Assembly: GCF_019216885.1 (NCBI RefSeq)
Contig: NZ_JAAQRC020000002.1
Coordinates: 248,001 to 312,000, forward strand
DNA: 64,000 nt
Source of the DNA: Methylobacterium sp. SyP6R
GTDB taxonomy: Bacteria > Pseudomonadota > Alphaproteobacteria > Rhizobiales > Beijerinckiaceae
Reading direction: 5' to 3'
Shown: piece after piece, positions 1 through 64,000 of the stretch
Layout: every line of letters begins with the position of its first letter
Position numbering within the stretch: position 1 is the first letter of the stretch
The notes under the pieces: model-generated
The model's input: only the letters and a program-made list of their open reading frames with translations
Told to the model about the DNA's origin: nothing
The model's database searches: none
Made by a program: the position numbers and the translations under genes

Positions 1-2
1 AT

Positions 3-3000
3 CGCGTGACCCGCGCCTCGGCGCTCATCCTCACCGGATCGGCGGAGGCGGCCAGCAACGTTACCCTCTATGACGGAGGCACCGCAAACCCGGTCGGCAC
101 GGTGGAGGCCGACGGCACCGGGGCCTGGAGCCTGACCCTCCTGGGGGCGGTCGAGGGCGGGCACACCTTCACGGCGACGGCGATCGACCCGGCCGGCAAC
201 ACCTCCGCGGCATCGGCGGCGCTCACCGTGACAGTGGATCGTACGATCGCCGCGCCGCTCGCCCCTGCGCTGGACGCCGGCTCCGATACCGGCGCGAGCG
301 CGACCGACCACGTCACCCGCCTTCTCGCACCGACCCTGACCGGAACCGTGGAAGCGGGCGCGCAGGTCTGGCTCTACGAGGGCAATGCCCTCATCGGCGC
401 GACGACGGCCGATCCCACGGGGATCTGGCGGATCAGCCAGGGTCTGGCGGAGGGCACCCACATCCTTTCGACCCGGGTGTTCGACGCGGCCGGCAACAGC
501 GCGGCTTCCTCCGGCAGCCTCACCGTCACGATCGACGCCACGGCACCGGGCATTCCCTCCACCCCCGTCCTGGCGGCAATCTCGGATACGGGCGCCTCGT
601 CGAGCGATGGCGTCACCCGGGCCACGACGCCGATCCTGAGCGGATTGGCCGAGCCGGGCAGTACCGTGCTGCTCCTCGAGGATGCGTCACTCGTCGGCAC
701 GGTCGTGGCAGACACGTTCGGCGCCTGGACGCTCGCCACGGGTTCGCTTGCGGATGGGACCCACACGCTGACTGCGCGATCGGTGGACCTCGCCGGCAAC
801 CCGTCCTCGGCCTCGACCGCCCTGACGGTGACGGTCGACACGGCCAACCCGGATGCCCCGGTCATCACCAGTGCGGCGCTCACCAAGAGCGCTGCCCCGG
901 CCGTGACCGGCACGGCGGAGGCCGGCTCGACGGTGACCGTCACGGTGGGTGGAGCAACCTACGCCACGACCGCGACGGGCGGAGCCTGGTCGCTCGACCT
1001 CGCCACCGCCACGCCGGTCACCGGCACGCTCAGGCTCGACACGAACGGTCGCAACGCGATCTCGGTGACCGCCAAGGATGCGGCGGGCAACGTCTCCGCG
1101 GCCGCAACGCAGTCCCTGGTCATCGATACCGCCGCTCCAGGTGCGCCCGCCGTCACATCGTCGGCGCTCACCAACAGCGCGACCCCGACCCTCACCGGCA
1201 CGGCGGAGGCCGGATCGACGGTGACCGTCACGGTGGGTGGTGCAACCTACGCCACGACCGCGACGGGCGGAGTCTGGTCGCTCGACCTCGCCACCGCCAC
1301 GCCGGTCACCGGCACGCTCGCTCTCGACCTCAACGGCCGCAACGCGATCGCGGTGACCGCCAAGGATGCGGCGGGCAACGTCTCCGCGGCCGCAACGCAA
1401 TCCCTGGTCATCGATACCGCCGCTCCAGGTGCGCCCGCCGTCACATCGTCGGCGCTCACCAACAGCGCGACCCCGACCCTCACCGGCACGGCGGAGGCCG
1501 GATCGACGGTGACCGTCACGGTGGGTGGTGCAACCTACGCCACGACCGCGACGGGCGGAGTCTGGTCGCTCGACCTCGCCACCGCCACGCCGGTCACCGG
1601 CACGCTCGCTCTCGACCTCAACGGCCGCAACGCGATCGCGGTGACCGCCAAGGATGCGGCGGGCAACGTCTCCGCGGCCGCAACGCAATCCCTGGTCATC
1701 GATACCGCCGCTCCAGGTGCGCCCGCCGTCACATCGTCGGCGCTCACCAACAGCGCGACCCCGACCCTCACCGGCACGGCGGAGGCCGGATCGACGGTGA
1801 CCGTCACGGTGGGTGGTGCAACCTACGCCACGACCGCGACGGGCGGAGTCTGGTCGCTCGACCTCGCCACCGCCACGCCGGTCACCGGCACGCTCGCTCT
1901 CGACCTCAACGGCCGCAACGCGATCGCGGTGACCGCCAAGGATGCGGCGGGCAACGTCTCCGCGGCCGCAACGCAATCCCTGGTCATCGATACCGCCGCT
2001 CCAGGTGCGCCCGCCGTCACATCGTCGGCGCTCACCAACAGCGCGACCCCGACCCTCACCGGCACGGCGGAGGCCGGCTCGACGGTGACCGTCACGGTGG
2101 GCGGGGCGACCTACGCCACGACCGCGACGGGCGGAGCCTGGTCGCTCGACCTCGCCACCGCCACGCCGGCGACCGGCACGCTCGCTCTCGACCTCAACGG
2201 CCGCAACGCGATCGCGGTGACCGCCAAGGATGCGGCGGGTAACGTCTCCACGGTCGGGACGCAGTCGCTGGTCATCGACACCACAGCCCCCTCCGCCACC
2301 GTCCGGTTCGAGGATGCCGACATCGGCGCCGGCGAGCAGACCGACGCCGCCTTCCTCCTCACCAGCCTCGATGCCGGCGACAGCTTCACCTGGACCATCA
2401 CCTCGGCGGGCGGCGGCCAGATCTCCGGGAGTGGCACCACCACCACCGGCACCACCCGCGTCGGCGGCCTCGACCTGTCCGGCCTCGCCGACGGCGCCCT
2501 CACGCTCACCCTCGGCCTCACGGACCCGGCCGGCAACGCCGCCGGGCCCGTCACCGCGGCGGCCCGGAAGGCGACCGCGACCGACCCGGTCACCCCGCCG
2601 AAGCAGACCATCGACGGCGCCACCGTTGACACCGGCGTCACCGTCGCATCCGACGGCAGCCGCATCGAAACGGTCACCATCGCGGCGACCGATGCCGGCC
2701 GCGTCGAGGACGGCACCACCGCCAATCCCGATCTGGCCGACGTGCCGGTGGTGCGCGAGACCCTCGTCGACCCGCAGACCGGACAGCCCACCAGTCTCAC
2801 CAGCCTGACCGTCAGCGTCCCCACCGGCGTCGGCGTCGCGGCCACCGGCAATACCAGTCGACTGACCCCCGACCAGGCGCTGACCGGCCTGACCGGCCTG
2901 ATCGCCGCCATCAAGGCCCGCACCGAACCGGGCAGCACCTCGCAGACCGACCTGACCGGCGGCGGCTCCGGCTTCCTCGGCGGGCTGCCCAACCAGGCAC

Positions 3001-4523
3001 AGCTCCTCGTCCGCACCATCGACATCACGGCACCGGGCGTCACCCCCGGCCAGCCGGTGCAGATGCGGGTCAACGGCAACACCCTGGGCGGCACCGGCAC
3101 CGCCAGCACGACCCCGACCGCACTGGTCTTCGACACCACGGCGGTGGCCGGCCCGGTCACCATCCGCCTCGACAACGTGGAGTTCGCCGCGGTGGTCGGC
3201 AACGCCACCATGGTGGGCGGCGACGGCCGGCAGGTCGTCTACGGCGACACCAACCAGCAATACCTGTATCTCGGCGCCGACGACGACATCCTGCATGGCG
3301 GCGGCGGCAACGACACCGTGGCCAGCGCCGCGGGCAACGACACGCTCTACGGCGACGAGGGCGAGGATCTCGTGGCCGGCGGCGAGGGCGACGACTGGCT
3401 GCGCGGCGGGACCGGCCGCGACACGTTGTTCGGCGAGACCGGGAACGACGTGCTGTTCGGCGAGGACGACGACGACTTCATCGGGGCCGGTGCGGGTAAC
3501 GACTTCGCGTCGGGCGGCTCCGGCAACGACGAGGTGCACGGCGAGGACGGCAACGACGTGCTGTTCGGCGACGAAGGCCGCGATGGGGTCTATGGCGGGG
3601 CCGGCGACGACCTGGCCTATGGCGGCACGGGCGACGACTTCATGCAGGGCGGGACCGGCCGCGACACGCTGTTCGGCGAGACCGGCAACGACGTGGTGTT
3701 CGGCGAGGACGACGACGACTTCATCGGGGCCGGTGCGGGTAACGACTTCGCATCGGGCGGCTCCGGCAACGACGAGGTACACGGCGAGGACGGCAACGAC
3801 GTGCTGTTCGGCGACGAAGGCCGCGATGGGGTCTATGGCGGGGCCGGCGACGACTGGGCTTACGGCGGGACCGGCAACGACGTCGTGCTGGGCGGCGAGG
3901 GCCGGGACGTGGTGTTCGGCCAGGACGGCGACGACCTGGTGCGGGGCGAGGCGGGCGACGACTTCGTGTCGGGCGGCTACGGTCGTGACGTGGTGGAGGG
4001 TGGGTCGGGCAACGACCTGGTCTACGGCGACGATGACGACGACGTGGTGCTGGGCGGTGAGGGCGACGACGCGGTGTTCGGCGGGACCGGCAACGACCTG
4101 GTACTGGGCGAGGCGGGCAACGACCGGGTCGCGGGCGAGCAAGGCAACGACACGCTGCTGGGCGGTGCAGGAGGGGATGGCCTGAGCGGTGGCGAGGGCG
4201 ACGACGTGCTGTTCGGTGGCGATGGGGCCGACCTTCTGTTCGGCAATATCGGCAGCGATACGCTGGAGGGCGGGCTCGGCTCGGACGTGTTCGGGTTTGG
4301 CCGCTGGGACGGTTCCGACCTGATCCGGGACTTCGTGGTTGCAGGTCCGGAGGCGGACGTGATCGCGTTCAACGGCGGCGTCGTGGGGTCATTCGAGGCG
4401 CTGCAGGGGGCATTGACCCAAGTGGGCTCCGACACGGTGCTCAGGTACGGGGCGGGCGACGTGCTCACGCTGCAGAACGTGCAGGCCTCCAGCCTCAGCG
4501 CGGCGAACTTCATCTTCGGCTGA
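3..4523 (+). CDS. Giant Ig-like/RTX type I-secreted protein, 3' part
   Basis: The reading frame is open to the left edge, so the N-terminus lies outside the window; about 1,505 residues are visible. The first two thirds are bacterial Ig-like modules of about 90-96 residues with AGNxS signatures and T-V-D-T-type ends. A linker follows, and from about residue 1,075 there are glycine/aspartate-rich RTX calcium-binding nonapeptides (GGxGNDxLxG) up to about residue 1,440. The last 60 residues (SDVFGF, then a hydrophobic beta-rich tail ending NFIFG) look like a C-terminal type I secretion signal. Family knowledge suggests a calcium-folded, cell-surface or released adhesin exported by an ABC/MFP/TolC system; no such exporter is visible here. 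The exact biological role cannot be read from the sequence. Long antisense frames across this gene are by-products of its repeats and high GC. Confidence 0.9.
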   Translation, partial: RVTRASALILTGSAEAASNVTLYDGGTANPVGTVEADGTGAWSLTLLGAVEGGHTFTATAIDPAGNTSAASAALTVTVDRTIAAPLAPALDAGSDTGASATDHVTRLLAPTLTGTVEAGAQVWLYEGNALIGATTADPTGIWRISQGLAEGTHILSTRVFDAAGNSAASSGSLTVTIDATAPGIPSTPVLAAISDTGASSSDGVTRATTPILSGLAEPGSTVLLLEDASLVGTVVADTFGAWTLATGSLADGTHTLTARSVDLAGNPSSASTALTVTVDTANPDAPVITSAALTKSAAPAVTGTAEAGSTVTVTVGGATYATTATGGAWSLDLATATPVTGTLRLDTNGRNAISVTAKDAAGNVSAAATQSLVIDTAAPGAPAVTSSALTNSATPTLTGTAEAGSTVTVTVGGATYATTATGGVWSLDLATATPVTGTLALDLNGRNAIAVTAKDAAGNVSAAATQSLVIDTAAPGAPAVTSSALTNSATPTLTGTAEAGSTVTVTVGGATYATTATGGVWSLDLATATPVTGTLALDLNGRNAIAVTAKDAAGNVSAAATQSLVIDTAAPGAPAVTSSALTNSATPTLTGTAEAGSTVTVTVGGATYATTATGGVWSLDLATATPVTGTLALDLNGRNAIAVTAKDAAGNVSAAATQSLVIDTAAPGAPAVTSSALTNSATPTLTGTAEAGSTVTVTVGGATYATTATGGAWSLDLATATPATGTLALDLNGRNAIAVTAKDAAGNVSTVGTQSLVIDTTAPSATVRFEDADIGAGEQTDAAFLLTSLDAGDSFTWTITSAGGGQISGSGTTTTGTTRVGGLDLSGLADGALTLTLGLTDPAGNAAGPVTAAARKATATDPVTPPKQTIDGATVDTGVTVASDGSRIETVTIAATDAGRVEDGTTANPDLADVPVVRETLVDPQTGQPTSLTSLTVSVPTGVGVAATGNTSRLTPDQALTGLTGLIAAIKARTEPGSTSQTDLTGGGSGFLGGLPNQAQLLVRTIDITAPGVTPGQPVQMRVNGNTLGGTGTASTTPTALVFDTTAVAGPVTIRLDNVEFAAVVGNATMVGGDGRQVVYGDTNQQYLYLGADDDILHGGGGNDTVASAAGNDTLYGDEGEDLVAGGEGDDWLRGGTGRDTLFGETGNDVLFGEDDDDFIGAGAGNDFASGGSGNDEVHGEDGNDVLFGDEGRDGVYGGAGDDLAYGGTGDDFMQGGTGRDTLFGETGNDVVFGEDDDDFIGAGAGNDFASGGSGNDEVHGEDGNDVLFGDEGRDGVYGGAGDDWAYGGTGNDVVLGGEGRDVVFGQDGDDLVRGEAGDDFVSGGYGRDVVEGGSGNDLVYGDDDDDVVLGGEGDDAVFGGTGNDLVLGEAGNDRVAGEQGNDTLLGGAGGDGLSGGEGDDVLFGGDGADLLFGNIGSDTLEGGLGSDVFGFGRWDGSDLIRDFVVAGPEADVIAFNGGVVGSFEALQGALTQVGSDTVLRYGAGDVLTLQNVQASSLSAANFIFG
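853..2292 (+). repeat. Five tandem 288-bp Ig-like module repeats
   Basis: Five consecutive units of 288 bp (96 codons) start near 853, 1141, 1429, 1717 and 2005. Units two to four are essentially identical at the DNA level, while the first and last have diverged at both edges. This pattern suggests recent unequal recombination or gene conversion and makes the copy number prone to change or assembly collapse. Confidence 0.95.
3411..3896 (+). repeat. Tandem 243-bp duplication in the RTX region
   Basis: A block of 81 codons starting at 3411 is repeated starting at 3654 with only a few substitutions in the first 200 bases. It covers nine RTX nonapeptides, so the calcium-binding array grew by block duplication as well as by single-turn repeats. 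Confidence 0.85.
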
Positions 4524-4699
4524 GGACCGAAAGCGCCCGGGCCGTCTCGCGATCGCGCGGCGGCCCGGACGCCCGTGTTCGAGGCTCGTGGTGCCCACCA
4601 GAGCTGTCGCCGATCCCGCGGCCGATGACGCGGTTTCTTGTACCTGATGTGTGGCCGCAAGCTGCTACGGCAGGGGCATCCGGCGCTCTCACGGTTTCC

Positions 4700-5362
4700 C
4701 GGTCCGGCGCCCACCGCCACAACGCCGAGGGGCTGGCAGGGCTGAGCGACCGCACGGCGCCGGGCCGCGCTCGCCAAGCTGACCCTTGAGCGGAGGCAAG
4801 CTCTGGTCGCCCTGGTCGAGGCGGGACCGGACGTCGACAAGGATGGCGTGGTGCGCTGGCGCCGGGTCGACCTGCAGGCGCGCAGCGAGGAGCTGTTCGG
4901 GGTCGAGATGCACGAGCGCACGGTCGGCAAGCACCTGGCCGAACTCGGCTTCGTGCGGCTCTCGGTGCGCCCGCATCATCCCAAGGCCAGCGACGAGACC
5001 CGGGAGGCTTCCAAAAATAGCTTCGCCGCGCGCGTGGCGGAGATCTTGCCCGAGCCCGCCCGCTCGAGATCTGGTTCCAGGACGAGGCGCGCGTCGGCCA
5101 GCAGGGCACTCTGACGCGGGTCTGGGCGTGCAAGGGGACGCGCCCGCGGGCGCCACGCGACCAACGCGGCAAGTGGACGTATCTGTTCGGGCGGCCTGCC
5201 CGGCGCGCGGCACTAGAGCCGCCTTGGTGCTGCCGACGGTCAACACCACGATGATGTCGCTGCTGATTCCGTTCTCGAATTTTCGCCAAGCCTCTGGCTT
5301 GAAATCGAAGATTCGAGGTGGATCAATGGCCCGATGCGTCAGAATCTTGGGCCATTGGTATC
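4700..5362 (+). pseudogene. Decayed IS630-family transposase
   Basis: Translation of about 4705-5260 in shifting frames matches the intact IS630 transposase at 48.6 kb (shared segments RVDLQAR, FGVEMHERTVGKHLAELGF, SFAARVAEILP). About 10 bp are missing after the codons for EPAR, which breaks the frame, and homology stops near 5265, so the DDE C-terminus is lost. A sequence at about 5350-5361 (GGGCCATTGGTAT) matches the right inverted repeat of the 48.6-kb copy at 12 of 13 positions and may be its old right end. The relic is useful because it reads continuously through the site where the 48.6-kb copy is frameshifted. Confidence 0.85.
5274..5317. repeat. Hairpin element, copy 1 of 2
   Basis: CTCGAAT pairs with ATTCGAG and an inner CAAGCC pairs with GGCTTG around a TCT loop. 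The left half, including TTTTCGCCAAGCCTCTG, recurs at 58857 just behind the second Dpp operon. It is probably a small mobile or structural repeat. Confidence 0.6.
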
Positions 5363-5463
5363 ATACGAAATCCGGAAGATCACTTCCGGATTTCGTATCA
5401 TCAGCCCGCGCGGCGCCTGAGCGAAGCCGCTTTCCGCATCGCGAAGCGATCAATCGGAAAGCG
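5363..5463. repeat. Family-1 palindromic element, copy A
   Basis: Two hairpins are joined by a conserved spacer. The first has perfect 16-bp arms (5363-5378 and 5383-5398, 4-nt loop). The second has CGCTTTCCG/CGGAAAGCG arms enclosing ATCGC-GAA-GCGAT. The spacer AGCCCGCGCGGCGCCTGAGC recurs in copy B at 21.6 kb and, inverted, in copy C at 62.2 kb. Confidence 0.8.
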
Positions 5464-5519
5464 TATCAGTGGCTGGAAAGCGGAATAAGCCCTCGCAGCG
5501 CACTCGCATGCACGGGGGA

Positions 5520-5960
5520 TTATCCGCGGATCGCCGAGATCAGCGCTCCAACCCCGACGATCTGGATCATCCAATTCATGGTGTAGGCTAGAGTCTGCAA
5601 GCTCATGTCGGTTCTGACCTTTGCCAGAGTTCGTGCCGGGAAGTGTCTCGCCCCATCCGGGCCTTCAACGTGCCGAACGGAGGCTCCACGATCCGGCGAC
5701 GGATCATCATCGCGTCCCGAATCCGGTCGAGCCGCTCCTGCATCGCATCGAGCACGCCCTCGTACATCCAGCGCTCGACCCGTCTCGTCCTCGTAGGCGT
5801 GCGGCGAGGTTCGAGCGCACAACCCGCGCAGGCGGCCGGGCGCCGGTCGTGGTTCATGGCGTCATCCTCGGCCCGGCGGTCGGACCGGGCCGCCCCCTTG
5901 GTCAGGTGCTGGCCGGCGGGGCAGGTACGGCGTAGGCGACGATCCCGGTCGGGGTAGAGC
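5520..5960 (-). pseudogene. IS1182-family transposase relic, C-terminal part
   Basis: On the minus strand two overlapping frames carry pieces typical of the C-terminus of IS1182-type DDE transposases: CPAGQHLT, then RWMYEGVLDAMQERLDRI, RRRIVEPPFGTLKARMG, and RTLAKVRTDMSLQTLAYTMN. The frame shifts after the FGTLK segment, and the N-terminal two thirds are absent. No inverted repeat was recognised at either side. The fragment lies between family-1 copy A and the IclR gene. Confidence 0.8.
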
Positions 5961-6124
5961 TTCGCCTCACCCCTCCCCTCAACCTCGGCCGCACCGATCG
6001 AGCGCGCGTCACGGGCATCATCGTCCGCCGAGGCGAGATCGGCGACGACATCTTTGAAGAGCGGCAGCCGCGCAACGCACCGGGCGTAGAGTGGTCGGTG
6101 GACGGCGCGACGCGGCCGACGCCC

Positions 6125-6934
6125 CTACCGGCCGACGCCGGAACCGTCGACGCGCTCGCGCTCCATGAGGTCCGCCTCGCGCCGCAGCGCTTCGGCCAGT
6201 TCCGTCTCCCGCGCTTGCACGCGGGTGGACAGCGCCGCGATGCTGAGCGCCGCCACCGGCCGGCCGGAGGCGTCCCTCACCTGCACGCCGATGGCACCCA
6301 TCGTCTCGATCACACGGTCCAGGAGCATGACGTAACCGCGTGCCCGCGAGGCCTGGACGGCGTCCCTGATCTCCGGAACCCCGAGACGCGGATAAGGCCC
6401 GAGGCGCTCGGCGACGATGCCGAGGATCGCCTCGATCTCGCGGTCGGGCAGCCAAGCGAGGAGCGCCATCGATCCTGCCCCCACCCCGAGGGGGCGGCGG
6501 CTGCCGATATCGAGGTAGTTGGCCCGGATCGGGTAGGAGCCGACCTCGCGGTCGATGCACACCGCCTCGACGCCGCTGCGCACCGAGAGCAGGACGGTGT
6601 CGCCCGACATTTCGGCCAGGCGCATCAGGCTCGGCCGGGCGAGGGTCCGCAGGTCGTCGGACCGCCCGCTGCTCGCCGCGAGCGCGGTCAGTTCGGGACC
6701 GGGGCGCCAGCGCCGCCCGTCGGACGCCCGGGCGGCAAAGCCCTCCTGAGCGAGCGTGTCGAGGATTCGCAGGGCCGTGACCTTGTTGAGCCCGGTCTCG
6801 GCGGTAATCTCGCTGAGCCGCCGCGGCGTCGCGGCGGCGAGCGCGCGCATCACCGCGCAGACCTTCTGCACGGCATTGGGCTCGCCGGGCGCGGAGGGTT
6901 TGCACGGGGGCTCGTCGGGCATGCGACCGCTCAT
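6125..6934 (-). CDS. IclR-family transcriptional regulator
   Basis: This 269-residue protein has an N-terminal winged helix-turn-helix (residues about 20-80, recognition helix around NKVTALRILDTL). An IclR effector-binding domain follows (about 90-260), with the usual D-R-E-V-G-S and G-x-G-x-x-M-A-L-L-A-W segments. Its ATG overlaps the livF stop codon by ATGA, so it is the last gene of the Liv operon and is translated with it. The position suggests that it senses the transported compound or a product and controls the operon. The effector is unknown. Confidence 0.9.
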   Translation of the reverse strand: MSGRMPDEPPCKPSAPGEPNAVQKVCAVMRALAAATPRRLSEITAETGLNKVTALRILDTLAQEGFAARASDGRRWRPGPELTALAASSGRSDDLRTLARPSLMRLAEMSGDTVLLSVRSGVEAVCIDREVGSYPIRANYLDIGSRRPLGVGAGSMALLAWLPDREIEAILGIVAERLGPYPRLGVPEIRDAVQASRARGYVMLLDRVIETMGAIGVQVRDASGRPVAALSIAALSTRVQARETELAEALRREADLMERERVDGSGVGR

Positions 6935-7665
6935 GCCGCCTCGGTCCCGCCGAGGTAGATCCGGCGCAGGAGGGCGCTGTCCTGCAGATCGCCGGCACTC
7001 CCCTCCCCGGCGATGGCCCCGGCATCGAGGAGATAGCCGTGGCCGGCATGGCGCAGGGCCTTCTCGACGAGCTGCTCCACGAGGAGGATGGCCGTCCCGG
7101 CGCGGGCGAGGCGGGCCGCCACCTCGAGGATGCGGTCGACCACGATCGGGGCGAGCCCCCCGGAGGGCTCGTCGAGGATCAGGAGGCGCGGACCGGCGAT
7201 CAGGCCCTGCGCGACCGCCAGGATCTGCTGCTGGCCGCCGCTCAGGCGCGACGCCTGCTGGTGGCGGCGCTCGGCCAGTTCGGGAAAGTCGGCGTAGATG
7301 CGCTCCAGGGTTTCCCGCGAGGCGCCCTCCCGCCCCGCATAGGTCCCGACGCGCAGGTTGTCCTCGACGCTGAGCGTCGTGAAGACCCGGTGGCCTTCGA
7401 GCACCTGGACCAGGCCGGCCCGCACGATGTCGCCCGGGCTCGCCCGGGTGATGTCGACGCCCGCGAAGCGCACACGGCCGCGCTGCTTGGGGATCAGGCC
7501 CGAGAGGGCGTGCAGGATCGTGCTCTTGCCCGCGCCGTTGCGCCCGAGCACGACCACGAACTCGCCCTCGTGCACGGCGAGGCTCACCCCGTGCACGACA
7601 TGCGCCTTGCCGTAGGCGACGTGGAGATCCTCGACATCCAGGAGGACCGCACCGGCACGGGACAT
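6931..7665 (-). CDS. livF: ABC transporter ATP-binding protein, LivF type
   Basis: This 244-residue ATPase belongs to a branched-chain-amino-acid-type (HAAT) importer. Walker A is GRNGAGKS at residues 41-48, the signature LSGGQ is at 141-145, and Walker B with the following DEPSGGL is at 161-171. The length and the LVQVLEGHRVFTTLSVEDNL segment are typical of LivF. The ATG at 7665 starts 2 bp behind the livG stop, and the 3' end overlaps the IclR start. The substrate cannot be deduced from this subunit; many such systems carry amides, urea or aromatic acids rather than amino acids. Confidence 0.92.
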   Translation of the reverse strand: MSRAGAVLLDVEDLHVAYGKAHVVHGVSLAVHEGEFVVVLGRNGAGKSTILHALSGLIPKQRGRVRFAGVDITRASPGDIVRAGLVQVLEGHRVFTTLSVEDNLRVGTYAGREGASRETLERIYADFPELAERRHQQASRLSGGQQQILAVAQGLIAGPRLLILDEPSGGLAPIVVDRILEVAARLARAGTAILLVEQLVEKALRHAGHGYLLDAGAIAGEGSAGDLQDSALLRRIYLGGTEAA

Positions 7666-7667
7666 CG

Positions 7668-8438
7668 TCAGGCTCCCAGGTAGACGCGGACCACCTCGGC
7701 GTCGCGGCGGACCTCGTCGGGGCGACCGTGCTTGATCAGGCGGCCGCGGTCCAGGGCGGTGACGCGGTCGCAGACGCGGAACACGAAGTCGGTGTGATGC
7801 TCGACGAGGAGGATGCCGACGCCGCTCTCCCGGATCGCCCCGAGGATGGCGGCGAGATGGCCGATCTCGGCGCCGGTGAGGCCGCCGGCCGGCTCGTCGA
7901 GGAGGAGGAAGCGCGGGCGCAGCGCCAGCGCCCGGGCGATCTCCAGGAAGCGCTGCTCGGCGTGCTCCAGAAGGCTCGCGCGCCGGCCGATCGCGTGGCC
8001 GAGCCCGATGCCGTGGACGAGGTCCGCGGCGTGGGCGCGGATCGCGCGCTCCTCGCGCCGCGCCGCCGACCAGGCGAGGGCCGCCGCGAGGAAGCCCGCG
8101 CGCACCTCGCGCCAGGCGCCGAGCATCGCGTTGTCGAGCACGCTGAGGGAGGGAAGCAGCCGCGGCTTCTGGAAGGTGCGGGCGATGCCGAGCCGCGGCC
8201 GGCTCTGGACCGAGCGCCGGGCGAGCGAGGTGCCGTCGAGCTGCACGTCCCCGCCATCCGGGCGGTAATAGCCGGACAGCAGGTTGAGGAGCGTGGTCTT
8301 GCCCGAGCCGTTGGGGCCGATCAGCCCGTGAATCTCCCCCGGGCGGAGGTCGAGGGTGACGCCATCGAGAGCGGTGACGCCGCCGAAGCGCTTGGTGATC
8401 GCCCGCGCGCCAAGGGCGTCGGTGGCGTGCGCGCTCAT
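7668..8438 (-). CDS. livG: ABC transporter ATP-binding protein, LivG type
   Basis: This 256-residue ATPase has Walker A GPNGSGKT at residues 41-48, the LivG hallmark GIARTFQ near 84-90, and Walker B LLLDEPAGGL near 178-187. The ABC signature is unusual: the family normally has L-P-Y/H-G-Q-Q/E-R, but here residues 157-163 read LEHAEQR, so the conserved glycine is an alanine. The following EIARAL is normal. The start ATG overlaps the livM stop (ATGA), which indicates translational coupling. It should pair with LivF under the LivHM membrane pair. Confidence 0.9.
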   Translation of the reverse strand: MSAHATDALGARAITKRFGGVTALDGVTLDLRPGEIHGLIGPNGSGKTTLLNLLSGYYRPDGGDVQLDGTSLARRSVQSRPRLGIARTFQKPRLLPSLSVLDNAMLGAWREVRAGFLAAALAWSAARREERAIRAHAADLVHGIGLGHAIGRRASLLEHAEQRFLEIARALALRPRFLLLDEPAGGLTGAEIGHLAAILGAIRESGVGILLVEHHTDFVFRVCDRVTALDRGRLIKHGRPDEVRRDAEVVRVYLGA

Positions 8439-9487
8439 GGCAGGGCCTCCCGGGCCAGCGGCGCCGGCGCGGTCGCGTCCGGCTCGCGGGGCGACGCGCC
8501 GAGCGCCCGGCGCAGGCGGGCGAGATCGGGCCGGACCTCGTGGCTGCCATGGGGCTCGGGCCGCAGGCGGCTCGCGAGGGTGGCGACGAGGCGGCCGATG
8601 CCGTCCGGCACCAGCAGCACCACGACCAGGAGGGCGAGGCCGTAGAAGAAGTTGCCGAGCCGGGCCAGCGGCGCCACCATCTCGGGCAGGGCGGTCAACA
8701 TGGCGGTGCCGATCAGCGGGCCCAGGATGCTGCCGCGCCCGCCGATGATGATGCAGACGAAGAAGAACAGGCCGATGTCGAACACGAACGTGTCCGGCGT
8801 GATGTAGGTCTGGAGCGCGGCAAACAGCGCGCCCGCGACCCCGGCGGTGACCCCGGAGAACACGAACACCGTGAGCTTGGCCCGGAACAGGTTGACGCCG
8901 ACCGAGGCCGCCGCGACCTCGCTGTTGCGCACCGCGATCAGCCCGCGCCCCCACATCGACCGCGCCACGCTCCAGGTCATGGCGGTGACGGCGGCACCGA
9001 GAGCGAGGATGAGGGCATACTGGCCCCGCGGGCTGTCGAAGGGCGCCGGGAAGCCCGGCACCGACAGGCCGGTGCCCCCTCCCGTGAGGCCGCCCCAGGC
9101 GAGGGACAACTCGCCGACGATCAGCGCGAAGGCCATCGTCACCATGGCGAAGTAGAAGCCCGGCAACCGCAGGGACGGCAGCCCGAGGAGAAGGCCGCCG
9201 AGGCCCCCGAGCGCGCCGCAGAGCGGCAGGGCCAGGAAGGGATCGAGGCCGACCGTGCCGGCGAGGATCGCGAAGCCGTAGGCGCCGACGGCGAGGAGCC
9301 CGACATGCCCGATCGAGAGCTGGCCGGCAAAGCCCACCACGAGGTTGAGGCCCGCGACCAGGACCCAGTAGGCGCCGATCAGGGAGGCGAGGTGCACCTG
9401 GTAGAGGTCGCCCGACCAGGCCGGCAGGGAGGCGAGCGCGAGGACGGCAAGGAGCGTCAGGCCGACGCGGAGGCTGGGGTGGGACAT
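8435..9487 (-). CDS. livM: ABC transporter permease, LivM type
   Basis: This 350-residue, very hydrophobic inner-membrane protein has about nine or ten predicted membrane segments. It carries the LivM signatures LNLVVGFAGQLSIGH and an EAA-like loop around RGLIAVRNSEVAAASVGVN. Its start codon shares one base with the livH stop (TGATG) and its stop overlaps livG. The hydrophilic C-terminal tail after residue 310 is rich in proline and arginine. Confidence 0.92.
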   Translation of the reverse strand: MSHPSLRVGLTLLAVLALASLPAWSGDLYQVHLASLIGAYWVLVAGLNLVVGFAGQLSIGHVGLLAVGAYGFAILAGTVGLDPFLALPLCGALGGLGGLLLGLPSLRLPGFYFAMVTMAFALIVGELSLAWGGLTGGGTGLSVPGFPAPFDSPRGQYALILALGAAVTAMTWSVARSMWGRGLIAVRNSEVAAASVGVNLFRAKLTVFVFSGVTAGVAGALFAALQTYITPDTFVFDIGLFFFVCIIIGGRGSILGPLIGTAMLTALPEMVAPLARLGNFFYGLALLVVVLLVPDGIGRLVATLASRLRPEPHGSHEVRPDLARLRRALGASPREPDATAPAPLAREALP

Positions 9488-10347
9488 CAGACCGGCCTCA
9501 CCCGCTTGTTGCCGAGAAGCCCCTCGGGCCGCAGCAGCAGGACCAGCATCAGCAGCCCGACCGCGATGGTCTGCTGGTACTCGCCGCCGAACCAGTAGGT
9601 CGCGAAGGCCGAGAGCAGCCCGAGGCCGGCCCCGCCGATCAGCGCCCCGAGGTTGCTGCCGAGCCCGCCCACCGCGAGCGCGATGAAGCCGTTGAGGGTC
9701 AGCGAGAGGCCGAGCGCGAAATACGCGAAGGTGAGCTGGCCGGCCGCGAAGCCCGCGAGCCCGCCGAGCCCGCCGGCCAGCAGGTAGGAGGTCAGGCGCA
9801 CCCGGTCGGTCGGGATGCCGCGGGCGCGGGCCGCGAACGCGTCCTCGGAGGTGGCCTGGAACAGCTTGCCCCACAGGGTCAGGCGCGTGAAGGCTTCGAG
9901 CCCGGCCGTCATGGCGAGGACCGCGACCACCGGCAGCCAGTATTTCTGGTCGAGGAGCCCGGCGGAGAAGTCCTGCGGGATCACCCGCGGGAAGGGACGC
10001 GGCTCGGTGCCCCACCAGAGCCCGATCGCCTGCTGCAGCATGGTGGCGAGCGCCAGGGTCGAGAGGAGCCAGAGGTGCTCGTCGGAGCGGGCGAGAACCC
10101 GGCGCACGCCGACGATCTCGGTGACGGCGCCGGCCGCCGCCCCGGCCAGCACGGCACCCGCGAGACCGAGAGCCGTGGGCAGCCCGAGGCCGGCGATGAA
10201 CCAGGCGCCGACCACCCCGCCCAGCATGCAGAGGTGCCCGGTCGTGACGCTCAGCACGCGCGAGGTCGAGTACATCACGTTGTAGGCGAGCGCCGTCGCC
10301 GCGTAGACGGCGCCGATGGCGAGGCCCGAGACGATCACGGCCAGCAT
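9487..10347 (-). CDS. livH: ABC transporter permease, LivH type
   Basis: This 286-residue membrane protein starts MLAVIVSGLAIGAVYA, the usual LivH beginning. The ATG at 10347 was chosen because GAGGAG lies 7 bp upstream; the frame extends further upstream, but that part is an unlikely basic sequence. The EAA-type loop is around FAARARGIPTDRVRL. It is co-transcribed behind the receptor gene, with a 22-bp gap. Confidence 0.92.
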   Translation of the reverse strand: MLAVIVSGLAIGAVYAATALAYNVMYSTSRVLSVTTGHLCMLGGVVGAWFIAGLGLPTALGLAGAVLAGAAAGAVTEIVGVRRVLARSDEHLWLLSTLALATMLQQAIGLWWGTEPRPFPRVIPQDFSAGLLDQKYWLPVVAVLAMTAGLEAFTRLTLWGKLFQATSEDAFAARARGIPTDRVRLTSYLLAGGLGGLAGFAAGQLTFAYFALGLSLTLNGFIALAVGGLGSNLGALIGGAGLGLLSAFATYWFGGEYQQTIAVGLLMLVLLLRPEGLLGNKRVRPV

Positions 10348-10369
10348 GGGTGGCTCCTCTGTCTCGCGA

Positions 10370-11539
10370 TCACCGGGGGGCCGCCTCGTAGCAGCCGTCC
10401 CGGAACGAGGCGGCGATGTCGGCGACGATGTTCTTGTCCGGGAAGCCGTTGTGGTCCTGCGGGCTCCAGCTGTAGCTGGCATAGACGCCGGGCAGATCCC
10501 GGGTCGATTCGAGCACCGCCTTGATCTTCTGCGGATCGGTCGATCCGGCCTGCCTCACGGCGTGCTCGATGATCCTCACGGTGTCGTAGCCGAGGGCGAC
10601 CCACCAGAAGGTGAAGTCGATGCTGCCGCCGAGCGCCGGCTTGATCTTGTCGATCAGGGCCCGGGTCCGCGGCGGCAGCTTGCCGTCGACGTAGGTCGTG
10701 CTCTGGTAGCCGGCCGCAAAAGCGTTCTGCCAGTAATCCGGCTTGTTGAGCAGGGCCTTGATCGGGAGCGCCATGATCGCAGGGTGGCCCACCACCGGCA
10801 CGTCCCAGCCCATGTCGCCGCGGGTGTTGAGGATCCGGGCCATCAGGCCGGTGGCGGCGGTCCAGGGCATCACCACGTCGGCGCCCGCCGCCCTCGCCTT
10901 GGTCATCTCGTCGGTGAGGTCGGTCTTGTTGGGGTCGACCAGCACCGAGTAGACCGGCTTCACCCCGGCCTGCTCCAGGAGCGCGGCCGCCGTCTTGGCG
11001 CTGGACGTGCCGTAGCCGGACGTGTCGCCGATCACCGCCACCTTCCGGCGCTTGAGCACGTCGAGGGCGTAGGCGTTGCCGCCCTCGATCCACTGCCGGT
11101 TGGTGTTGATGGCCCGGAACGCCAGCGGGTACTTCTTCGGATCGGTCAGTTCGTCGATCGTCCCGATGACGATGTTGGGGATGCCGGCCCTGGCCACGAT
11201 CGGCACCGTGGCGAGGGATTCGCCTGAATTCACCGGGCCGATGACGAACTGCACCTTGTCGCTGAACAGGAGCTGCTGGGCGAGGTTCACCGCCTTGGTG
11301 GGTTCGCCCGCGGTGTCGCGGGTGAGGAGTTCGAGGGGGCGGCCGTCGATGCCGCCGGCCGCGTTGATCTCCTTGATGGCGAATTGCACGCCCTGGTTCT
11401 CGGCGATGGCCGCCGAGGAGAGCGGACCGGTGAGCGAGGAGAGCCAGCCGATGCGGATCGGCTCCGCCGCCCGGCCGGGTCCCGACGAGAGCACGCCGAG
11501 GCACGCGACAAGCCCGCATATCCACGCTGATGATCGCAT
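10370..11539 (-). CDS. Periplasmic substrate-binding protein of the Liv importer
   Basis: This 389-residue type I periplasmic binding protein has a signal peptide (cleavage likely after GRAA, residue about 24) followed by IRIGWLSSLTGPLS, the classic Leu/Ile/Val-type receptor opening. GGGGAGG lies 8 bp upstream of the ATG at 11539. It is the first gene of the receptor-HMGF-IclR operon. The ligand is unknown; membership in this family does not prove amino acid transport. The 155-bp gap to tctA leaves open whether transcription continues from the Tct operon. Confidence 0.9.
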   Translation of the reverse strand: MRSSAWICGLVACLGVLSSGPGRAAEPIRIGWLSSLTGPLSSAAIAENQGVQFAIKEINAAGGIDGRPLELLTRDTAGEPTKAVNLAQQLLFSDKVQFVIGPVNSGESLATVPIVARAGIPNIVIGTIDELTDPKKYPLAFRAINTNRQWIEGGNAYALDVLKRRKVAVIGDTSGYGTSSAKTAAALLEQAGVKPVYSVLVDPNKTDLTDEMTKARAAGADVVMPWTAATGLMARILNTRGDMGWDVPVVGHPAIMALPIKALLNKPDYWQNAFAAGYQSTTYVDGKLPPRTRALIDKIKPALGGSIDFTFWWVALGYDTVRIIEHAVRQAGSTDPQKIKAVLESTRDLPGVYASYSWSPQDHNGFPDKNIVADIAASFRDGCYEAAPR

Positions 11540-11694
11540 CCCACACCTCCCCTGCCGGATCGGGCCGGCCCGTTGTCTCGACGATTGGCCGCGACACGAC
11601 GCTCCACTTCCGGAGGCGGCGGCTGCATTGCGTTCTCTCTCCGGGGGCCGCAGCGCTGTCCGGGACAAGGATCGGCGCTGGTTTCCCCGTCCTC

Positions 11695-13278
11695 TCACAC
11701 CTCGAGCGACCCGGTCACCGCGGGCGCCTCGACCGGCGCCATCCGGCGGCCCCGCTCGTTCCCGGCCAGCACGGCGTCCATGCGGGAGCGCCGCCGGCCG
11801 CGCCAGGCGAGGACCACCTGCATGCCCACGAGCAGGACCGCGAGCGCCACGAAGGTCGCGCTGATCGGGCTGCCGACGAAGGTCCACGGATCGCCCCGCG
11901 AGAGCAGCAGGGCGCGGCGGAAGTTCTCCTCCAGCCGCGGGCCGAGCACGAAGCCGAGCAGCACCGGGGCCGGGTGGAAGCCGAGCCGCATCAGCCCGTA
12001 CCCGACGATCCCGATGACCAGCGTCTGCAGCACGCCGAACATCTCGTTGTTCGTGCTGTAGACGCCGACGCAGATGAAGAACAGGGCGCAGGGATACAGG
12101 AACCGGAACGGGATCTGCAGCAACCGCACCCAGATCCCGATCAGCGGCACGTTGAGGAGGACGAGCAGGATGTTGCCGATCCAGAAGCTCGCGATAAGGC
12201 CCCAGAACACGTCCGGATGCTCGGTCATGAGCTGCGGGCCCGGGGTGATGCCCTGGATGATCAGCGCGCCGAGGATCAGCGCCATCACGGCGTCGCCCGG
12301 GATGCCGAGGCTCATGGTCGGCACGAAATCGCCCTGGACGGAGGAATGCGTCGAGGCCTCCGGGCTCGCGACGCCGCCGATCGCGCCGCGGCCGAAACGC
12401 TCCGGATGGCGGCTCACCCGCTTCTCGGCCGCGTAGGCGATGAAGGAGGCAATGGTCGGACCCGTGCCGGGAATCAGCGAGCACAGGCTGCCGACCAGGG
12501 TGCCGCGCAGGATCGGCAGCGCGGCCTCCCGCAGGTCGGCCCGGCTCGGGCGCATGTCGCGCATCCGAACCCGCACGCCCGACAGATCGCCGACGGTGAG
12601 CCGGTTGATGCTCTTCAGGAACTCGGCGATGCCGAAGAACCCGAGCGCCACCGCCACGAGGTCGATCCCGTTGTAGAGCGACATCGCCCCGAAGGTGAAC
12701 CGGCTCGTCCCGGTGTCGAGGTCGCTGCCGACGCAGCCGAGGATCAGCCCGACGAGCGTCATCGCCACGCCCTTGAGCGCCGAGCCCCGGGCCAGCGTCG
12801 CCCCGGCGAGGAGCCCGAGCAGCATCAGGGTGCTGATCTCGGCCGGGCCGAACTGGAAGGCGATGCGCACGAGGAGCGGCGCGAACAGGATCATCTGCAC
12901 GATGCCGAAGGCGGCGCCGAAGAACGAGGCCAGCATCGTGATGCCCAGGGCCACGCCGCCGCGGCCCTGGCGCGTCATCGGATAGCCGTCGAGGCAGGTC
13001 ACGGCGTGCGAGGGGTGGCAGGGCAGGTTGAGCAGGATCGAGCAGATCGCCCCGCCGTACTGCGCCCCGTAATAGATCCCCGCGAGCATCAGGATCGCGG
13101 CGACCGGCGGCATCCCGAAGGTGAGCGGCAGCAGGATCGAGATCGTCGCCATGATGCCCATCCCGGGCAGCACGCCGATGAGGTTGCCGATCAGCACGCC
13201 GACCAGGCTGAACAGGAAGTTGTGCGGCTGCAGCGCGATCGAGAAGCCGTGGATCAGGTTGGCGACGGTGCTGTCCAT
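11695..13278 (-). CDS. tctA: Tripartite tricarboxylate transporter large permease TctA
   Basis: This 527-residue protein has about 12 membrane segments. It carries the TctA signatures GVLPGMGIMATISILLP near the N-terminus, a GGAICSILLNLPCHPSHA segment, and the second half-repeat LIPGTGPTIASFIAYAAEKR with SLGIPGDAVMALILGALI. It forms the ion-coupled permease of a TctABC system, which takes up di- and tricarboxylates or other organic acids delivered by a Bug-type receptor. It starts 4 bp behind the tctB stop. Confidence 0.93.
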   Translation of the reverse strand: MDSTVANLIHGFSIALQPHNFLFSLVGVLIGNLIGVLPGMGIMATISILLPLTFGMPPVAAILMLAGIYYGAQYGGAICSILLNLPCHPSHAVTCLDGYPMTRQGRGGVALGITMLASFFGAAFGIVQMILFAPLLVRIAFQFGPAEISTLMLLGLLAGATLARGSALKGVAMTLVGLILGCVGSDLDTGTSRFTFGAMSLYNGIDLVAVALGFFGIAEFLKSINRLTVGDLSGVRVRMRDMRPSRADLREAALPILRGTLVGSLCSLIPGTGPTIASFIAYAAEKRVSRHPERFGRGAIGGVASPEASTHSSVQGDFVPTMSLGIPGDAVMALILGALIIQGITPGPQLMTEHPDVFWGLIASFWIGNILLVLLNVPLIGIWVRLLQIPFRFLYPCALFFICVGVYSTNNEMFGVLQTLVIGIVGYGLMRLGFHPAPVLLGFVLGPRLEENFRRALLLSRGDPWTFVGSPISATFVALAVLLVGMQVVLAWRGRRRSRMDAVLAGNERGRRMAPVEAPAVTGSLEV

Positions 13279-13282
13279 GACC

Positions 13283-13735
13283 CTATCCCCGCCAGAACGG
13301 CATCTGGAACTTCAGCGCCAGGGTGAAGACCAGCCCCGCCACCACGGTCATCGCGAGCGCCAGCACCAGGGCGGCGCGCACGCTGCCGCTCCGGTCGCCG
13401 AGCGCCGAGACGAAGACGCAGGCGAAGGTCGCGGGTCCGAGGCCGAGATGCTCGCCGAGCACCATGAACAGCACGATCCCGAGCACGATGCAGAACCAGC
13501 CGCGCCAGTCCGGCCGACCCCCCTCCCCCTCGTGCTCCGCCGCCTCCGGCGTCACCGCGATCAGGAGCCCGATCACGCCTAGCGCACCGCCGACCAGCAT
13601 CGGGAAGAGGCCGGGGCCGACCCGCGCCAGGGTGCCGAGGCCGAAGGTGCGGGCCTCCAGCACGACCGCGAGACCGAGGAGGAGGATCAGGCCGCCCGCC
13701 GCATAGCGGCGGACGATGGACGCCGAGGCGTGCAT
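13283..13735 (-). CDS. tctB: TctB-family small permease subunit
   Basis: This 150-residue protein has four predicted membrane segments and the loose sequence pattern of TctB (GLGTLARVGPGLFP after helix one). It lies directly upstream of tctA. Its ATG is 2 bp behind the stop of a 23-codon open frame, which probably delivers ribosomes to it. Confidence 0.88.
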   Translation of the reverse strand: MHASASIVRRYAAGGLILLLGLAVVLEARTFGLGTLARVGPGLFPMLVGGALGVIGLLIAVTPEAAEHEGEGGRPDWRGWFCIVLGIVLFMVLGEHLGLGPATFACVFVSALGDRSGSVRAALVLALAMTVVAGLVFTLALKFQMPFWRG

Positions 13736-13737
13736 GC

Positions 13738-13809
13738 TCAGCCCCGCGGGTTCGCGTGGTGGAGGGGCAGGCCCCGGGCGAGTTCGGACAGCGGCGGGAT
13801 CGCGGCCAT
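13738..13809 (-). CDS. Possible 23-residue coupling ORF
   Basis: An ATG at 13809 overlaps the stop codon of the upstream AtuA-related gene (ATGA), and the frame ends 2 bp before the tctB start. The encoded peptide (MAAIPPLSELARGLPLHHAN and three more residues) matches nothing I recognise. It may serve only to carry terminating ribosomes across the 73-bp gap, or it may be chance. Confidence 0.35.
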   Translation of the reverse strand: MAAIPPLSELARGLPLHHANPRG

Positions 13810-14168
13810 CACGCCACCTCCGGGTGGTAGTTGCGCAGGAGGTTCGCGGCGCTCTCCGGCACCTCCATCTCGAAGCCGAGGATCGCCGCGGAAAGGGCCT
13901 TTCCGTAATTGTCGAGGCAGAGCGAGCGGGACACGCCGCCGCCGAGCGCGCCCTCGGCGACGAAGTTGAGCACGCCCAGCCGGTCGACCGCGTAGCGGGT
14001 GACCTGGCCCGTCACCATGCCGGCGTAGAACGCCTTGAAGCGCTCGGCGGTGAGCTGCTCCTTCAGGTAGGGGTAGAGGTCCGGCTCGTAGGCGATGACC
14101 GTGATGTTCGAGGTGTTGCCCTTGTCGCCGGAGCGGACATGGGCCACGTGCTGCAGGGGCAGGCGCAT
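13809..14168 (-). CDS. AtuA-related small protein
   Basis: This 119-residue protein begins with HVAHVRSGDKGNTSNI, the hallmark of the small domain that forms the C-terminal part of AtuA-type proteins in some organisms and is a separate gene in others. It lies 6 bp behind the 451-residue AtuA-like gene, so the two probably form one functional unit. The family is named from acyclic terpene utilisation, but its biochemical role is not established and other substrates are likely here. Confidence 0.85.
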   Translation of the reverse strand: MRLPLQHVAHVRSGDKGNTSNITVIAYEPDLYPYLKEQLTAERFKAFYAGMVTGQVTRYAVDRLGVLNFVAEGALGGGVSRSLCLDNYGKALSAAILGFEMEVPESAANLLRNYHPEVA

Positions 14169-14174
14169 GGTCTC

Positions 14175-15530
14175 TCAGCTCTCGTAGAACGTGATGACGG
14201 GGGACAGCGCCTCGCGGGGAACGAGCGACGACCAGACGCCGATCACCTCGCGGGTGCGGTCCTGGTGCGGCACGCGCTTGCCGGTCATGCCGACGCCCGA
14301 CACGGCCATGCCGTCGACCTCGCGGCCGACCTTGAGCGCCTCCTCGCGGGTCCGGGTGCGGGCGGCGACCCGCACGGCGATCTCGTAGGGCTCCGGGCCG
14401 GTGCGCGCCGCGCTGCCGCCGTGGATGGCGTTGAGGCCGACGAAGTCGATGCGGATCTCCTCGGCCTGAAGGCCGACGATCCGGAACCGCTCCTCCAGGA
14501 TGCGCTTGGCGAGTTCCGCCCGGCGCAGGGCGCCCGGCCCGGCGTAGAAGAACATGTCCTCGCCGACGAAGCCCTCCTGGCAGGCGATCGACACCTTGAG
14601 GGTGGGCGTGCGCGGCTTGCCGGAGATGCGCGACACCCGCACGCGGTCGTGGCCGACCTCCTCGAGCTCGGTCGTGGTGAAGTCCACCACCACGTCCGGG
14701 GTGAGGTAGTTCGCCGGGTCGTGCACCTCGTAGAACAGCTGTTCCTTCAGGGTGCGGAGGGTGACCGCCCCGCCGGTCCCGGCGACCTTGGTGATCACCG
14801 CCGAGCCGTCGCTCTCGACCTCGGCGATCGGGAAGGCGAGATCCCAGGGGTCCGGCACGTCCTTGAAACCGGGATCGCAGAAGTAGCCGCCGGTGGCCTG
14901 CGCGCCGCATTCGAGCACGTGGCCGATGCCGTTGCCGGGCCCCAGGCGATCGTGGTCGAGGGGATCCCAGCCGAATTCGTGCATCATCGGCGCCATGAAG
15001 ATCGACGGGTCGGCGACGCGTCCGGTGACGACGATCTGGGCTCCCTCCCGCAGGGCCGCGACGATGGGCTCGGCGCCCATATAGGCCTCCGCCGAGACGA
15101 TCGAGCCGGCGAGCGAGGCGCTCGGCCGCCCGTCCTCCATCAGCGTGTCGGTGAGGCCGAGGACGCGGTCGGTGATCAGGCTGCCCGAGACCGCCGCGAC
15201 CTTCGTGCCCTTCGGCGCCCCGCATTCGCGCAGCCAATGGACGATCCGCTCGGCCGCCCCTTCCGGGTTGATCCAGCCCTGGTTGCTGATGATCCGGGTG
15301 CCCCGCCGCAGGCAGCCGGGCAGCACCCGCTGCATCCGGTCGTCGAGATAGGTGTCGTAGCCGGGAAAGTCCGGATCGCGCCGCTTGCGCACCTGCGCGG
15401 CGGAGATCGTCGCCTCCGCCATGGTCTCGAAGCAGAGATAGTCGAGGTCGCCCCGCTCGGCATTGAGGCGCGCCGGCTCCAGCCGGTCGCCCCACCAGGC
15501 CGAGCCCGATCCGATCCGCAAGCCCGCCAT
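14175..15530 (-). CDS. AtuA-family protein (DUF1446 type)
   Basis: This 451-residue protein carries the family's typical MAGLRIGSGSAWWGDRL opening, LDYLCFETMAEATIS and the ITDRVLGLTDTLM region. AtuA-like proteins were first linked to citronellol/geraniol breakdown, yet many occur next to Tct transporters and CoA-linked genes, as here. The gene sits between tctC (91-bp gap) and its small partner. The enzymatic step is unknown. Confidence 0.87.
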   Translation of the reverse strand: MAGLRIGSGSAWWGDRLEPARLNAERGDLDYLCFETMAEATISAAQVRKRRDPDFPGYDTYLDDRMQRVLPGCLRRGTRIISNQGWINPEGAAERIVHWLRECGAPKGTKVAAVSGSLITDRVLGLTDTLMEDGRPSASLAGSIVSAEAYMGAEPIVAALREGAQIVVTGRVADPSIFMAPMMHEFGWDPLDHDRLGPGNGIGHVLECGAQATGGYFCDPGFKDVPDPWDLAFPIAEVESDGSAVITKVAGTGGAVTLRTLKEQLFYEVHDPANYLTPDVVVDFTTTELEEVGHDRVRVSRISGKPRTPTLKVSIACQEGFVGEDMFFYAGPGALRRAELAKRILEERFRIVGLQAEEIRIDFVGLNAIHGGSAARTGPEPYEIAVRVAARTRTREEALKVGREVDGMAVSGVGMTGKRVPHQDRTREVIGVWSSLVPREALSPVITFYES

Positions 15531-15621
15531 CCCGTACCTCCCTGTGATCGATGGCGACGCCGGAATGACTTCATTCGACGGCGGCGCGGGATGTTTCTAC
15601 TGGAGTTCTGCGCCGGACCTT

Positions 15622-16584
15622 CTACTCGACCGCAACGCCGGTCTTGGCCACGATCTCCGGCCATCGGGCGACCTCGTTGCGCACTACCTGCCCGAAGGCG
15701 TCGGGGGCGGTGCCGCCCGGCGTCGCGCCGAGTTCGAGCAGGCGGGCCGTGGTCTTCGGTTCCGCCAGCACGGCGGCGATGCGCGATTGCAGCAGGTCGA
15801 CGATCGGGCGCGGGGTCCCGGCGGGCGCGAGCAGCCCGAACCAGGCCGCGACCTCGTAGCCGGGCACCCCGGCCTCCGCCATGGTCGGCACGTCCGGAAG
15901 TCCGGGGAAGCGGGCGGCCGTCGTCACGGCGAGCGCCCGCAGCGTTCCGGCCCGCACGTGCCCGATCGCCGAGGGCAGGTTGTCGAACCCGAGCTTGATG
16001 TGGCCGGCGATGAGATCGTTCAGCATCGGACCGCCGCCCCGGTAGGGGACGTGGGTGAGCGGAATCCCGGCCATCACCTTGAGGAGCTCGCCGGACATGT
16101 GCGGCGAGCCGCCCGTCGAGGTCGAGCCGAAGGCCAGGCCCTCGGGCGTGGCACGGGCCAGCCGGATCAGCCCCGCGAGGTCGGCGACCCCGAGCGAGGG
16201 GTTGGCCAGCAGCACGTTCGGCGTGGAGGCGACCACGGTGATCGGCGCGAAGTCGCGCACCGGGTCGTAGGGCAGGCTGCGGAACACCGCGGCGTTGATG
16301 CCGTGGGTGTTGATGGTCGCCATCACCAGGGTGTAGCCGTCCGGCGCGCTGCCCGCGACCGCCTTGGTGCCGATGTTGCCCGAGGCGCCCGGCCGGTTGT
16401 CCACGATGGCGTGCTGGCCGAAGCGCTTGTCGAGCCGGTCGGCGACCAGGCGCGCCAGGATGTCGGTCGTCCCGCCGGGCGGGAACGGAACCACGATCCG
16501 GATGATCCGGTCCGGATAGGCGGCGAGTGCCGTCCCGGGGACGGCCAGCGACGCGAGCAGGCCCAAGCACAGCCGACGGTCCAC
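15622..16584 (-). CDS. tctC: Bug-family (TctC) solute receptor
   Basis: This 320-residue periplasmic protein has a signal peptide ending near TALA (residue about 21), then YPDRIIRIVVPFPPGGTTD, the canonical Bug opening, and the family motifs NRPGASGNIG and HVPYRGGGP. Translation probably starts at GTG 16584, with GGAGAG 7 bp upstream. As first gene of the tctC-atuA-atuA'-tctB-tctA series it should hand an organic acid to TctAB. Confidence 0.92.
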   Translation of the reverse strand: MDRRLCLGLLASLAVPGTALAAYPDRIIRIVVPFPPGGTTDILARLVADRLDKRFGQHAIVDNRPGASGNIGTKAVAGSAPDGYTLVMATINTHGINAAVFRSLPYDPVRDFAPITVVASTPNVLLANPSLGVADLAGLIRLARATPEGLAFGSTSTGGSPHMSGELLKVMAGIPLTHVPYRGGGPMLNDLIAGHIKLGFDNLPSAIGHVRAGTLRALAVTTAARFPGLPDVPTMAEAGVPGYEVAAWFGLLAPAGTPRPIVDLLQSRIAAVLAEPKTTARLLELGATPGGTAPDAFGQVVRNEVARWPEIVAKTGVAVE

Positions 16585-16767
16585 GGTGGCTCTCCGTGCG
16601 TTTCGCGAGTGCGCCGCCCTTCGGGTCGAGTTCCGTCACGCGGAACTCTTACGGTCGCCCTCGCCCCTCCCTCGCCCGCAACAACCGACGTCGTTCCAGC
16701 GGACGTAACAGTGTTGACAGGGTCTAACCGGGAAGGCAACCATCTTCCGAACAGAGATCGCGCCGGA
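16585..16767. promoter_or_regulatory. Divergent promoter region between the Tct and acyl-CoA operons
   Basis: The 183 bp separate two operons running apart. A TTGACA hexamer at 16714-16719 faces the rightward operon, but the -10 region about 17 bp on (near AACCAT) is poor. No clear operator palindrome was found. The shared region suggests joint control of uptake and breakdown genes. Confidence 0.4.
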
Positions 16768-17985
16768 ATGTCCGCGCGGCCCGCCCGGAGGATGCCCGTT
16801 GCCTCGTTCCGCATCACGGACCTGTTTGCCCCGGCCCGTGCCGGTTTCGGCCCGGTGAGCACCGTTGCGGGCGTCGGGCTGACGCCGTTCGGGCGCCACG
16901 AGGGGCACTCCACGCTCGACCTGATGAGCCGCGCGGCCGCCGATGCGCTGACGGATGCGGAGCTTGAGCGGGGCGACGTCGACGGGCTGATCACCGGCTA
17001 CTCGACCACCCACCCGCACCTGATGCTCTCGACCGTCTTCGCCGAGCATTTCGGACTGCGCCCGACTTACGCGCACGCGGTGCAGCTCGGCGGCGCCACC
17101 GGCTTCGCGCTGGTGATGCTCGCCCACCTCCTGGTCGAGGCCGGGGCCGCGCGGCGGATCCTGGTGGTGGCGGGGGAGAACCGGCTCACGGGCCAGTCCC
17201 GCGACGCCGCGATCCAGACCCTCGCGCAGGTCGGCCATCCCGTCTACGAGGTGCCGCTCGGCCCGACGATTCCCGCCTATTACGGCCTCGTCGCCGCCCG
17301 CTACGCCCACGAATACGGCGAGCAGGATCTCGCGGCGCTCGCGGTCTTGATGCGCGCCAACGCCGCCCGTACGCCGGGCGCCCATCTGCGCGATCCGATC
17401 ACCGCCGAGGCGGTCCGGGCCTCGAAGCCGATCGCCTCGCCCCTGCGCCTTCTCGATTGCTGCCCGGTCTCGGATGGCGGCGCGGCCTTCGTGATCGCCC
17501 GGGACGAGGCGGGGCGGCGCGGACCCCGCATCCGCGGTGCGGCCCAGGCCCATACCCATCAGCACGTCAGCGCCGCCCCCTCGCTCACCACCTTCGGAGC
17601 AGGAGACTGCGCGGCCCGCGCGCTCGCCGCGGCGGGCGTCGGTCTGCCCGATATCGGCTACGCGGCGATCTACGACAGCTTCACGATCACCCTGGCGATC
17701 CTCCTGGAGGAGATCGGCCTCGCGCCGCGGGGCGGGGCCGGGCGGCTCGCCGCCGAGGGGCATTTCGATCCCGCCGGCGCCATGCCGCTCAACACGCATG
17801 GCGGCCTCCTGAGCTACGGCCATTGCGGGGTCGGGGGCGCCATGGCGCACCTCGCCGAGACGGTGCGGCAGATGCGCGGCGAGGCGGGGCCCCGCCAGAT
17901 CCCGCCGCCGGCCCTGGCGCTGCTGCATGGCGACGGCGGCGTCCTGTCCTCCCATGTCAGCCTCGTGCTGGAGAATGTCCGATGA
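16768..17985 (+). CDS. Thiolase-fold protein lacking the nucleophilic cysteine
   Basis: This protein of about 405 residues has thiolase-superfamily features: TVAGVGLTPFGRHEG near the N-terminus and NTHGGLLSYGHCG near residues 342-354. The segment where thiolases have their acylated cysteine (C-A-S-G type) reads QLGGATGFA at residues 106-114, so that cysteine is absent. Such SCP2-like proteins with a DUF35 partner are known as retro-aldolases in steroid side-chain breakdown (Ltp2/ChsH2 type), and the next gene is a DUF35 protein with overlapping ATGA. Aldolytic rather than thiolytic cleavage is therefore inferred. An ATG at 16792 is an alternative start; the ribosome site is weak for both. Confidence 0.85.
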   Translation: MSARPARRMPVASFRITDLFAPARAGFGPVSTVAGVGLTPFGRHEGHSTLDLMSRAAADALTDAELERGDVDGLITGYSTTHPHLMLSTVFAEHFGLRPTYAHAVQLGGATGFALVMLAHLLVEAGAARRILVVAGENRLTGQSRDAAIQTLAQVGHPVYEVPLGPTIPAYYGLVAARYAHEYGEQDLAALAVLMRANAARTPGAHLRDPITAEAVRASKPIASPLRLLDCCPVSDGGAAFVIARDEAGRRGPRIRGAAQAHTHQHVSAAPSLTTFGAGDCAARALAAAGVGLPDIGYAAIYDSFTITLAILLEEIGLAPRGGAGRLAAEGHFDPAGAMPLNTHGGLLSYGHCGVGGAMAHLAETVRQMRGEAGPRQIPPPALALLHGDGGVLSSHVSLVLENVR

Positions 17986-18368
17986 ACCCGGATCCTTCGA
18001 GCCCCGCGCCCGCGCCCGCGGACTGGACGCGGGGCGGCGAGGGCCTCGCCTTCGCGCGCTGCCGCGCCTGCGGCCACGTCCAGTATGTCCTGCGCCCGTT
18101 CTGCCCGGCCTGCGGCGCCCGGGACCTTCAGGTCACGCAGGCCTCCGGCCGCGGCCGGGTCTACGCGCTGACCACCGTGGCACGGGCGCCGTCGCCGGAA
18201 CTCGCCACCCACGCGCCCTACGTCGTCGCGCTGATCGACGCCGAGGAGGGCTTCCGCTTCATGGCCCACGCGGCCGAGGGGCTGGCGATCGGCGCGCCCG
18301 TGCACACCGCCTTCCGGACCTTCGGGGCCGGGCGCGTCCCCTATTGCCTGCCGCAGGAGCGTGAGTGA
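17982..18368 (+). CDS. DUF35 zinc-ribbon/OB-fold protein
   Basis: This 128-residue protein has four cysteines at residues 27, 30, 41 and 44 (CRAC...CPAC) that form a rubredoxin-like zinc ribbon. An OB-fold part with GRGRVYALTTV follows. In known systems such proteins bind and support thiolase-fold partners. Here the gene overlaps the thiolase-like gene by ATGA and the acyl-CoA synthetase by TGATG, so the three are made together. Confidence 0.9.
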   Translation: MNPDPSSPAPAPADWTRGGEGLAFARCRACGHVQYVLRPFCPACGARDLQVTQASGRGRVYALTTVARAPSPELATHAPYVVALIDAEEGFRFMAHAAEGLAIGAPVHTAFRTFGAGRVPYCLPQERE

Positions 18369-20467
18369 TGGCGAATCTCGCAGCGGCCCTCGACCCGCGC
18401 AGCATCGCGGTGATCGGGGCCTCGGAGAACCCGGACAAGATCGGCGGGCGGCCGCTCCTCTACCTCTCGCAGTTCGGCTTTCGCGGCGAGGTCATCCCGG
18501 TCAACCCGCGGCGAGAGGAGGTCCAGGGCCTGCGCACGGTGCCGCGCCTCTCCGACCTCCCCCGGGCGCCGGACCTCGCCATCGTGGCGGTCCCGGGCGA
18601 GGCAGCGGTCGCCGCCCTCGACGAATGCGGCGCCATGGGCGTCACGGTCGCCATCATGATGGCGTCCGGCTTCGGCGAGACGGAGTCCCCGGAAGCCAAG
18701 GCGGCCGAGCGCGCCATGGTAGCCCGCGCCCGGGCCCGCGGCATGCGGGTGATCGGCCCCAATTCCCAAGGGCTGGCGAATTTCGGCACCGGGGCGGTGG
18801 CGAGCTTCTCGAGCATGTTCCTGGAGGTCCCGCCGCTGGACGGCCCGGTCGGCATCGTCAGCCAGAGCGGCGCGATGAGCGTCGTGCCCTACGGGCTGCT
18901 GCGCGGGCGCGGCATCGGGGTGCGCCACACCCACGCCACCGGCAACGACGCCGACGTCACCGTCTGCGAACTCGCCGCCGCCGTGGCCGAGGACCGGGCG
19001 CTGAAGCTGCTCCTCCTCTACCTGGAGAGCATCCCGGACCCGCACCACCTCGCGCAGGCCGCGGAGGTCGCCCGCTCGCACGGATTGCCGATCGTCGCGC
19101 TGAAATCCGGCCGCACCGCAGCGGGCCAGGCCGCCGCGCTCTCCCATACCGGCGCGCTCGCCAACGAGGACCGGGTGGTGGACGCCTTCCTCGAGCAGCA
19201 CGGGATCTGGCGCGCGCGCGACACCGCCGATCTCGTCGAGGCGGCGGAACTCTACCTCAAGGGCTGGCGGCCGGAGGGCCGCCGCATGGTGGCGGTCAGC
19301 AATTCGGGCGCGACCTGCGTGATGGCGGCGGATGCCGCCTCGGCCGCCGGCCTCACCCTGGCGCCCCTGAGGGAGGATACGCAAGGAGAGCTACGCACGA
19401 TCCTGCCGAGCTTCGCCTCGGTGCGGAACCCGGTCGACATCACGGCGGCGCTCATGACGAACAGCGCCCTGTTCGGCCAGATCCTGCCGGCGATCGCCCG
19501 CGACCCTTCGGCGGATGCCTTCCTGATCGGCGTGCCGGTGGCGGGCCGGGCCTACGACGTCGACGCCTTCGGCCGCGACACCGCCGCCTTCGCGGCCGCG
19601 ACCGGCAAGCCGGTGGTGATCGTCGCGCCGCAGGACCTCGTCGCAAAACCGTTCCGCGAGCGCGGCCTGCCGGTCTTTACCGGCGAGGGGGCCGCCGTGC
19701 GGGCGCTGCACCAGTTCATCGTCCACCACGAGCGGATGCAGGCGGCGGCCGGTCGCCCGCCTATCGCGGCGGTCGCGCCCGTGTCCCCGCATGCGCCCCG
19801 CCTCCTCGACGAGGCGCGGAGCCTCGCGCGCCTCGCACAGGCCGGGATTCCGGTCGTGCCGCACCGGCTCTGCCGCACGTCCGAGGAGGCGGTCGCGGCG
19901 GCGGCCGCCCTCGGCGGGCTCGTCGCCGTGAAGGGCTGCTCGCCGGACGTGGCGCACAAGAGCGAACTCGGCCTCGTCCATCTGGGCTTGAGCGACGCCG
20001 CCTCCGTCGCAGCGGCCTTCGAGGCCTGCCGCGCAGGTCTCGAGCGGCACGGGAGTGCCTTCGCGGGCGTGATCGTCGCGGCGATGAGGCGCGGGCGGCG
20101 CGAATTGATGCTGGGCGCCCACCGCGACGCCTTCTTCGGACCGGTCGTGGTGGTGGGTGACGGCGGCAAGTACGTCGAGGCGATGCCCGACGTCGCCCTC
20201 CTGCTGCCGCCCTTCGACGAGGACGACGTGCGCCGGGCGATCGGTCGCCTGCGCATCGCGCCGGTGATCGCCGGCATCCGGGGCGAGCCGCCGCTTGCCC
20301 TCGACCGCTACCTGTCCGCCGCGGTCGCGGTCGGCCGGCTGATGATGGACGATCCCCGCATCCTGAGCCTCGACGTGAATCCCATCGTGGTCGGCAGTGC
20401 CCCGGACGACTGCGCGGCACTCGACGCGGTCGTGTTCGAGAGCGGCGAGGAGGGAGGCACGCCATGA
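18368..20467 (+). CDS. Acyl-CoA synthetase, NDP-forming type
   Basis: This 699-residue enzyme fuses the CoA-binding domain (GASENPDKIGG at residues 17-27), the CoA-ligase domain with the probable phosphohistidine His260 in LSHTGAL, and a C-terminal ATP-grasp domain (about 480-699, with VAVKGCSPDVAHKSELG). Family chemistry is acid + CoA + ATP giving acyl-CoA + ADP + phosphate. A GTG directly before the ATG is a possible alternative start. It probably activates the acid brought in by the neighbouring Tct system; the acyl chain is not identifiable. Confidence 0.92.
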   Translation: MANLAAALDPRSIAVIGASENPDKIGGRPLLYLSQFGFRGEVIPVNPRREEVQGLRTVPRLSDLPRAPDLAIVAVPGEAAVAALDECGAMGVTVAIMMASGFGETESPEAKAAERAMVARARARGMRVIGPNSQGLANFGTGAVASFSSMFLEVPPLDGPVGIVSQSGAMSVVPYGLLRGRGIGVRHTHATGNDADVTVCELAAAVAEDRALKLLLLYLESIPDPHHLAQAAEVARSHGLPIVALKSGRTAAGQAAALSHTGALANEDRVVDAFLEQHGIWRARDTADLVEAAELYLKGWRPEGRRMVAVSNSGATCVMAADAASAAGLTLAPLREDTQGELRTILPSFASVRNPVDITAALMTNSALFGQILPAIARDPSADAFLIGVPVAGRAYDVDAFGRDTAAFAAATGKPVVIVAPQDLVAKPFRERGLPVFTGEGAAVRALHQFIVHHERMQAAAGRPPIAAVAPVSPHAPRLLDEARSLARLAQAGIPVVPHRLCRTSEEAVAAAAALGGLVAVKGCSPDVAHKSELGLVHLGLSDAASVAAAFEACRAGLERHGSAFAGVIVAAMRRGRRELMLGAHRDAFFGPVVVVGDGGKYVEAMPDVALLLPPFDEDDVRRAIGRLRIAPVIAGIRGEPPLALDRYLSAAVAVGRLMMDDPRILSLDVNPIVVGSAPDDCAALDAVVFESGEEGGTP

Positions 20468-20504
20468 TCCGACATGAGGAGGGAGACACGCCATGATCCG
20501 ACGC
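20447..20504 (+). promoter_or_regulatory. Duplicated ribosome-binding/start region with 10-codon leader
   Basis: A 29-bp segment holding GAGGAGGGAG, spacer and ATGATCCGAC occurs twice in tandem (20447 and 20476). The first ATG (20464) opens a frame of ten codons whose TGA (20494-20496) overlaps the second ATG (20493), the true start of the next gene. Confidence 0.8.
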
Positions 20505-21470
20505 CGAGACCTCGCCGCCTGCCTCGCCGGTGCCGGCGCCCTTGCGCTGGCGCCGCGGGCCGCCCGCGCCGCCGCCTGGCCGGCGCGGCCCATCGGCGTC
20601 GTGGTACCCTATCCGCCCGGCGGGTCGACCGACATCACCGCCCGGATCGTCGGCGAACGGCTCTCCGTGGCCCTCGGCCAGCCCCTCGTGATCGACAACC
20701 GGTCGGGAGCGGGCGGCAACCTCGGCATGGATGTCGTCGCCCGCGCCGTGCCTGACGGCTACACGCTCGGCGTCGCCACGACGGCGCACGCCATCAACAT
20801 GACGCTGTTCCGCAAGCTCAACTACGACACGCTCAAGAGCTTCGCCCCCGTCGCACTCCTCACGGAAAATCCCCTCGTCCTGGTGGTGCCGGAGGCGGCG
20901 CCATGGCGCGACGTGCGCGCCCTCGTCGCGGCGGCCAAGGAGAAGCCTGGCGCCCTCAACTACGCCTCGTCGGGCGTCGGCCAGTCGACCCATCTCGCAG
21001 CCGAGCTCTTCGCGTCGATGGCGGGGGTCAAGCTCACCCACATCCCCTATCGGGGCAGCGCGCCCGCGATCACCGACGTGATCGCAGGACGGGTCGATCT
21101 GATGTTCGACACCACCCAGTCCGTGCTCTCGCACGTGGAGGGCGGACGGGTGCGGGCGCTCGGCATCACCTCGGCGGAGCGGCTGCCGCGGGCCAAGGAC
21201 ATCCCGACGATCCGCGAGACGGCCTTGCCCGACTACGTCGCCATTGCGTGGAACGGGCTGGTGGCGCCCAAGGGCACCCCCTCCGACACCATCCAGCGCA
21301 TCCACGCCGAGACCGTCCGGGCCTTGCAGGAGCCGGGGATCGTCGCGAAGTTCGAAGCACTCGGGGCGACATCCCGCCCGCTCTCGACCGAGGCGTTCGG
21401 CGCCTTCATGGCCGACGAGATCGCCAAGTGGGGCGCCGTCGTGAAGCAATCCGGAGCGACGCTCGACTGA
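20493..21470 (+). CDS. Bug-family (TctC) solute receptor
   Basis: This 325-residue protein has a twin-arginine-like basic start (MIRRRDLAACLAG), a hydrophobic stretch ending near RAARA, and the Bug pattern VVVPYPPGGSTDITARI with NRSGAGGNLG and HIPYRGSAPA. No tctA/tctB genes follow, so it is an orphan receptor that may use the TctAB pair at 11.7-13.7 kb. It is paralogous to the tctC product at 15.6 kb. Confidence 0.92.
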   Translation: MIRRRDLAACLAGAGALALAPRAARAAAWPARPIGVVVPYPPGGSTDITARIVGERLSVALGQPLVIDNRSGAGGNLGMDVVARAVPDGYTLGVATTAHAINMTLFRKLNYDTLKSFAPVALLTENPLVLVVPEAAPWRDVRALVAAAKEKPGALNYASSGVGQSTHLAAELFASMAGVKLTHIPYRGSAPAITDVIAGRVDLMFDTTQSVLSHVEGGRVRALGITSAERLPRAKDIPTIRETALPDYVAIAWNGLVAPKGTPSDTIQRIHAETVRALQEPGIVAKFEALGATSRPLSTEAFGAFMADEIAKWGAVVKQSGATLD

Positions 21471-21562
21471 AAAAAACGTTTTCCGGCAATGCCAGAGGCT
21501 TGGTAAGACAAGTTGCACAGCATCTTGGGCATTGATTCTTTCCCGGTTTCTCGGACACCTCC

Positions 21563-21672
21563 GATACGAGTTCCGGAAAATTCCTTCCGGAACGCGTATC
21601 ACGAGCCCGCGCGGCGCCTGAGCGACGCTGAAATCCGCATTGCGAAGCAATCCGTGGGAATTCGTATGATAC
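21563..21672. repeat. Family-1 palindromic element, copy B
   Basis: GATACG and TTCCGGAA pair with TTCCGGAA and CGTATC (21563-21600). The spacer AGCCCGCGCGGCGCCTGAGC follows, and then a second palindrome whose core is ATTGC-GAA-GCAAT. Relative to ATCGC-GAA-GCGAT in copy A, this core has a compensating base-pair change, so the hairpin itself appears conserved. Confidence 0.75.
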
Positions 21673-21838
21673 GCTCATCGCGGACGGGGGAGGTGTTCGA
21701 CGACGAGGATCCGACGCTGATTCACAGGGCGCAACGCTGACCCTCTGCCTGGCGTCCCGCGCCGTCTTACCGCCTCCGGAAGGCCGCCACGCGGGCGATC
21801 GGCGGACGAGCGGCGACTGTGCGCTTTCATTTCGCCCA

Positions 21839-22285
21839 GTGAACGATATTCTCACGTGTGAATGGCGACGAGCGTGCGGGGCGATCCCGGGTGGGGGACG
21901 GCGGAAAGCGGGTGACATGAACCGAGCGGAGGAGCGGAGCTGGGCGATGAAGGTCGGTCGTGGGGGCGTCACGCAACCCGTGGCGATCGCGCGGGCGCTC
22001 GCGGCCGCCCTGCGGGCTGAAAGCGTCGAGGCGATCTTCCGCGCTGCGTCGGCCAGCCCCTCTTCCGCCATCGACGATGTGCGCACACGTGTCGGCGAGG
22101 GCTTCGGCTCGGTCGCGCGCGATACCCGGTTCCATCGGTTCGGGCTCCTCGACGTGGCGCCGCCTCCCCCCGACCGGTCGGACGGCGCGAAGCTCCAGCC
22201 GGGGGTGCCGCGGATCGCGACGCGGTCCGAGGCAGAAGCGAGTGTCCGTCACGCCGTCCCGGACCGCCGCAGGAGCGCCCGATGA
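21839..22285 (+). CDS. Hypothetical protein, uncertain
   Basis: A 148-codon frame ends in a TGA that overlaps the ATG of the hydratase gene (ATGA). Its second half has strong GC3 bias, both of which suggest coding. The first 25 codons look poor, and a later start (ATG at 21917 or 21947) is possible. The peptide matches no family I recognise, and the antisense frame is also open, so this remains doubtful. The 21471-21838 gap before it holds only family-1 copy B. Confidence 0.35.
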   Translation: MNDILTCEWRRACGAIPGGGRRKAGDMNRAEERSWAMKVGRGGVTQPVAIARALAAALRAESVEAIFRAASASPSSAIDDVRTRVGEGFGSVARDTRFHRFGLLDVAPPPPDRSDGAKLQPGVPRIATRSEAEASVRHAVPDRRRSAR

Positions 22286-23112
22286 GCCAGACGGTCGATG
22301 CGGATGGGGAGACGTGGACGGACGACATCGCCACGCCGGGCCTCCTGTGCCGGATCGCGGCCCTGCTCGACCGCGACGGGCGTGAGGTCGCGCGGCGTAC
22401 CGTCCTTCCCCGTGGCTGGCACATCGGGCTTTTTCCCACCGGCCTGGCGCAATCGGAACTGCGGCCGGACGGCTATGCAGGGCCGGGGGTGCCGCTCCCG
22501 GATCTCGGCCTGCCCCGGGTCATGCTGGGCGGACGCCGGGCGGCCTACACGGGCGACATTCCCCTCGGCGCAAGGGTCGGGCGGCGGACCGAAATCGAGA
22601 GCGTCGCGGAGAAGACCGGCCGCAGCGGCCGGATCGCCGTCGTGGCGGTTCTCAATGTGCTCAGCGTCGGCGGGCGCGAGGTCGTCGCGGAGCACGAGGA
22701 TTACGTCCTGCGCGAGGCGGCCCCGTCCGGCACGGACCCTGCCGCCTCGCCGCAGGACGGTCCCCCGCGGCCGTTCGACGTCGCGCGCATCCTGACACCC
22801 GACGAGACGTTGCTGTTTCGCTTCAGCGCCCTCACCTTCAATGCTCATCGCATCCATTACGACGCGCCCTACGCCACGGGCCGCGAGGGCTACCCGGCCC
22901 TCGTGGTCAACGGCGCCCTCACGGCGCTGCTCGTCCTGGAACTCGTCCGGGCGACCGCCGGACGGGAGCCCGCCGCCTTCGGCTACCGTACGCTCAGGCC
23001 GCTCTATTGCGGGCGTGCGATGCACCTGAAGGCGCGGCGTGGAGCAGACGAATGGCGAGCCTGGGCCGAGGACGAGGCCGGGGCGGTCGCGCTCGAGGCG
23101 ACCTTCCGGTGA
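22282..23112 (+). CDS. FAS1-like dehydratase / mesaconyl-C4-CoA hydratase-like protein
   Basis: This 276-residue double hot-dog protein resembles Htd2/mesaconyl-C4-CoA hydratase proteins. The N-terminal half holds RVMLGGRR and LGARVGRRTEIESV. The C-terminal half has the hydratase motif FNAHRIHYDAPYA (Asn187, His192, Asp194) followed by GYPALVVNGAL. It should reversibly add water to an enoyl-CoA. Its stop overlaps the GTG of the CoA transferase (GTGA), so the two steps are coupled. Confidence 0.88.
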   Translation: MSQTVDADGETWTDDIATPGLLCRIAALLDRDGREVARRTVLPRGWHIGLFPTGLAQSELRPDGYAGPGVPLPDLGLPRVMLGGRRAAYTGDIPLGARVGRRTEIESVAEKTGRSGRIAVVAVLNVLSVGGREVVAEHEDYVLREAAPSGTDPAASPQDGPPRPFDVARILTPDETLLFRFSALTFNAHRIHYDAPYATGREGYPALVVNGALTALLVLELVRATAGREPAAFGYRTLRPLYCGRAMHLKARRGADEWRAWAEDEAGAVALEATFR

Positions 23113-24332
23113 GCGAGCCCTCCCCCGCCGCCCGGCCGCTCGCCGGCATCCGGGTCATCGACCTCACGAGCGTCGTGGTCGGCCCGGCCTGCACGCTGCG
23201 GCTCGCCGATTTCGGTGCCGAGGTGATCAAGATCGAGCCTCCCGGCGGCGACATGCTGCGCTGCCTGGGCGGACCCTCGCCCGGGGGGCGCCACGCCGGC
23301 TCGTACCTCCACCTGAACCGGGGCAAGCGCGCGCTCGGCCTCGACCTCAAGATGCCGGCCGCCCGCGCGGTGCTGGAGCGCCTGATCGCGGGAAGCGACA
23401 TCCTCGTCGCCAACATGCGCCCGGAGGCGCTGGCCCGGCTCGGCCTCGACGCGGAAGGCCTCCGTGGCAGGTTTCCTCGGCTCGTTCACTGCACGATCAC
23501 CGGCTTCGGCCCCGGCGGGCCCTATCGCGGTCGCCCGGCCTATGACAGCGTGGTCCAGGGCGTGTCGGGCATCGCCGGCCTGGCCGAGCGGCGCGACGGC
23601 CGCCCGCTCTACGCGCCGTTGCTTCTGGCCGATCACGTCACCGGCGAGATCGCCGCCTCGGCGATCCTCGCCGCCCTCTTCGCCCGCGAGCGGACGGGCG
23701 CGGGTGCGACGCTCGAAGTGCCGATGCACGAGACCATGGCGGCCTTCGTGCTCCACGAGCATCTCGGCCCGCGGACCTTCGTTCCGCCGCTCGGCCGGGC
23801 CGGCGACGCCCGCGTGCTCAATCCGGAGAACCGGCCCCTCCCCACGGCGGATGGCTGGATCAGCCTGACGGCCAATTCCGACGCGCAGGTCCACGCCTTC
23901 CTGCGAGCGGTCGGGCGGGCCGACATGATCGACGACCCGCGGCTCGCCACCGTCGCCGACCGGTTCCGCAACGTCGACCTGTGGTTCCGCATCCGCTCCG
24001 AGGCTCTGGCGGCGCGCACGACCGCCGAGTGGCTCGCGGTCTTCTCTCGGGCCGACGTGCCGGCCATGCCCTGCCACACGCTCGAAACGCTGGAGCGTGA
24101 TCCCCACCTCGCTGCGGTCGGACTGATCGGCACGGATGCGCACCCGACCGAGGGCACGGTGCGCACCATCCGGCCGACGATCCTGCATGACGGCGCGCCG
24201 GCCGCCGCCGGCCGACCGGCGCCGCCGCCGGGCTACGACACCCGTGCCGTGCTTCACGGGCTCGGCCTGAGCGAGGCGGAGACCGACGTGCTGATCGCCA
24301 CCGGGGCCGCGTTCGAGACTGGGACCGGCTGA
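23109..24332 (+). CDS. Class III CoA transferase (CaiB/BaiF type)
   Basis: This 407-residue enzyme has RVIDLTSVVVGPACTLRLAD at the N-terminus, the HLNRGKRALGLDL segment and NMRPEALARLGL. The probable acyl-accepting aspartate is Asp175 in LADHVTGE. Start is GTG at 23109, overlapping the hydratase stop. These enzymes move CoA between organic acids; pairing with a mesaconyl-type hydratase suggests a branched or dicarboxylic acyl-CoA substrate. Confidence 0.92.
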   Translation: MSEPSPAARPLAGIRVIDLTSVVVGPACTLRLADFGAEVIKIEPPGGDMLRCLGGPSPGGRHAGSYLHLNRGKRALGLDLKMPAARAVLERLIAGSDILVANMRPEALARLGLDAEGLRGRFPRLVHCTITGFGPGGPYRGRPAYDSVVQGVSGIAGLAERRDGRPLYAPLLLADHVTGEIAASAILAALFARERTGAGATLEVPMHETMAAFVLHEHLGPRTFVPPLGRAGDARVLNPENRPLPTADGWISLTANSDAQVHAFLRAVGRADMIDDPRLATVADRFRNVDLWFRIRSEALAARTTAEWLAVFSRADVPAMPCHTLETLERDPHLAAVGLIGTDAHPTEGTVRTIRPTILHDGAPAAAGRPAPPPGYDTRAVLHGLGLSEAETDVLIATGAAFETGTG

Positions 24333-24394
24333 ACACGCCACGGCCCGACGGCGAACACGCCGCGGGCCTCGACCTTCAGGGAGGAGACACCACG

Positions 24395-25630
24395 ATGACA
24401 GGGATACGATGGAAGGGCCTGCGTCGAGGGCTCACGGCCGCGTGCCTCGCAGCCGGCCTCGCCCTCCCGGCACGGGCCGCCGACCAGGGCCCGGTCAAGA
24501 TCGGGGTCCTCGTCGATCTGGAGGGCACCTACGCCGATATCGGGGGCCTGGGCGCCGTCGAGGCGGTGAGGATGGCGGTCGAGGATGTCGGCGGCGGCGT
24601 GCTTGGTCGGCCCGTCGAGGTGGTCTCGGCCGGCGGGCAGAACAAGGCGGACGTCGCCGCCAACATCGCCCGGCAATGGTACGACTCAGGCGTCGACGTC
24701 ATTACCGACCTGCCCTCCTCCGCGATGGCCCTCGCGGTGATGAACCTCGCCAACGAGAAGAAGAAGATCGCCCTCGTCACCAGCGCCGGCTCCTCCGACA
24801 TCACCGGCAAGTTCTGTTCGCCCTATACGGCGCATTGGACCTGGGACACCTATGCCATGGCCAAGGGCACCGGCTCGAGCGTGGTGCGCCAAGGCGGCAC
24901 CGACTGGTACTTCCTCACCGCCGACTACGTATTCGGCCAAGCGCTGGAGCGCGATACCGCCGCGGTGGTGAAGGCGAGCGGCGGGCGCGTCCTCGGCGCG
25001 GTGCGCGCGCCCCTCAACACGCAGGACTTCTCCTCCTTCCTGCTCCAGGCACAGGCCTCGAAGGCGAAGATCCTGGGTCTCGCCAATGGCGGCACCGACA
25101 CGACGAACGCGATCAAGCAGGCGCGGGAATTCGGCCTCACCGATTCGATGCAGCTCGTCGCGCTGATCGCCTTCCTGAGCGACGTCCACTCCCTCGGCCT
25201 CAAGGTGGCGCAGGGCCTGCTGCTGACGGAAGCCTTCTACTGGGATCAGGACGAGGCGACGCGGGCGTGGTCGCGCCGGTTCTTCGCCCGGATGAAGCGC
25301 ATGCCGAGCATGACCCAGGCCGGCGCCTATAGCGGCGCGCTGCACTACCTGAAGGCCGTGAAGGCGGTCGGCAGCAAGGACCCGGATGCCGTGATGGCGC
25401 AGATGCGCCGCACGCCGATCGAGGACTTCATGACCCATGGCGGGACGTTGCGCGCCGACGGGCGTGTGATCCGCGACATGTACCTCTTCCAGGCCAAGAC
25501 CCCGGCGGAATCGACGGGCGAGTGGGACCTCTACAAGCTCGTACGCCGCATCCCCGGCGACGAGGCGTTCCGCCCACTCGCCGAGGGCGGCTGCCCGCTG
25601 GTGCGCACGGCGAAGGAGACGCAGCCTTGA
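24395..25630 (+). CDS. Orphan Liv-type substrate-binding protein
   Basis: This 411-residue periplasmic receptor has a signal peptide ending near PARAA (residue about 29), then VKIGVLVDLEGTYADIGG. GGGAGGAG precedes the ATG. It is clearly paralogous to the receptor at 28.9-30.2 kb (shared TSAGSSDITGK...CSP and FSSFLLQAQ) and more distant from the one at 10.4 kb. No permease or ATPase is adjacent, so it may feed the LivHMGF complex at 7-10 kb or serve as a sensor. Its stop overlaps the TTG start of the dehydrogenase. Confidence 0.88.
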   Translation: MTGIRWKGLRRGLTAACLAAGLALPARAADQGPVKIGVLVDLEGTYADIGGLGAVEAVRMAVEDVGGGVLGRPVEVVSAGGQNKADVAANIARQWYDSGVDVITDLPSSAMALAVMNLANEKKKIALVTSAGSSDITGKFCSPYTAHWTWDTYAMAKGTGSSVVRQGGTDWYFLTADYVFGQALERDTAAVVKASGGRVLGAVRAPLNTQDFSSFLLQAQASKAKILGLANGGTDTTNAIKQAREFGLTDSMQLVALIAFLSDVHSLGLKVAQGLLLTEAFYWDQDEATRAWSRRFFARMKRMPSMTQAGAYSGALHYLKAVKAVGSKDPDAVMAQMRRTPIEDFMTHGGTLRADGRVIRDMYLFQAKTPAESTGEWDLYKLVRRIPGDEAFRPLAEGGCPLVRTAKETQP

Positions 25631-26682
25631 AGCGCTTTGCCGTCACCGAATTCGGCCGCCCGCTCTGTACACTGGTCGAGGACGATCCCGTCCCGCAGGG
25701 CAGCGAGGTGATGCTCGACCTGGAGCGCTGCGGCGTCTGCCACACCGATCTGCATCTGCGCGAGGGCCATTACGACCTTGGCGGCGGGCGGCGCCTGAGC
25801 CTCGCCGAGCGCGGGGTGAAACCGCCCGTGACCCTCGGCCACGAGATCCTCGGCCGCATCGCCGCGGCGGGACCCGAGGCGGGCACCGTCGGGATCGGCC
25901 GGCGGGTCCTCGTCTTCCCGTGGATCGGCTGCGGCAGCTGCCACCGCTGCCTCTCCGGCGAGGAGAACCTGTGCGCCGCCGGGCGCTGCCTCGGCGTGCA
26001 CCGGCCGGGCGGCTTCGCCGAGAAGGTCGTGGTCCCCCATCCCCGTTACCTGATCGACGTCGAGGACCTCGAGCCCTCCTCCGCCGCGACACTCGCCTGT
26101 TCGGGGCTGACCGCCTTCTCCGCCCTGCGCAAGGTCGGTGTCGATCCCGCGCGGGACTGGTTGCTGCTGATCGGCGCCGGCGGCCTCGGGCAGAGCGCCC
26201 TGCGCCTCGCGCGGGCGCTCGGCCACACCCGCATCGCGGTTGCCGACACGGCGCCCGGCAAGCGTGCACGGTCCTTGTCGCTCGGCGCCGACCTGGTCCT
26301 CGACCCTGTCGATCCCGGCGCACGCACGGCCCTCCTCGGCCTCGAGAACGGGCTTGCGGCAGCGATCGATTTCGTCGGCAATGCCGAGACGGCGCGCTTC
26401 GCCATCGATACCTTGCGGCGGGGCGGACGCTCGATCACGGTCGGCATGTTCGGCGGCGAGATCTCGCTGCCGCTGCCGCTCCTGCCGTTGCGCGCCCTGA
26501 CGCTGACGGGCTCCTATGTCGGTAATCTTGGCGAGTTGCGCGACCTCGTCGACCTCGTGCGGAGGCACGGCCTGACCCTCGTCGAAACCGAGACGATCCC
26601 CCTCGATCAGGCAGAGGCCGCGATGCGGCGTCTCGAGGCCGGATCGGTTGCCGGACGTCTCGTCTTGTCAAACAAGATCTGA
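25627..26682 (+). CDS. Zinc-dependent alcohol dehydrogenase (MDR family)
   Basis: This 351-residue enzyme starts at TTG 25627, overlapping the receptor stop (TTGA). Catalytic zinc ligands are visible in CGVCHTDLH (Cys38) and LGHE, structural zinc ligands in GCGSCHRCLSGEENLC, and the nucleotide-binding glycines in LLIGAGGLGQSALRLA. It should oxidise an alcohol or reduce an aldehyde with NAD(P). It closes the rightward operon and may handle the aldehyde released by the putative retro-aldolase. Confidence 0.92.
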   Translation: MKRFAVTEFGRPLCTLVEDDPVPQGSEVMLDLERCGVCHTDLHLREGHYDLGGGRRLSLAERGVKPPVTLGHEILGRIAAAGPEAGTVGIGRRVLVFPWIGCGSCHRCLSGEENLCAAGRCLGVHRPGGFAEKVVVPHPRYLIDVEDLEPSSAATLACSGLTAFSALRKVGVDPARDWLLLIGAGGLGQSALRLARALGHTRIAVADTAPGKRARSLSLGADLVLDPVDPGARTALLGLENGLAAAIDFVGNAETARFAIDTLRRGGRSITVGMFGGEISLPLPLLPLRALTLTGSYVGNLGELRDLVDLVRRHGLTLVETETIPLDQAEAAMRRLEAGSVAGRLVLSNKI

Positions 26683-26807
26683 TTCGATCGTCGATTGCGA
26701 CGGCAGCGGATTCTTGCCCTGAGCGATTGCAAGTCGTCGTCATATAGGGCGACGGCATAGAAAGGATGCCTGTAATACCAACGATCGTTGAGGCAGTGTA
26801 TCGTTAC

Positions 26808-26866
26808 GATTTCCTCATATCCCACGGTTTTTGACCGATCGTTTCGCGATGCGGAAATCATATGGG
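26808..26866. repeat. Family-1 palindromic element, partial copy D
   Basis: GATTTCC at 26808 pairs with GGAAATC at 26853, and the core GATCGTTTCGCGATGCGGAAA closely follows the second hairpin of copy C at 62.2 kb. The first hairpin and spacer are missing. The rest of the 26683-26910 gap, between converging genes, shows nothing else. Confidence 0.55.
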
Positions 26867-26910
26867 TCTCGGGTCGACGTCGACACGAGGTCGGCACTTC
26901 GTCAGGCTGT

Positions 26911-27687
26911 TCAGATGAGCGACGCATCGCCGGCATCACCGTAGGCGCTCCAGCCGCCATCGACACTCAGGACTGCGCCGGTCACGTACGACGCCGCCGG
27001 AGAGCACAGGAACCATGCCGCCTCGGCGATCTCGGCCGGATCGGCGAGGCGGCCGAGGGGGATCCGCCGTTCCAGCCGCCCGCGGTCGATGCGGCTCGCC
27101 TCGACCAGCCTGGCGACCAGCGCAGTGCCGACATAGCCCGGCGCGATGGCATTGACGCGGATGCCCGCCCCGGCCCATTCGCAGGCCATGCTCCTGGTCA
27201 TCGCGACGATGCCGGCCTTCGCCGCCCCGTAGGCGTTGCGCCGCGGCAGGCCGGTCAGCCCGGCGATCGAGCTCACGTTCAGGATGGCACCGCCCTGCCC
27301 TTCCATCACGCGGGCCGCTTCCCGCGACGCCACGAACGTGCCGTCGAGGTGGACGCGCAGGATCCTGTCGAAGGACGCGAGGTCCTGCTCCAGGGTCGGC
27401 TTGTGGCTGTCACCGATGCCTGCGTTGTTCACCAGGATGTCGAGCCCGCCCAGGCGCGAGACGGTCTCCTCGACCATCGCGATCGCCGAGGCCTCGTCGG
27501 CGACGTCGGCCCCCACCGCCAGATGATGGGCTCCGAGTTCCGCCGCTCGCGCAGCGGCACGGTCGCGGTCGAGATCGGCCAGGGCGACCCGGCAGCCGGC
27601 CGCGGCGAAGCGCCGGGCCATCGCCCAGCCGATGCCGTCCGCGGCTCCCGTGATCAGGGCAATGGGTGTGCGGATGGCCTGGGTCAT
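26911..27687 (-). CDS. SDR-family oxidoreductase
   Basis: This 258-residue classical short-chain dehydrogenase has the cofactor motif TGAADGIGWAMA, NNAGIG, and the catalytic Ser-Tyr-Lys set in NVSSIAGLTG and YGAAK. The C-terminus YVTGAVLSVDGGWSAYG is typical. Acidic aspartate in VALADLDR after strand two suggests NAD preference. It overlaps the preceding SDR gene by ATGA. The substrate is unknown. Confidence 0.92.
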   Translation of the reverse strand: MTQAIRTPIALITGAADGIGWAMARRFAAAGCRVALADLDRDRAAARAAELGAHHLAVGADVADEASAIAMVEETVSRLGGLDILVNNAGIGDSHKPTLEQDLASFDRILRVHLDGTFVASREAARVMEGQGGAILNVSSIAGLTGLPRRNAYGAAKAGIVAMTRSMACEWAGAGIRVNAIAPGYVGTALVARLVEASRIDRGRLERRIPLGRLADPAEIAEAAWFLCSPAASYVTGAVLSVDGGWSAYGDAGDASLI

Positions 27688-28529
27688 GGTGCGCTCCCTT
27701 GCGGGACACCGCCGGACGACGCGCCGGCCTCGAAGCCCGGTCGTGGGATCAGGTTCATCAGCACGCGGCCGAAGCCGCCATCGACCGTGATCTCGTCGCC
27801 GGTGACGTAGGCGGCCCGGTCGCTGGCGAGGAAGAGGACCGCGTCGCGGATATCGTCGGGCGTGCCGATGCGGCCGAGGGGTACGACGGCGCCGCGGCGC
27901 TCACGCACGCCGGGAGCGTCGTAGAAGGACTGGCTCAGCGGCGTCACCACGAGGCCGGGGCTGACCACGTTGCTGCGGATGCCGGCCCCTCCCCACTCGG
28001 TGGCAAGCTGGCGCGACAGCATCACGATGCCGGCCTTGCTGACGCTGTAGGCGCCGCTGAAGCCCTGGGGGTGGCGTCCGGAGATCGACGCGACGTGGAC
28101 GATGGCGCCGCCGCCTCGCTCCCGCATCGGCCGCCCGAAGGTTTGCGCGCATAGGAAGTAGCCGGTGAGGTTGACCGCGAGGAGCGCGTTCCATTCGGAC
28201 AGCGGCAGGGTTTCCAGGGGTGCGGGACGCATCAGCGCGGCGTTGTTGACCAGCACCGCACAGGGCCCGAGCGCCCGTGCCCGCGCCGCGGCGGCCTCGA
28301 GGCTGTCCGGGTCGGTCACGTCGCAGGCCAGCGCCAGCACCTCGGCGCCGCATCGCTCGACCTCGGCGGCGATCCCCGCCATCGCCCCGGCCTCGCGGTC
28401 GAGGAGGACGAGGCGGGCGCCCGCCCGGGCGAAGCCGAGCGCGATCGCCTGCCCGAGCCCGCCTCCGGCGCCGGTGACCACGCAGACCCGGTCCCGCAGG
28501 TCCAGCCAGTCGAAATCCCTGTCGCTCAT
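27684..28529 (-). CDS. SDR-family oxidoreductase
   Basis: This 281-residue short-chain dehydrogenase has VTGAGGGLGQAIALGFA, NNAAL, HVASISGRHPQG and the YSVSK catalytic pair. The LLDREAG segment again points to NAD. It is translated just ahead of the second SDR with a 4-bp overlap, so two successive or alternative dehydrogenations of related hydroxy compounds are likely. It lies behind the NIPSNAP gene in the same direction. Confidence 0.92.
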   Translation of the reverse strand: MSDRDFDWLDLRDRVCVVTGAGGGLGQAIALGFARAGARLVLLDREAGAMAGIAAEVERCGAEVLALACDVTDPDSLEAAAARARALGPCAVLVNNAALMRPAPLETLPLSEWNALLAVNLTGYFLCAQTFGRPMRERGGGAIVHVASISGRHPQGFSGAYSVSKAGIVMLSRQLATEWGGAGIRSNVVSPGLVVTPLSQSFYDAPGVRERRGAVVPLGRIGTPDDIRDAVLFLASDRAAYVTGDEITVDGGFGRVLMNLIPRPGFEAGASSGGVPQGSAP

Positions 28530-28566
28530 GGTGCGAATGCTCCGCGTGAGGATGCGTGCACGGCGA

Positions 28567-28902
28567 TCACCGCTCGGCCAGGGACGGCAGGACCGCCCTC
28601 CGGATCAGCCGGTTCTCCTGGGCGGTGATCAGGTGGGCGGAGGCCTGGAGATAGGCCGGCCAGTCCGGGTCCCGGTCCCGGGCGGCGTGGCGTGCCTCGA
28701 ACTGGCCCATATCGTCGAACCCCCAGAGGTGGACGACCTGGTTGAGGGGACCGACCGCGCTCGTGAACATCCCGAGCGGGGCGCCGAGATACTTCAGCTG
28801 CACCGGCATCGCGAGCCGGTCGAAGACGTCGAGGAACTCGGCCATGCCGCGCAGGCGGATGGTGTAGGTGCGCAGGTCGACGATTGCCGCATCGAGCGTC
28901 AT
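28567..28902 (-). CDS. NIPSNAP-family protein
   Basis: This 111-residue protein has the alpha/beta-barrel pattern of the NIPSNAP family (VDLRTYTIRLRGMAEFLDVF, NQVVHLWGFDDMGQFEARHA). Bacterial members often accompany catabolic dehydrogenases, but no catalytic role has been proven. It lies between the SDR pair and a solute receptor on the same strand. Confidence 0.85.
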   Translation of the reverse strand: MTLDAAIVDLRTYTIRLRGMAEFLDVFDRLAMPVQLKYLGAPLGMFTSAVGPLNQVVHLWGFDDMGQFEARHAARDRDPDWPAYLQASAHLITAQENRLIRRAVLPSLAER

Positions 28903-28932
28903 GAAGGTGTCCTCACGGGTCTCGAGCGGGAA

Positions 28933-30162
28933 TCAGGAGCGGACGAGCGGGCAGGCGCCATCCGCTTCGGGCCGGAAGGCCTCGTCGGCCGGCATGGTCG
29001 AGACGAGCTTGTAGACGTCGCCCGCGCCCCGGCTCTCCTCCGGCTTCTTCACCTCGAACAGGTAGGCCGGGTGGATCTTGCGCCCGTCCGCCCGGATGCG
29101 GCCCGCCCCGAAGGCGTCGTCGTCGGTCGGCATCCGCTTCATCAGCTCGATCACCGCCCGCCCGTCGGCCTTGGCCTGCGCGACGCCGAGCTCCTTGACC
29201 GCCTTGAGGTAGTGGAGCACCCCCGCATAATCGCCGGCCTGGCTCATGTTGGGGAGGACGTTGGCGGCAAGCCGCGGCTTGACGCGCTTCGTGAAGCCGC
29301 GGGTCCGCTCGTTGAGGTCCCAGTAGAAGGTCTCGGTGAGCGACAGGCCCTTGGCCACCGGCAGCCCCATGCCGAGCACGTCGGTGACGTAGCCGACCAT
29401 CGCGGCGAGTCGCACCCCGCTGCCCTCGATGCCGAATTCCTGCGCCTGCTTGAGGCAGGCGATCAGCTCGCTGCCGGAATTGGCGAAGGCGATGACGTTG
29501 GCGCCGCTGCTCTGGGCCTGGAGCAGGTAGGAGGAGAAGTCCGCGGTGCTGCCGAGGGGATAGCGCACCGCGCCGAGCACCTTGCCGCCGGCGGCCTTGA
29601 CGAAGCGGGACGCGTCCGCCTCGGCCGCGTGGCCGAAGGCGTAATCGGCGGTGATGAAGAACCACCTGTCGCCGCCGACCCGCACCAGGGACGTGGCGGT
29701 CGAGTGGGCGAGGCACCAGGAATCCCACGACCAGTGCACCCAGTTCGGACTGCAGCTCTTGCCGGTGAGATCCGAGCTGCCGGCGGTGGTGATCAGCGCC
29801 GCTTTCCTCTTCTCCTCGATGATGCCGCGCGAGCCGAGCGCGATCGAGCTGTTGCCGACATTCTCGATCAGGTCGACGCCGCCGCGATCGAACCATTGCC
29901 GGATGATGGTCAGCCCGACATCCGGCTTGTTCTGGTGGTCGGCGGTGAGGATCTCGACCTTGATATCGGGGGTCTGAGCCATGAACTCGTCGGCGGCCTG
30001 CTGGACGCAGGCGACGGTGGTCGGCCCCGAGACGTCGCGGTAGACACCCGACATGTCGGTGATGACGCCGATGCGGATGGTGTTGGTGCTTTGCGCCCGG
30101 CTCAGGGAAGCGGGCATCATGGCGAGCCCGGCGAGCACGAAAGTGCGGCGGTCGAGGGTCAT
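28933..30162 (-). CDS. Orphan Liv-type substrate-binding protein
   Basis: This 409-residue receptor has a signal peptide (MTLDRRTFVLAGLAMMPASL, twin arginine at 5-6) and then IRIGVITDMSGVYRDVSG. It shares TTAGSSDLTGKSCSP and the DFSSYLLQAQ segment with the 24.4-kb receptor, so the two are paralogues. No transport genes are adjacent. A TGGAGGAGA-like site precedes the ATG. The following genes (NIPSNAP, SDRs) probably act on what it captures. Confidence 0.88.
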   Translation of the reverse strand: MTLDRRTFVLAGLAMMPASLSRAQSTNTIRIGVITDMSGVYRDVSGPTTVACVQQAADEFMAQTPDIKVEILTADHQNKPDVGLTIIRQWFDRGGVDLIENVGNSSIALGSRGIIEEKRKAALITTAGSSDLTGKSCSPNWVHWSWDSWCLAHSTATSLVRVGGDRWFFITADYAFGHAAEADASRFVKAAGGKVLGAVRYPLGSTADFSSYLLQAQSSGANVIAFANSGSELIACLKQAQEFGIEGSGVRLAAMVGYVTDVLGMGLPVAKGLSLTETFYWDLNERTRGFTKRVKPRLAANVLPNMSQAGDYAGVLHYLKAVKELGVAQAKADGRAVIELMKRMPTDDDAFGAGRIRADGRKIHPAYLFEVKKPEESRGAGDVYKLVSTMPADEAFRPEADGACPLVRS

Positions 30163-30210
30163 GGCGTCTCCTCCATTCTTCGTCGTTTGGTGATGCGCGG
30201 GCGGCTTCTG

Positions 30211-31920
30211 TCAGGCCGCTTCGTCCGCGAGGTGGTGTCCGGTGATGAAGCCGAAGGTCATGATCGGCCCGAGCGTGATCCCGGCCCCCGGATAGGCGCC
30301 GCCCATGATGCTGGCCCGGTCGTTGCCGACCGCGTAGAGGCCCGCGACCGGATGAGCATCGGGGCGCAGCACGCGTCCGACCGTATCGGTGCGCAGGCCG
30401 TCGAATGTGCCGAGATCGCCCATGACCAGCTTGAGGGCGTAGAACGGCCCCTTCACGATCGGCGCGACGTTGGGGTTGGGCCGATGCTCCGCATCGCCGA
30501 GGAAGCGGTTGAAGGCGGTCGAGCCGCGACCGAAGGCGGGGTCCTCGCCGCGCGCGGCGCCGCGGTTGTAGTGATCGACCGTCGCGACGAGCCCGTCCGG
30601 ATCGATACCCGCGGCCTGCGCGAGCTCGGGCAATGTCCGGCCGGAGACGAGATAGCCGTTGCGGACATATCGGCCGATCGGGACCGGCGCCGGCTTGGCG
30701 TAGCCGAGGCCGTATTTGCGGATCGTCGGATGATCGCAGATCAGCCAGGCCGCGGTCGCATCCACCCCCTCGCCGTCGCGGATCATCGCCGCGCCGGTGT
30801 CGTGGTAGGAATTCGCCTCGTTGGTGAAGCGCCGCCCGTGCCGGTTCACCGCGACGACGCCGGGCTTGTACCGGTCGACGAGGTGGGGAAAGACCCCCGT
30901 GCGCCCCCCGCCGAGGGGCACGCGCGACACCGGCATCCAGGCCGCCGCGTTGGCCATCCGGATCTCGAACGCGCCGCCGGCCGCCTCGCCGAGGCGGATG
31001 CCGTCGCCGGTATTGCCGGACGGCGTCGGCGACAGGTGCTCGGCGCCGCGCTTGACGTGGGGATAGGCCTCGGAGACCCGCTCCCGGTCGTGCGGAAAGC
31101 CGCCGCAAGCCAGGACCACGGCGCGCCGGGCCGCGATGCGGCGCTCACCCTCCGCATCGCGCACCACCGCTCCGGTCACCCGCCCGTCGCTGACGCTCAG
31201 GCTCTCGGCCGCGGTGCCGGTCCGGATCGGGATGCCGAGGTCGAAGGCGGTCTTGGCGAGCCGCGCCGCCAGCGCGTTGCCGCTGGTGATCTGGACGCCG
31301 CGGCGGTGGATCGCCAGATCCTTGAGATGCCGGGCGAGGCGGCGCGCCACGTAAGCCGCAGAGGTCAGCGAGCGGGTCGCCCGGAAGAAATGCTTCAAAT
31401 CCTCGTTCGAGGAATTGAACATCATTCCGATGAAGGTGATCGTCTCGAGCGGCGGGCGCAGCCGGGCGATCTCGCGCCCGAGCTTGCGTGCATCGAACGC
31501 CGCCGCCGTGACCGAGCGGCCGGCCTTGGCGCCGCCCGGCGCGTCCGGATGGTAGTCGGGATAGCCCGAGAGTACGAACTTGACCTCGGTCTCGCGCTCG
31601 AAGAACTCGATCATGCGCGGGCCCGCGTCGAGAAACGCCTCGACCGCCGCCTCGTCGTAGGCGTTGCCGGCCTCGTGGCGCAGATAGGTCCGGGCAGCCT
31701 CGCGCGTGTCGGACAGACCGGCGCGCTCCGCGTGCGGGTTGCCCGGCACCCACAGAACCCCACCCGAGAAGGCGGTGGTGCCGCCGAAGAACGGCTCCTT
31801 CTCGATCACCAGCACGTCGAGGCCGCGCTTCCGCGCCGTGATCGCGGTCGCGAGACCACCGGCACCGGAGCCGACGACGAGCACGTCGCAAGCGAGATCG
31901 CTGGCTGCCTGGGGCGGCAT
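30211..31920 (-). CDS. FAD-dependent oxidoreductase, fumarate-reductase/ketosteroid-dehydrogenase type
   Basis: This 569-residue flavoprotein has an N-terminal FAD fold (DVLVVGSGAGGLATAI, then VIEKEPFFGGTTAFSGG) and the C-terminal FAD segment GLYAVGNDRASIMGGAYPGA. The family includes 3-ketosteroid delta-1-dehydrogenases and fumarate reductase-like enzymes that introduce or remove a double bond next to a carbonyl. It starts the leftward operon; ATG 31920 follows GGAGAGGAT. A divergent AraC gene lies 250 bp away. Confidence 0.9.
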   Translation of the reverse strand: MPPQAASDLACDVLVVGSGAGGLATAITARKRGLDVLVIEKEPFFGGTTAFSGGVLWVPGNPHAERAGLSDTREAARTYLRHEAGNAYDEAAVEAFLDAGPRMIEFFERETEVKFVLSGYPDYHPDAPGGAKAGRSVTAAAFDARKLGREIARLRPPLETITFIGMMFNSSNEDLKHFFRATRSLTSAAYVARRLARHLKDLAIHRRGVQITSGNALAARLAKTAFDLGIPIRTGTAAESLSVSDGRVTGAVVRDAEGERRIAARRAVVLACGGFPHDRERVSEAYPHVKRGAEHLSPTPSGNTGDGIRLGEAAGGAFEIRMANAAAWMPVSRVPLGGGRTGVFPHLVDRYKPGVVAVNRHGRRFTNEANSYHDTGAAMIRDGEGVDATAAWLICDHPTIRKYGLGYAKPAPVPIGRYVRNGYLVSGRTLPELAQAAGIDPDGLVATVDHYNRGAARGEDPAFGRGSTAFNRFLGDAEHRPNPNVAPIVKGPFYALKLVMGDLGTFDGLRTDTVGRVLRPDAHPVAGLYAVGNDRASIMGGAYPGAGITLGPIMTFGFITGHHLADEAA

Positions 31921-32170
31921 GGCTTCATCCTCTCCCGGGTATTGCGGAGCCGGGATGCGCGGGACCGGCGGTTCGACCGCCCGGACCCCGTGGCATCGGG
32001 CGCGTCGCGCCCTCAACTCTCCGCCTGTTGCCTCCCGTCTCTCGCAAGCTCTGACGCCTCGCGAGGACCATGCACGGAGGCTACCGGATGGCCCGCAGGG
32101 CACAATGGACAGATGCCGCGTTCGATTGCACTTTTCCCGCGCGGGCCGCGGCGTGTCCGGGAGGGGGCGG

Positions 32171-33082
32171 ATGGCGCAGACGAGACGGGAATCCGGACAG
32201 GCCGCGCCGGTCGAGCGCTTTCTTCTCTACGGGGAGCCGGTCCAGAGCGTCGAGGCGCGCTTCCTGCACGTCGAGCCGATCCGCTTGCGCAGCGGCCGGC
32301 ACCACTGGACCATCGCGCCCCACGCCCATGCGGACTTGCACCAAATCCTGCTCGTCACGCAGGGCGGTGGCGTGATGCGTGCCGAGGCCGAGCATTTCCC
32401 GATCACGCCGCCGGCCCTGCTGGTCGTCCCTTCGGGGGCGATCCACGCCTTCGACTTCGTGGCCGGCACCGACGGATGGGTCGTCACCGTGGCGGACTCG
32501 ATGGCAATGGACGTTGCCCGGGGCGAGGCGGCCATCGACCGGCTCCTGCGCCGGGCGGCCTGCATCGGCCGCCTGGAGGCCGAGGCGGTGGCCGGGCTCT
32601 CCGGCGCCTTCACCGATCTGTCGCAGGAATTCCTGTGGTCGGCTCCGGCCCGGATGCTCGCCATCGAGGCCGGGCTGATCCGGATCCTGGTGGCGGCGGC
32701 CCGTCTGGTGGACGCGCAGGGCCGGGAGGACGCACCGAGATCGGCGGAGGCCGCGCTGATCGCCCGCTTCCAGCACCTCGTCGAACAGGATTTTCGCACG
32801 GTCCAAGCCGTGTCCGACTACGCCCGGCAGCTCGCCGTGACCGAGGACCGGCTGCTCGCCGCCTGCCAGCGTCGGTTCGGACAGCCGCCCAAGGTGCTGA
32901 TCCAGCGCCGTGTCCTGGTCGAGGCACAGCGCTGGCTGATCTACACCACGTTGCCGCTCGCCGAGATCAGCCACGCCCTCGGCTTCCGCGATCCGGCATA
33001 CTTCTCACGCGTCTTCAAGAAGAAGATCGGCGAGACGCCGCAAGCGTTCCGTGCGTCGCGGGCCACGGCCCAAGCCTTATAG
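32171..33082 (+). CDS. AraC-family transcriptional regulator
   Basis: This 303-residue protein has a cupin-like sensor domain (HHWTIAPHAHADLHQILLV at about 40-58) and a C-terminal double helix-turn-helix. The second HTH reads TTLPLAEISHALGFRDPAYF and is followed by SRVFKKKIGETPQAFR. The layout matches PobR/HpaA-like regulators of aromatic-acid genes. It is divergent from the flavoprotein operon, which it most likely controls. Confidence 0.9.
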   Translation: MAQTRRESGQAAPVERFLLYGEPVQSVEARFLHVEPIRLRSGRHHWTIAPHAHADLHQILLVTQGGGVMRAEAEHFPITPPALLVVPSGAIHAFDFVAGTDGWVVTVADSMAMDVARGEAAIDRLLRRAACIGRLEAEAVAGLSGAFTDLSQEFLWSAPARMLAIEAGLIRILVAAARLVDAQGREDAPRSAEAALIARFQHLVEQDFRTVQAVSDYARQLAVTEDRLLAACQRRFGQPPKVLIQRRVLVEAQRWLIYTTLPLAEISHALGFRDPAYFSRVFKKKIGETPQAFRASRATAQAL

Positions 33083-33149
33083 GCCGTCTGCGGACAGAAA
33101 GAGGGTCCTTGCTCGGCGAGAGCAATCGATCTCCCGAATCCCCCTCGTC

Positions 33150-33190
33150 TAGGGCAGCGCCCGATCACGTTGCAATCGGGCGCTGCCCTA
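33150..33190. terminator. 16-bp perfect inverted repeat behind the AraC gene
   Basis: TAGGGCAGCGCCCGAT at 33150-33165 is mirrored exactly at 33175-33190 around the loop CACGTTGCA. There is no U-run, so intrinsic termination is uncertain. The loop and GATCACGTTGCAATC resemble the first hairpin of the family-3 repeats at 47.3 and 59.4 kb, which suggests a shared origin. Confidence 0.6.
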
Positions 33191-33292
33191 AGCAGATTTC
33201 GCAAAAGTGGCCGCCGGTTTTGCGGATAAAATCTGCGATAATACAAGGATCTAAGCGGACGAAGCGTTGGCCTGCCAACGCAAGTCTGCTTA
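33189..33292. repeat. Family-2 TA-bounded palindromic element, copy 1
   Basis: The 104-bp element is bounded by TAAGCAGA and TCTGCTTA. Inside, CAGATTT and CGCAAAA pair with TTTTGCG and AATCTG, and GCGTTGG pairs with CCAACGC. A copy of identical length lies at 59263-59366 and a diverged one at 60715-60815. Confidence 0.85.
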
Positions 33293-33760
33293 GTGTCCCG
33301 GCACTCAAGTTCGGTGACGAACGTCGTAGGGGAAGATCCTGCTACGGAGGGCTCCGATGCCTCGTCCCCTGCCTGCGGTGAACCTGCGCCCGTCCGAGCG
33401 TGACGCCCTTGAGAAGTGGGCCGGGCGTCGCAAGACCGCGCAAGGCCTAGCCATGCGTGCCCGCATCCTGCTGCTGGCCGACGAGGGCGCCTCCAACGAA
33501 GCGATTGCCGCCGATCTCGCCCTCGACCCGGCGACCGTCGGCAAGTGGCGCAACCGCTTCCTGCGTGACCGTGTCGAGGGGCTCTGCGACCAGCCCCGCA
33601 GCGGCGCACCCCGCCGCATCGACGACGCTCGGGTCGAAGCCCTGGTCCTCGACACCCGGGAGCGCAGGCCCGAGGGTGCCACGCACTGGAGTTCGCGCCT
33701 GATCGCCAAACGCCACGGCCTCTCTCACACCAGTGTCCAGCGCATCTGGCTCGGAGTAAA
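33293..33760 (+). pseudogene. Truncated IS630-family transposase
   Basis: An ATG at 33357 opens a frame with the N-terminal HTH part of an IS630-type transposase (RARILLLADEGASNEAIAAD, TVGKWRNRFL, GLCDQPRSGAPRRI, LIAKRHGLSHTSVQRIW). Family similarity stops near 33750, after which about 40 unrelated codons run to a stop at 33870, so the DDE catalytic domain is absent. The element's left end seems to start at about 33293, directly behind the terminal TA of the family-2 repeat; TA is the IS630 target. It belongs to a different subgroup from the 48.6-kb copy. Confidence 0.85.
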
Positions 33761-33879
33761 GAACGCCATGCGCCTTATGCGAATGTCACGAGGAACGGGG
33801 GCGGTTTCTCGGACTATGGGAAGTGTCATATTGGCGGAACCACCGCTTCCGGGATGCTTGGGGTTGAGATGATATCACT

Positions 33880-34150
33880 GCATCCTCTCCTTTGATCGTC
33901 AAAATAGATTGTATTAATTCTCTACTGCAATATTATATAGTAAATTTTATTTTTTATTATATTCTGTGATATTTTAATTTATCAACCAATCAAAATATTA
34001 TCTGTAAATAGACAATAGGGTGCAACTATAAAGAGATGCATGCAGAACATGTTATATTTGCCGATCAAATATCTCCGACTTCAAAAATATTTCAGCAAAA
34101 ATATGGCACCCGATAATATTCATATAAATCAAATTTAATAAATCGCCCGT
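33880..34150. other. AT-rich patch without genes
   Basis: About 270 bp are strikingly AT-rich (runs such as TATTATATAGTAAATTTTAT) inside an otherwise GC-rich region. No open frame, tRNA or clear repeat is seen. It begins where the truncated IS630 ends and probably marks a transfer or deletion junction. The remaining gap up to 34288 shows nothing recognisable. Confidence 0.7.
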
Positions 34151-34288
34151 AGCTCGCTTGTATTGTTGCAGGCGCCTGATTCGGCATCGTACAGAGCCGG
34201 TTACGGAGATCGATTCACCGTCGGGAGATGTTACGCAGCCTCGCGCCTCGCCGGCCCTTCACTCGATCCCGCGGATCGGCTCCGGACC

Positions 34289-35086
34289 CTACCCGCTCAG
34301 CGCCCGAGCCGCTTCGATCGCCAGCGGCGCGAACCGCTTGCGAAAATCCTCGGTCGACCACTCGCTCAGCGAACCTGCGATGTGGACCGCGCCCAGCGGC
34401 CGGCCCGGGTCGGCGAGCACGGCGGCGCTGAGAACGACCTCGCCGATCAGCGCCTCCTCGGTGGCGAAGGCGTAGCCGTCGCGGCGCGCCTCCTTCACCT
34501 TGCGCCAGATCTTCGCCGGCTCGGTCAGGGTCTTCCGCGTCAGCGGCCTGCGGTCCGAGCGCGCCAGGATGTCGTCGACCGTCCCGTCCGGCAGCTGCGC
34601 CAGGCAGGCGCGCCCGCCGGAGGAAGCGAAGGTGGGGACGCGTCGGCCGGCGAGCGTGGCGTAGAACGTCTCGCGCTTGCTCTGCAGCCGCACCGCATAG
34701 ATCGTCGTGAGGTCGTCGAAGAGGCTCAGATCGACGCGCTCGTTGGCGACCTTGCGCAAGTCGACGAGGACCGGCATCGCCCGCTCGATGAGCGGATTGG
34801 TGCGCAGGTAGTCGAAGGAACGGTCGAGGATGCGCCGGCCCGGGACGAGGCCGCCGTCGCGGCCGCGATCGAGATAGCCGCGGGCAAGCAGCGTCTGCGC
34901 GATGCGCTGGGCCGCGCTCTTGTTCGTCCCCGCGGCCTCGGCCAGCTCGCCGAGCGACATCGGGTGCGGGCTGGCGGCGAAGGCCTCGAGCACGTCGAGC
35001 GCGCGCGCCACCGATTGCAGGAACAGCCGGTCGTCGACCCCGCCCCGCGGATCCGCTCCCCCGTCCGCCTCGTCGTCCGTTCGCAT
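34289..35086 (-). CDS. IclR-family transcriptional regulator
   Basis: This 265-residue protein has an N-terminal winged HTH (about residues 25-75, AGTNKSAAQRIAQTLLARG) and an IclR sensor domain (about 90-260, GRRVPTFASSGGRACLAQL and FATEEALIGEVVLSAAVL). It is the last gene in the leftward dpp-amidohydrolase series, 104 bp behind the second hydrolase. It probably regulates that operon in response to the substrate or product. Confidence 0.9.
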   Translation of the reverse strand: MRTDDEADGGADPRGGVDDRLFLQSVARALDVLEAFAASPHPMSLGELAEAAGTNKSAAQRIAQTLLARGYLDRGRDGGLVPGRRILDRSFDYLRTNPLIERAMPVLVDLRKVANERVDLSLFDDLTTIYAVRLQSKRETFYATLAGRRVPTFASSGGRACLAQLPDGTVDDILARSDRRPLTRKTLTEPAKIWRKVKEARRDGYAFATEEALIGEVVLSAAVLADPGRPLGAVHIAGSLSEWSTEDFRKRFAPLAIEAARALSG

Positions 35087-35190
35087 GCGCTCAGCCGTCC
35101 CTCGCGTGAGCGGCCGTTCTACACCATCGGGCGCTCACGAGAGCAAGACGATCGTATCGGCGAGCGATGTGACCCCGCGTCCGGCCGGCC

Positions 35191-36639
35191 CTAGCTCCGC
35201 ACCGGGAACACCCGCGGCGACAGCTCTTCCAGGCTGCGCCCGGCCCAGTCGCGGCCGGGGGCCCCGGCGATGACCTCCGCCTGGCCGCGCCGCAGCATGT
35301 CGATGTCCTCGGCGATGTCGAAGGTCGTCACCGCGCCGTCGCGAACGACCTGGACCCCGTCGACGTAGACGTCGCGCACGGCGCGGTCGTTGGCCGAGTA
35401 GATCAGGCTGCGCAACGGCTCGTAATCGGGCTGCATGTACGGGTTGCTCATGTCGATCACGGCGAAATCGGCCTTGCAGCCGCTGGCCAGCCGGCCGAGA
35501 TCGGGCCGCCGGATCAGGTCGGCGCCGCCGCTCGTCGCGGCCGTGAAGGCCTGGGCCGTGGTCGCGCCGGTGTAGCTGCCGGCCCGGATGCGGCTGGCGT
35601 AGCAGGCCATGCGCAACTCATCGAGCATGTTGTGCGGGAAGGTGTCGGTGCCGATCCCGCAGGGAATGCCGGCCTCCACGTAGCGGCCGAGCGAGTTCAG
35701 CGCGATGCCGCGGCGCGCGAACACCACCGGGCAGTGAGCCACGGCGGCGCCGCTGTCGCGTAAGCGCGCGAAGTCGTCGGCGTGCGGGAAGTGCAGCCAG
35801 GGATGGTCGTTGAGGAAGATGCCGTGGCCGATGACGAGATCGGGCCCGAGCGCGCCGATCTTGTCGAGCCAGCCGATCGGCGTCTCGCCGGTGCGGCGCA
35901 GGATCTCCTGGAACTCGACGACGCTCTGGGCGGCGTGGATCTGGATCGGCTGGCCGCGGTCGCGGGCGGCGGCGAGCGCCTCCAGGATCTGGCCCTCCGT
36001 CACCGTGTCGATCTGGGCCGGGCAGAGCAGGCCCGAGATGCGCCCGCTCGGGTGGCGGCCGGCCTCGTCCATCAGGTCGATCGCCTCGCGTAAGGCGCGG
36101 TCGCCGCGGGCCGGGTCGAGGTCGTACTCGACCGAGTGGCCGTTCGTCGTCTTCCACGGCCCGGAGCGGAACATCGCCCAGAGCACGGCCCGGATCCCGG
36201 TCTCGGCGTAATGCTCGGGCCAGTCGGGGGTCGGCTGGCCGAGGTCGCAGATCGTCGTGACGCCGCTCTTCAGGAGTTCCGAGACGGCGACGCGCCTTGC
36301 GTGCCTGGCGTAACCCGGCCCGATGTTGAAGACCGGCATGAACTCGTAGAGCGAACTCTGGCCGAGCTTGGCGCTGCCGAGTTCCTCCAGCATGCCCTTC
36401 CAGCCGGGCTCGTGGCCGGGATGGGAGTGGATGTCGACGAAGCCCGGGATCAGCATCAGACCGGCGCCGTCGATCTCGGTCGCGACCGGGCCGTCATAAT
36501 TCTTGCCGACGAAGACGATGTCCTTGCCCGAGAAGGCGAGGTCGGCGTTCCGCAGGTAGATGTGGGAGCCGGCCTCGGCGTCCCAGGCGACGATCCAGTC
36601 GCAGTTCCGGTAGTGCGTCGCGCCAGTGGATTCGGTCAC
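35191..36639 (-). CDS. Amidohydrolase, chlorohydrolase/deaminase type
   Basis: This 482-residue metal-dependent hydrolase has HSH at His71/His73 in GFVDIHSHPGH, a further His in IQIHAAQS, another in VIGHGIFL, and Asp in IGTDTFPHN. This is the full ligand set of the AtzA/TrzN/SsnA-type subgroup, which commonly acts on ring-bound or side-chain amino groups. GTG start follows GGGGAGGGG. It lies behind a YtcJ-type hydrolase and a peptide-type ABC importer, so it probably hydrolyses an imported amine- or amide-bearing compound. The substrate is unknown. Confidence 0.9.
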   Translation of the reverse strand: MTESTGATHYRNCDWIVAWDAEAGSHIYLRNADLAFSGKDIVFVGKNYDGPVATEIDGAGLMLIPGFVDIHSHPGHEPGWKGMLEELGSAKLGQSSLYEFMPVFNIGPGYARHARRVAVSELLKSGVTTICDLGQPTPDWPEHYAETGIRAVLWAMFRSGPWKTTNGHSVEYDLDPARGDRALREAIDLMDEAGRHPSGRISGLLCPAQIDTVTEGQILEALAAARDRGQPIQIHAAQSVVEFQEILRRTGETPIGWLDKIGALGPDLVIGHGIFLNDHPWLHFPHADDFARLRDSGAAVAHCPVVFARRGIALNSLGRYVEAGIPCGIGTDTFPHNMLDELRMACYASRIRAGSYTGATTAQAFTAATSGGADLIRRPDLGRLASGCKADFAVIDMSNPYMQPDYEPLRSLIYSANDRAVRDVYVDGVQVVRDGAVTTFDIAEDIDMLRRGQAEVIAGAPGRDWAGRSLEELSPRVFPVRS

Positions 36640-36660
36640 GGGTCCCCTCCCCTGTTCTTG

Positions 36661-38295
36661 TCAGGCGGCCTCGCCGCCGCGGTCGTAGACGACCGTGCCG
36701 CCGCGGATGGCGAGGTCGCAGCGCGTATCGGACAGGATCTCGTCCGGCGCGGCCTTCGTCATGTCGCGCGAGAACACCGCGATGTCGGCGGCCAGCCCCG
36801 GCACGAGACGACCGCGATGCCCCTCGGCCTTGTTCACGTACGCCCCGAGCGCCGTGTAGGCGTGCAGCGCCTCGGGCAGCGACAGCCGCTCGTCCCCACC
36901 GATGACCGTGCCGCGTGAGGTCTTGCGGGTGAGCATCGTGTAGAGGTTCGGGAACGGATCGATGTCGCAGACCGGCGCGTCGCTGGAGGCCGCCGCCGCG
37001 AGGCCGTGATCGAGCCAGGTCTTCATCGGGTAGGAGGCCGCGGCCCGCGCCTCGCCCAGCACCGAGACGTAGAGATCGCCGAAATCGTAGATGAAGACCG
37101 GCTGCGGCACCGGCTCGACGCCGAGCCGCACCATGCGGTCGATCTGGCCTGAGCTGTTGAAGCCGCAATGCTCGATGCGGTGGCGTCGCGCCGGGTCGGG
37201 CATCGCCGTCAGCGCCGTCTCGAAGGCGTCGAGCGTCTGCTCGATCGCCGCGTCGCCGATCGCGTGGACGGCGAGCTGGTAGCCCTTGGCGTGGTAGTCG
37301 GCGACGAAGGCGTCCATCTCCGGGTCGGTCAGGAGCGACAGCCCGTGCGTCTCCGGTTCGCCGAGATAGGCCTGAGACATGGCGGCGGTGCGCCCGCCGG
37401 CGCTGCCGTCGGTGAAGATCTTGACCGGGCCGACGCGGAGCATGTCGTCGCCGGTGCCGGTGATCACGCCGTCCGCGAATGCCTGCTCGACGATGCCGCC
37501 GGGCCCGCCGAGCAGGCATTGGTTCACCCGCACCGGCAGGCGCAGGCTTCGCTGGGCGTTGCGGTAGGCGGCCACCTCGCGGTAGCCCGCGCGCATGCCG
37601 ACCCCGGCATCCATGACGCTGGTGATGCCGTAGGACAGGCACGCTTCGCCCGCCCGCTCGATGCCTGCGACCAGGTCCTCGTCGGTCGGGGCCGGCAGAA
37701 CGGCCTTCAACCGGTCGCGGCCGGTCTCGGCGAGGAGCCCGGTCAGGCGGCCGTTCTGCTGCTCGATCGCGCCGCCCTGCGGCACCGGGGTCGATTCGTC
37801 GATACCGGCGAGCCGGAGCGCCATCGAGTTGGCGATCGTCACGTGGCCGCAGGCGCGCACGAGGGAGACCGGGTGATCGGGCGCGACGGCGTCGAGTTCC
37901 TCGCGAAGGGGATGCCGCTTCACGTCGAGCTCGAACTGGTCGTAGCCCCGCGCCAGGATCCAGCGGCCCGGCGGCAGCGCCTTCGCCCGCGCCCGGATCT
38001 TGCCGAGGAGATCGTCGAGGGTACGGGCTGCCGCCGGCGTCACGTCGACGTCCAGCATGCCGAGCCCGTAGGGCAGGAGGTGCATGTGGGCGTCGTAGAG
38101 GCCCGGCGTCGCGAGCCGGCCGCGCAGGTCGATCACGCGGGTGCCGGGCCCGATCAACGGTTCGAGCTCGGCCGCGGAACCCGTCGCCAGCACTTTGCCG
38201 GCCCAGAGCGCGACGGCCTCCGCCATGCCCTCCTTGAGCCCGCAGAAGACGCGGCCGTTGGTCAGGATCGTCTCGGCTTTCGGGAACGCCGCCAT
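36661..38295 (-). CDS. Amidohydrolase, YtcJ-like
   Basis: This 544-residue hydrolase has LATPGLYDAHMHLLPYG (His70, His72), the KIFTDGSAGGRTA region, YQLAVHAIGDAAIE, HRIEHCGF and SSDAPVCDIDPFPNLY. These are the landmarks of YtcJ/N-substituted formamide deformylase-like enzymes. ATG 38295 was taken as the start because the upstream extension of the frame is low-quality and overlaps dppF. It is 23 bp behind dppF in one operon, suggesting cleavage of a C-N bond in the imported substrate. Confidence 0.9.
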   Translation of the reverse strand: MAAFPKAETILTNGRVFCGLKEGMAEAVALWAGKVLATGSAAELEPLIGPGTRVIDLRGRLATPGLYDAHMHLLPYGLGMLDVDVTPAAARTLDDLLGKIRARAKALPPGRWILARGYDQFELDVKRHPLREELDAVAPDHPVSLVRACGHVTIANSMALRLAGIDESTPVPQGGAIEQQNGRLTGLLAETGRDRLKAVLPAPTDEDLVAGIERAGEACLSYGITSVMDAGVGMRAGYREVAAYRNAQRSLRLPVRVNQCLLGGPGGIVEQAFADGVITGTGDDMLRVGPVKIFTDGSAGGRTAAMSQAYLGEPETHGLSLLTDPEMDAFVADYHAKGYQLAVHAIGDAAIEQTLDAFETALTAMPDPARRHRIEHCGFNSSGQIDRMVRLGVEPVPQPVFIYDFGDLYVSVLGEARAAASYPMKTWLDHGLAAAASSDAPVCDIDPFPNLYTMLTRKTSRGTVIGGDERLSLPEALHAYTALGAYVNKAEGHRGRLVPGLAADIAVFSRDMTKAAPDEILSDTRCDLAIRGGTVVYDRGGEAA

Positions 38296-38318
38296 CTGTC
38301 TCTCTGCCTCCTGTCGGA

Positions 38319-39404
38319 TCACGCCGCATTCGTCTCGGCCGCGATCATCGCGGCGCGCTTCCGCTCGTAGAGCGCCAGCCGGGCCTGGAGCCGCGGATGG
38401 CGCTCGCCGGCACCGAAGCGGGTGAAGGCCGGGATCGTCTCGGCGAAGTGGCAGGCCGCCTCGTGCGCCGGTCCGATCGGCCGCAACGCCGGCGCCTCCT
38501 CGCGGCAGCGGGCCTGCGCGAACGTGCAGCGGGTGTGGAAGCGGCACCCGGCGGGCGGGTTCATCGGGCTCGGCACGTCGCCGCCGAGCGTCGGGCGCTG
38601 GTGACGGTGGGCGGGATCCGGCACCGGAGCGGCGGCGAGCAGCGCCTGCGTGTAGGGGTGGCGCGGCGCGGCGTAGAGCGCCTTTGCCGGGGCGGTCTCG
38701 ACGACCTGGCCGAGATACATCACCGCCACCCGGTCGGCCATGTGCTTCACCACCGCCAGCCCGTGCGAGATGAACAGGTAGGCGAGGCCGAACTCCGCCT
38801 GCAGGTCCTTGAGCAGGTTCACCACCTGCGCCTGGATCGAGACGTCGAGGGCCGAGACCGGCTCGTCGCAGACGATCAGCCGGGGCTTGAGCGCCAGCGC
38901 CCGGGCGATGCCGATGCGCTGGCGCTGGCCGCCGGAGAATTCGTGGGGGAAGCGGTCGGCGTGGTAGCTCGCGAGGCCGACGAGGCCGAGCAACTCGCGC
39001 ACCCGGGCCGCCCGGGAGGCGGCGTCGCCGATGCCGTGGACCAGCATCGGCTCGGCCAGGATCTCCTCGACCGACATGCGCGGGTTGAGGCTCGCGAACG
39101 GGTCTTGGAAGATCACCTGCATCTGCCGGCGCAGGGGCCGCAACGCCGCCCGTCCGTCGCGGGTGACGTCGCGGCCCTCGACGCGGATCGCGCCGCCGCT
39201 CGGCTCGATCAGCCGCAACGCGAGCCGCGCCAGGGTGGACTTGCCGCAGCCGCTCTCGCCCACCACCGCCAGCGTCTCGCCGGCGGCGATGCGCAGCGAC
39301 ACGCCGTCGACCGCCCCGACAGTGCCGACCTGCCGGCGCAGGATCAGTCCCCGATGCACCGGGTAGTGCTTCGATACGGCGTCGAGTTCGAGGAGCGGCG
39401 TCAT
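38319..39404 (-). CDS. dppF: ABC transporter ATP-binding protein, DppF/OppF type
   Basis: This 361-residue ATPase has Walker [10 protein letters not shown]-loop [12 protein letters not shown], signature [15 protein letters not shown] and Walker [13 protein letters not shown]. The C-terminal oligopeptide-type cysteine segment ([15 protein letters not shown]) is intact and in related proteins can hold an iron-sulfur cluster. Its ATG overlaps the dppD stop by 4 bp. Confidence 0.93.
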
Positions 39405-40450
39405 CCGTTCGCCTCCACGGGGGCCTTCCAGCAGGCGACGGTGTGTCCCGGCGCGAGATCGGCGAGCGGCGGGTAGCCGGAGCGGCATGCCTCCTCGGCG
39501 AAGGGGCAGCGCGGGTTGAACCGGCATCCCGCCGGTAGCGCGAAGGGCGGCGGCACGGTGCCGCCGATCACCACGAGCCGGTCGCGCTCGTCCTCCATCC
39601 GCGGCATCGAGCCCATGAGGCCGATCGTGTAGGGGTGCTGGGGATCGTCGAAGATCGCCGCGACCGGCGCGCGCTCGACGATGCGGCCGGCATACATCAC
39701 CGCCACCTCGTCGGCGACCTCTGCGACCACGCCGAGATCGTGCGTGATCAGGATGATCGACATGCCGGTCTCGGCCTGCAGCTCGCGCAGGAGGTCGAGG
39801 ATCTGCGCCTGGATCGTCACGTCCAAAGCCGTCGTCGGCTCGTCGGCGATGAGGAGCGCCGGGCGGCAGGCGAGCGCCATGGCGAGCATCACCCGCTGGC
39901 GCATGCCGCCGGAGAGCTGGTGGGGATACTCGTCGAAGCGCCGCTCGGGCGCCGGGATGCGCACCTGGCGCAAAGCCGCGATCGCCGCCTCCTTGAGCGC
40001 CCGGGCGGGCAGTTTCTCGTGGCCCGCCAGGGCCTCGACGATCTGATAGCCGATCGTGTGGACCGGGTTCAGGCTCGTCATCGGCTCCTGGAAGATCATC
40101 GCGATGCGGCTGCCCCGCAAGCGCCGGAACTCGCCTGGTGCCATCCCGACGAGCTCGCGCCCCTCGAGCCGGATCGAGCCCCCGGTCACCCGCCCGGGCG
40201 CCGGCACGAGCCCCATCAGCGAGAGCGACAGCATGCTCTTGCCGCAGCCGCTCTCGCCGACGATGCCGAGCGTGCGCCCGGCGGGCACCGAGAGCGAGAC
40301 GCCGTCCACGGGACGGATCGCGCCCCGCGGCGTCGCGAAGGTCGTGACGAGGTCGCGGATGTCGAGGATCGGCGCCGGTGCGGGGGTGCCGCGCGGGGTG
40401 ATCGTCGGTTCGGCCGGGATCGAGGTCGGGCGGGCGGCGGCGAGAGGCAA
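39401..40450 (-). CDS. dppD: ABC transporter ATP-binding protein, DppD/OppD type
   Basis: This 349-residue ATPase has Walker [20 protein letters not shown], signature LSGGMRQRV and Walker [13 protein letters not shown]. The C-terminal segment [15 protein letters not shown] is present. The N-terminal 28 residues are proline- and threonine-rich, so an internal start is possible. It follows the receptor gene by 13 bp. Confidence 0.93.
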
Positions 40451-40463
40451 CGGATCGGCTCCC

Positions 40464-42050
40464 CTACCGCTTCAGGCTCAGGTCGAGGCCCTTGTAGAGC
40501 CCGGCGCCGTAGAGCCCGTGCGGCCGCACGCCCTCGACGCGGTCGCCCGACACGACCCAGAGCTGGCGCGTGACGAGGGGGATCCAGACATTGGCGGCGG
40601 TGAGCAGGCGTTGCGTCTCGGCATTCGCCTCCCGGCGCTTGGCGGGGTCGGTCGCGGTCGCGGCGGCGTCGATGAGCCCGTCGGTCTTCTCGTCCTTCCA
40701 GTTCATGCGGTTCGGCGTCGGCGCCTGCGTGCTCTTGAAGTAGAGGCTCAGGGCCTCGGTCGCGGTCCCGTAGGGATAGGACAGCATGAAGGCGTCGAAT
40801 TCCTGCGTCGCGAGCTTGCCCCAGGCGACGGTCGCGTCCCAGAGCTGAATCCGCATGTCGATGCCGACCTTGCGCAGGTCGGCCTGCATCGCCTCGGAGA
40901 TGCGCGGGTTCTGGTCGTCGCGGATGCCGTAGACTAGGAAGCTCGCCTTCTGGCCGTCCTTCACCCGGATGCCGTCCGGCCCGGGCGTCCAGCCGGCCTC
41001 GTCGAGGACCTTGGCGGCGCCGGCAGGATCGAATTTCGGCATCAGCGTCGCCGCCTTGGCGTCGTAGTCGAGCACGGTCGGGCTCAAGAGCGAGTGCAGC
41101 GGCGTGCCGTGGCCGAAATAGACCGCCTTGGCGATCGCGTCCTTGTTGACCGCCATGTTGGCGGCGCGGCGGATCGCCGGATCGCTCGAGACCGGCTTGT
41201 TCACCCGGAAGGCGAAGAAGACGTCGTAGATGTAGTCCTTCTGCTGCTGCACCTTCAGGCCCGGGACGCGCTGCATCGTGTCGATCGAGAACAGCGGCGG
41301 GTAGTAGGTGATGTCGGCCTGGCGCGCCTGCATGGCGGCCATCAGGGTGTTGGCCTCGGGCACCACCTTCCAGACGATCTGGTCGATCTCGGGCTTCGGG
41401 TTCTTGTAGATCGGCGGCCCCCAGATGTAATAGGGGTTCTTCTTCATCACGAGGTCCTGGCGCGGCGTCCAGCTGACCCAGCAATACGGCCCGGTGGCAT
41501 TGAAGCCCTGGACGCCGAAATTCTGCTCCAGCTTCTCGACCGTGTTCTTGTCGACGATCGAGCCGAAGGATTGCGTGAGCTGGTACAGGAGGTCGCTGAA
41601 CGGCTCCTGCAGCTCGTAGACCACCGTGTGGTCGTCGGTGGCGCGGATGTCCTTCACCTTGCCGGCGCGGTTGGCGACCGGCGAGCGGGTGGCCGGATCG
41701 ATCCAGCGCTTGAGCGAGTAGACCACGTCCTCGGCGGTCATCGCCCGGCCGTCGCAGAACTTCACGTCCTGGCGCAGGTCGAAGGTGTAGGTCCGGCCGT
41801 CCTCGGACCGGGTCCAGGATTTGGCCAGGAATGGCTTCACCGTCTTCATATCGAAGTCGAGGCTGACCAGCGTGTCGGCCAGCATGAACAGGATCTCGGA
41901 GGCCGCGGTCGCGGTCGAGCGCACGGGATCGTAGCGGTCGGCGTCGATGACCCGCAGGATGGTGAGCGGCGCCTTCGTCTGGGCGAGAGCCGGGACGAGG
42001 CCGAGCAGCGAGAGGCCGGCCGCCAGGGCGGTCCGCGCGAACATCGTCAT
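40464..42050 (-). CDS. dppA: Extracellular solute-binding protein, family 5 (DppA type)
   Basis: This 528-residue periplasmic receptor has a signal peptide ending near ALAQ (residue about 24). The family-5 pattern follows: TSEDG-type motif [27 protein letters not shown] and the [15 protein letters not shown] region. Such receptors bind peptides, nickel, opines, glycosides or amide compounds. ATG 42050 was chosen over the in-frame TTG one codon upstream. It lies between the permease and ATPase genes of its operon. Confidence 0.92.
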
Positions 42051-42073
42051 CAAAGATCCATCCTCTCGAATCG

Positions 42074-42964
42074 TCAGCGGCGCATCCGGGGGTCGAGGGC
42101 GTCGCGCAGGCCGTCGCCGAGCACGTTGAAGGCGAGCACGACGACGAAGATCAGCAGGCTCGGCAGGACCGAGACGTGGGGGGCGAAGAACAGGAAGTTG
42201 CGCCCGTCCGACGCCATGGCGCCCAGTTCGGCCGTCGGCGGCTGTGCGCCCAGCCCGATGAAGGACAGGAGCGAGCCGAGCAGGATCACCTGGCCGAAGC
42301 GCAGGGTGACGAAGACGAAGATCGGCGACAGGCAGTTGAGCAGGACGTACTTCGTCAGGATACGGCCGTCGCCCATGCCGATCGCCCGGGCGGCCTCGAT
42401 GTAGTCCTGCTGCAGCACCACGATCGCGGCCCCCCGCACCACCCGTGCCATCAGCGGGATGGTGGCAATCGAGAGCGCGGCGAGCACCGCCGTGAGGCCG
42501 GGCCCGACGATCGCCGTCAACGCGAGGCCGAACAGGATCGCCGGGAACGACAGGAGCACGTCCATCAGGCGCATCAGCAGGCCGGAGACGCGCGGGTAAT
42601 AGGCCGCCGCGAACCCGACGAGGCCGCCGAGGCCGCAGCCGATGACGACGGCGATGCTGCTCATTGCGAGCGTCATCCGCAGGCCGAACAGCAGCCGGGT
42701 GACCATGTCGCGCCCCTGCCCGTCGGTGCCGAGGAGGAAGCCGTCGCCCGGGGCCTTGAGCGTGTTGGCGAGGTCGCCCGCGTAAGGATCGGTCGGTGCG
42801 AGCCAGGGCGCGAGGAGCGCCGCGAGCACGAGCAGCGCGACGGCGACCAGGGCCGCGGCGCTCGCCGGCTCGCGCAGGAGGAAGCGCAGGACGGAGGGAC
42901 GCGCGGTGACCGCGAAGGCGGCGTGCGGGCTCGCCTCGGGCGTGAGCGCGATCGGATTGCTCAT
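42074..42964 (-). CDS. dppC: ABC transporter permease, DppC type
   Basis: This 296-residue inner-membrane protein has six predicted helices, the GTDGQGRDMVTRLLFG motif of DppC and an EAA loop around DYIEAARAIGMGDGRIL. The C-terminus NVLGDGLRDALDPRMRR is typical. Its ATG overlaps the dppB stop. Confidence 0.93.
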   Translation of the reverse strand: MSNPIALTPEASPHAAFAVTARPSVLRFLLREPASAAALVAVALLVLAALLAPWLAPTDPYAGDLANTLKAPGDGFLLGTDGQGRDMVTRLLFGLRMTLAMSSIAVVIGCGLGGLVGFAAAYYPRVSGLLMRLMDVLLSFPAILFGLALTAIVGPGLTAVLAALSIATIPLMARVVRGAAIVVLQQDYIEAARAIGMGDGRILTKYVLLNCLSPIFVFVTLRFGQVILLGSLLSFIGLGAQPPTAELGAMASDGRNFLFFAPHVSVLPSLLIFVVVLAFNVLGDGLRDALDPRMRR

Positions 42965-43905
42965 CGGGCCTCCCGGATGCGGGGATCGAGGAAGGCGTAG
43001 AGCACGTCGACGATCAGGTTGATGAGGATGAAGCCGGCGGACAGGACGATGATGGTGCCCTGCGCCATCGGCGCGTCGCTCGACAGGATGGCGCCGACGG
43101 CGAGCCGCCCGATGCCGGGCCAGCTGAAGATCGTCTCGACCACGACGGCGCCGCCGAGCAGGAAGCCGATCTGCAGACCGATCAGGGTGACGACCGGGAT
43201 CAGCGCGTTGCGCAGCGCGTGGCGGAGCACCACGGCCCGCTCGGTCAGGCCCTTCGCCCGCGCGGTGCGGACGTGGTCGGCCCCCAGCACGTCGAGGACG
43301 GAGCTGCGGGTCATGCGGGCGACCGGCCCGACGAAGACGCCGCCGAGCGTCACTGCCGGCAGGATCACGCCCAAGAGGCCCTCCCAGGTCCAGAGCGGCC
43401 CGGTACGGCCGGTGAAGGGCAGGAGCTGCCAGTGGAAGCCGAGGAGCCAGACGAGGCCAAGGCCGAGCAGGAAGACCGGCACCGAGACGCCGGCCACGGA
43501 GGCCGCCACCACCAGCCGGTCGGGCCAGCGGCCGCGCCAGTAGGCGCCGACCGTGCCGAGCAGGATGCCGAGCGGCACCGACCAGATCAGCGAGGCGAGC
43601 ATCAGTTCGAGCGTCGGTCCGATCGTGTTCCCGAGTTCCTCGATCACCGGCATGTTGTTGATGATCGAGACGCCGAGATCACCCCGCAGCAGTCGCCCGA
43701 GATAGATCATGAACTGGATCCAGAGCGGCTGGTCGAGGCCGAGATCGTGCCGGATCGCCTCGATGACGTCCTGCGTCGCCGTCGGCCCGGCGCGGACCAC
43801 CGCCGGATCGTTGGGCACGACCTGCATCAACAGGAATCCGACGAGCAGCACGCCGAGGAGGACCGGGACGGCGAGGAGCAGCCGTTGCAGGATCGTGCGG
43901 AGCAT
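42961..43905 (-). CDS. dppB: ABC transporter permease, DppB type
   Basis: This 314-residue protein has six predicted helices and the DppB opening MLRTILQRLLLAVPVLLGVL, the GDLGVSI motif and the EAA loop around DHVRTARAKGLTERAVVLRH. It is the first gene of the dppBCADF-hydrolase-hydrolase-iclR series. The 43906-44243 gap upstream should hold the promoter; I see no operator palindrome there. Confidence 0.93.
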   Translation of the reverse strand: MLRTILQRLLLAVPVLLGVLLVGFLLMQVVPNDPAVVRAGPTATQDVIEAIRHDLGLDQPLWIQFMIYLGRLLRGDLGVSIINNMPVIEELGNTIGPTLELMLASLIWSVPLGILLGTVGAYWRGRWPDRLVVAASVAGVSVPVFLLGLGLVWLLGFHWQLLPFTGRTGPLWTWEGLLGVILPAVTLGGVFVGPVARMTRSSVLDVLGADHVRTARAKGLTERAVVLRHALRNALIPVVTLIGLQIGFLLGGAVVVETIFSWPGIGRLAVGAILSSDAPMAQGTIIVLSAGFILINLIVDVLYAFLDPRIREAR

Positions 43906-44243
43906 CGGCGGCTAGAATCCCCGTGCCCGTGCCGGCCGGCGCCGACCGTCCCGCGGCGCCGGCGGGTCTCCGGCGGTCCATGGACCGTTCGATGCCGTGT
44001 CGTCCCTGAGCCCGGTCATGTGAGCCCTCCCGCGAGTGGCTTAATCCGTCAAGGGACCTGCAAGGTCTAGGCCAGGGTAACAGGGAATGGCCCCGGTTCA
44101 AGCCATTCGTCGCGATGGACGCTTCGATCGTATTGCTCAACAATACGATTTGGCGTTCCCATCGGGCGGGCGTCCCGGCGGCGTCGCATATGAACTATTG
44201 TGATTACTTCATATTTTTGGTCGCCTTGAGGGAGGAGGCAACG

Positions 44244-44516
44244 ATGGCAACCATGACCGTATCCTCGCCCGATCCGATGAAGGCGTGGGTCGAGGCTCAG
44301 ATCACGAACGGCGATTACGCCAGTTCGAGCGATGACGTGCGCGACCTCGTTCGCCGTGACCGCGAGCGTCGCATGCAGGAGATCAGCATCGAAGAACTGC
44401 GCAGCCTCGTCGCGGACGCGAAGGCGAGCGGCGTCGGCCCGCGCAGTATCGATGACATCGTCACGCAGGCGAAGGACATCGCCCGCGCCCGCGCCCGCGG
44501 CAGCTTGCGTGAGTAG
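44244..44516 (+). CDS. ParD-family antitoxin, orphan
   Basis: This 90-residue protein has an N-terminal ribbon-helix-helix of the ParD/CC2985 type (VEAQITNGDYASSSDDVRDL) and an acidic helical tail that would wrap a ParE toxin. The ribosome site GGAGGAGG lies 6 bp upstream of the ATG. The partner toxin gene directly behind it is broken, so the antitoxin is probably an orphan that might still neutralise ParE toxins from elsewhere. Confidence 0.88.
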   Translation: MATMTVSSPDPMKAWVEAQITNGDYASSSDDVRDLVRRDRERRMQEISIEELRSLVADAKASGVGPRSIDDIVTQAKDIARARARGSLRE

Positions 44517-44620
44517 CGACCGCCTGGATGGGCCGAAGACGACCTGCTCGACATCTTCCCGTTCGGCCTGAAGTGGTTCGGGCTGACGCAGACCGAGCGC
44601 TTCGCCGCCGGTCGCGCTGC
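44517..44620 (+). pseudogene. Remnant of a ParE-family toxin gene
   Basis: Directly behind the parD stop, in the same frame, translation gives WAEDDLLDIFPFGLKWFG and then LTQTERFAAGR, the conserved first helices of ParE. No start codon precedes it in frame, and the similarity ends near 44615, a few bases before the end of the converging hyuA gene. About two thirds of the toxin, including its active C-terminus, is missing. Confidence 0.75.
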
Positions 44621-44628
44621 ATCCTCCC

Positions 44629-46173
44629 TCAGGCGACGGTCGCCCGCTCCCGCACGTCGCCGACGACGCGGGCGCGGACGCGGCGGGCCCCGCCGGGCAG
44701 GTAGGCGATCGGGATGTCCTCGACCTCGATGACCTTGAGGCTGGCGGGCTCGGCCCCGGCCTCGACCGCCCGGCGCTCGGCGATTCCTTGCGCCTCGGCG
44801 AGTGCCGCGTCGCGGGAGAGGTCGGAGAAGATCTGGTCGACCTCGCCCGAGATCTGCGCCATCGCGGCGCCGAGCGCGTTGGCGACGCCGGCATGGGCGA
44901 CGCGCACGACCTCGCTGACGCCCTCGAGCCGGTCCGGAATCAGGAAGGCGCCGCCGCCCACCGCGACGAGTTCGGTCGCGCCGCCCGAACTCTTCATCCG
45001 GTCGACGCCCTCCTCGACCATCCCGGCGATGCGCGCCAGCATCAGGGCGACGAAGCCGGGATCGAGGTGGCGCACGCGGTCGCGGTCGCCGATCTCGACA
45101 CGGCCCGCCGCCACCGCGATGTCGGTCGCCGTCAGCGTGTCGCCGCCGAAGACCAGCGCCTTCTCGGTGATGCGGTAGCCGACGGAGCGCGGCCCGATCG
45201 CGCCCGACACGGGATCGATGATCGTGCCGCCGCCGAGCGCCATCGGCAGGAGATCGGGCATGCGGAACAGCGTGCGCACGCCCCCGATCGCCACGACGTT
45301 GTTAGCCTCGCGCGGGAAGCCGTTGACGAGCGAACCGACGTCGCTGGTCGTGCCCCCGACATCCACCACCATCGCGCCGTCGCGGCCCGACAGGAAGGCG
45401 GCGCCGCGCATCGAGTTGGTGGGGCCCGAGGCGAAGGAGTGGACGGGGTTGGCCGCCGCCACCTCCGCGAGCACGACGGTGCCGTCGTTCTGGGTCAGGA
45501 AGAACGGCGCCGCGATGCCCGACGCGGCGAGCGCCTCCTCGAAGGCCGCCACCGTCCGCAGGCCGAGGGATTGCAGCGCGGCGTTGAGCAGCGTGACGTT
45601 CTCGCGCTCGAGAAGCCCGATGCGGCCGAGCGTGTGCGACAGCGTCACCCTCGCCCCCGGGATCACGTCGCGGATGATGTCTGCCGCCTCCTCCTCGCAC
45701 ACGGCCGTCAGCGGCGAGAACAGGGCGGTGACGCCGACCGAGGTGATGCCGGCGTCGCGGATGCGGGACGCCGCATCCCGGATCGCGGCGCGGTCGAGGG
45801 GCACCAGCTCGCGCCCGTCATATTCGTGGCCGCCGGCCACCATGACCGACAGCGGATCGACGGCGTCGCGCAGGTCGTCCGGCCAGTCCACCGTCGGCGG
45901 CAGGGAGCGGGCCGCCGGCAGCGCGATGCGGATCGCCCCGACCCGTTCGAGCCGGGCGCGCTCGACCACCGCGTTGGTGAAGTGCGTCGTGCCGATCATC
46001 ACGGCGTCGATCCCCGCGAGCGGGACCGCCGCCCCGAGGTCGCGGATGACGGCGCGCACCCCCGACATCACGTCGGCGGTGGTCGGCGTCTTGACGGCGC
46101 CGAGGACCTGGGTGCCGTCGATCAGCACGGCATCCGTGTTGGTGCCGCCGACGTCGATGCCGATGCGCTTCAT
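44629..46173 (-). CDS. hyuA: Hydantoinase/oxoprolinase A subunit (HyuA type)
   Basis: This 514-residue protein has the actin-like ATPase motifs of HyuA: GIDVGGTNTDAVLIDG at residues 4-19, IGTTHFTNAV, and MVVDVGGTTSDVG in the centre. Members hydrolyse hydantoins or 5-oxoproline with ATP, usually with a HyuB partner. No hyuB is present; instead the gene follows a DUF917 gene (4-bp overlap), a pairing seen in other bacteria. The substrate is not known. Confidence 0.9.
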   Translation of the reverse strand: MKRIGIDVGGTNTDAVLIDGTQVLGAVKTPTTADVMSGVRAVIRDLGAAVPLAGIDAVMIGTTHFTNAVVERARLERVGAIRIALPAARSLPPTVDWPDDLRDAVDPLSVMVAGGHEYDGRELVPLDRAAIRDAASRIRDAGITSVGVTALFSPLTAVCEEEAADIIRDVIPGARVTLSHTLGRIGLLERENVTLLNAALQSLGLRTVAAFEEALAASGIAAPFFLTQNDGTVVLAEVAAANPVHSFASGPTNSMRGAAFLSGRDGAMVVDVGGTTSDVGSLVNGFPREANNVVAIGGVRTLFRMPDLLPMALGGGTIIDPVSGAIGPRSVGYRITEKALVFGGDTLTATDIAVAAGRVEIGDRDRVRHLDPGFVALMLARIAGMVEEGVDRMKSSGGATELVAVGGGAFLIPDRLEGVSEVVRVAHAGVANALGAAMAQISGEVDQIFSDLSRDAALAEAQGIAERRAVEAGAEPASLKVIEVEDIPIAYLPGGARRVRARVVGDVRERATVA

Positions 46174-47249
46174 GATGAAAAGACCGAGGTGAAGTCGATG
46201 TCGTAGCCGAAGGCCCGCGGGCCGACATGGGCGAGGCCCTTCGGCGACAGGAGGATGTCGGGTGCGGGCAAGGCCACCACCGTCACGCGCTGGCCGTAGC
46301 GCGCGGTCTCGGTGCCGATCGCCTCCCCCGAGACCGTGTCGAGGACGCAGATCAGGTCCGGGGTCATCACGACCGGCACCCCGTCCCGGAAGCCGACCGC
46401 CCACTCGTTCTGGAAGGCGAGTTCCATGCGGCTGCCGGCATCGTCGCCGAGCCCGTCGATGCGGGCCGAGCCGCGCAGGAAGCCGCCCGTCGCCGTGCGG
46501 TCGATGTCGCCGATCTTGCCGCGAAACAGGACCTTGCCGCCTTCATGCGCCACCACCGCGGCGACCGGGTCGGCGTGGGCGGCCCGCGCCTCGAGCACCG
46601 CCCGGCCGAGGCCGGTCGCCTTGGTGACGGTGTCGAGGACGCCCCATTGCTTGACCTCGCGCCCGGTGCGGGGCGCCTTGCAGGTCGCGGCGGTCGAGCC
46701 GACCTCGGTGCAGGCCTTGCGGGAGATCCGCTCCATCCAGGTCCAGGAGGCGGCGCGGGCCACCACCACCTCGTTGTCCCGGCAATCGACGAGGGTCAGC
46801 GGGTACATCCGGAGGTCGCCGATGGCGAAGCTCGTCATCTGCGCCTCCGGATAGGCGCGCCCCATCGCGTCGGCATCGACCACCGGGATGTCGAGATGCG
46901 CCGCCGCCAGGAACGGCGAGACGGCGTTGCCGCCGCCGATCTCGACGCTCATCACGGCGCGGAACCGCTTGCCCGTGACCTCCTCCATCAGCCGGACGGC
47001 GCGGGCGAGATGCGCCGGATCGACGAGCCGCTCCTGGCCGACGAGCGGCGCGCCCATCTTCGACACGACCGCCACATGGTCGTCGTCGTCGAGCGCCCGC
47101 GGGTCGATCAGCCGGCAGCGCTTGCCCTCGGCGTAGAGCGTCCTGAGGTTGAGCTCGGCGAGGTACGGGCTGCCGCCGCCGCCCGTCCCGAGGATCCAGG
47201 CGCCGATGCCGAGGGGCGCGATCTCCTCGGGCTCGAATTCGCGGATCAT
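46170..47249 (-). CDS. DUF917 / S-methylthiohydantoin desulfurase-domain protein
   Basis: This 359-residue protein has the DUF917 opening APLGIGAWILGTGGGGSPY, VSKMGAPLVGQER, and SVEIGGGNAVSPFLAAA. It overlaps hyuA by ATGA and likely forms a functional pair with it. The family has been linked to breakdown of sulfur-containing hydantoins; the substrate here is unproven. Upstream, 190 bp away, the AroM-LuxR gene is divergent and may regulate the pair. Confidence 0.88.
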   Translation of the reverse strand: MIREFEPEEIAPLGIGAWILGTGGGGSPYLAELNLRTLYAEGKRCRLIDPRALDDDDHVAVVSKMGAPLVGQERLVDPAHLARAVRLMEEVTGKRFRAVMSVEIGGGNAVSPFLAAAHLDIPVVDADAMGRAYPEAQMTSFAIGDLRMYPLTLVDCRDNEVVVARAASWTWMERISRKACTEVGSTAATCKAPRTGREVKQWGVLDTVTKATGLGRAVLEARAAHADPVAAVVAHEGGKVLFRGKIGDIDRTATGGFLRGSARIDGLGDDAGSRMELAFQNEWAVGFRDGVPVVMTPDLICVLDTVSGEAIGTETARYGQRVTVVALPAPDILLSPKGLAHVGPRAFGYDIDFTSVFSS

Positions 47250-47319
47250 GACCCCTCCTCACTGATCGGCGGCGAGGGTAAGGTCGGGCGCGGGCCCCGC
47301 CTATCCGGAGAGGCCCCTA

Positions 47320-47417
47320 GAGCGGCGTCGGATCGCGTTGCCATCGGACGCCGCTCCAGGATTTCGATTTTACCGCATTTTCCACGACGAACCGGTATCC
47401 CCTTCGTCGGAAAATGC
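47320..47417. repeat. Family-3 double-hairpin element, copy 1
   Basis: The first hairpin is GAGCGGCGTC (47320-47329) with GACGCCGCTC (47347-47356). The second is GCATTTTCC and GACGAA (47375-47391) with TTCGTC and GGAAAATGC (47403-47417). It fills most of the divergent gap and ends 22 bp before the AroM-LuxR start, so it should lie in that gene's promoter or leader. A relative is at 59.4 kb. Confidence 0.8.
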
Positions 47418-47439
47418 TCGAGCCAGGAGCAGACGTTTC

Positions 47440-48366
47440 GTGGCGGGTCGCCTCAAGCGCGTGGTGTTCATCGAGGCCGGCCAGAGCCCGCGGGACGACA
47501 TCGTCCCGGAGATCCTGCTGCAGCTGAACGGGCCGGTCGAGCCGGTCGAGCGGGGCGCCCTCGACGGGCTGTCGCCGGCCGAGATCGCTGCCCTCGTGCC
47601 GGAGGCCGGCGAGGCGTCGCTCGTCACCCGCCTGCGCAGCGGCGAGGACGTCGTCGTATCCAAGGCCGCAGTCGGCGAGCGCATGGCGGCGATCCTGGCC
47701 TCCCTGCGCCCGCGCGAGTTCGACCTCGTGGTGATCCTCTCGACCGGGCTGCTGCGCGACTTCGACAGCCCGACCCCGATGGTGAACGCCCAGCGCGCCA
47801 TCGAATCCGGCATCCGGGCGCTCGCGGCGGAGGAGCAGCGCCTCGGCATCGTGCAGCCGATCGCCCGGCAGATCGAGGAGGTCCGGCTCCCCACCCTCGC
47901 CGATTACCCGGTCAGCCTCACCCACGCGATGCCGGGCGACCGCGACGCGCTCGCCCGCGCCATCGTCGATCTCGGCGGCTGCGAGGTGATCGTGCTGAAC
48001 TCGGTCGCCTTCGACGAGCGCGACCGCGCGATCGTCGCGCGGGCGACGGGCCGGCCCGTGGTGCTCGCCCGCCGCATCGTCGCGGGGGCGATCCGGCTGC
48101 TGCTCGACCAGGGCGGCGAGCCCTCGGGCGAACCGCGCCACGGACTTGCCGATTACGGCGAGCGCCTGTCCCGGCTCACCCCGCGCGAGCGCCAAGTGCT
48201 CTCGCTGATGGCGGAAGGGCTGACCTCGAAGGCGATCGGCCGCCAGCTCGCGATCAGCCCGAAGACCGTGGAGATCCACCGCTCCAAGGTGATGGGCAAG
48301 ATGGAAGTGGGCTCGCTGGGGGCGCTGATCCGGCTGGTGATGGCGGCGGAGGCGCCGGATGCATAG
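47440..48366 (+). CDS. AroM-domain protein fused to a LuxR-type HTH
   Basis: This 308-residue protein starts at GTG 47440 behind AGGAG. Residues 5-222 match the AroM family (FIEAGQSPRDDIVPEI, VSKAAVGERMAAI, RRIVAGAIRLLL) and align end to end with the stand-alone AroM at 52.8 kb. Residues 243-303 are a GerE/LuxR helix-turn-helix (RLTPRERQVLSLMAEGLTSK, then AIGRQLAISPKTVEIHRS). The stand-alone AroM has cysteines at 100 and 187; the aligned residues here are Ser101 and Ser188. AroM is related in fold to Asp/Glu/hydantoin racemases, so this may be an inactivated racemase-like domain used as a sensor. It is divergent from DUF917-hyuA, its likely target. Confidence 0.88.
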   Translation: MAGRLKRVVFIEAGQSPRDDIVPEILLQLNGPVEPVERGALDGLSPAEIAALVPEAGEASLVTRLRSGEDVVVSKAAVGERMAAILASLRPREFDLVVILSTGLLRDFDSPTPMVNAQRAIESGIRALAAEEQRLGIVQPIARQIEEVRLPTLADYPVSLTHAMPGDRDALARAIVDLGGCEVIVLNSVAFDERDRAIVARATGRPVVLARRIVAGAIRLLLDQGGEPSGEPRHGLADYGERLSRLTPRERQVLSLMAEGLTSKAIGRQLAISPKTVEIHRSKVMGKMEVGSLGALIRLVMAAEAPDA

Positions 48367-48510
48367 TGTTGAATTCGATCTTTTAGCACTGTGATGACAT
48401 GCTCGAGGCTCTCGATACGCATACCATCCAGTTCACGCTGCCGCCTCATACCGATCGTCCGCCGGTACGGCCCGGGCCTCATAGACACGAACGATACCTT
48501 TGGCTGATCT

Positions 48511-49689
48511 AATACCAACGGCCTGAGAGGGTGACTCGTCGTGTTGCGCCTTGGGTTGGCTTCTGATTCGATTGCGGGATCAGGAGAGTCTGCCATGGCC
48601 GGGATCGCCATCACCCGCACCGATTTGACCGCCGAGGAGTTGCGGTCCGCCTCCGCCACGGCGCCCAGCATCCTGGCGGCCCGGCGCATGCTGGCGCTCG
48701 CCCTGGTGCTGGATGGGGCCGACCGCACCGGCGCCGCCCGCTCCTGCGGCATGGATCGGCAGACTCTGCGCGACTGGGTCCATCGCTACAACGCCGAGGG
48801 ACTCGCCGGTCTGAACGACCGCAAGGCGCCGGGGCGGGCCGCCAAGCTGACGCCCGAGCAGAAGCAGCAACTGGCTGCTCTGGTCGAAGCGGGACCGGAC
48901 TTTGACAAGGACGGCGTGGTGCGCTGGCGCCGGGTCGACCTGCAGGCACGGATCAAGGAGTTGTTCGGGGTCGAGATGCACGAGCGCACGGTCGGCAAGC
49001 ATCTGGCGGAGTTGGGCTTCGTGCGGCTCTCGGTTCGCCCGCAGCATCCCAAGGCCAGCGACGAGACCCAGGACGCTTTTAAAAAAGCTTCGCCGCGCGC
49101 GTGGCAGAGATCCTGCCCGACCCCGCCCGCGCCAAGCCGCTCGAGATCTGGTTCCAGGATGAAGCCCGCGTCGGCCAGCAGGGCACGCTGACGCGGGTCT
49201 GGGCGCGCAAGGGCACGCGCCCGCGGGCTCCGCGCGACCAACGCTACAAGTGGACGTATCTGTTTGGCGCTGCCTGCCCGGCACGCGGGACCAGCGCGGC
49301 TTTAGTGCTGCCGACGGTCAACACGCAGATGATGTCGCTGCATCTGGCCGAGATCAGCAAGCAGGTCGCGCCGGGCTCGCACGCGATCCTGGTTCTGGAC
49401 GGGGCTGGCTACCACGGCACGGCCAAGACGCGCCGCCCGCGTGGCCTAGTCGTGCCGGACAACATCACGTTGATGCATCTGCCAGCGTCATCGCCGGAAC
49501 TGAACCCGATGGAGGTGGTCTGGCAGTACTTGCGTCAGAACAAGCTCGCCAACCGGGTGTTCCGCGACTACCGCCAGATCGTCGATGCCTGCTGCGACGC
49601 CTGGAACTTCTTCGCTGACAACCCAGGCCTCGTCACATCCATCACCGCCCGGGACTGGGCACAGGTCAAACTCTAGGGCCACTGGTATA
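48511..49689 (+). mobile_element. IS630-family insertion sequence
   Basis: The ends carry matching inverted repeats: AATACCAACGGCCTGAGAG on the left (from about 48512) and its counterpart CTCTAGGGCCACTGGTAT on the right (about 49671-49688). TA dinucleotides lie beside both, fitting IS630 targeting, though the exact boundary could not be fixed to the base. The element is about 1.18 kb with one transposase in two frames. It separates the AroM-LuxR gene from the low-GC island. Confidence 0.85.
48595..49676 (+). CDS. IS630 transposase, two overlapping frames
   Basis: Frame one (48595-49191) holds the HTH half (ARSCGMDRQTLRDWVHRY, HERTVGKHLAELGF). Frame two (entered near 49087, ends 49676) holds the DDE half: Asp in IWFQDEARVG, Asp in AILVLDGAGYH and Glu in PELNPMEVVWQYL. 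The frames meet at a T4A6 run (49077-49086). A -1 shift there joins FKK to SFAARVAEILP, the sequence that the relic at 5.0 kb encodes in one frame. So either ribosomal slippage makes the full protein or one A was lost and the gene is dead. Confidence 0.85.
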
Positions 49690-50018
49690 ACGACAACATT
49701 TCAAGGCATCGTGGCTATCGGGCGAACACCATTTACGGCCCATCTCCTCGACAGCAAACTCGGATAATATTTCGAAATTTATGACTCGCTGCCGTGCAGG
49801 TCACAATCAGCATCAGCTCAAAAGATGGACATAAATCCAGCAAATCCAGCTCAGCGTCTATAATTTAACATCTATTATCGCACGATTGATTTTTTACATC
49901 GAGGTGCGGGCATGCTTTATTCTTCACGCACCCCCGCAAATCGTCAGCAACGTTGGTTGAATACCGACACAAATTCGCATGCCGAAAATGTGCATCTGGC
50001 AATTCAACCGCATAGAAT
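49690..50018. other. AT-rich flank of the low-GC island, no gene
   Basis: About 330 bp behind the insertion sequence are clearly AT-rich and carry no convincing open frame. The 3' end of the helical-repeat gene lies at its right edge. No terminator with a clear T-run was identified. Confidence 0.6.
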
Positions 50019-52031
50019 TCATTTGCGAGCTATTTGCCTGATTGCATCATAGTGACCATCAAGTTGCAGACCGATTCGCTCAAGAAAATCAATTATATCA
50101 GCAAGTTCCTTACCCATTTCAGATGATATTTGCGAAAGCGACAGCTCAATCTTAGCTTTCGCAATCGGGTCGACTGACAGTGACAATTGAGGATATACAA
50201 TAAGCCAAATTTGATAATGATTTCTAAGCGCCAAATCTTTCGCTACAATATATTTTATATCGGCCTCATTTAATTTCTCACTAAGTTCGGCATAGCTGAT
50301 GGATTGAACTGATTTGCCATTTTCTGATAATGTAATTTTATTATTTTCTTTATCGTCGGCAATCTCGGCGGTAATCGAGGGGGCATCTGTTGCATTTTTT
50401 CTTGATTTAAAAGACACGTATTGCGTGTAGATTTTGTCGATGATTGAAACCGCATGCCCCGCCACGGTCGCGACCTGAGAGGCTTCCAACAAGCTAATCA
50501 TTGTTTCTGGCTCCTTATAAGTCTTATAAGATCTCATGACAGGGGATTGCAAGGATTGGTGGGTCAATCCGACACTCTCACCGGACAAGGGCGCCAAATC
50601 ATATCTGAATAACCTAATCTGTTCTTCTTTCAGGCGCGCCGCAGACCACCAAAGCCCAAAAGCACGCTGATCGAATGGCGAATATACTCGAAAAGGCGAT
50701 ACAAATGCAACTCTCCAGATAGAGCGAAGAATCGGCAAGGTTCGAAGATTTTGCAGCTCCTGGTGAAGCTCAGGGATTTTAGAATGATCGCCGGCATGTA
50801 CAACGGCTGCGATCATCCCACATTTCTCAAGCGTATCGCCAGCTTCTTCGTGTCGCCCTTCAATATAATCTAAGCTGCCCTCCTTCATGGAGCGCGCCAG
50901 ACCTAGAGCAGCCGTCCACCGAACAAAACTATGCTTTGAGTCCAACATTGACACGAATTGGGATTCGTATTGGCATTCGCCCGCCAACGCAAGCGAGTAG
51001 AGAAGCTGGCAGCGAATTTCGTTGTCTTCTTCCGAGCTAAGAATGCGTTCGGCAAATCCCTCTGTACCGGACCAGTCAATTGGAACCATCCGCAGAGAAC
51101 TATATGCCCAATCTAAGTATCCGTAGCCGGCACCTTTTTGCCTGATGTACTCTGCGACCAAAGAGGCGACATGCTTATCCCGTAACTCTCCTAGCGCTAT
51201 AGAGGCAGAAACACGGCGTTGATGACCGATTTCAGAATATTCTCCGATCGTCCCCAAAAGAAATCTGACAGATCGAACAGAGCGAGCCTCTTGTAAAACG
51301 TCGCAAGTTATCTCTCTCCAACTTACAGAGCTCGATTGGTTGTAGCAATGTATAAGGCCATCGACGCAAGCTGGCGACAATTCATGATCTACAGCCCTAA
51401 TAATACTTCCGTAGCGAGATCGACTCGGCTCCATTTCCTCATATATTTGTGTCAAATCCCTCAATTGCTCTAAAATATATCTTCTGTTGTCTGGCGTTGT
51501 TGCAGATCCAGCAAATCTAACAAGGGCTTCTATGACATAAGAAGAAAGCTTGCCAAAATAATATCGGTCGTAATTTCCAGCTACTTGGCTTCTATCAGTG
51601 ATCCATTCTCCGGTATATGCAAGATCTTGTAAAAAATAAGACCAATTACCCGATTTTAGAAAACCAAGAGCTTCAATTGTACGCCTCAGGCAATCCATTG
51701 ATTCTTCGTTCTTCTTAAGAATTTCGATCAACGGCCTATCCAGCTCGTTACTTGATTTAAAGCCGGCAAAACATGCTGCGGCGGCGCCCGATTGATGCCA
51801 TCCGCCATGAATCAGCGATTCTTTAAATATACTTGCTACTTTAGGACCAAGAGATGAAGATAAATTTTTTAATCTTATTGACGTCTGATGTGTGTCATTG
51901 TGCGCAAAATCATTATTAACAAGAGCATTTGCAACTTTGTGAGCATCCAACACACTTAATCTCTTGCAGGCATCCTGCCCTGCGACCGGGTCATTTTCAT
52001 AAATTTTCACAACGTCCTGATCTAAACCCAT
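50019..52031 (-). CDS. Low-GC helical-repeat (HEAT/ARM-like) protein of unknown function
   Basis: This 670-residue cytoplasmic-looking protein has no signal peptide or membrane segment. Most of it consists of paired amphipathic helices of the HEAT/ARM kind (for example RRVSASIALGELRDKHVASL and FVRWTAALGLARSMKEGSLD). From about residue 510 it changes to a separate C-terminal part with a lysine/asparagine-rich linker and a predicted helical end. ATG 52031 was chosen because GAGGT lies 5 bp upstream; an in-frame GTG is 24 bp further out. Codon use is AT-rich, unlike every neighbour, so the gene is likely imported. I do not recognise a catalytic domain or a named family. Confidence 0.75.
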   Translation of the reverse strand: MGLDQDVVKIYENDPVAGQDACKRLSVLDAHKVANALVNNDFAHNDTHQTSIRLKNLSSSLGPKVASIFKESLIHGGWHQSGAAAACFAGFKSSNELDRPLIEILKKNEESMDCLRRTIEALGFLKSGNWSYFLQDLAYTGEWITDRSQVAGNYDRYYFGKLSSYVIEALVRFAGSATTPDNRRYILEQLRDLTQIYEEMEPSRSRYGSIIRAVDHELSPACVDGLIHCYNQSSSVSWREITCDVLQEARSVRSVRFLLGTIGEYSEIGHQRRVSASIALGELRDKHVASLVAEYIRQKGAGYGYLDWAYSSLRMVPIDWSGTEGFAERILSSEEDNEIRCQLLYSLALAGECQYESQFVSMLDSKHSFVRWTAALGLARSMKEGSLDYIEGRHEEAGDTLEKCGMIAAVVHAGDHSKIPELHQELQNLRTLPILRSIWRVAFVSPFRVYSPFDQRAFGLWWSAARLKEEQIRLFRYDLAPLSGESVGLTHQSLQSPVMRSYKTYKEPETMISLLEASQVATVAGHAVSIIDKIYTQYVSFKSRKNATDAPSITAEIADDKENNKITLSENGKSVQSISYAELSEKLNEADIKYIVAKDLALRNHYQIWLIVYPQLSLSVDPIAKAKIELSLSQISSEMGKELADIIDFLERIGLQLDGHYDAIRQIARK

Positions 52032-52059
52032 TTCACACCTCAAATTCGCACGCACATCA

Positions 52060-52500
52060 GTTCGGTCTATAGACCTTCAAGTCCAAGATATGGCTTCCTA
52101 CTGCTTAAAATGGCATCTCGTTCGTTCATACTAGCAGGACGAAAGCGCCGCGATAGTACCTATTTTTCCGTGGCTCCGCTGAAAGCAGCAGCGAAATGCA
52201 AAATCATAACAAGTAAATGGTGATATTATTTGCAAATTTCTGAGTCTAAGATCATTATATAAACGACTCTTTACGTCATGTAGTAGATACAGCGTAGAAC
52301 ATTATAAAAAAATTTAAAAATCTTGCCAATATAATTAAAAATTTTTGTTTGCGACAGCCATAAAAACGGTCGCAAATATTGTATTTGTTGTATAATTTAC
52401 ATTACATAATAAGATTATTGTAGCAAAAATCTAGAAGAAAAGATAATTATAAATCAATTAATTTCCGAGAATTGTTTATATTTTTCTAAGAATTTTAGGT
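52060..52500. other. AT-rich region upstream of the helical-repeat gene
   Basis: About 440 bp are very AT-rich and hold no convincing gene. They should include the promoter of the leftward helical-repeat gene. Composition returns abruptly to GC-rich near 52500, which marks the right edge of the imported island. Confidence 0.65.
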
Positions 52501-52780
52501 GCGGGATGCAATTTTCGCATCCAAGCTCATGCACTAGCCCGTCTTATAGCGCAATCCTCACGCTTGGCGTCCTATTGACGGGGGGCCACCCCTCGCCCTT
52601 ACCAGCCTTTCCAATGGCTAGGCCGCTTGGATCCAGACTGTGTGCCGACCCGCGATTGCCCACCCAGCGGGCAGAAACCCTCGTTTAGCCACCCGCTTCC
52701 TAAGGGCACTCCCCTATAGCGGCTTGCTCGGACGAGGGTCTAGCTTCGGGTGGGTCGACGCGGAACCGGCAGGGGATTGG
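52501..52780 (+). promoter_or_regulatory. Structured leader region upstream of aroM
   Basis: A hairpin GGATGC-AATTTTC-GCATCC lies at 52504-52522, and CCACCCG (52689-52695) can pair with CGGGTGG (52747-52753). No known riboswitch class is recognised. The segment has no good coding frame and should contain the promoter of aroM and its ABC operon. Confidence 0.35.
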
Positions 52781-53446
52781 ATGAAGCGCACGAACCGGCT
52801 CGCTTTCGTGACGATCGGGCAGTCGCCGCGGATCGACATGGTGCCGGAGATGCTGGCCGAGATCGGCGGTGAGGTCGAGGTGCGGGAATACGGCGTGCTC
52901 GACGATGCGAAGGAGGCCGAGATCGCCGCCCTGCACCCGCGCGAGGGCGAGGCCTCCTTCGCCAGCCGCCTGCGCGACGGGCGCGAGGCGGTGCTGTCGA
53001 AAGACCGCATCGAGGAGCGCCTGTCGGATCTTCTCAAGGCCATCGACCGCCACGGCCACGACGCGGTCGTGCTCCTGTGCACGGGCACGCAGGTCGAACC
53101 GCTCGCGAACACGCTCCTTGTCGAATCCCAGCGCATCGTCGATGCCACCGTCGAGGCGCTCGCCGCCTCGTGCCCGAAGCTCGGCGTGATGGTGCCGCTC
53201 GCCCGCCAGGTCGCGGAGTTCCCGGCGCGGCACGTCTTCCGCGGTAAGCCGAAGGTCGTGGCGGCCTCGCCATACGCCGGCGACGCCATGGCGGAGCGCG
53301 CCGCAATGCTGGCCGACCGCGACCTGATCGTCATGCATTGCATGGGCTACACCGAGGCGATGCGCCGCGAGGTCCGCGACGCCGTCGAGGCCCCCGTCCT
53401 CCTGTCGCGCCGGATCGTTGCCGGCGCCGTCCGCCAGCTTCTCTGA
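52781..53446 (+). CDS. AroM-family protein
   Basis: This 221-residue protein has the AroM opening RLAFVTIGQSPRIDMVPEML, VLSKDRIEERL, VMVPLARQVAEF and RRIVAGAVRQLL. It keeps Cys100 (VLLCTGTQ) and Cys187 (IVMHCMGY), placed like the paired cysteines of Asp/Glu/hydantoin racemases. AroM itself has no proven reaction. AGGGG lies 7 bp upstream of the ATG. It leads the operon of the second peptide-type ABC importer, so it may act on the imported compound. Confidence 0.88.
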   Translation: MKRTNRLAFVTIGQSPRIDMVPEMLAEIGGEVEVREYGVLDDAKEAEIAALHPREGEASFASRLRDGREAVLSKDRIEERLSDLLKAIDRHGHDAVVLLCTGTQVEPLANTLLVESQRIVDATVEALAASCPKLGVMVPLARQVAEFPARHVFRGKPKVVAASPYAGDAMAERAAMLADRDLIVMHCMGYTEAMRREVRDAVEAPVLLSRRIVAGAVRQLL

Positions 53447-53482
53447 TCGCAAGCCTCTCTGATCGCAAACCTCTGATCGAAG
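53441..53482 (+). repeat. Short tandem repeat between aroM and the receptor gene
   Basis: CTCTGATCGCAA-type units start at 53441, 53457 and 53471. The first overlaps the aroM stop codon. The repeat stretches the intergenic gap to 46 bp and may tune coupling or be a slippage product. Confidence 0.6.
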
Positions 53483-53492
53483 GAATCGCCCG

Positions 53493-55076
53493 ATGCGCAG
53501 ACTCGGCCTCGGATTGCTCGCAGCGGCTCTGCTGGCGGGCGCCGTCGGTCCCGCCGGCGCCTTCGAGCGCGTCGGCGACCGCAAGGTGATCGTGTTCGGC
53601 GGGCGCCAGCAGGTGCCGGTGCTCGATCCGCACGTGCGCTACGACTGGTCGACCCGCATGCTGCAGCAGGCGGTCTACGACGCCCTCGTCAAGTACGAGG
53701 GCAACCCGGCCGAGGTGAAGCCGTGGCTCGCCGAGAGCTGGGAGACCAGCCCCGACGGCAAGACCTGGACGTTCCATCTCACCGGTACGGCGAAGTTCCA
53801 TACCGGCGACCCGGTCGATGCCGAGGCCGTGCGCTACTCCTTCGTGCGGGGCCTGAAGCTCAACAAGGGCGTCGCCTGGATGCTCAAGGACTTCCTCGGG
53901 CCGGAGGGCGTCGAGGCGGTCGATGCCAGGACCGTCCGCTTCACGCTGAAAAAACCTTACGCGGCCTTCCTGTCGTTCCTGCCCTGGTGGTACGTCGTCG
54001 ATCCGAAGCAGGTCGAAGCACATGCGGTCGACGGCGACGACGGCCAGAAGTGGCTCACCGACCACGAGGCCGGCTCCGGCCCGTTCACGATCAAGCGCTG
54101 GGAGCCCAACGTGCTCCACGAACTCGCCGCGGTGCCCGATTACTGGAAGGGCTGGCCGCAGGGCGAGGCGCACCGCCCGGCCGGCGTGATCTACCGGATC
54201 GTCCGCGAGCCGGCCGCCCAGAAGGCCTCGCTGCTGCGGGGCGAATCCGACATCGTCGAGGGCCTGACGCCGGACGACTACGTCCAGGTCGCGCGCCAGA
54301 AGGGCGTGGCGATCGAGGACCATGCCGGCATGACGACCTTCGGCATCAAGATGAACAACAAGGTCGGGCCGACCGCCGACCCGAACCTGCGCAAGGCGAT
54401 CGCCTACGCCCTCGACTATGACGGCCTGGTCCAGATCTACAACGGTGCCGCCAGGCTCCAGACGAGCGTGTTTCCGGCCGGCATGAAGGGCCATATCGAC
54501 GTGCCGGGCATGCCGCGGCGCGACCTCGCCAAGGCGAAGGAGTATCTGGCGAAGTCGGCCTATCCGAATGGCGGGATCACCCTCGAATACGACCACATCA
54601 CCGGGCTCGAGGAGGCGCGCCGGATCGGCCTTCTTCTCCTCGACAATCTCTCCGCCCTCAACATCAAGGTCGACATGCGGCCCGAGCAATGGCCGAACAT
54701 GGTGGCCAAGGGCTCGAAACCGGAGACCTCGCCGAACCTGACCTCGGTCTTCGTGACGCCGATCTCGACCGACCCGGACGCGGTCGCCTATCAGTACCAC
54801 CCCAATTCCTGGGGCCAGTACTTCGCGATGTCGTTCTACGACAACCCGGACGTCGCCCGGATGATCGACGAGGCACGCTCGACGCCCGACTGGGACAAGC
54901 GTGCGCCCCTCTATGCCGAGATCCAGAAGCGGATCGTCGCCGACCAGCCGGAGGTGTTCGGCATGGTGCAGAACCGCCGCTGGGCCCGCCGCGACGTGCT
55001 GAAGGGCTTCAGCTTCAGCCCGGTGCGGTTCACCGGCGAGGTCGACCTCTACCCGCTCTGGATCGACGCCAAGTAG
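53493..55076 (+). CDS. Extracellular solute-binding protein, family 5 (DppA type)
   Basis: This 527-residue receptor has a signal peptide ending near PAGA (residue about 23). Family-5 features follow: TSPDGKTWTFHLTGTAKFHTG, then GPFTIKRWEPN and a C-terminal EIQKRIVADQPEVFGMVQNR. It is distinct from the receptor at 40.5 kb. It sits between aroM and the permease genes, so its ligand is probably also the AroM substrate or effector. Confidence 0.92.
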   Translation: MRRLGLGLLAAALLAGAVGPAGAFERVGDRKVIVFGGRQQVPVLDPHVRYDWSTRMLQQAVYDALVKYEGNPAEVKPWLAESWETSPDGKTWTFHLTGTAKFHTGDPVDAEAVRYSFVRGLKLNKGVAWMLKDFLGPEGVEAVDARTVRFTLKKPYAAFLSFLPWWYVVDPKQVEAHAVDGDDGQKWLTDHEAGSGPFTIKRWEPNVLHELAAVPDYWKGWPQGEAHRPAGVIYRIVREPAAQKASLLRGESDIVEGLTPDDYVQVARQKGVAIEDHAGMTTFGIKMNNKVGPTADPNLRKAIAYALDYDGLVQIYNGAARLQTSVFPAGMKGHIDVPGMPRRDLAKAKEYLAKSAYPNGGITLEYDHITGLEEARRIGLLLLDNLSALNIKVDMRPEQWPNMVAKGSKPETSPNLTSVFVTPISTDPDAVAYQYHPNSWGQYFAMSFYDNPDVARMIDEARSTPDWDKRAPLYAEIQKRIVADQPEVFGMVQNRRWARRDVLKGFSFSPVRFTGEVDLYPLWIDAK

Positions 55077-55094
55077 GCTCGAGGGGGAACGGCT

Positions 55095-56102
55095 TTGCTG
55101 CGCTTCGCGCTCAAGAAGCTCCTGACCGTCGCCGGCACGATGCTCGGCCTCGCCGTGCTGACCTTCCTCATCACCAACGTGGCGCCGGGCGATCCCGCCC
55201 GGCTCGTCGCCGGCCCCGAGGCGACCGCCGACATGGTCGAGACCGTCCGCCGGGAATACGGCCTCGACAAGCCGCTGCCGGTGCAGCTCGCGATCTATCT
55301 CGGGGACCTCGCCAAGGGCGATCTCGGCACCTCGATCGTCACGACGCGGCCGGTCCTGTCCGAGCTCGGGCGCTATTTCCCGGCGACGCTCGAACTGGTG
55401 CTCGTCGCGATGGCAATCGGCGTCGGGCTCGGGCTGCCGCTCGGCATCCTGTCGGCCCTGAAGCGCGACGGCCCCCTCGACCATCTCACCCGCATCCTGT
55501 CGATCTCAGGGGTGGCGCTGCCGGCCTTCTGGTTCGGCATCCTGCTTCAGCTCACTTTCGCCGTGCATCTCGAATGGCTGCCGGTCTCGGGCCGCCTGCC
55601 GCTCTCGGAGGCGCCGCCCGCGGCGATCACCGGCCTGATCCTCGTCGATTCGCTGCTGCGCGGGCAGTTCGAGACCTTTCGCGAGGCGCTCTTCCACATC
55701 CTGCTTCCGGCGATCGTGCTCTCCTTCCCGTGCCTCGCCTCGATCCTCCGGGTGAACCGCGCCGAGATGATCGAGGCGCTGCAATCCGATCACGTCGTGG
55801 CGGCGCGCGCCCACGGCATCGCGCCGTTTCGCATCGTCGCAATCTATGCCCTGCGCAACGCGCTCCTGCCCACCCTCGCGATGATCGGCCTGCGCTTCGG
55901 CTGGATGCTGGGCTCCACCGTGCTCGTCGAGACGGTGTTCGACTGGCCCGGCATCGGCCTCTACGCGGTCTCCTCGGCGCTCGCCTCGGACTTCAAGCCG
56001 GTCGTCGGTGTGACGCTGGCGATCGGGCTCTGCTTCATGACCGTCAACATCCTGGTCGACCTCGCCTATGCGTGGATCGACCCGCGCCTGAGGGCCGCGT
56101 GA
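55095..56102 (+). CDS. ABC transporter permease, DppB type
   Basis: This 335-residue membrane protein has the DppB pattern: MLRFALKKLLTVAGTMLGLA, GDLGTSIVTTRPVL, and the EAA loop around DHVVAARAHGIAPFRIVAIY. Start is TTG 55095 behind GAGGGGGA. Its TGA shares its last base with the ATG of the next permease gene. Confidence 0.92.
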   Translation: MLRFALKKLLTVAGTMLGLAVLTFLITNVAPGDPARLVAGPEATADMVETVRREYGLDKPLPVQLAIYLGDLAKGDLGTSIVTTRPVLSELGRYFPATLELVLVAMAIGVGLGLPLGILSALKRDGPLDHLTRILSISGVALPAFWFGILLQLTFAVHLEWLPVSGRLPLSEAPPAAITGLILVDSLLRGQFETFREALFHILLPAIVLSFPCLASILRVNRAEMIEALQSDHVVAARAHGIAPFRIVAIYALRNALLPTLAMIGLRFGWMLGSTVLVETVFDWPGIGLYAVSSALASDFKPVVGVTLAIGLCFMTVNILVDLAYAWIDPRLRAA

Positions 56103-57028
56103 TGGCGCTCCCGGACATCTCCCCTGCCCTCTCCGACGCGCCGCCCGCCTTCCGGGTGCGCCACGCCACCACGATCCGCCAGTGGCGGCTCTACGCCCAT
56201 CTCTTCTCCCGCTCGTTCTCCTCGATGCTGGGCCTCGCCCTCGTCGTGCTGTTCCTGGTGCTCGCCGCCTTCGGACCCTGGCTCGCCCCCTATCCGGGCG
56301 ACACGATGGGCGCCGTGAAGCTGTCGCAGCGGCTCCTGTCCCCGTCCTGGGCCCACCCCTTCGGCACCGACGAGATGGGCGCCGACCTCCTGTCCCGGGT
56401 CATCGTCGGCGCCCGCATCTCGCTGTGGATCGGCCTCATCATCACCGTGGTGGGGGCCGGCATCGGCGTGCCGCTCGGGATCGTCGCCGGCTACACGAAG
56501 AGCCGCCTGGTGCGCGGCGCCATCATGCGCCTCACCGATCTGTTCCTCGCGGTGCCGGGCCTCGCGCTGGCGCTCGCGATCGTGGCGGCGCTCGGCCCCG
56601 GCATCGCGAACTGCATCGCGGCGCTCGCGCTCGTCTGGTGGCCGGGCTACGTCCGCCTCGTCGAGGCCAAGACCCTGTCGGTCAAGGAGGAATTGTTCGT
56701 CGAGGCGAGCCGGGCCGCGGGCGCCCGCACGCCCTGGATCCTGTGGCACCACATCCTGCCGAACTGCCTGTCGCCGATCATCGTCAAGCTGTCGATGGAT
56801 ATGGGCCTCGCCGTGCTCTCGGCCGCGAGCCTCGGCTTCATCGGGCTTGGCGCCAAGCCGCCGGATCCGGAATGGGGCGCGATGATCTCGGTCGCCCGCT
56901 CCTACATGCCTGACTGGTGGTGGTACTCGGCCTGCCCGGGCCTCGCCATCTTCCTGACCGTGCTCGGCTTCAACCTGCTCGGCGACGGCCTGCGCGACAT
57001 CCTCGACCCCAAAAGTGCCGGACGATGA
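56102..57028 (+). CDS. ABC transporter permease, DppC type
   Basis: This 308-residue membrane protein has the FGTDEMGADLLSRVIVGARI motif, an EAA loop around LFVEASRAAGARTPWIL and the C-terminal NLLGDGLRDILDPK. It overlaps dppB by one base (TGATG) and precedes the first ATPase gene. Confidence 0.92.
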   Translation: MALPDISPALSDAPPAFRVRHATTIRQWRLYAHLFSRSFSSMLGLALVVLFLVLAAFGPWLAPYPGDTMGAVKLSQRLLSPSWAHPFGTDEMGADLLSRVIVGARISLWIGLIITVVGAGIGVPLGIVAGYTKSRLVRGAIMRLTDLFLAVPGLALALAIVAALGPGIANCIAALALVWWPGYVRLVEAKTLSVKEELFVEASRAAGARTPWILWHHILPNCLSPIIVKLSMDMGLAVLSAASLGFIGLGAKPPDPEWGAMISVARSYMPDWWWYSACPGLAIFLTVLGFNLLGDGLRDILDPKSAGR

Positions 57029-57041
57029 GGAGCACGGGGCG

Positions 57042-58011
<970 letters not shown>

Positions 58012-58028
<17 letters not shown>

Positions 58029-58836
58029 TCTGGGGGCCCTCCCACCATCGCCGCTCCTGCGCGCCACCGGCCTCGTCAAGGTCTTCCACGCGAGCGGAGG
58101 GCGCGAGGTGCGGGCCGTCGACGGCGTCGAGTTCTCCATCGGGACCGGCGAGGTTTTGGGGATCGTCGGCGAATCGGGCTCCGGCAAATCGACGATCGCC
58201 CGCATGGTCCTGCGCCTGATCGAGCCGAGCGCCGGGACGGTCACGTTCGACGGCCAGGACATCACGGCGCTCGGCGACGCGGCGATGCGGCGCCTGCGCC
58301 GGGATATGCAGATCGTCTTCCAGAACCCGCATTCCGCCCTCAACGGGCGGCGCACGATCGGCGAGGCGATCGCCGAACCGCTGCGTGTCCAGAATATCGC
58401 CCGGGGCGCGGCGCTCCAGGCGCGGGTCGACCGGCTGCTCGACCTCGTCAGCCTTCCGCGCGCCTTCCGGCACCGCTACCCGCACGAACTCTCGGGCGGG
58501 CAGAAGCAGCGGGTCTGCATCGCCCGCGCGCTCGCGCCGGAGCCCCGCTTCCTCGTCCTCGACGAGCCGACCTCGGCGCTGGACGTCTCGGTGCAGGCCC
58601 AGATCCTGGAGGTCCTCGGCACGTTGCGCCGCGAGCTCTCGCTCACCTACCTGTTCATCTCCCACAACCTCGCCGTGGTGCGCACCCTGTGCGACCGCGT
58701 GCTGGTGATGAGCCAGGGGCGCGTAGTTGAGGAAGGCCCGGTCGCCGCCGTCTTCGCGAGCCCGTCGCACGCCTATACGCGCACCCTTCTGGACAGCGTG
58801 CCGCGGCTGCCGCGGATCTCTGCCGACGGTCGTTGA
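58012..58836 (+). CDS. ABC transporter ATP-binding protein, DppF type (short)
   Basis: This 274-residue ATPase has Walker A GESGSGKS, VFQNPHSALNGRRT, LSGGQKQRVCIARAL and LVLDEPTSALD. It ends soon after SHAYTRTLLDSVPRLPR and lacks the C-terminal cysteine segment present in the 38.3-kb DppF. The frame overlaps the dppD 3' end, so the two are coupled. It is the last gene of the aroM operon. Confidence 0.9.
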
Positions 58837-58856
58837 GAACGAGCTTTGGCCCTGTT

Positions 58857-58897
58857 CTCGAATTTTCGCCAAGCCTCTGATTTGGTGTCGAAATTCG
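58857..58897. repeat. Hairpin element, copy 2 of 2
   Basis: CTCGAATTTTCGCCAAGCCT is identical to the element at 5274. The right half differs but keeps pairing (CGAATTTTCG with CGAAATTCG, CCAAG with TTTGG). It lies 20 bp behind the second Dpp operon and may end its transcript. Confidence 0.55.
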
Positions 58898-59262
58898 GGA
58901 CGGACGACGGTCACGACCGGGCCGTCGTGGCGACGGTCGGCATCCGGGACGGCGCCCGCCCGCCGGTGGTGGAGGACGCGATGTGGATCTTCGTCGTCCA
59001 CGACCTCAATCCGCGGGCGCTGGCGCCCCACGTCACGGGCTTCGTCCAGGCCCAGAGCTGGCTCCGGGATCTGACCCCCGTGATGGTCGCGAGAGCGGCG
59101 CATTCCCCTCCTCGCGGCAGGCCGCATCCGCGACGTAGATCCGCCGCCTACCGGTGACGATTCCCATGGCGCGGGAGAAGCGCGCAGCGCTCGGCACCGG
59201 CGTCCCGTCGTCGCGGACACCGATGAAGAGGCGGCGGCCGGTCTGGTCCGTCTGCCGGCAAC
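58898..59262. other. Gap with possible gene debris
   Basis: About 365 bp lie between the ABC operon and a family-2 repeat. The plus strand shows VVEDAMWIFVVHDLNPRALA and the minus strand RRLFIGVRDDGTPVPSAARF, both with coding-like composition but no start, neighbour or family that I can name. They may be scraps of deleted genes. Confidence 0.35.
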
Positions 59263-59366
59263 TAAGCAGATTTCGCAAAAGTGGTGGCCGGTTTTGCGAC
59301 AAAAACCTGCGATAAAACAACAACCTAAGCGGACGAGGCGTTGGCTTGCCAACGCAGGTCTGCTTA
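59263..59366. repeat. Family-2 TA-bounded palindromic element, copy 2
   Basis: TAAGCAGA at 59263-59270 and TCTGCTTA at 59359-59366 bound a 104-bp element, exactly the length of copy 1. Internal pairs CGCAAAA/TTTTGCG and GCGTTGG/CCAACGC are kept. Confidence 0.85.
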
Positions 59367-59403
59367 GCCCGTGCCGTCTTCCGAAGGGCGCGGGGCCGCT
59401 GCT

Positions 59404-59504
59404 CTAAAGCGCTTCACGATCGCGTTGCAATCGCGAAGCTCTCCAAGTCTTTGTTTAATCGTGTTTTCTTCGACGAACCGGTGTCCACTTCGTCGGAAAA
59501 CGCT
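59404..59504. repeat. Family-3 double-hairpin element, copy 2
   Basis: GCTTCACGAT pairs with ATCGCGAAGC (one mismatch) around CGCGTTGCA. Then GTTTTC, CGACGAA and TTCGTCG, GAAAAC form a second hairpin around CCGGTGTCCAC. It abuts the yciI stop codon at 59505 and may mark the end of that leftward transcript. Confidence 0.8.
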
Positions 59505-59804
59505 CTAGCTGCGCGGCAAGGCGACCTGGCGCATCCGGAACGCCGTGATCTCCACGCGGTCCCAGATTCCCGCCGCGCGGAACGGGTCGGCGGCATGGAA
59601 GGCATCTACCGCAGCCCGGTCGGGCGCCTCGACGATGAAGAGGCTGCCGGTCATCGTCTCGCCGTCCTCGGCGAGGAGCGGGCCCGAGATCAGGATCTGC
59701 ACCGGGAGCGGACCACCGAGATAGGCCTTGTGCGCCTCGTAATGGGCGAGCCGCCGCTCGAGGGCCCCGGCATGATCGAGGGCGTGGATAGCGTAGTGGG
59801 GCAA
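59505..59804 (-). CDS. YciI-family protein
   Basis: This 99-residue protein has the YciI pattern: HYAIHALDHAGALERRLAHY, LISGPLLAEDGETMTGSL, and DPFRAAGIWDRVEI with its conserved Asp-Pro-Phe. Members resemble muconolactone isomerase in fold and are often found in ring-cleavage pathways. TTG 59804 is preferred because GGGAGA lies 6 bp upstream; GTG 59822, overlapping the upstream stop, is an alternative. It is coupled to the dehydrogenase gene. Confidence 0.85.
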   Translation of the reverse strand: MPHYAIHALDHAGALERRLAHYEAHKAYLGGPLPVQILISGPLLAEDGETMTGSLFIVEAPDRAAVDAFHAADPFRAAGIWDRVEITAFRMRQVALPRS

Positions 59805-59818
59805 GGGAAATCTCCCGG

Positions 59819-60703
59819 TCACGCGGGCTCGCCGAGGCCGGCGCGGCGTTCGGCGGCGAGCAGGGCGGCGAAGAAGTCGAGGTCGCGCAGGTCGGTGCCG
59901 GTCTGCTCGGCGTAGAGGTCGCGCACCAGGGCGGCCACCGGCATCGCGACACCGGTCGCCTCGCCCGCCGCCACGGCGAGGCTCATGTCCTTGAGCATCT
60001 GGGCGACCGAGAAGGCGGGCGTGAAGTCGCGCCGCCGCAGGGGATCGAGCTTGTAGGCGACCAGCGGCGAGGCGGCGACGGAGGATCCGAGGACCGCCAG
60101 GACCGTCTCCCAGGCGACCCCGCCCTTGCGGGCGAGCGTCAGCGCCTCGGCGGCGATCTGCGCGGTCGAGCCGACGAAGTGGTTGATCGCGAGCTTGAGG
60201 AAGCGCGCTTCCTCCCCCGTACCGACGGCGTGAATGGTGCGGGCGAAGGTCGAGAGCAGCGGGCGGACCCGCTCCAGGGCCGCCTCCGGCCCCGAGCAGA
60301 ACAGGGTGAGGGCGGCGGCCTCCGCGGTCGCGGTCGAGCCCGAGACCGGGGCCGCGAGATAGAGGACACCCCGCGCCTCGGCGGCCTCGCGCAACGCCGC
60401 GCTCGTCTCCGGCGAGACGGTACTGGTCTCGACCAGCACGCCGTCCTGCGCCATCCGGGACAGGAGGCCCTCCGTTCCGAGGGCGACGGCGCGCAGGCTC
60501 GCGTCGTCGGGCAGGCTCGTGATCACGACGCCGCAGGCTGCGATCCGGTCGAGACCGGCGGCCTCGGCCCCCGGCACGGCGGCGAGCCGGCCGGGATCGC
60601 GGTCGAGGGCGAGGACGGGGTATCCCGCTGCCACGAGATGGCGCGCCAGGTGACGTGCCATGGGCGCGCCGAGTTTGCCGAGGCCGATCCAGCCGGTCTG
60701 CAT
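59819..60703 (-). CDS. 3-hydroxyisobutyrate dehydrogenase-family oxidoreductase
   Basis: This 294-residue beta-hydroxyacid dehydrogenase has the N-terminal Rossmann motif GWIGLGKLGAPMARHL, the substrate segment PVSGSTATAEAA, and catalytic Lys170 in FLKLAINHFVG. It should oxidise a 3-hydroxy acid or reduce the matching semialdehyde. It lies between the MFS carrier and yciI genes on the same strand, so it probably serves the same aromatic pathway. Confidence 0.9.
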   Translation of the reverse strand: MQTGWIGLGKLGAPMARHLARHLVAAGYPVLALDRDPGRLAAVPGAEAAGLDRIAACGVVITSLPDDASLRAVALGTEGLLSRMAQDGVLVETSTVSPETSAALREAAEARGVLYLAAPVSGSTATAEAAALTLFCSGPEAALERVRPLLSTFARTIHAVGTGEEARFLKLAINHFVGSTAQIAAEALTLARKGGVAWETVLAVLGSSVAASPLVAYKLDPLRRRDFTPAFSVAQMLKDMSLAVAAGEATGVAMPVAALVRDLYAEQTGTDLRDLDFFAALLAAERRAGLGEPA

Positions 60704-60714
60704 GTGGTCTCTCC

Positions 60715-60815
60715 CAAGCAGATTTCGCAAAAGTGGTTGCCGGTTTTGCGACAGAAATCTGCGACTGAGCAAAAACAGGCAGGCTTGCGTCGGCCATTCA
60801 ACGCAAGCCTGCTCG
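60715..60815. repeat. Family-2 palindromic element, copy 3
   Basis: AAGCAGATTTCGCAAAAGTGG and CCGGTTTTGCG repeat copies 1 and 2. The right end has diverged to CCTGCTCG, and the second hairpin is AGGCTTGCGT with ACGCAAGCCT (60781-60810). It sits 1 bp behind the MFS stop codon, in the middle of a leftward operon. Confidence 0.8.
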
Positions 60816-60816
60816 G

Positions 60817-62100
60817 TCACGCCGTCAGGGCCTTGCCCTTGGTCTCGGGCAGGAGGAACGCCGCGACCGCCATGGTGGCGTAGGCCGCGGCCGCGAACAG
60901 CCCGATCGCCTGGCCGAGCGGCATCGTGGCCGACATCACACCGACCAGCGTCGGAAACACCGCGCCGATCGCCCGGCCGAAATTGTAGGCGAAGCCCTGC
61001 CCGACGCCGCGCACCCGGGTCGGGAACTGCTCGGTGAAGAACGCCCCCATGGCGCTGAAGACGCCGGACGCGAAGAAGCCGAGGGGGAAACCGAGCACCA
61101 GCATGGCGGCGTCGCCGAACGGAACCATCGTGTAGGTCGTCACCACCAAGCCGGCACCGATCGCGAAGGTCAGGAAGGTGGCGCGCCGTCCGATCCGGTC
61201 GGCGAGGTAGGCGCCCGCGAGGTAGCCGAAGAACGAGCCGACGATCAGCACCGCGAGGTAGCCGCCGGAATTCATGACCGACAGGCCCCGCTCGGTGCGC
61301 AGGAAGGTCGGCAGCCAGGTCGTCACCGCGAAGTAGCCGCCCTGCGCCCCCGTGCTCATCAGCGCACCGAGGAAGGTGATGCGCAGGAGCGGTGGCTGGA
61401 AGATCTCGAAGAAGGACGGCTTGTCGCCGGTCTCGGCGATCTTCGCCTGCGACTCCCGGTAGACCTCCGGCTCCTCGATGTAGCGGCGCAGGAAGAACAC
61501 CAGGATCGCAGGCGCGATGCCGACGAAGAACAAGGCACGCCACGCCGTCTCGGGCGGCAGGAGCGAGAAGAACAGGGTGTAGAGCAGGGCCGCGGCGCCC
61601 CAGCCGAGCGCCCAGCCCGACTGCATGGTACCGAGCGCCTTGCCGCGATGCTCGGGCCGGATGGTCTCGCCGAGCAGCACCGCGCCCGCCGCCCACTCGC
61701 CGCCGAAGCCGAGGCCCATCAGGGCACGGGCGACGAAGAGTTGCTCGAAGCTCTGCGCGAGGCCCGACAGGAAGGTGAAGCCGGCAAACCACAGGATCGC
61801 GATCTGCAGCGTGCGCACCCGCCCCCAGCGGTCGGCGAGGAAGCCGGCGAGCCAGCCGCCGATCGCCGAGGTGAGGAGCGCCGCGGTGCCGAGCGCCCCG
61901 GCCTCGGCCCGGGTCACGCCCCAGGTGGCGATCAGCGTCGGGATCACGAAGCTGTAGAGCTGGACGTCCATCGCGTCGAGCGCCCAGCCGCCGACGCAGG
62001 CGCCGAGCGTCCGCTTCTCCTTCGGCCCGAGTTCCGCGATCCAGCGTCCCGGGCCCTCGGCCGGGACGGCGCTGACGGCGCCGGTCGTTGCCTCGCTCAT
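60817..62100 (-). CDS. MFS transporter, aromatic/organic acid type
   Basis: This 427-residue permease has 12 predicted helices and the MFS loop LADRWGRVRTL between helices two and three, and LADRIGRRATF in the second half. WALDAMDVQLYSFVIPTL in helix one and GFGGEWAAGAVLLGE in helix four are typical of AAHS-like acid:proton symporters. It is next to hydroxyquinol genes, so it may import the aromatic precursor. Confidence 0.9.
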   Translation of the reverse strand: MSEATTGAVSAVPAEGPGRWIAELGPKEKRTLGACVGGWALDAMDVQLYSFVIPTLIATWGVTRAEAGALGTAALLTSAIGGWLAGFLADRWGRVRTLQIAILWFAGFTFLSGLAQSFEQLFVARALMGLGFGGEWAAGAVLLGETIRPEHRGKALGTMQSGWALGWGAAALLYTLFFSLLPPETAWRALFFVGIAPAILVFFLRRYIEEPEVYRESQAKIAETGDKPSFFEIFQPPLLRITFLGALMSTGAQGGYFAVTTWLPTFLRTERGLSVMNSGGYLAVLIVGSFFGYLAGAYLADRIGRRATFLTFAIGAGLVVTTYTMVPFGDAAMLVLGFPLGFFASGVFSAMGAFFTEQFPTRVRGVGQGFAYNFGRAIGAVFPTLVGVMSATMPLGQAIGLFAAAAYATMAVAAFLLPETKGKALTA

Positions 62101-62174
62101 GATGGTGTCCTCCCTGGTGGAATCGATGCGACGGCCCCGTTCCTCGGGGTCTTCGTCCGGGTCTCGGCCCCTGT

Positions 62175-62300
62175 CATACGGTTTCCGGATTGATCGCTTC
62201 GCGATGCGGAAACCGGCTTCGCTCAGGCGTGTGAAGCCTACGGCTTCACCGCGCGGGCTGGTGATACGGCGTCCGGACGGAATCTTCCGGACGCCGTATC
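62175..62300. repeat. Family-1 palindromic element, copy C (inverted)
   Basis: In opposite orientation to copies A and B: CGGTTTCCG (62179-62187) pairs with CGGAAACCG (62207-62215) around ATCGC-TTC-GCGAT. After a spacer, GATACGGCGTCCGG (62263-62276) pairs perfectly with CCGGACGCCGTATC (62287-62300). The spacer holds an extra GTGAAGCC/GGCTTCAC hairpin not present in the others. Confidence 0.8.
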
Positions 62301-62314
62301 GGACGGTTGCCGGA

Positions 62315-63178
62315 TCAGGCGGGCTTCAGGCCGAAATCGTAGGCGAGGTGGCGGTAGGGCCGCTCCATCGCCCGCCCGTCCGGTGCGGTGCCGGCCGGGT
62401 GCTCGGCGAATTCCGCGATCAGCGAGGTCTTCACCCCGAACACCGCGTCCGAATCGAGCCAGGGGCTGTTCGCCGCGAAGACGTGGGTGATCAGCGTCTC
62501 GTGGCCGGGCGCCGCGATCATGAAATGCACGTGCGCCGGCCGGTTCGGGTGGCGGCTGGTGGCGTTCAGCATCTCGCCGACCGGCCCGTCGGCGGGGATC
62601 GGGTACCAGGCCGGCATGACGGTCCAGAAGTGGAAGCGGCCTTGCCGGTCGGTGCGAAACTGCGCCCGGCCGGCGAGCCCGCCGAGCGCATCGAGCTGCT
62701 GCACGTCGTAAGCGCCGTCGTCGTCGGCGTGCCAGACGTCGACCGCGGCGCCCGCGAGCGGCCTTCCGTCCGCGGAAGCGACCGAGCCGGTGACGAGGAG
62801 CGGCGTACCCTCGAGCGGGCCGGCGATGTCCGCGCCGTTCGGCCGCTCTGGCGCCTCCTCGACGTAGAAGGGGCCGAGCACCGTGGTCTCGGTCGCACCC
62901 TCCGGCATCCGGTGGTTGATGGCGTCGACCAGCATCGAGACGCCGAGCGTGTCCGAGAGCAGGATGAATTCCTGCCGGTGCTGGTCGCACGTCTGCCCGG
63001 TGCGGGTCAGGAAGGCGATGCCGGCCTGCCACTCCTCGAAGCTCAGGTCGACGTCTCGCACGAAGTCGTGCATGTGGCGCACGAGGCTCGTCAGGATCGC
63101 CTTCAGGCGCGGGTCCGGCGTCTCGGCGAAGCGGTCGACCACGGCCTGCGTGATGGTGTGCTCGTTGAAGTCGCGCAT
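62315..63178 (-). CDS. Hydroxyquinol 1,2-dioxygenase (intradiol)
   Basis: This 287-residue enzyme has the N-terminal helical dimer region (residues 1-95) and a catalytic beta domain. Iron ligands are visible as Tyr157 (DDDGAY), Tyr192 (PAWYPIP), and His216/His218 (RPAHVHFM). The spacing and sequence fit hydroxyquinol rather than catechol dioxygenases. It should cleave 1,2,4-trihydroxybenzene to maleylacetate with Fe(III) and O2. The next gene encodes maleylacetate reductase, which supports this. Confidence 0.92.
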   Translation of the reverse strand: MRDFNEHTITQAVVDRFAETPDPRLKAILTSLVRHMHDFVRDVDLSFEEWQAGIAFLTRTGQTCDQHRQEFILLSDTLGVSMLVDAINHRMPEGATETTVLGPFYVEEAPERPNGADIAGPLEGTPLLVTGSVASADGRPLAGAAVDVWHADDDGAYDVQQLDALGGLAGRAQFRTDRQGRFHFWTVMPAWYPIPADGPVGEMLNATSRHPNRPAHVHFMIAAPGHETLITHVFAANSPWLDSDAVFGVKTSLIAEFAEHPAGTAPDGRAMERPYRHLAYDFGLKPA

Positions 63179-63239
63179 CGGCGCCTCTCCCGTCCTGGGC
63201 GTTCCCTCTCGGGTGCTGCCTTCGCGCCCGACCATGATC

Positions 63240-64000
63240 CTACACCGCCGCGTCCGGACGGCGCCCGTGGAACGCGTCGTCGAGCAGCCGGCGAATCGCA
63301 CCCCGCTCCAGCGCCCGCGGGTTCCAGTAGGGACTCGCCACCGCCGCCTCCGCCGCCCGGTCGAGCCCCGTCTCCGGCATGCCGATCGCCTCCAGGGTCG
63401 TCGGCGCACCGAGCGAGGCGGCGAGGTCGTAGAGGCCTTGCGGCGCGTCCGCCGCCCCGAGGGCACGGGCGACCCGGGCCATGGCCTCCGGCGCGGCCGG
63501 GGCGTTGTAGGCGGCGGCATGGGGCAGCACGACCGTATGCGTCTCGGCATGCGGCAGATCGAAAGAGCCGCCGAGCACGTGGCAGAGCTTGTGGTGCAGT
63601 GCCATGCCGACCGTGCCGAGGCAGGCCCCGGCGAGCCACGCGCCGTAGAGCGCCTCCGCCCGCGCGGCACGATCCTGCGGCGCGGCCGCGATCATCGGCA
63701 GGGCCCGGGCGAGGGCCCGGATCGCCTCCTCGGCCATCAAGGAGACGATCGGGTTGCGATCCTCAGCGTAGAGCGCCTCGACCGCGTGCGCGACGGCGTT
63801 GAGGCCCGAGGTCGCCGTAAGGCCCGCGGGCAGGCCGAGCGTGAGGTCGACGTCGTAGACCACCACCTCCGGCAGGATGTCTCGCGATTTCTGCGTGGTC
63901 TTGGCCTTCTGGCCCGGCTCGGCACCGTCGCGGGTCTCGCCGAGGATCGGCGTCATCTCCGAGCCGGCATAGGTCGTCGGCACCACGATCTGGTCGAGGT
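63240..64000 (-). CDS. Maleylacetate reductase, partial
   Basis: The C-terminal 253 residues are inside the window; the N-terminus lies beyond the right edge. Iron-type alcohol dehydrogenase features of maleylacetate reductases are seen: VVPTTYAGSEMTPI, VVYDVDLTLGLP, SGLNAVAHAVEALYA, and HHKLCHVLGGSFDLPHAETH. It should reduce maleylacetate to beta-ketoadipate with NAD(P)H, following the dioxygenase. It lies upstream of the dioxygenase gene on the same strand, 61 bp away. Confidence 0.9.
   Translation of the reverse strand, partial: LDQIVVPTTYAGSEMTPILGETRDGAEPGQKAKTTQKSRDILPEVVVYDVDLTLGLPAGLTATSGLNAVAHAVEALYAEDRNPIVSLMAEEAIRALARALPMIAAAPQDRAARAEALYGAWLAGACLGTVGMALHHKLCHVLGGSFDLPHAETHTVVLPHAAAYNAPAAPEAMARVARALGAADAPQGLYDLAASLGAPTTLEAIGMPETGLDRAAEAAVASPYWNPRALERGAIRRLLDDAFHGRRPDAAV

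Follow-up and report, generated by a model that had tools for sequence, protein, structure and literature searches.

Organisation of the locus

The window analysed here, meaning the whole stretch of 64,000 nucleotides, carries a gene in which an AroM domain is fused to a LuxR-type DNA-binding domain. On one side lies a divergent gene pair, and on the other, further downstream, a stand-alone aroM gene with an importer operon. The features are listed below, with coordinates counted from the first letter of the window.

44629..46173, minus strand: hydantoinase/oxoprolinase A-type gene (hyuA; PF05378 and PF01968); probable target by synteny
46170..47249, minus strand: DUF917 (S-Me-THD-like) gene, divergent from the fusion (PF06032 and PF20906); probable target by synteny
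47274..47280, minus strand: -10-like element of the DUF917-hyuA promoter, 22-28 nt after box 1 (column information 1.20, shuffled maximum 0.83)
47302..47321, no strand: operator-like inverted repeat 1 (box 1, TATCCGGAGAGGCCCCTAGA), 52 bp before the DUF917 start codon, from a de novo motif; score 12.0
47440..48366, plus strand: AroM-LuxR(GerE) fusion gene, 308 aa, GTG start, from frame reading and Pfam
47470..48096, plus strand: AroM domain of the fusion, residues 11-219 (PF07302, 148.7 bits; racemase fold in the predicted structure)
47740..47742, plus strand: Ser101 codon, replacing the first cysteine (alignments; cysteine at the site in 0 of 55 fusions)
48001..48003, plus strand: Ser188 codon, replacing the second cysteine (alignments; cysteine at the site in 0 of 55 fusions)
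48172..48336, plus strand: GerE/LuxR-type helix-turn-helix, FixJ/StyR-like, residues 245-299 (PF00196)
52699..52718, no strand: operator-like inverted repeat 2 (box 2, CCTAAGGGCACTCCCCTATA), before the aroM-ABC operon; score 13.6, the best in the window, p 0.001
52741..52746, plus strand: -10-like element of the aroM promoter, 23-28 nt after box 2 (column information 1.31, shuffled maximum 0.76)
52781..53446, plus strand: stand-alone AroM with Cys100 and Cys187 intact (PF07302, 206 bits; model pLDDT 95.2)
53493..58028, plus strand: ABC importer of the peptide/nickel type, downstream of aroM: a binding protein (PF00496), two permeases and the first ATPase; gene order conserved; probable target

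For hyuA, the ATG adjoining the DUF917 stop was taken as the start; the first start in the frame list lies upstream of it. The stand-alone AroM, which the initial annotation had correctly placed 4.4 kb downstream of the fusion, most likely starts at the ATG at 52781; the longer listed frame starts upstream of box 2. The permease and ATPase names in the importer operon are taken from the annotated relative L033.

Several other genes are present. A second peptide/nickel-type ABC system lies beyond hyuA (39401-43905, minus strand). Its binding protein matches PF00496 and is 93% identical in L039, the rest being assigned by eye. A short frame at 44115-44516 (plus strand) looks like what we take to be a ParD-type antitoxin. 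Between the fusion and the aroM operon, and outside both boxes, there is a transposase in two overlapping frames (48541-49676), the first of which has an NCBIfam match to the IS630 type. A 678-residue protein (50019-52055, minus strand) has a weak HEAT-repeat match (26.7 bits, cut-off 27.7), and comparison with the window did not find it in the loci of the two closest relatives, L038 and L039. The gap between fusion and aroM spans 48367-52699 in the window, 8927-11851 in L038 and 8927-12861 in L039, and the gap DNA of the window aligns to neither relative. On this comparison the gap is an insertion-prone spot in three closely related genomes.

A paper in Nature Communications (PMC11055893) reports an enrichment of AroM and DUF917 genes in the neighbourhood of cyclodipeptide-oxidase-like genes, and also states that neither family has an experimentally characterised member. 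NCBIfam has named thiohydantoin desulfurase models for relatives of DUF917. The DUF917 protein encoded here falls far below their cut-offs (117.9 vs 450 bits), and a thiohydantoin desulfurase substrate is therefore not claimed.

The fusion protein and its distribution

The fusion is read through as a single frame of 308 codons with no internal stop. As the initial annotation had described, it comprises a full AroM domain, matching profile positions 4-216 of 219 and far exceeding the PF07302 gathering cut-off of 23.8 bits, followed by a GerE-type helix-turn-helix (HTH) domain (PF00196, 70.6 bits, cut-off 23.5). The predicted model of the AroM domain has the racemase fold. For the HTH the nearest NCBIfam model is FixJ, with a score below that model's cut-off, and structure comparison of the predicted model places it closest to StyR/FixJ. 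A Pfam scan at E 0.001 found neither a receiver domain (PF00072) nor an autoinducer-binding domain (PF03472) in the fusion, the N-terminus being AroM.

Among the relatives found, the closest come from Methylobacterium sp. DB0501 and M. terricola (L038 and L039). Diverged fusions, with 34-63% identity, occur in many other genera, and plasmid-borne ones in Neorhizobium, Ketogulonicigenium and Shinella. The fusion is therefore not a local frameshift artefact. When an alignment of four AroM parts was used as the query, the match was a fusion in 37 of 73 contig loci. Profile re-search of every frame of the contig loci, the plasmid loci and the window, covering both domains, brought the total to 44. 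The search for PF07302-PF00196 fusions proposed in the initial annotation, tabulated with cysteine positions and neighbouring genes, thus returned a conserved family. All 44 frames are intact, and an origin by frameshift, which would have told against the initial annotation, is rejected, as is a chance fusion.

A divergent DUF917 gene lies beside 37 of the 44 fusions (synteny recounted by hand; Pfam for the window). Of the remaining seven, five have other neighbours (L063, L068, L069, L070 and the main copy of L073), one (L071) shows a DUF917 match that is only weak, and one (L060) sits at the end of its contig. Sneathiella sp. SAT66 (L073) carries two diverged fusions, at 567-1481 and 8001-8906, each with a box 90-115 bp upstream; its main copy is divergent from an aroM-like/ABC operon, not from DUF917.

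Every named host is an alphaproteobacterium or a metagenome bin labelled no finer than Pseudomonadota. A class-wide PF07302 survey gave a match in 15 of 385 genomes and 10 distinct fusions, that of the window included. The order-wide survey (match in 20 of 397 genomes) gave two fusions beyond the window's, with AroM parts identical to those of L055 and L075. A phylum-wide draw of 398 genomes yielded 14 genomes with a match, 12 newly read loci, and no fusion except that of the window. No fusion was found among 296 genomes from the phylum of Kribbella soli (5 with a PF07302 match), nor among 149 from the phylum to which the Acidobacteria bin L072 belongs (9 of them matching). Across loci L175-L190 the HTH occurs only in L178, from a Chelativorans genome, and none of the 36 same-genus genomes listed has a match spanning the AroM part plus tail.

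Operator-like boxes and promoter geometry

A de novo palindromic motif search identified one 20-bp inverted repeat in all 19 of 19 non-redundant divergent gaps, with the core TA[CAG]G[GT]G-N4-C[AC]C[CGT]TA. Its log-likelihood was 225.8, compared with 124 and 131 in shuffled sets, of which there were only two. Low-scoring left-hand boxes occur in L062 (7.3), L064 (5.7) and L097 (7.8).

The matrix was trained on the divergent gaps alone and then run over whole loci. In most of them the best remaining site is just before the operon downstream of the fusion. These right-hand boxes carry the weight of the argument, because they were not used in training. In a region-restricted test a second box is present in 29 of 30 fusion loci at p <= 0.006, the significance coming from shuffles of two-base blocks, which are not fully dinucleotide-preserving; these 30 were chosen from the 44 fusions, with near copies omitted and L105 set aside because its locus stops too early. 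In L071 the first 350 bp past the fusion contain no box (p 0.83), and one is found 4 kb on. The second box is also present where the downstream operon is not aroM-ABC (Ketogulonicigenium L034, Shinella L035, L063 and L069). The box is present in 0 of 35 control loci, which have a stand-alone AroM but lack a fusion within the stretch retrieved. The 26 fusion loci scanned (408 kb) contain 45 sites with a score of at least 9, and the control loci (513 kb) contain 2.

In the 64 kb window, the only sites scoring at least 9 are boxes 1 and 2. A genome-wide scan of 7.5 Mb for the two-box pattern, allowing one mismatch at most, recovered both of them and one 1-mismatch site elsewhere. Differing foreign DNA parts the fusion from aroM in the window, L038 and L039, and in each the box remains with aroM; homology resumes before or within about a base of box 2, and in L039 within a base or two. 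Conserved operator-like sites thus precede both of the targets named in the initial annotation, DUF917-hyuA and aroM-ABC, which lends that assignment independent support at the sequence level.

With the box as the anchor of the alignment, a -10-like element, TA....TT, emerges in both target promoters and exceeds the maximum from 1000 shuffles; the spacing from box to element is fixed at 21-23 bp in both. Toward the fusion gene there is no -10-like signal (column information 0.66, shuffled maximum 0.89). If the TA....TT element is the -10, then the box centre would lie near -43. Class II activator sites of LuxR-type proteins sit near such a position, and at about -42 proteins of the LuxR/FixJ type usually activate transcription. 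For this reason activation is preferred over repression, and the statement of the initial annotation that the fusion controls these genes can be sharpened: from the box position, it probably activates them.

Variation in the boxes goes with the recognition helix. A C at position 5 of the half-site is found in 2 of 52 half-sites for ISPK proteins and in 35 of 58 for ISPR/ISHR/VSPR proteins (29 loci). The presence of K or R in the helix goes with the half-site type and is confounded with descent, so that the association can be taken as supporting evidence only.

Repression is the alternative that survives best, and we consider it unlikely. The fusion would sense a metabolite of the same kind, and the boxes would serve as operators keeping both promoters shut off until inducer is bound. 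A box just upstream of the -35 region or overlapping it could repress, and the box and spacing data are compatible with this too. It is the fixed distance from the -10-like element in both targets, at about the class II spacing, that counts against it, together with the absence of any fixed box place toward the fusion itself and the usual behaviour of LuxR/FixJ-type proteins at about -42.

The two cysteine sites

Profile comparison links stand-alone AroM to the hydantoin racemase of Pyrococcus, 2eq5 (E 5.4e-5), and both AroM cysteines fall on 2eq5 cysteines that are presumably the catalytic pair. Profile alignment places them likewise on cysteines of a PF01177 racemase. The racemase-type cysteine pair attributed to AroM in the initial annotation is thereby borne out, E. 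coli AroM having the second cysteine only. Several alignments agree in matching Cys100 and Cys187 of the stand-alone protein with Ser101 and Ser188 of the fusion, so that the fusion does not have the two active-site cysteines of a racemase. In the predicted structures the serines directly follow strands 96-100 and 183-186 of the fusion, and the cysteines strands 95-98 and 182-185 of the stand-alone protein. Together with the match to the two 2eq5 cysteines, this argues against a location of the sites away from the pocket. A search of solved structures with the single stand-alone AroM sequence gave no usable match. The match to the PrpR sensor domain (2pju; Foldseek E 4.8e-5, TM-score 0.29 by query length) was too weak to support a kinship.

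In the pooled set of 163 sequences, cysteine is absent at both sites in 55 of 55 fusions (50 distinct sequences, since some organisms are present twice via different collections). Conservation of the cysteines in most fusions would have counted against the initial annotation; not one fusion keeps them. The 108 stand-alone rows comprise 99 with both cysteines, 7 with serine at site 1 only (E. coli-like) and 2 with a gap at site 2; the latter are L167 and L168, which were kept in a count that omits repeat-place loci and stretches shorter than about 190 residues. After thinning at 88% identity, both cysteines are missing from 33 of 33 fusions and present in 81 of 89 stand-alones. In every one of the 37 loci with an alignable pair, the stand-alone has both cysteines and the fusion neither. 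These loci are not independent, as many are from close Rhizobiaceae, and the count omits L105, where the second match is unaligned at the cysteines. The contig scan was seeded with fusions lacking the cysteines, but its patterns are N-terminal and it also recovered stand-alones. The class-, phylum- and order-wide PF07302 surveys are independent of that query and agree on the split, the class-wide one in 10 of 10 fusions and 12 of 12 full-length stand-alones.

The two sites differ in what their loss implies. E. coli AroM (L191) has serine at site 1 and cysteine at site 2, as do 7 of the 12 loci newly read from the phylum-wide draw (L134-L137 and L139-L141). What alone sets the fusions apart is therefore the missing second cysteine, and the missing pair; loss of the first by itself is no proof of lost catalysis. 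The GQ.PR.D motif, which the fusions keep, is lost in E. coli AroM and in L135. Given this and its serine at site 1, the E. coli protein, namesake of the family, may not be a classical two-cysteine racemase.

A few sequences stand apart. L124 (genome G095) has a weak AroM-like stretch without the cysteines (36.9 Pfam bits) and no HTH, in a long frame that overlaps opposite-strand frames; it is possibly a degenerate or different AroM. The remote AroM-like loci L155-L158, L166 and L169 have the cysteine at site 1 and cannot be aligned at site 2. L159-L163 and L131 are partial or sub-cut-off AroM matches.

Most of the other conserved pocket motifs are kept. The motifs G14 Q15 P17 R18 D20, G39 L41 D42, T102 G103, P140 and Q144 are retained at 82-100% in the 33 thinned fusions. 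An apparent loss of the SPY-loop proline (30 of 33 in one alignment) was dropped, since another alignment places the proline of AMPG in the window's fusion there. The ratio dN/dS is 0.02-0.09 for the AroM part of the fusion in six genome pairs, and 0.23-0.27 for stand-alone AroM in the two pairs measured. By these values the AroM part of the fusion is under purifying selection and is not a relic. Motif retention with a low dN/dS is the pattern expected, at the sequence level, of a binding site freed from catalysis.

A serine could in principle still act at one of the sites, and the AroM domain might then catalyse with serine, or with serine and other groups, regulation being a side function. 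We regard such a trigger enzyme as very improbable. Site 2 is serine in 43 of the 44 fusions, which could mean a role for it, and E. coli AroM, if functional, works with serine at site 1. Against this, site 1 varies among the fusions (S, T, A, G, M), site 2 is alanine in two fusions of the pooled set, the 33 thinned fusions do not have the tyrosine found in the SPY motif of the stand-alones (a placement that depends on the alignment), and 37 loci encode a cysteine-bearing AroM as well. A non-catalytic sensor domain remains the preferred reading.

Descent of the fusions

A tree of 122 rows, from which the two cysteine columns were left out, unites the fusions in a single group that requires one change (SH-aLRT 92). 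With 61 of these rows, the fusion split has support of 81/64 and appears in 85% of 200 bootstrap trees. On these values a single origin is favoured, not proven. The nearest stand-alones on the tree are AroM proteins from the same kind of operon. Most simply, the pathway enzyme would have been duplicated, and one copy would have acquired an HTH and lost both cysteines.

Three genomes (G228, G325 and that of Chelativorans multitrophicus, the source of L069) have a fusion and no other PF07302 match, so that the sensor does not seem to need an enzyme partner. The fusion and the stand-alone are paralogues in one locus and racemase-fold enzymes form dimers, but these three genomes speak against a switch based on pairing between the dead domain and the stand-alone AroM, with transcription reporting enzyme amount or occupancy, which is the least likely reading of all.

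Proposed function

Our preferred reading, to which we give a probability of roughly 0.7, is that the fusion is a non-catalytic sensor-activator of racemase fold, derived from a duplicated AroM enzyme and acting on DUF917-hyuA and aroM-ABC. It would be a one-component transcription activator. The AroM domain retains the fold and most of the conserved pocket motifs and has lost both presumed proton-transfer cysteines, and because of that loss it should bind a pathway metabolite without turnover. The ligand would be a metabolite resembling a substrate or product of the AroM/DUF917/HyuA pathway and arising from an imported compound; the neighbouring genes, and they only, suggest that it is hydantoin-, carbamoyl- or cyclic-dipeptide-like. 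Binding would be passed to the C-terminal FixJ/LuxR-type HTH. A dimer of the HTH would then occupy the 16-20 bp inverted repeat at about -43 in the two promoters and recruit RNA polymerase, activating import (aroM-ABC) and breakdown (the divergent DUF917-hyuA).

The fused architecture, the paired cysteine loss, the single tree group, the purifying selection, the synteny and the two boxes of fixed spacing tied to the fusion are computed. Ligand sensing, DNA binding by the fusion, its dimeric state, activation over repression and the nature of the ligand are what we infer. The observation made in the initial annotation stands, and its interpretation was largely right, as the cysteine split, tree, selection and boxes support. 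To it the present analysis adds, from sequence comparison, a strict split of cysteines between enzyme and putative sensor, the tree grouping, the purifying selection and a candidate two-promoter operator system with class II-like spacing.

The broader proposal is somewhat less secure, and we consider it probable: that these proteins are a new class of one-component regulator with a disarmed Asp/Glu-racemase-fold sensor, which arose once in Alphaproteobacteria from the pathway's own AroM and a FixJ-like HTH, and which activates importer and catabolic operons through a dyad box near -43. No AroM-LuxR regulator was found described in the open-access literature searched, which agrees with the initial annotation, to whose author no described regulator of this architecture was known. 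Nor was a description found there of the racemase fold, this HTH class and the disarmed state together.

If the proposal is true, then the ligand of the fusion would identify the pathway, as AroM and DUF917 have no known reaction. The predicted ligand-binding AroM domain without cysteines and the two candidate boxes make the substrate of AroM approachable by a simple binding and reporter assay, and the pair of box and sensor could serve as a biosensor module. The system would also illustrate clearly how an enzyme turns into a sensor. Because a cysteine-bearing enzyme and its cysteine-less, HTH-tailed sister are found in the same locus in all 37 alignable pairs, the steps from catalyst to receptor are open to study.

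Comparison with known systems

The fusion resembles the AroM family (PF07302) in having a whole AroM domain, the same pocket motifs and the same loci. It differs in having an HTH and neither cysteine, and it is a regulator by inference. The absence of both cysteines also separates it from the hydantoin and allantoin racemases (2eq5, 5lg5), and for that reason it should not be filed as a racemase. With the NarL/FixJ and LuxR activators it shares a FixJ-like GerE HTH and a dyad box at a class II-like position, whereas it has neither the receiver (PF00072) nor the acyl-homoserine-lactone domain (PF03472), its sensor being a racemase fold. One-component regulators derived from enzymes, such as GabR/MocR, are a known kind. 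There too a catalytic fold is reused as a sensor and the pathway genes adjoin, but the fold and the HTH class are different, and in the fusion the presumed catalytic residues themselves are gone.
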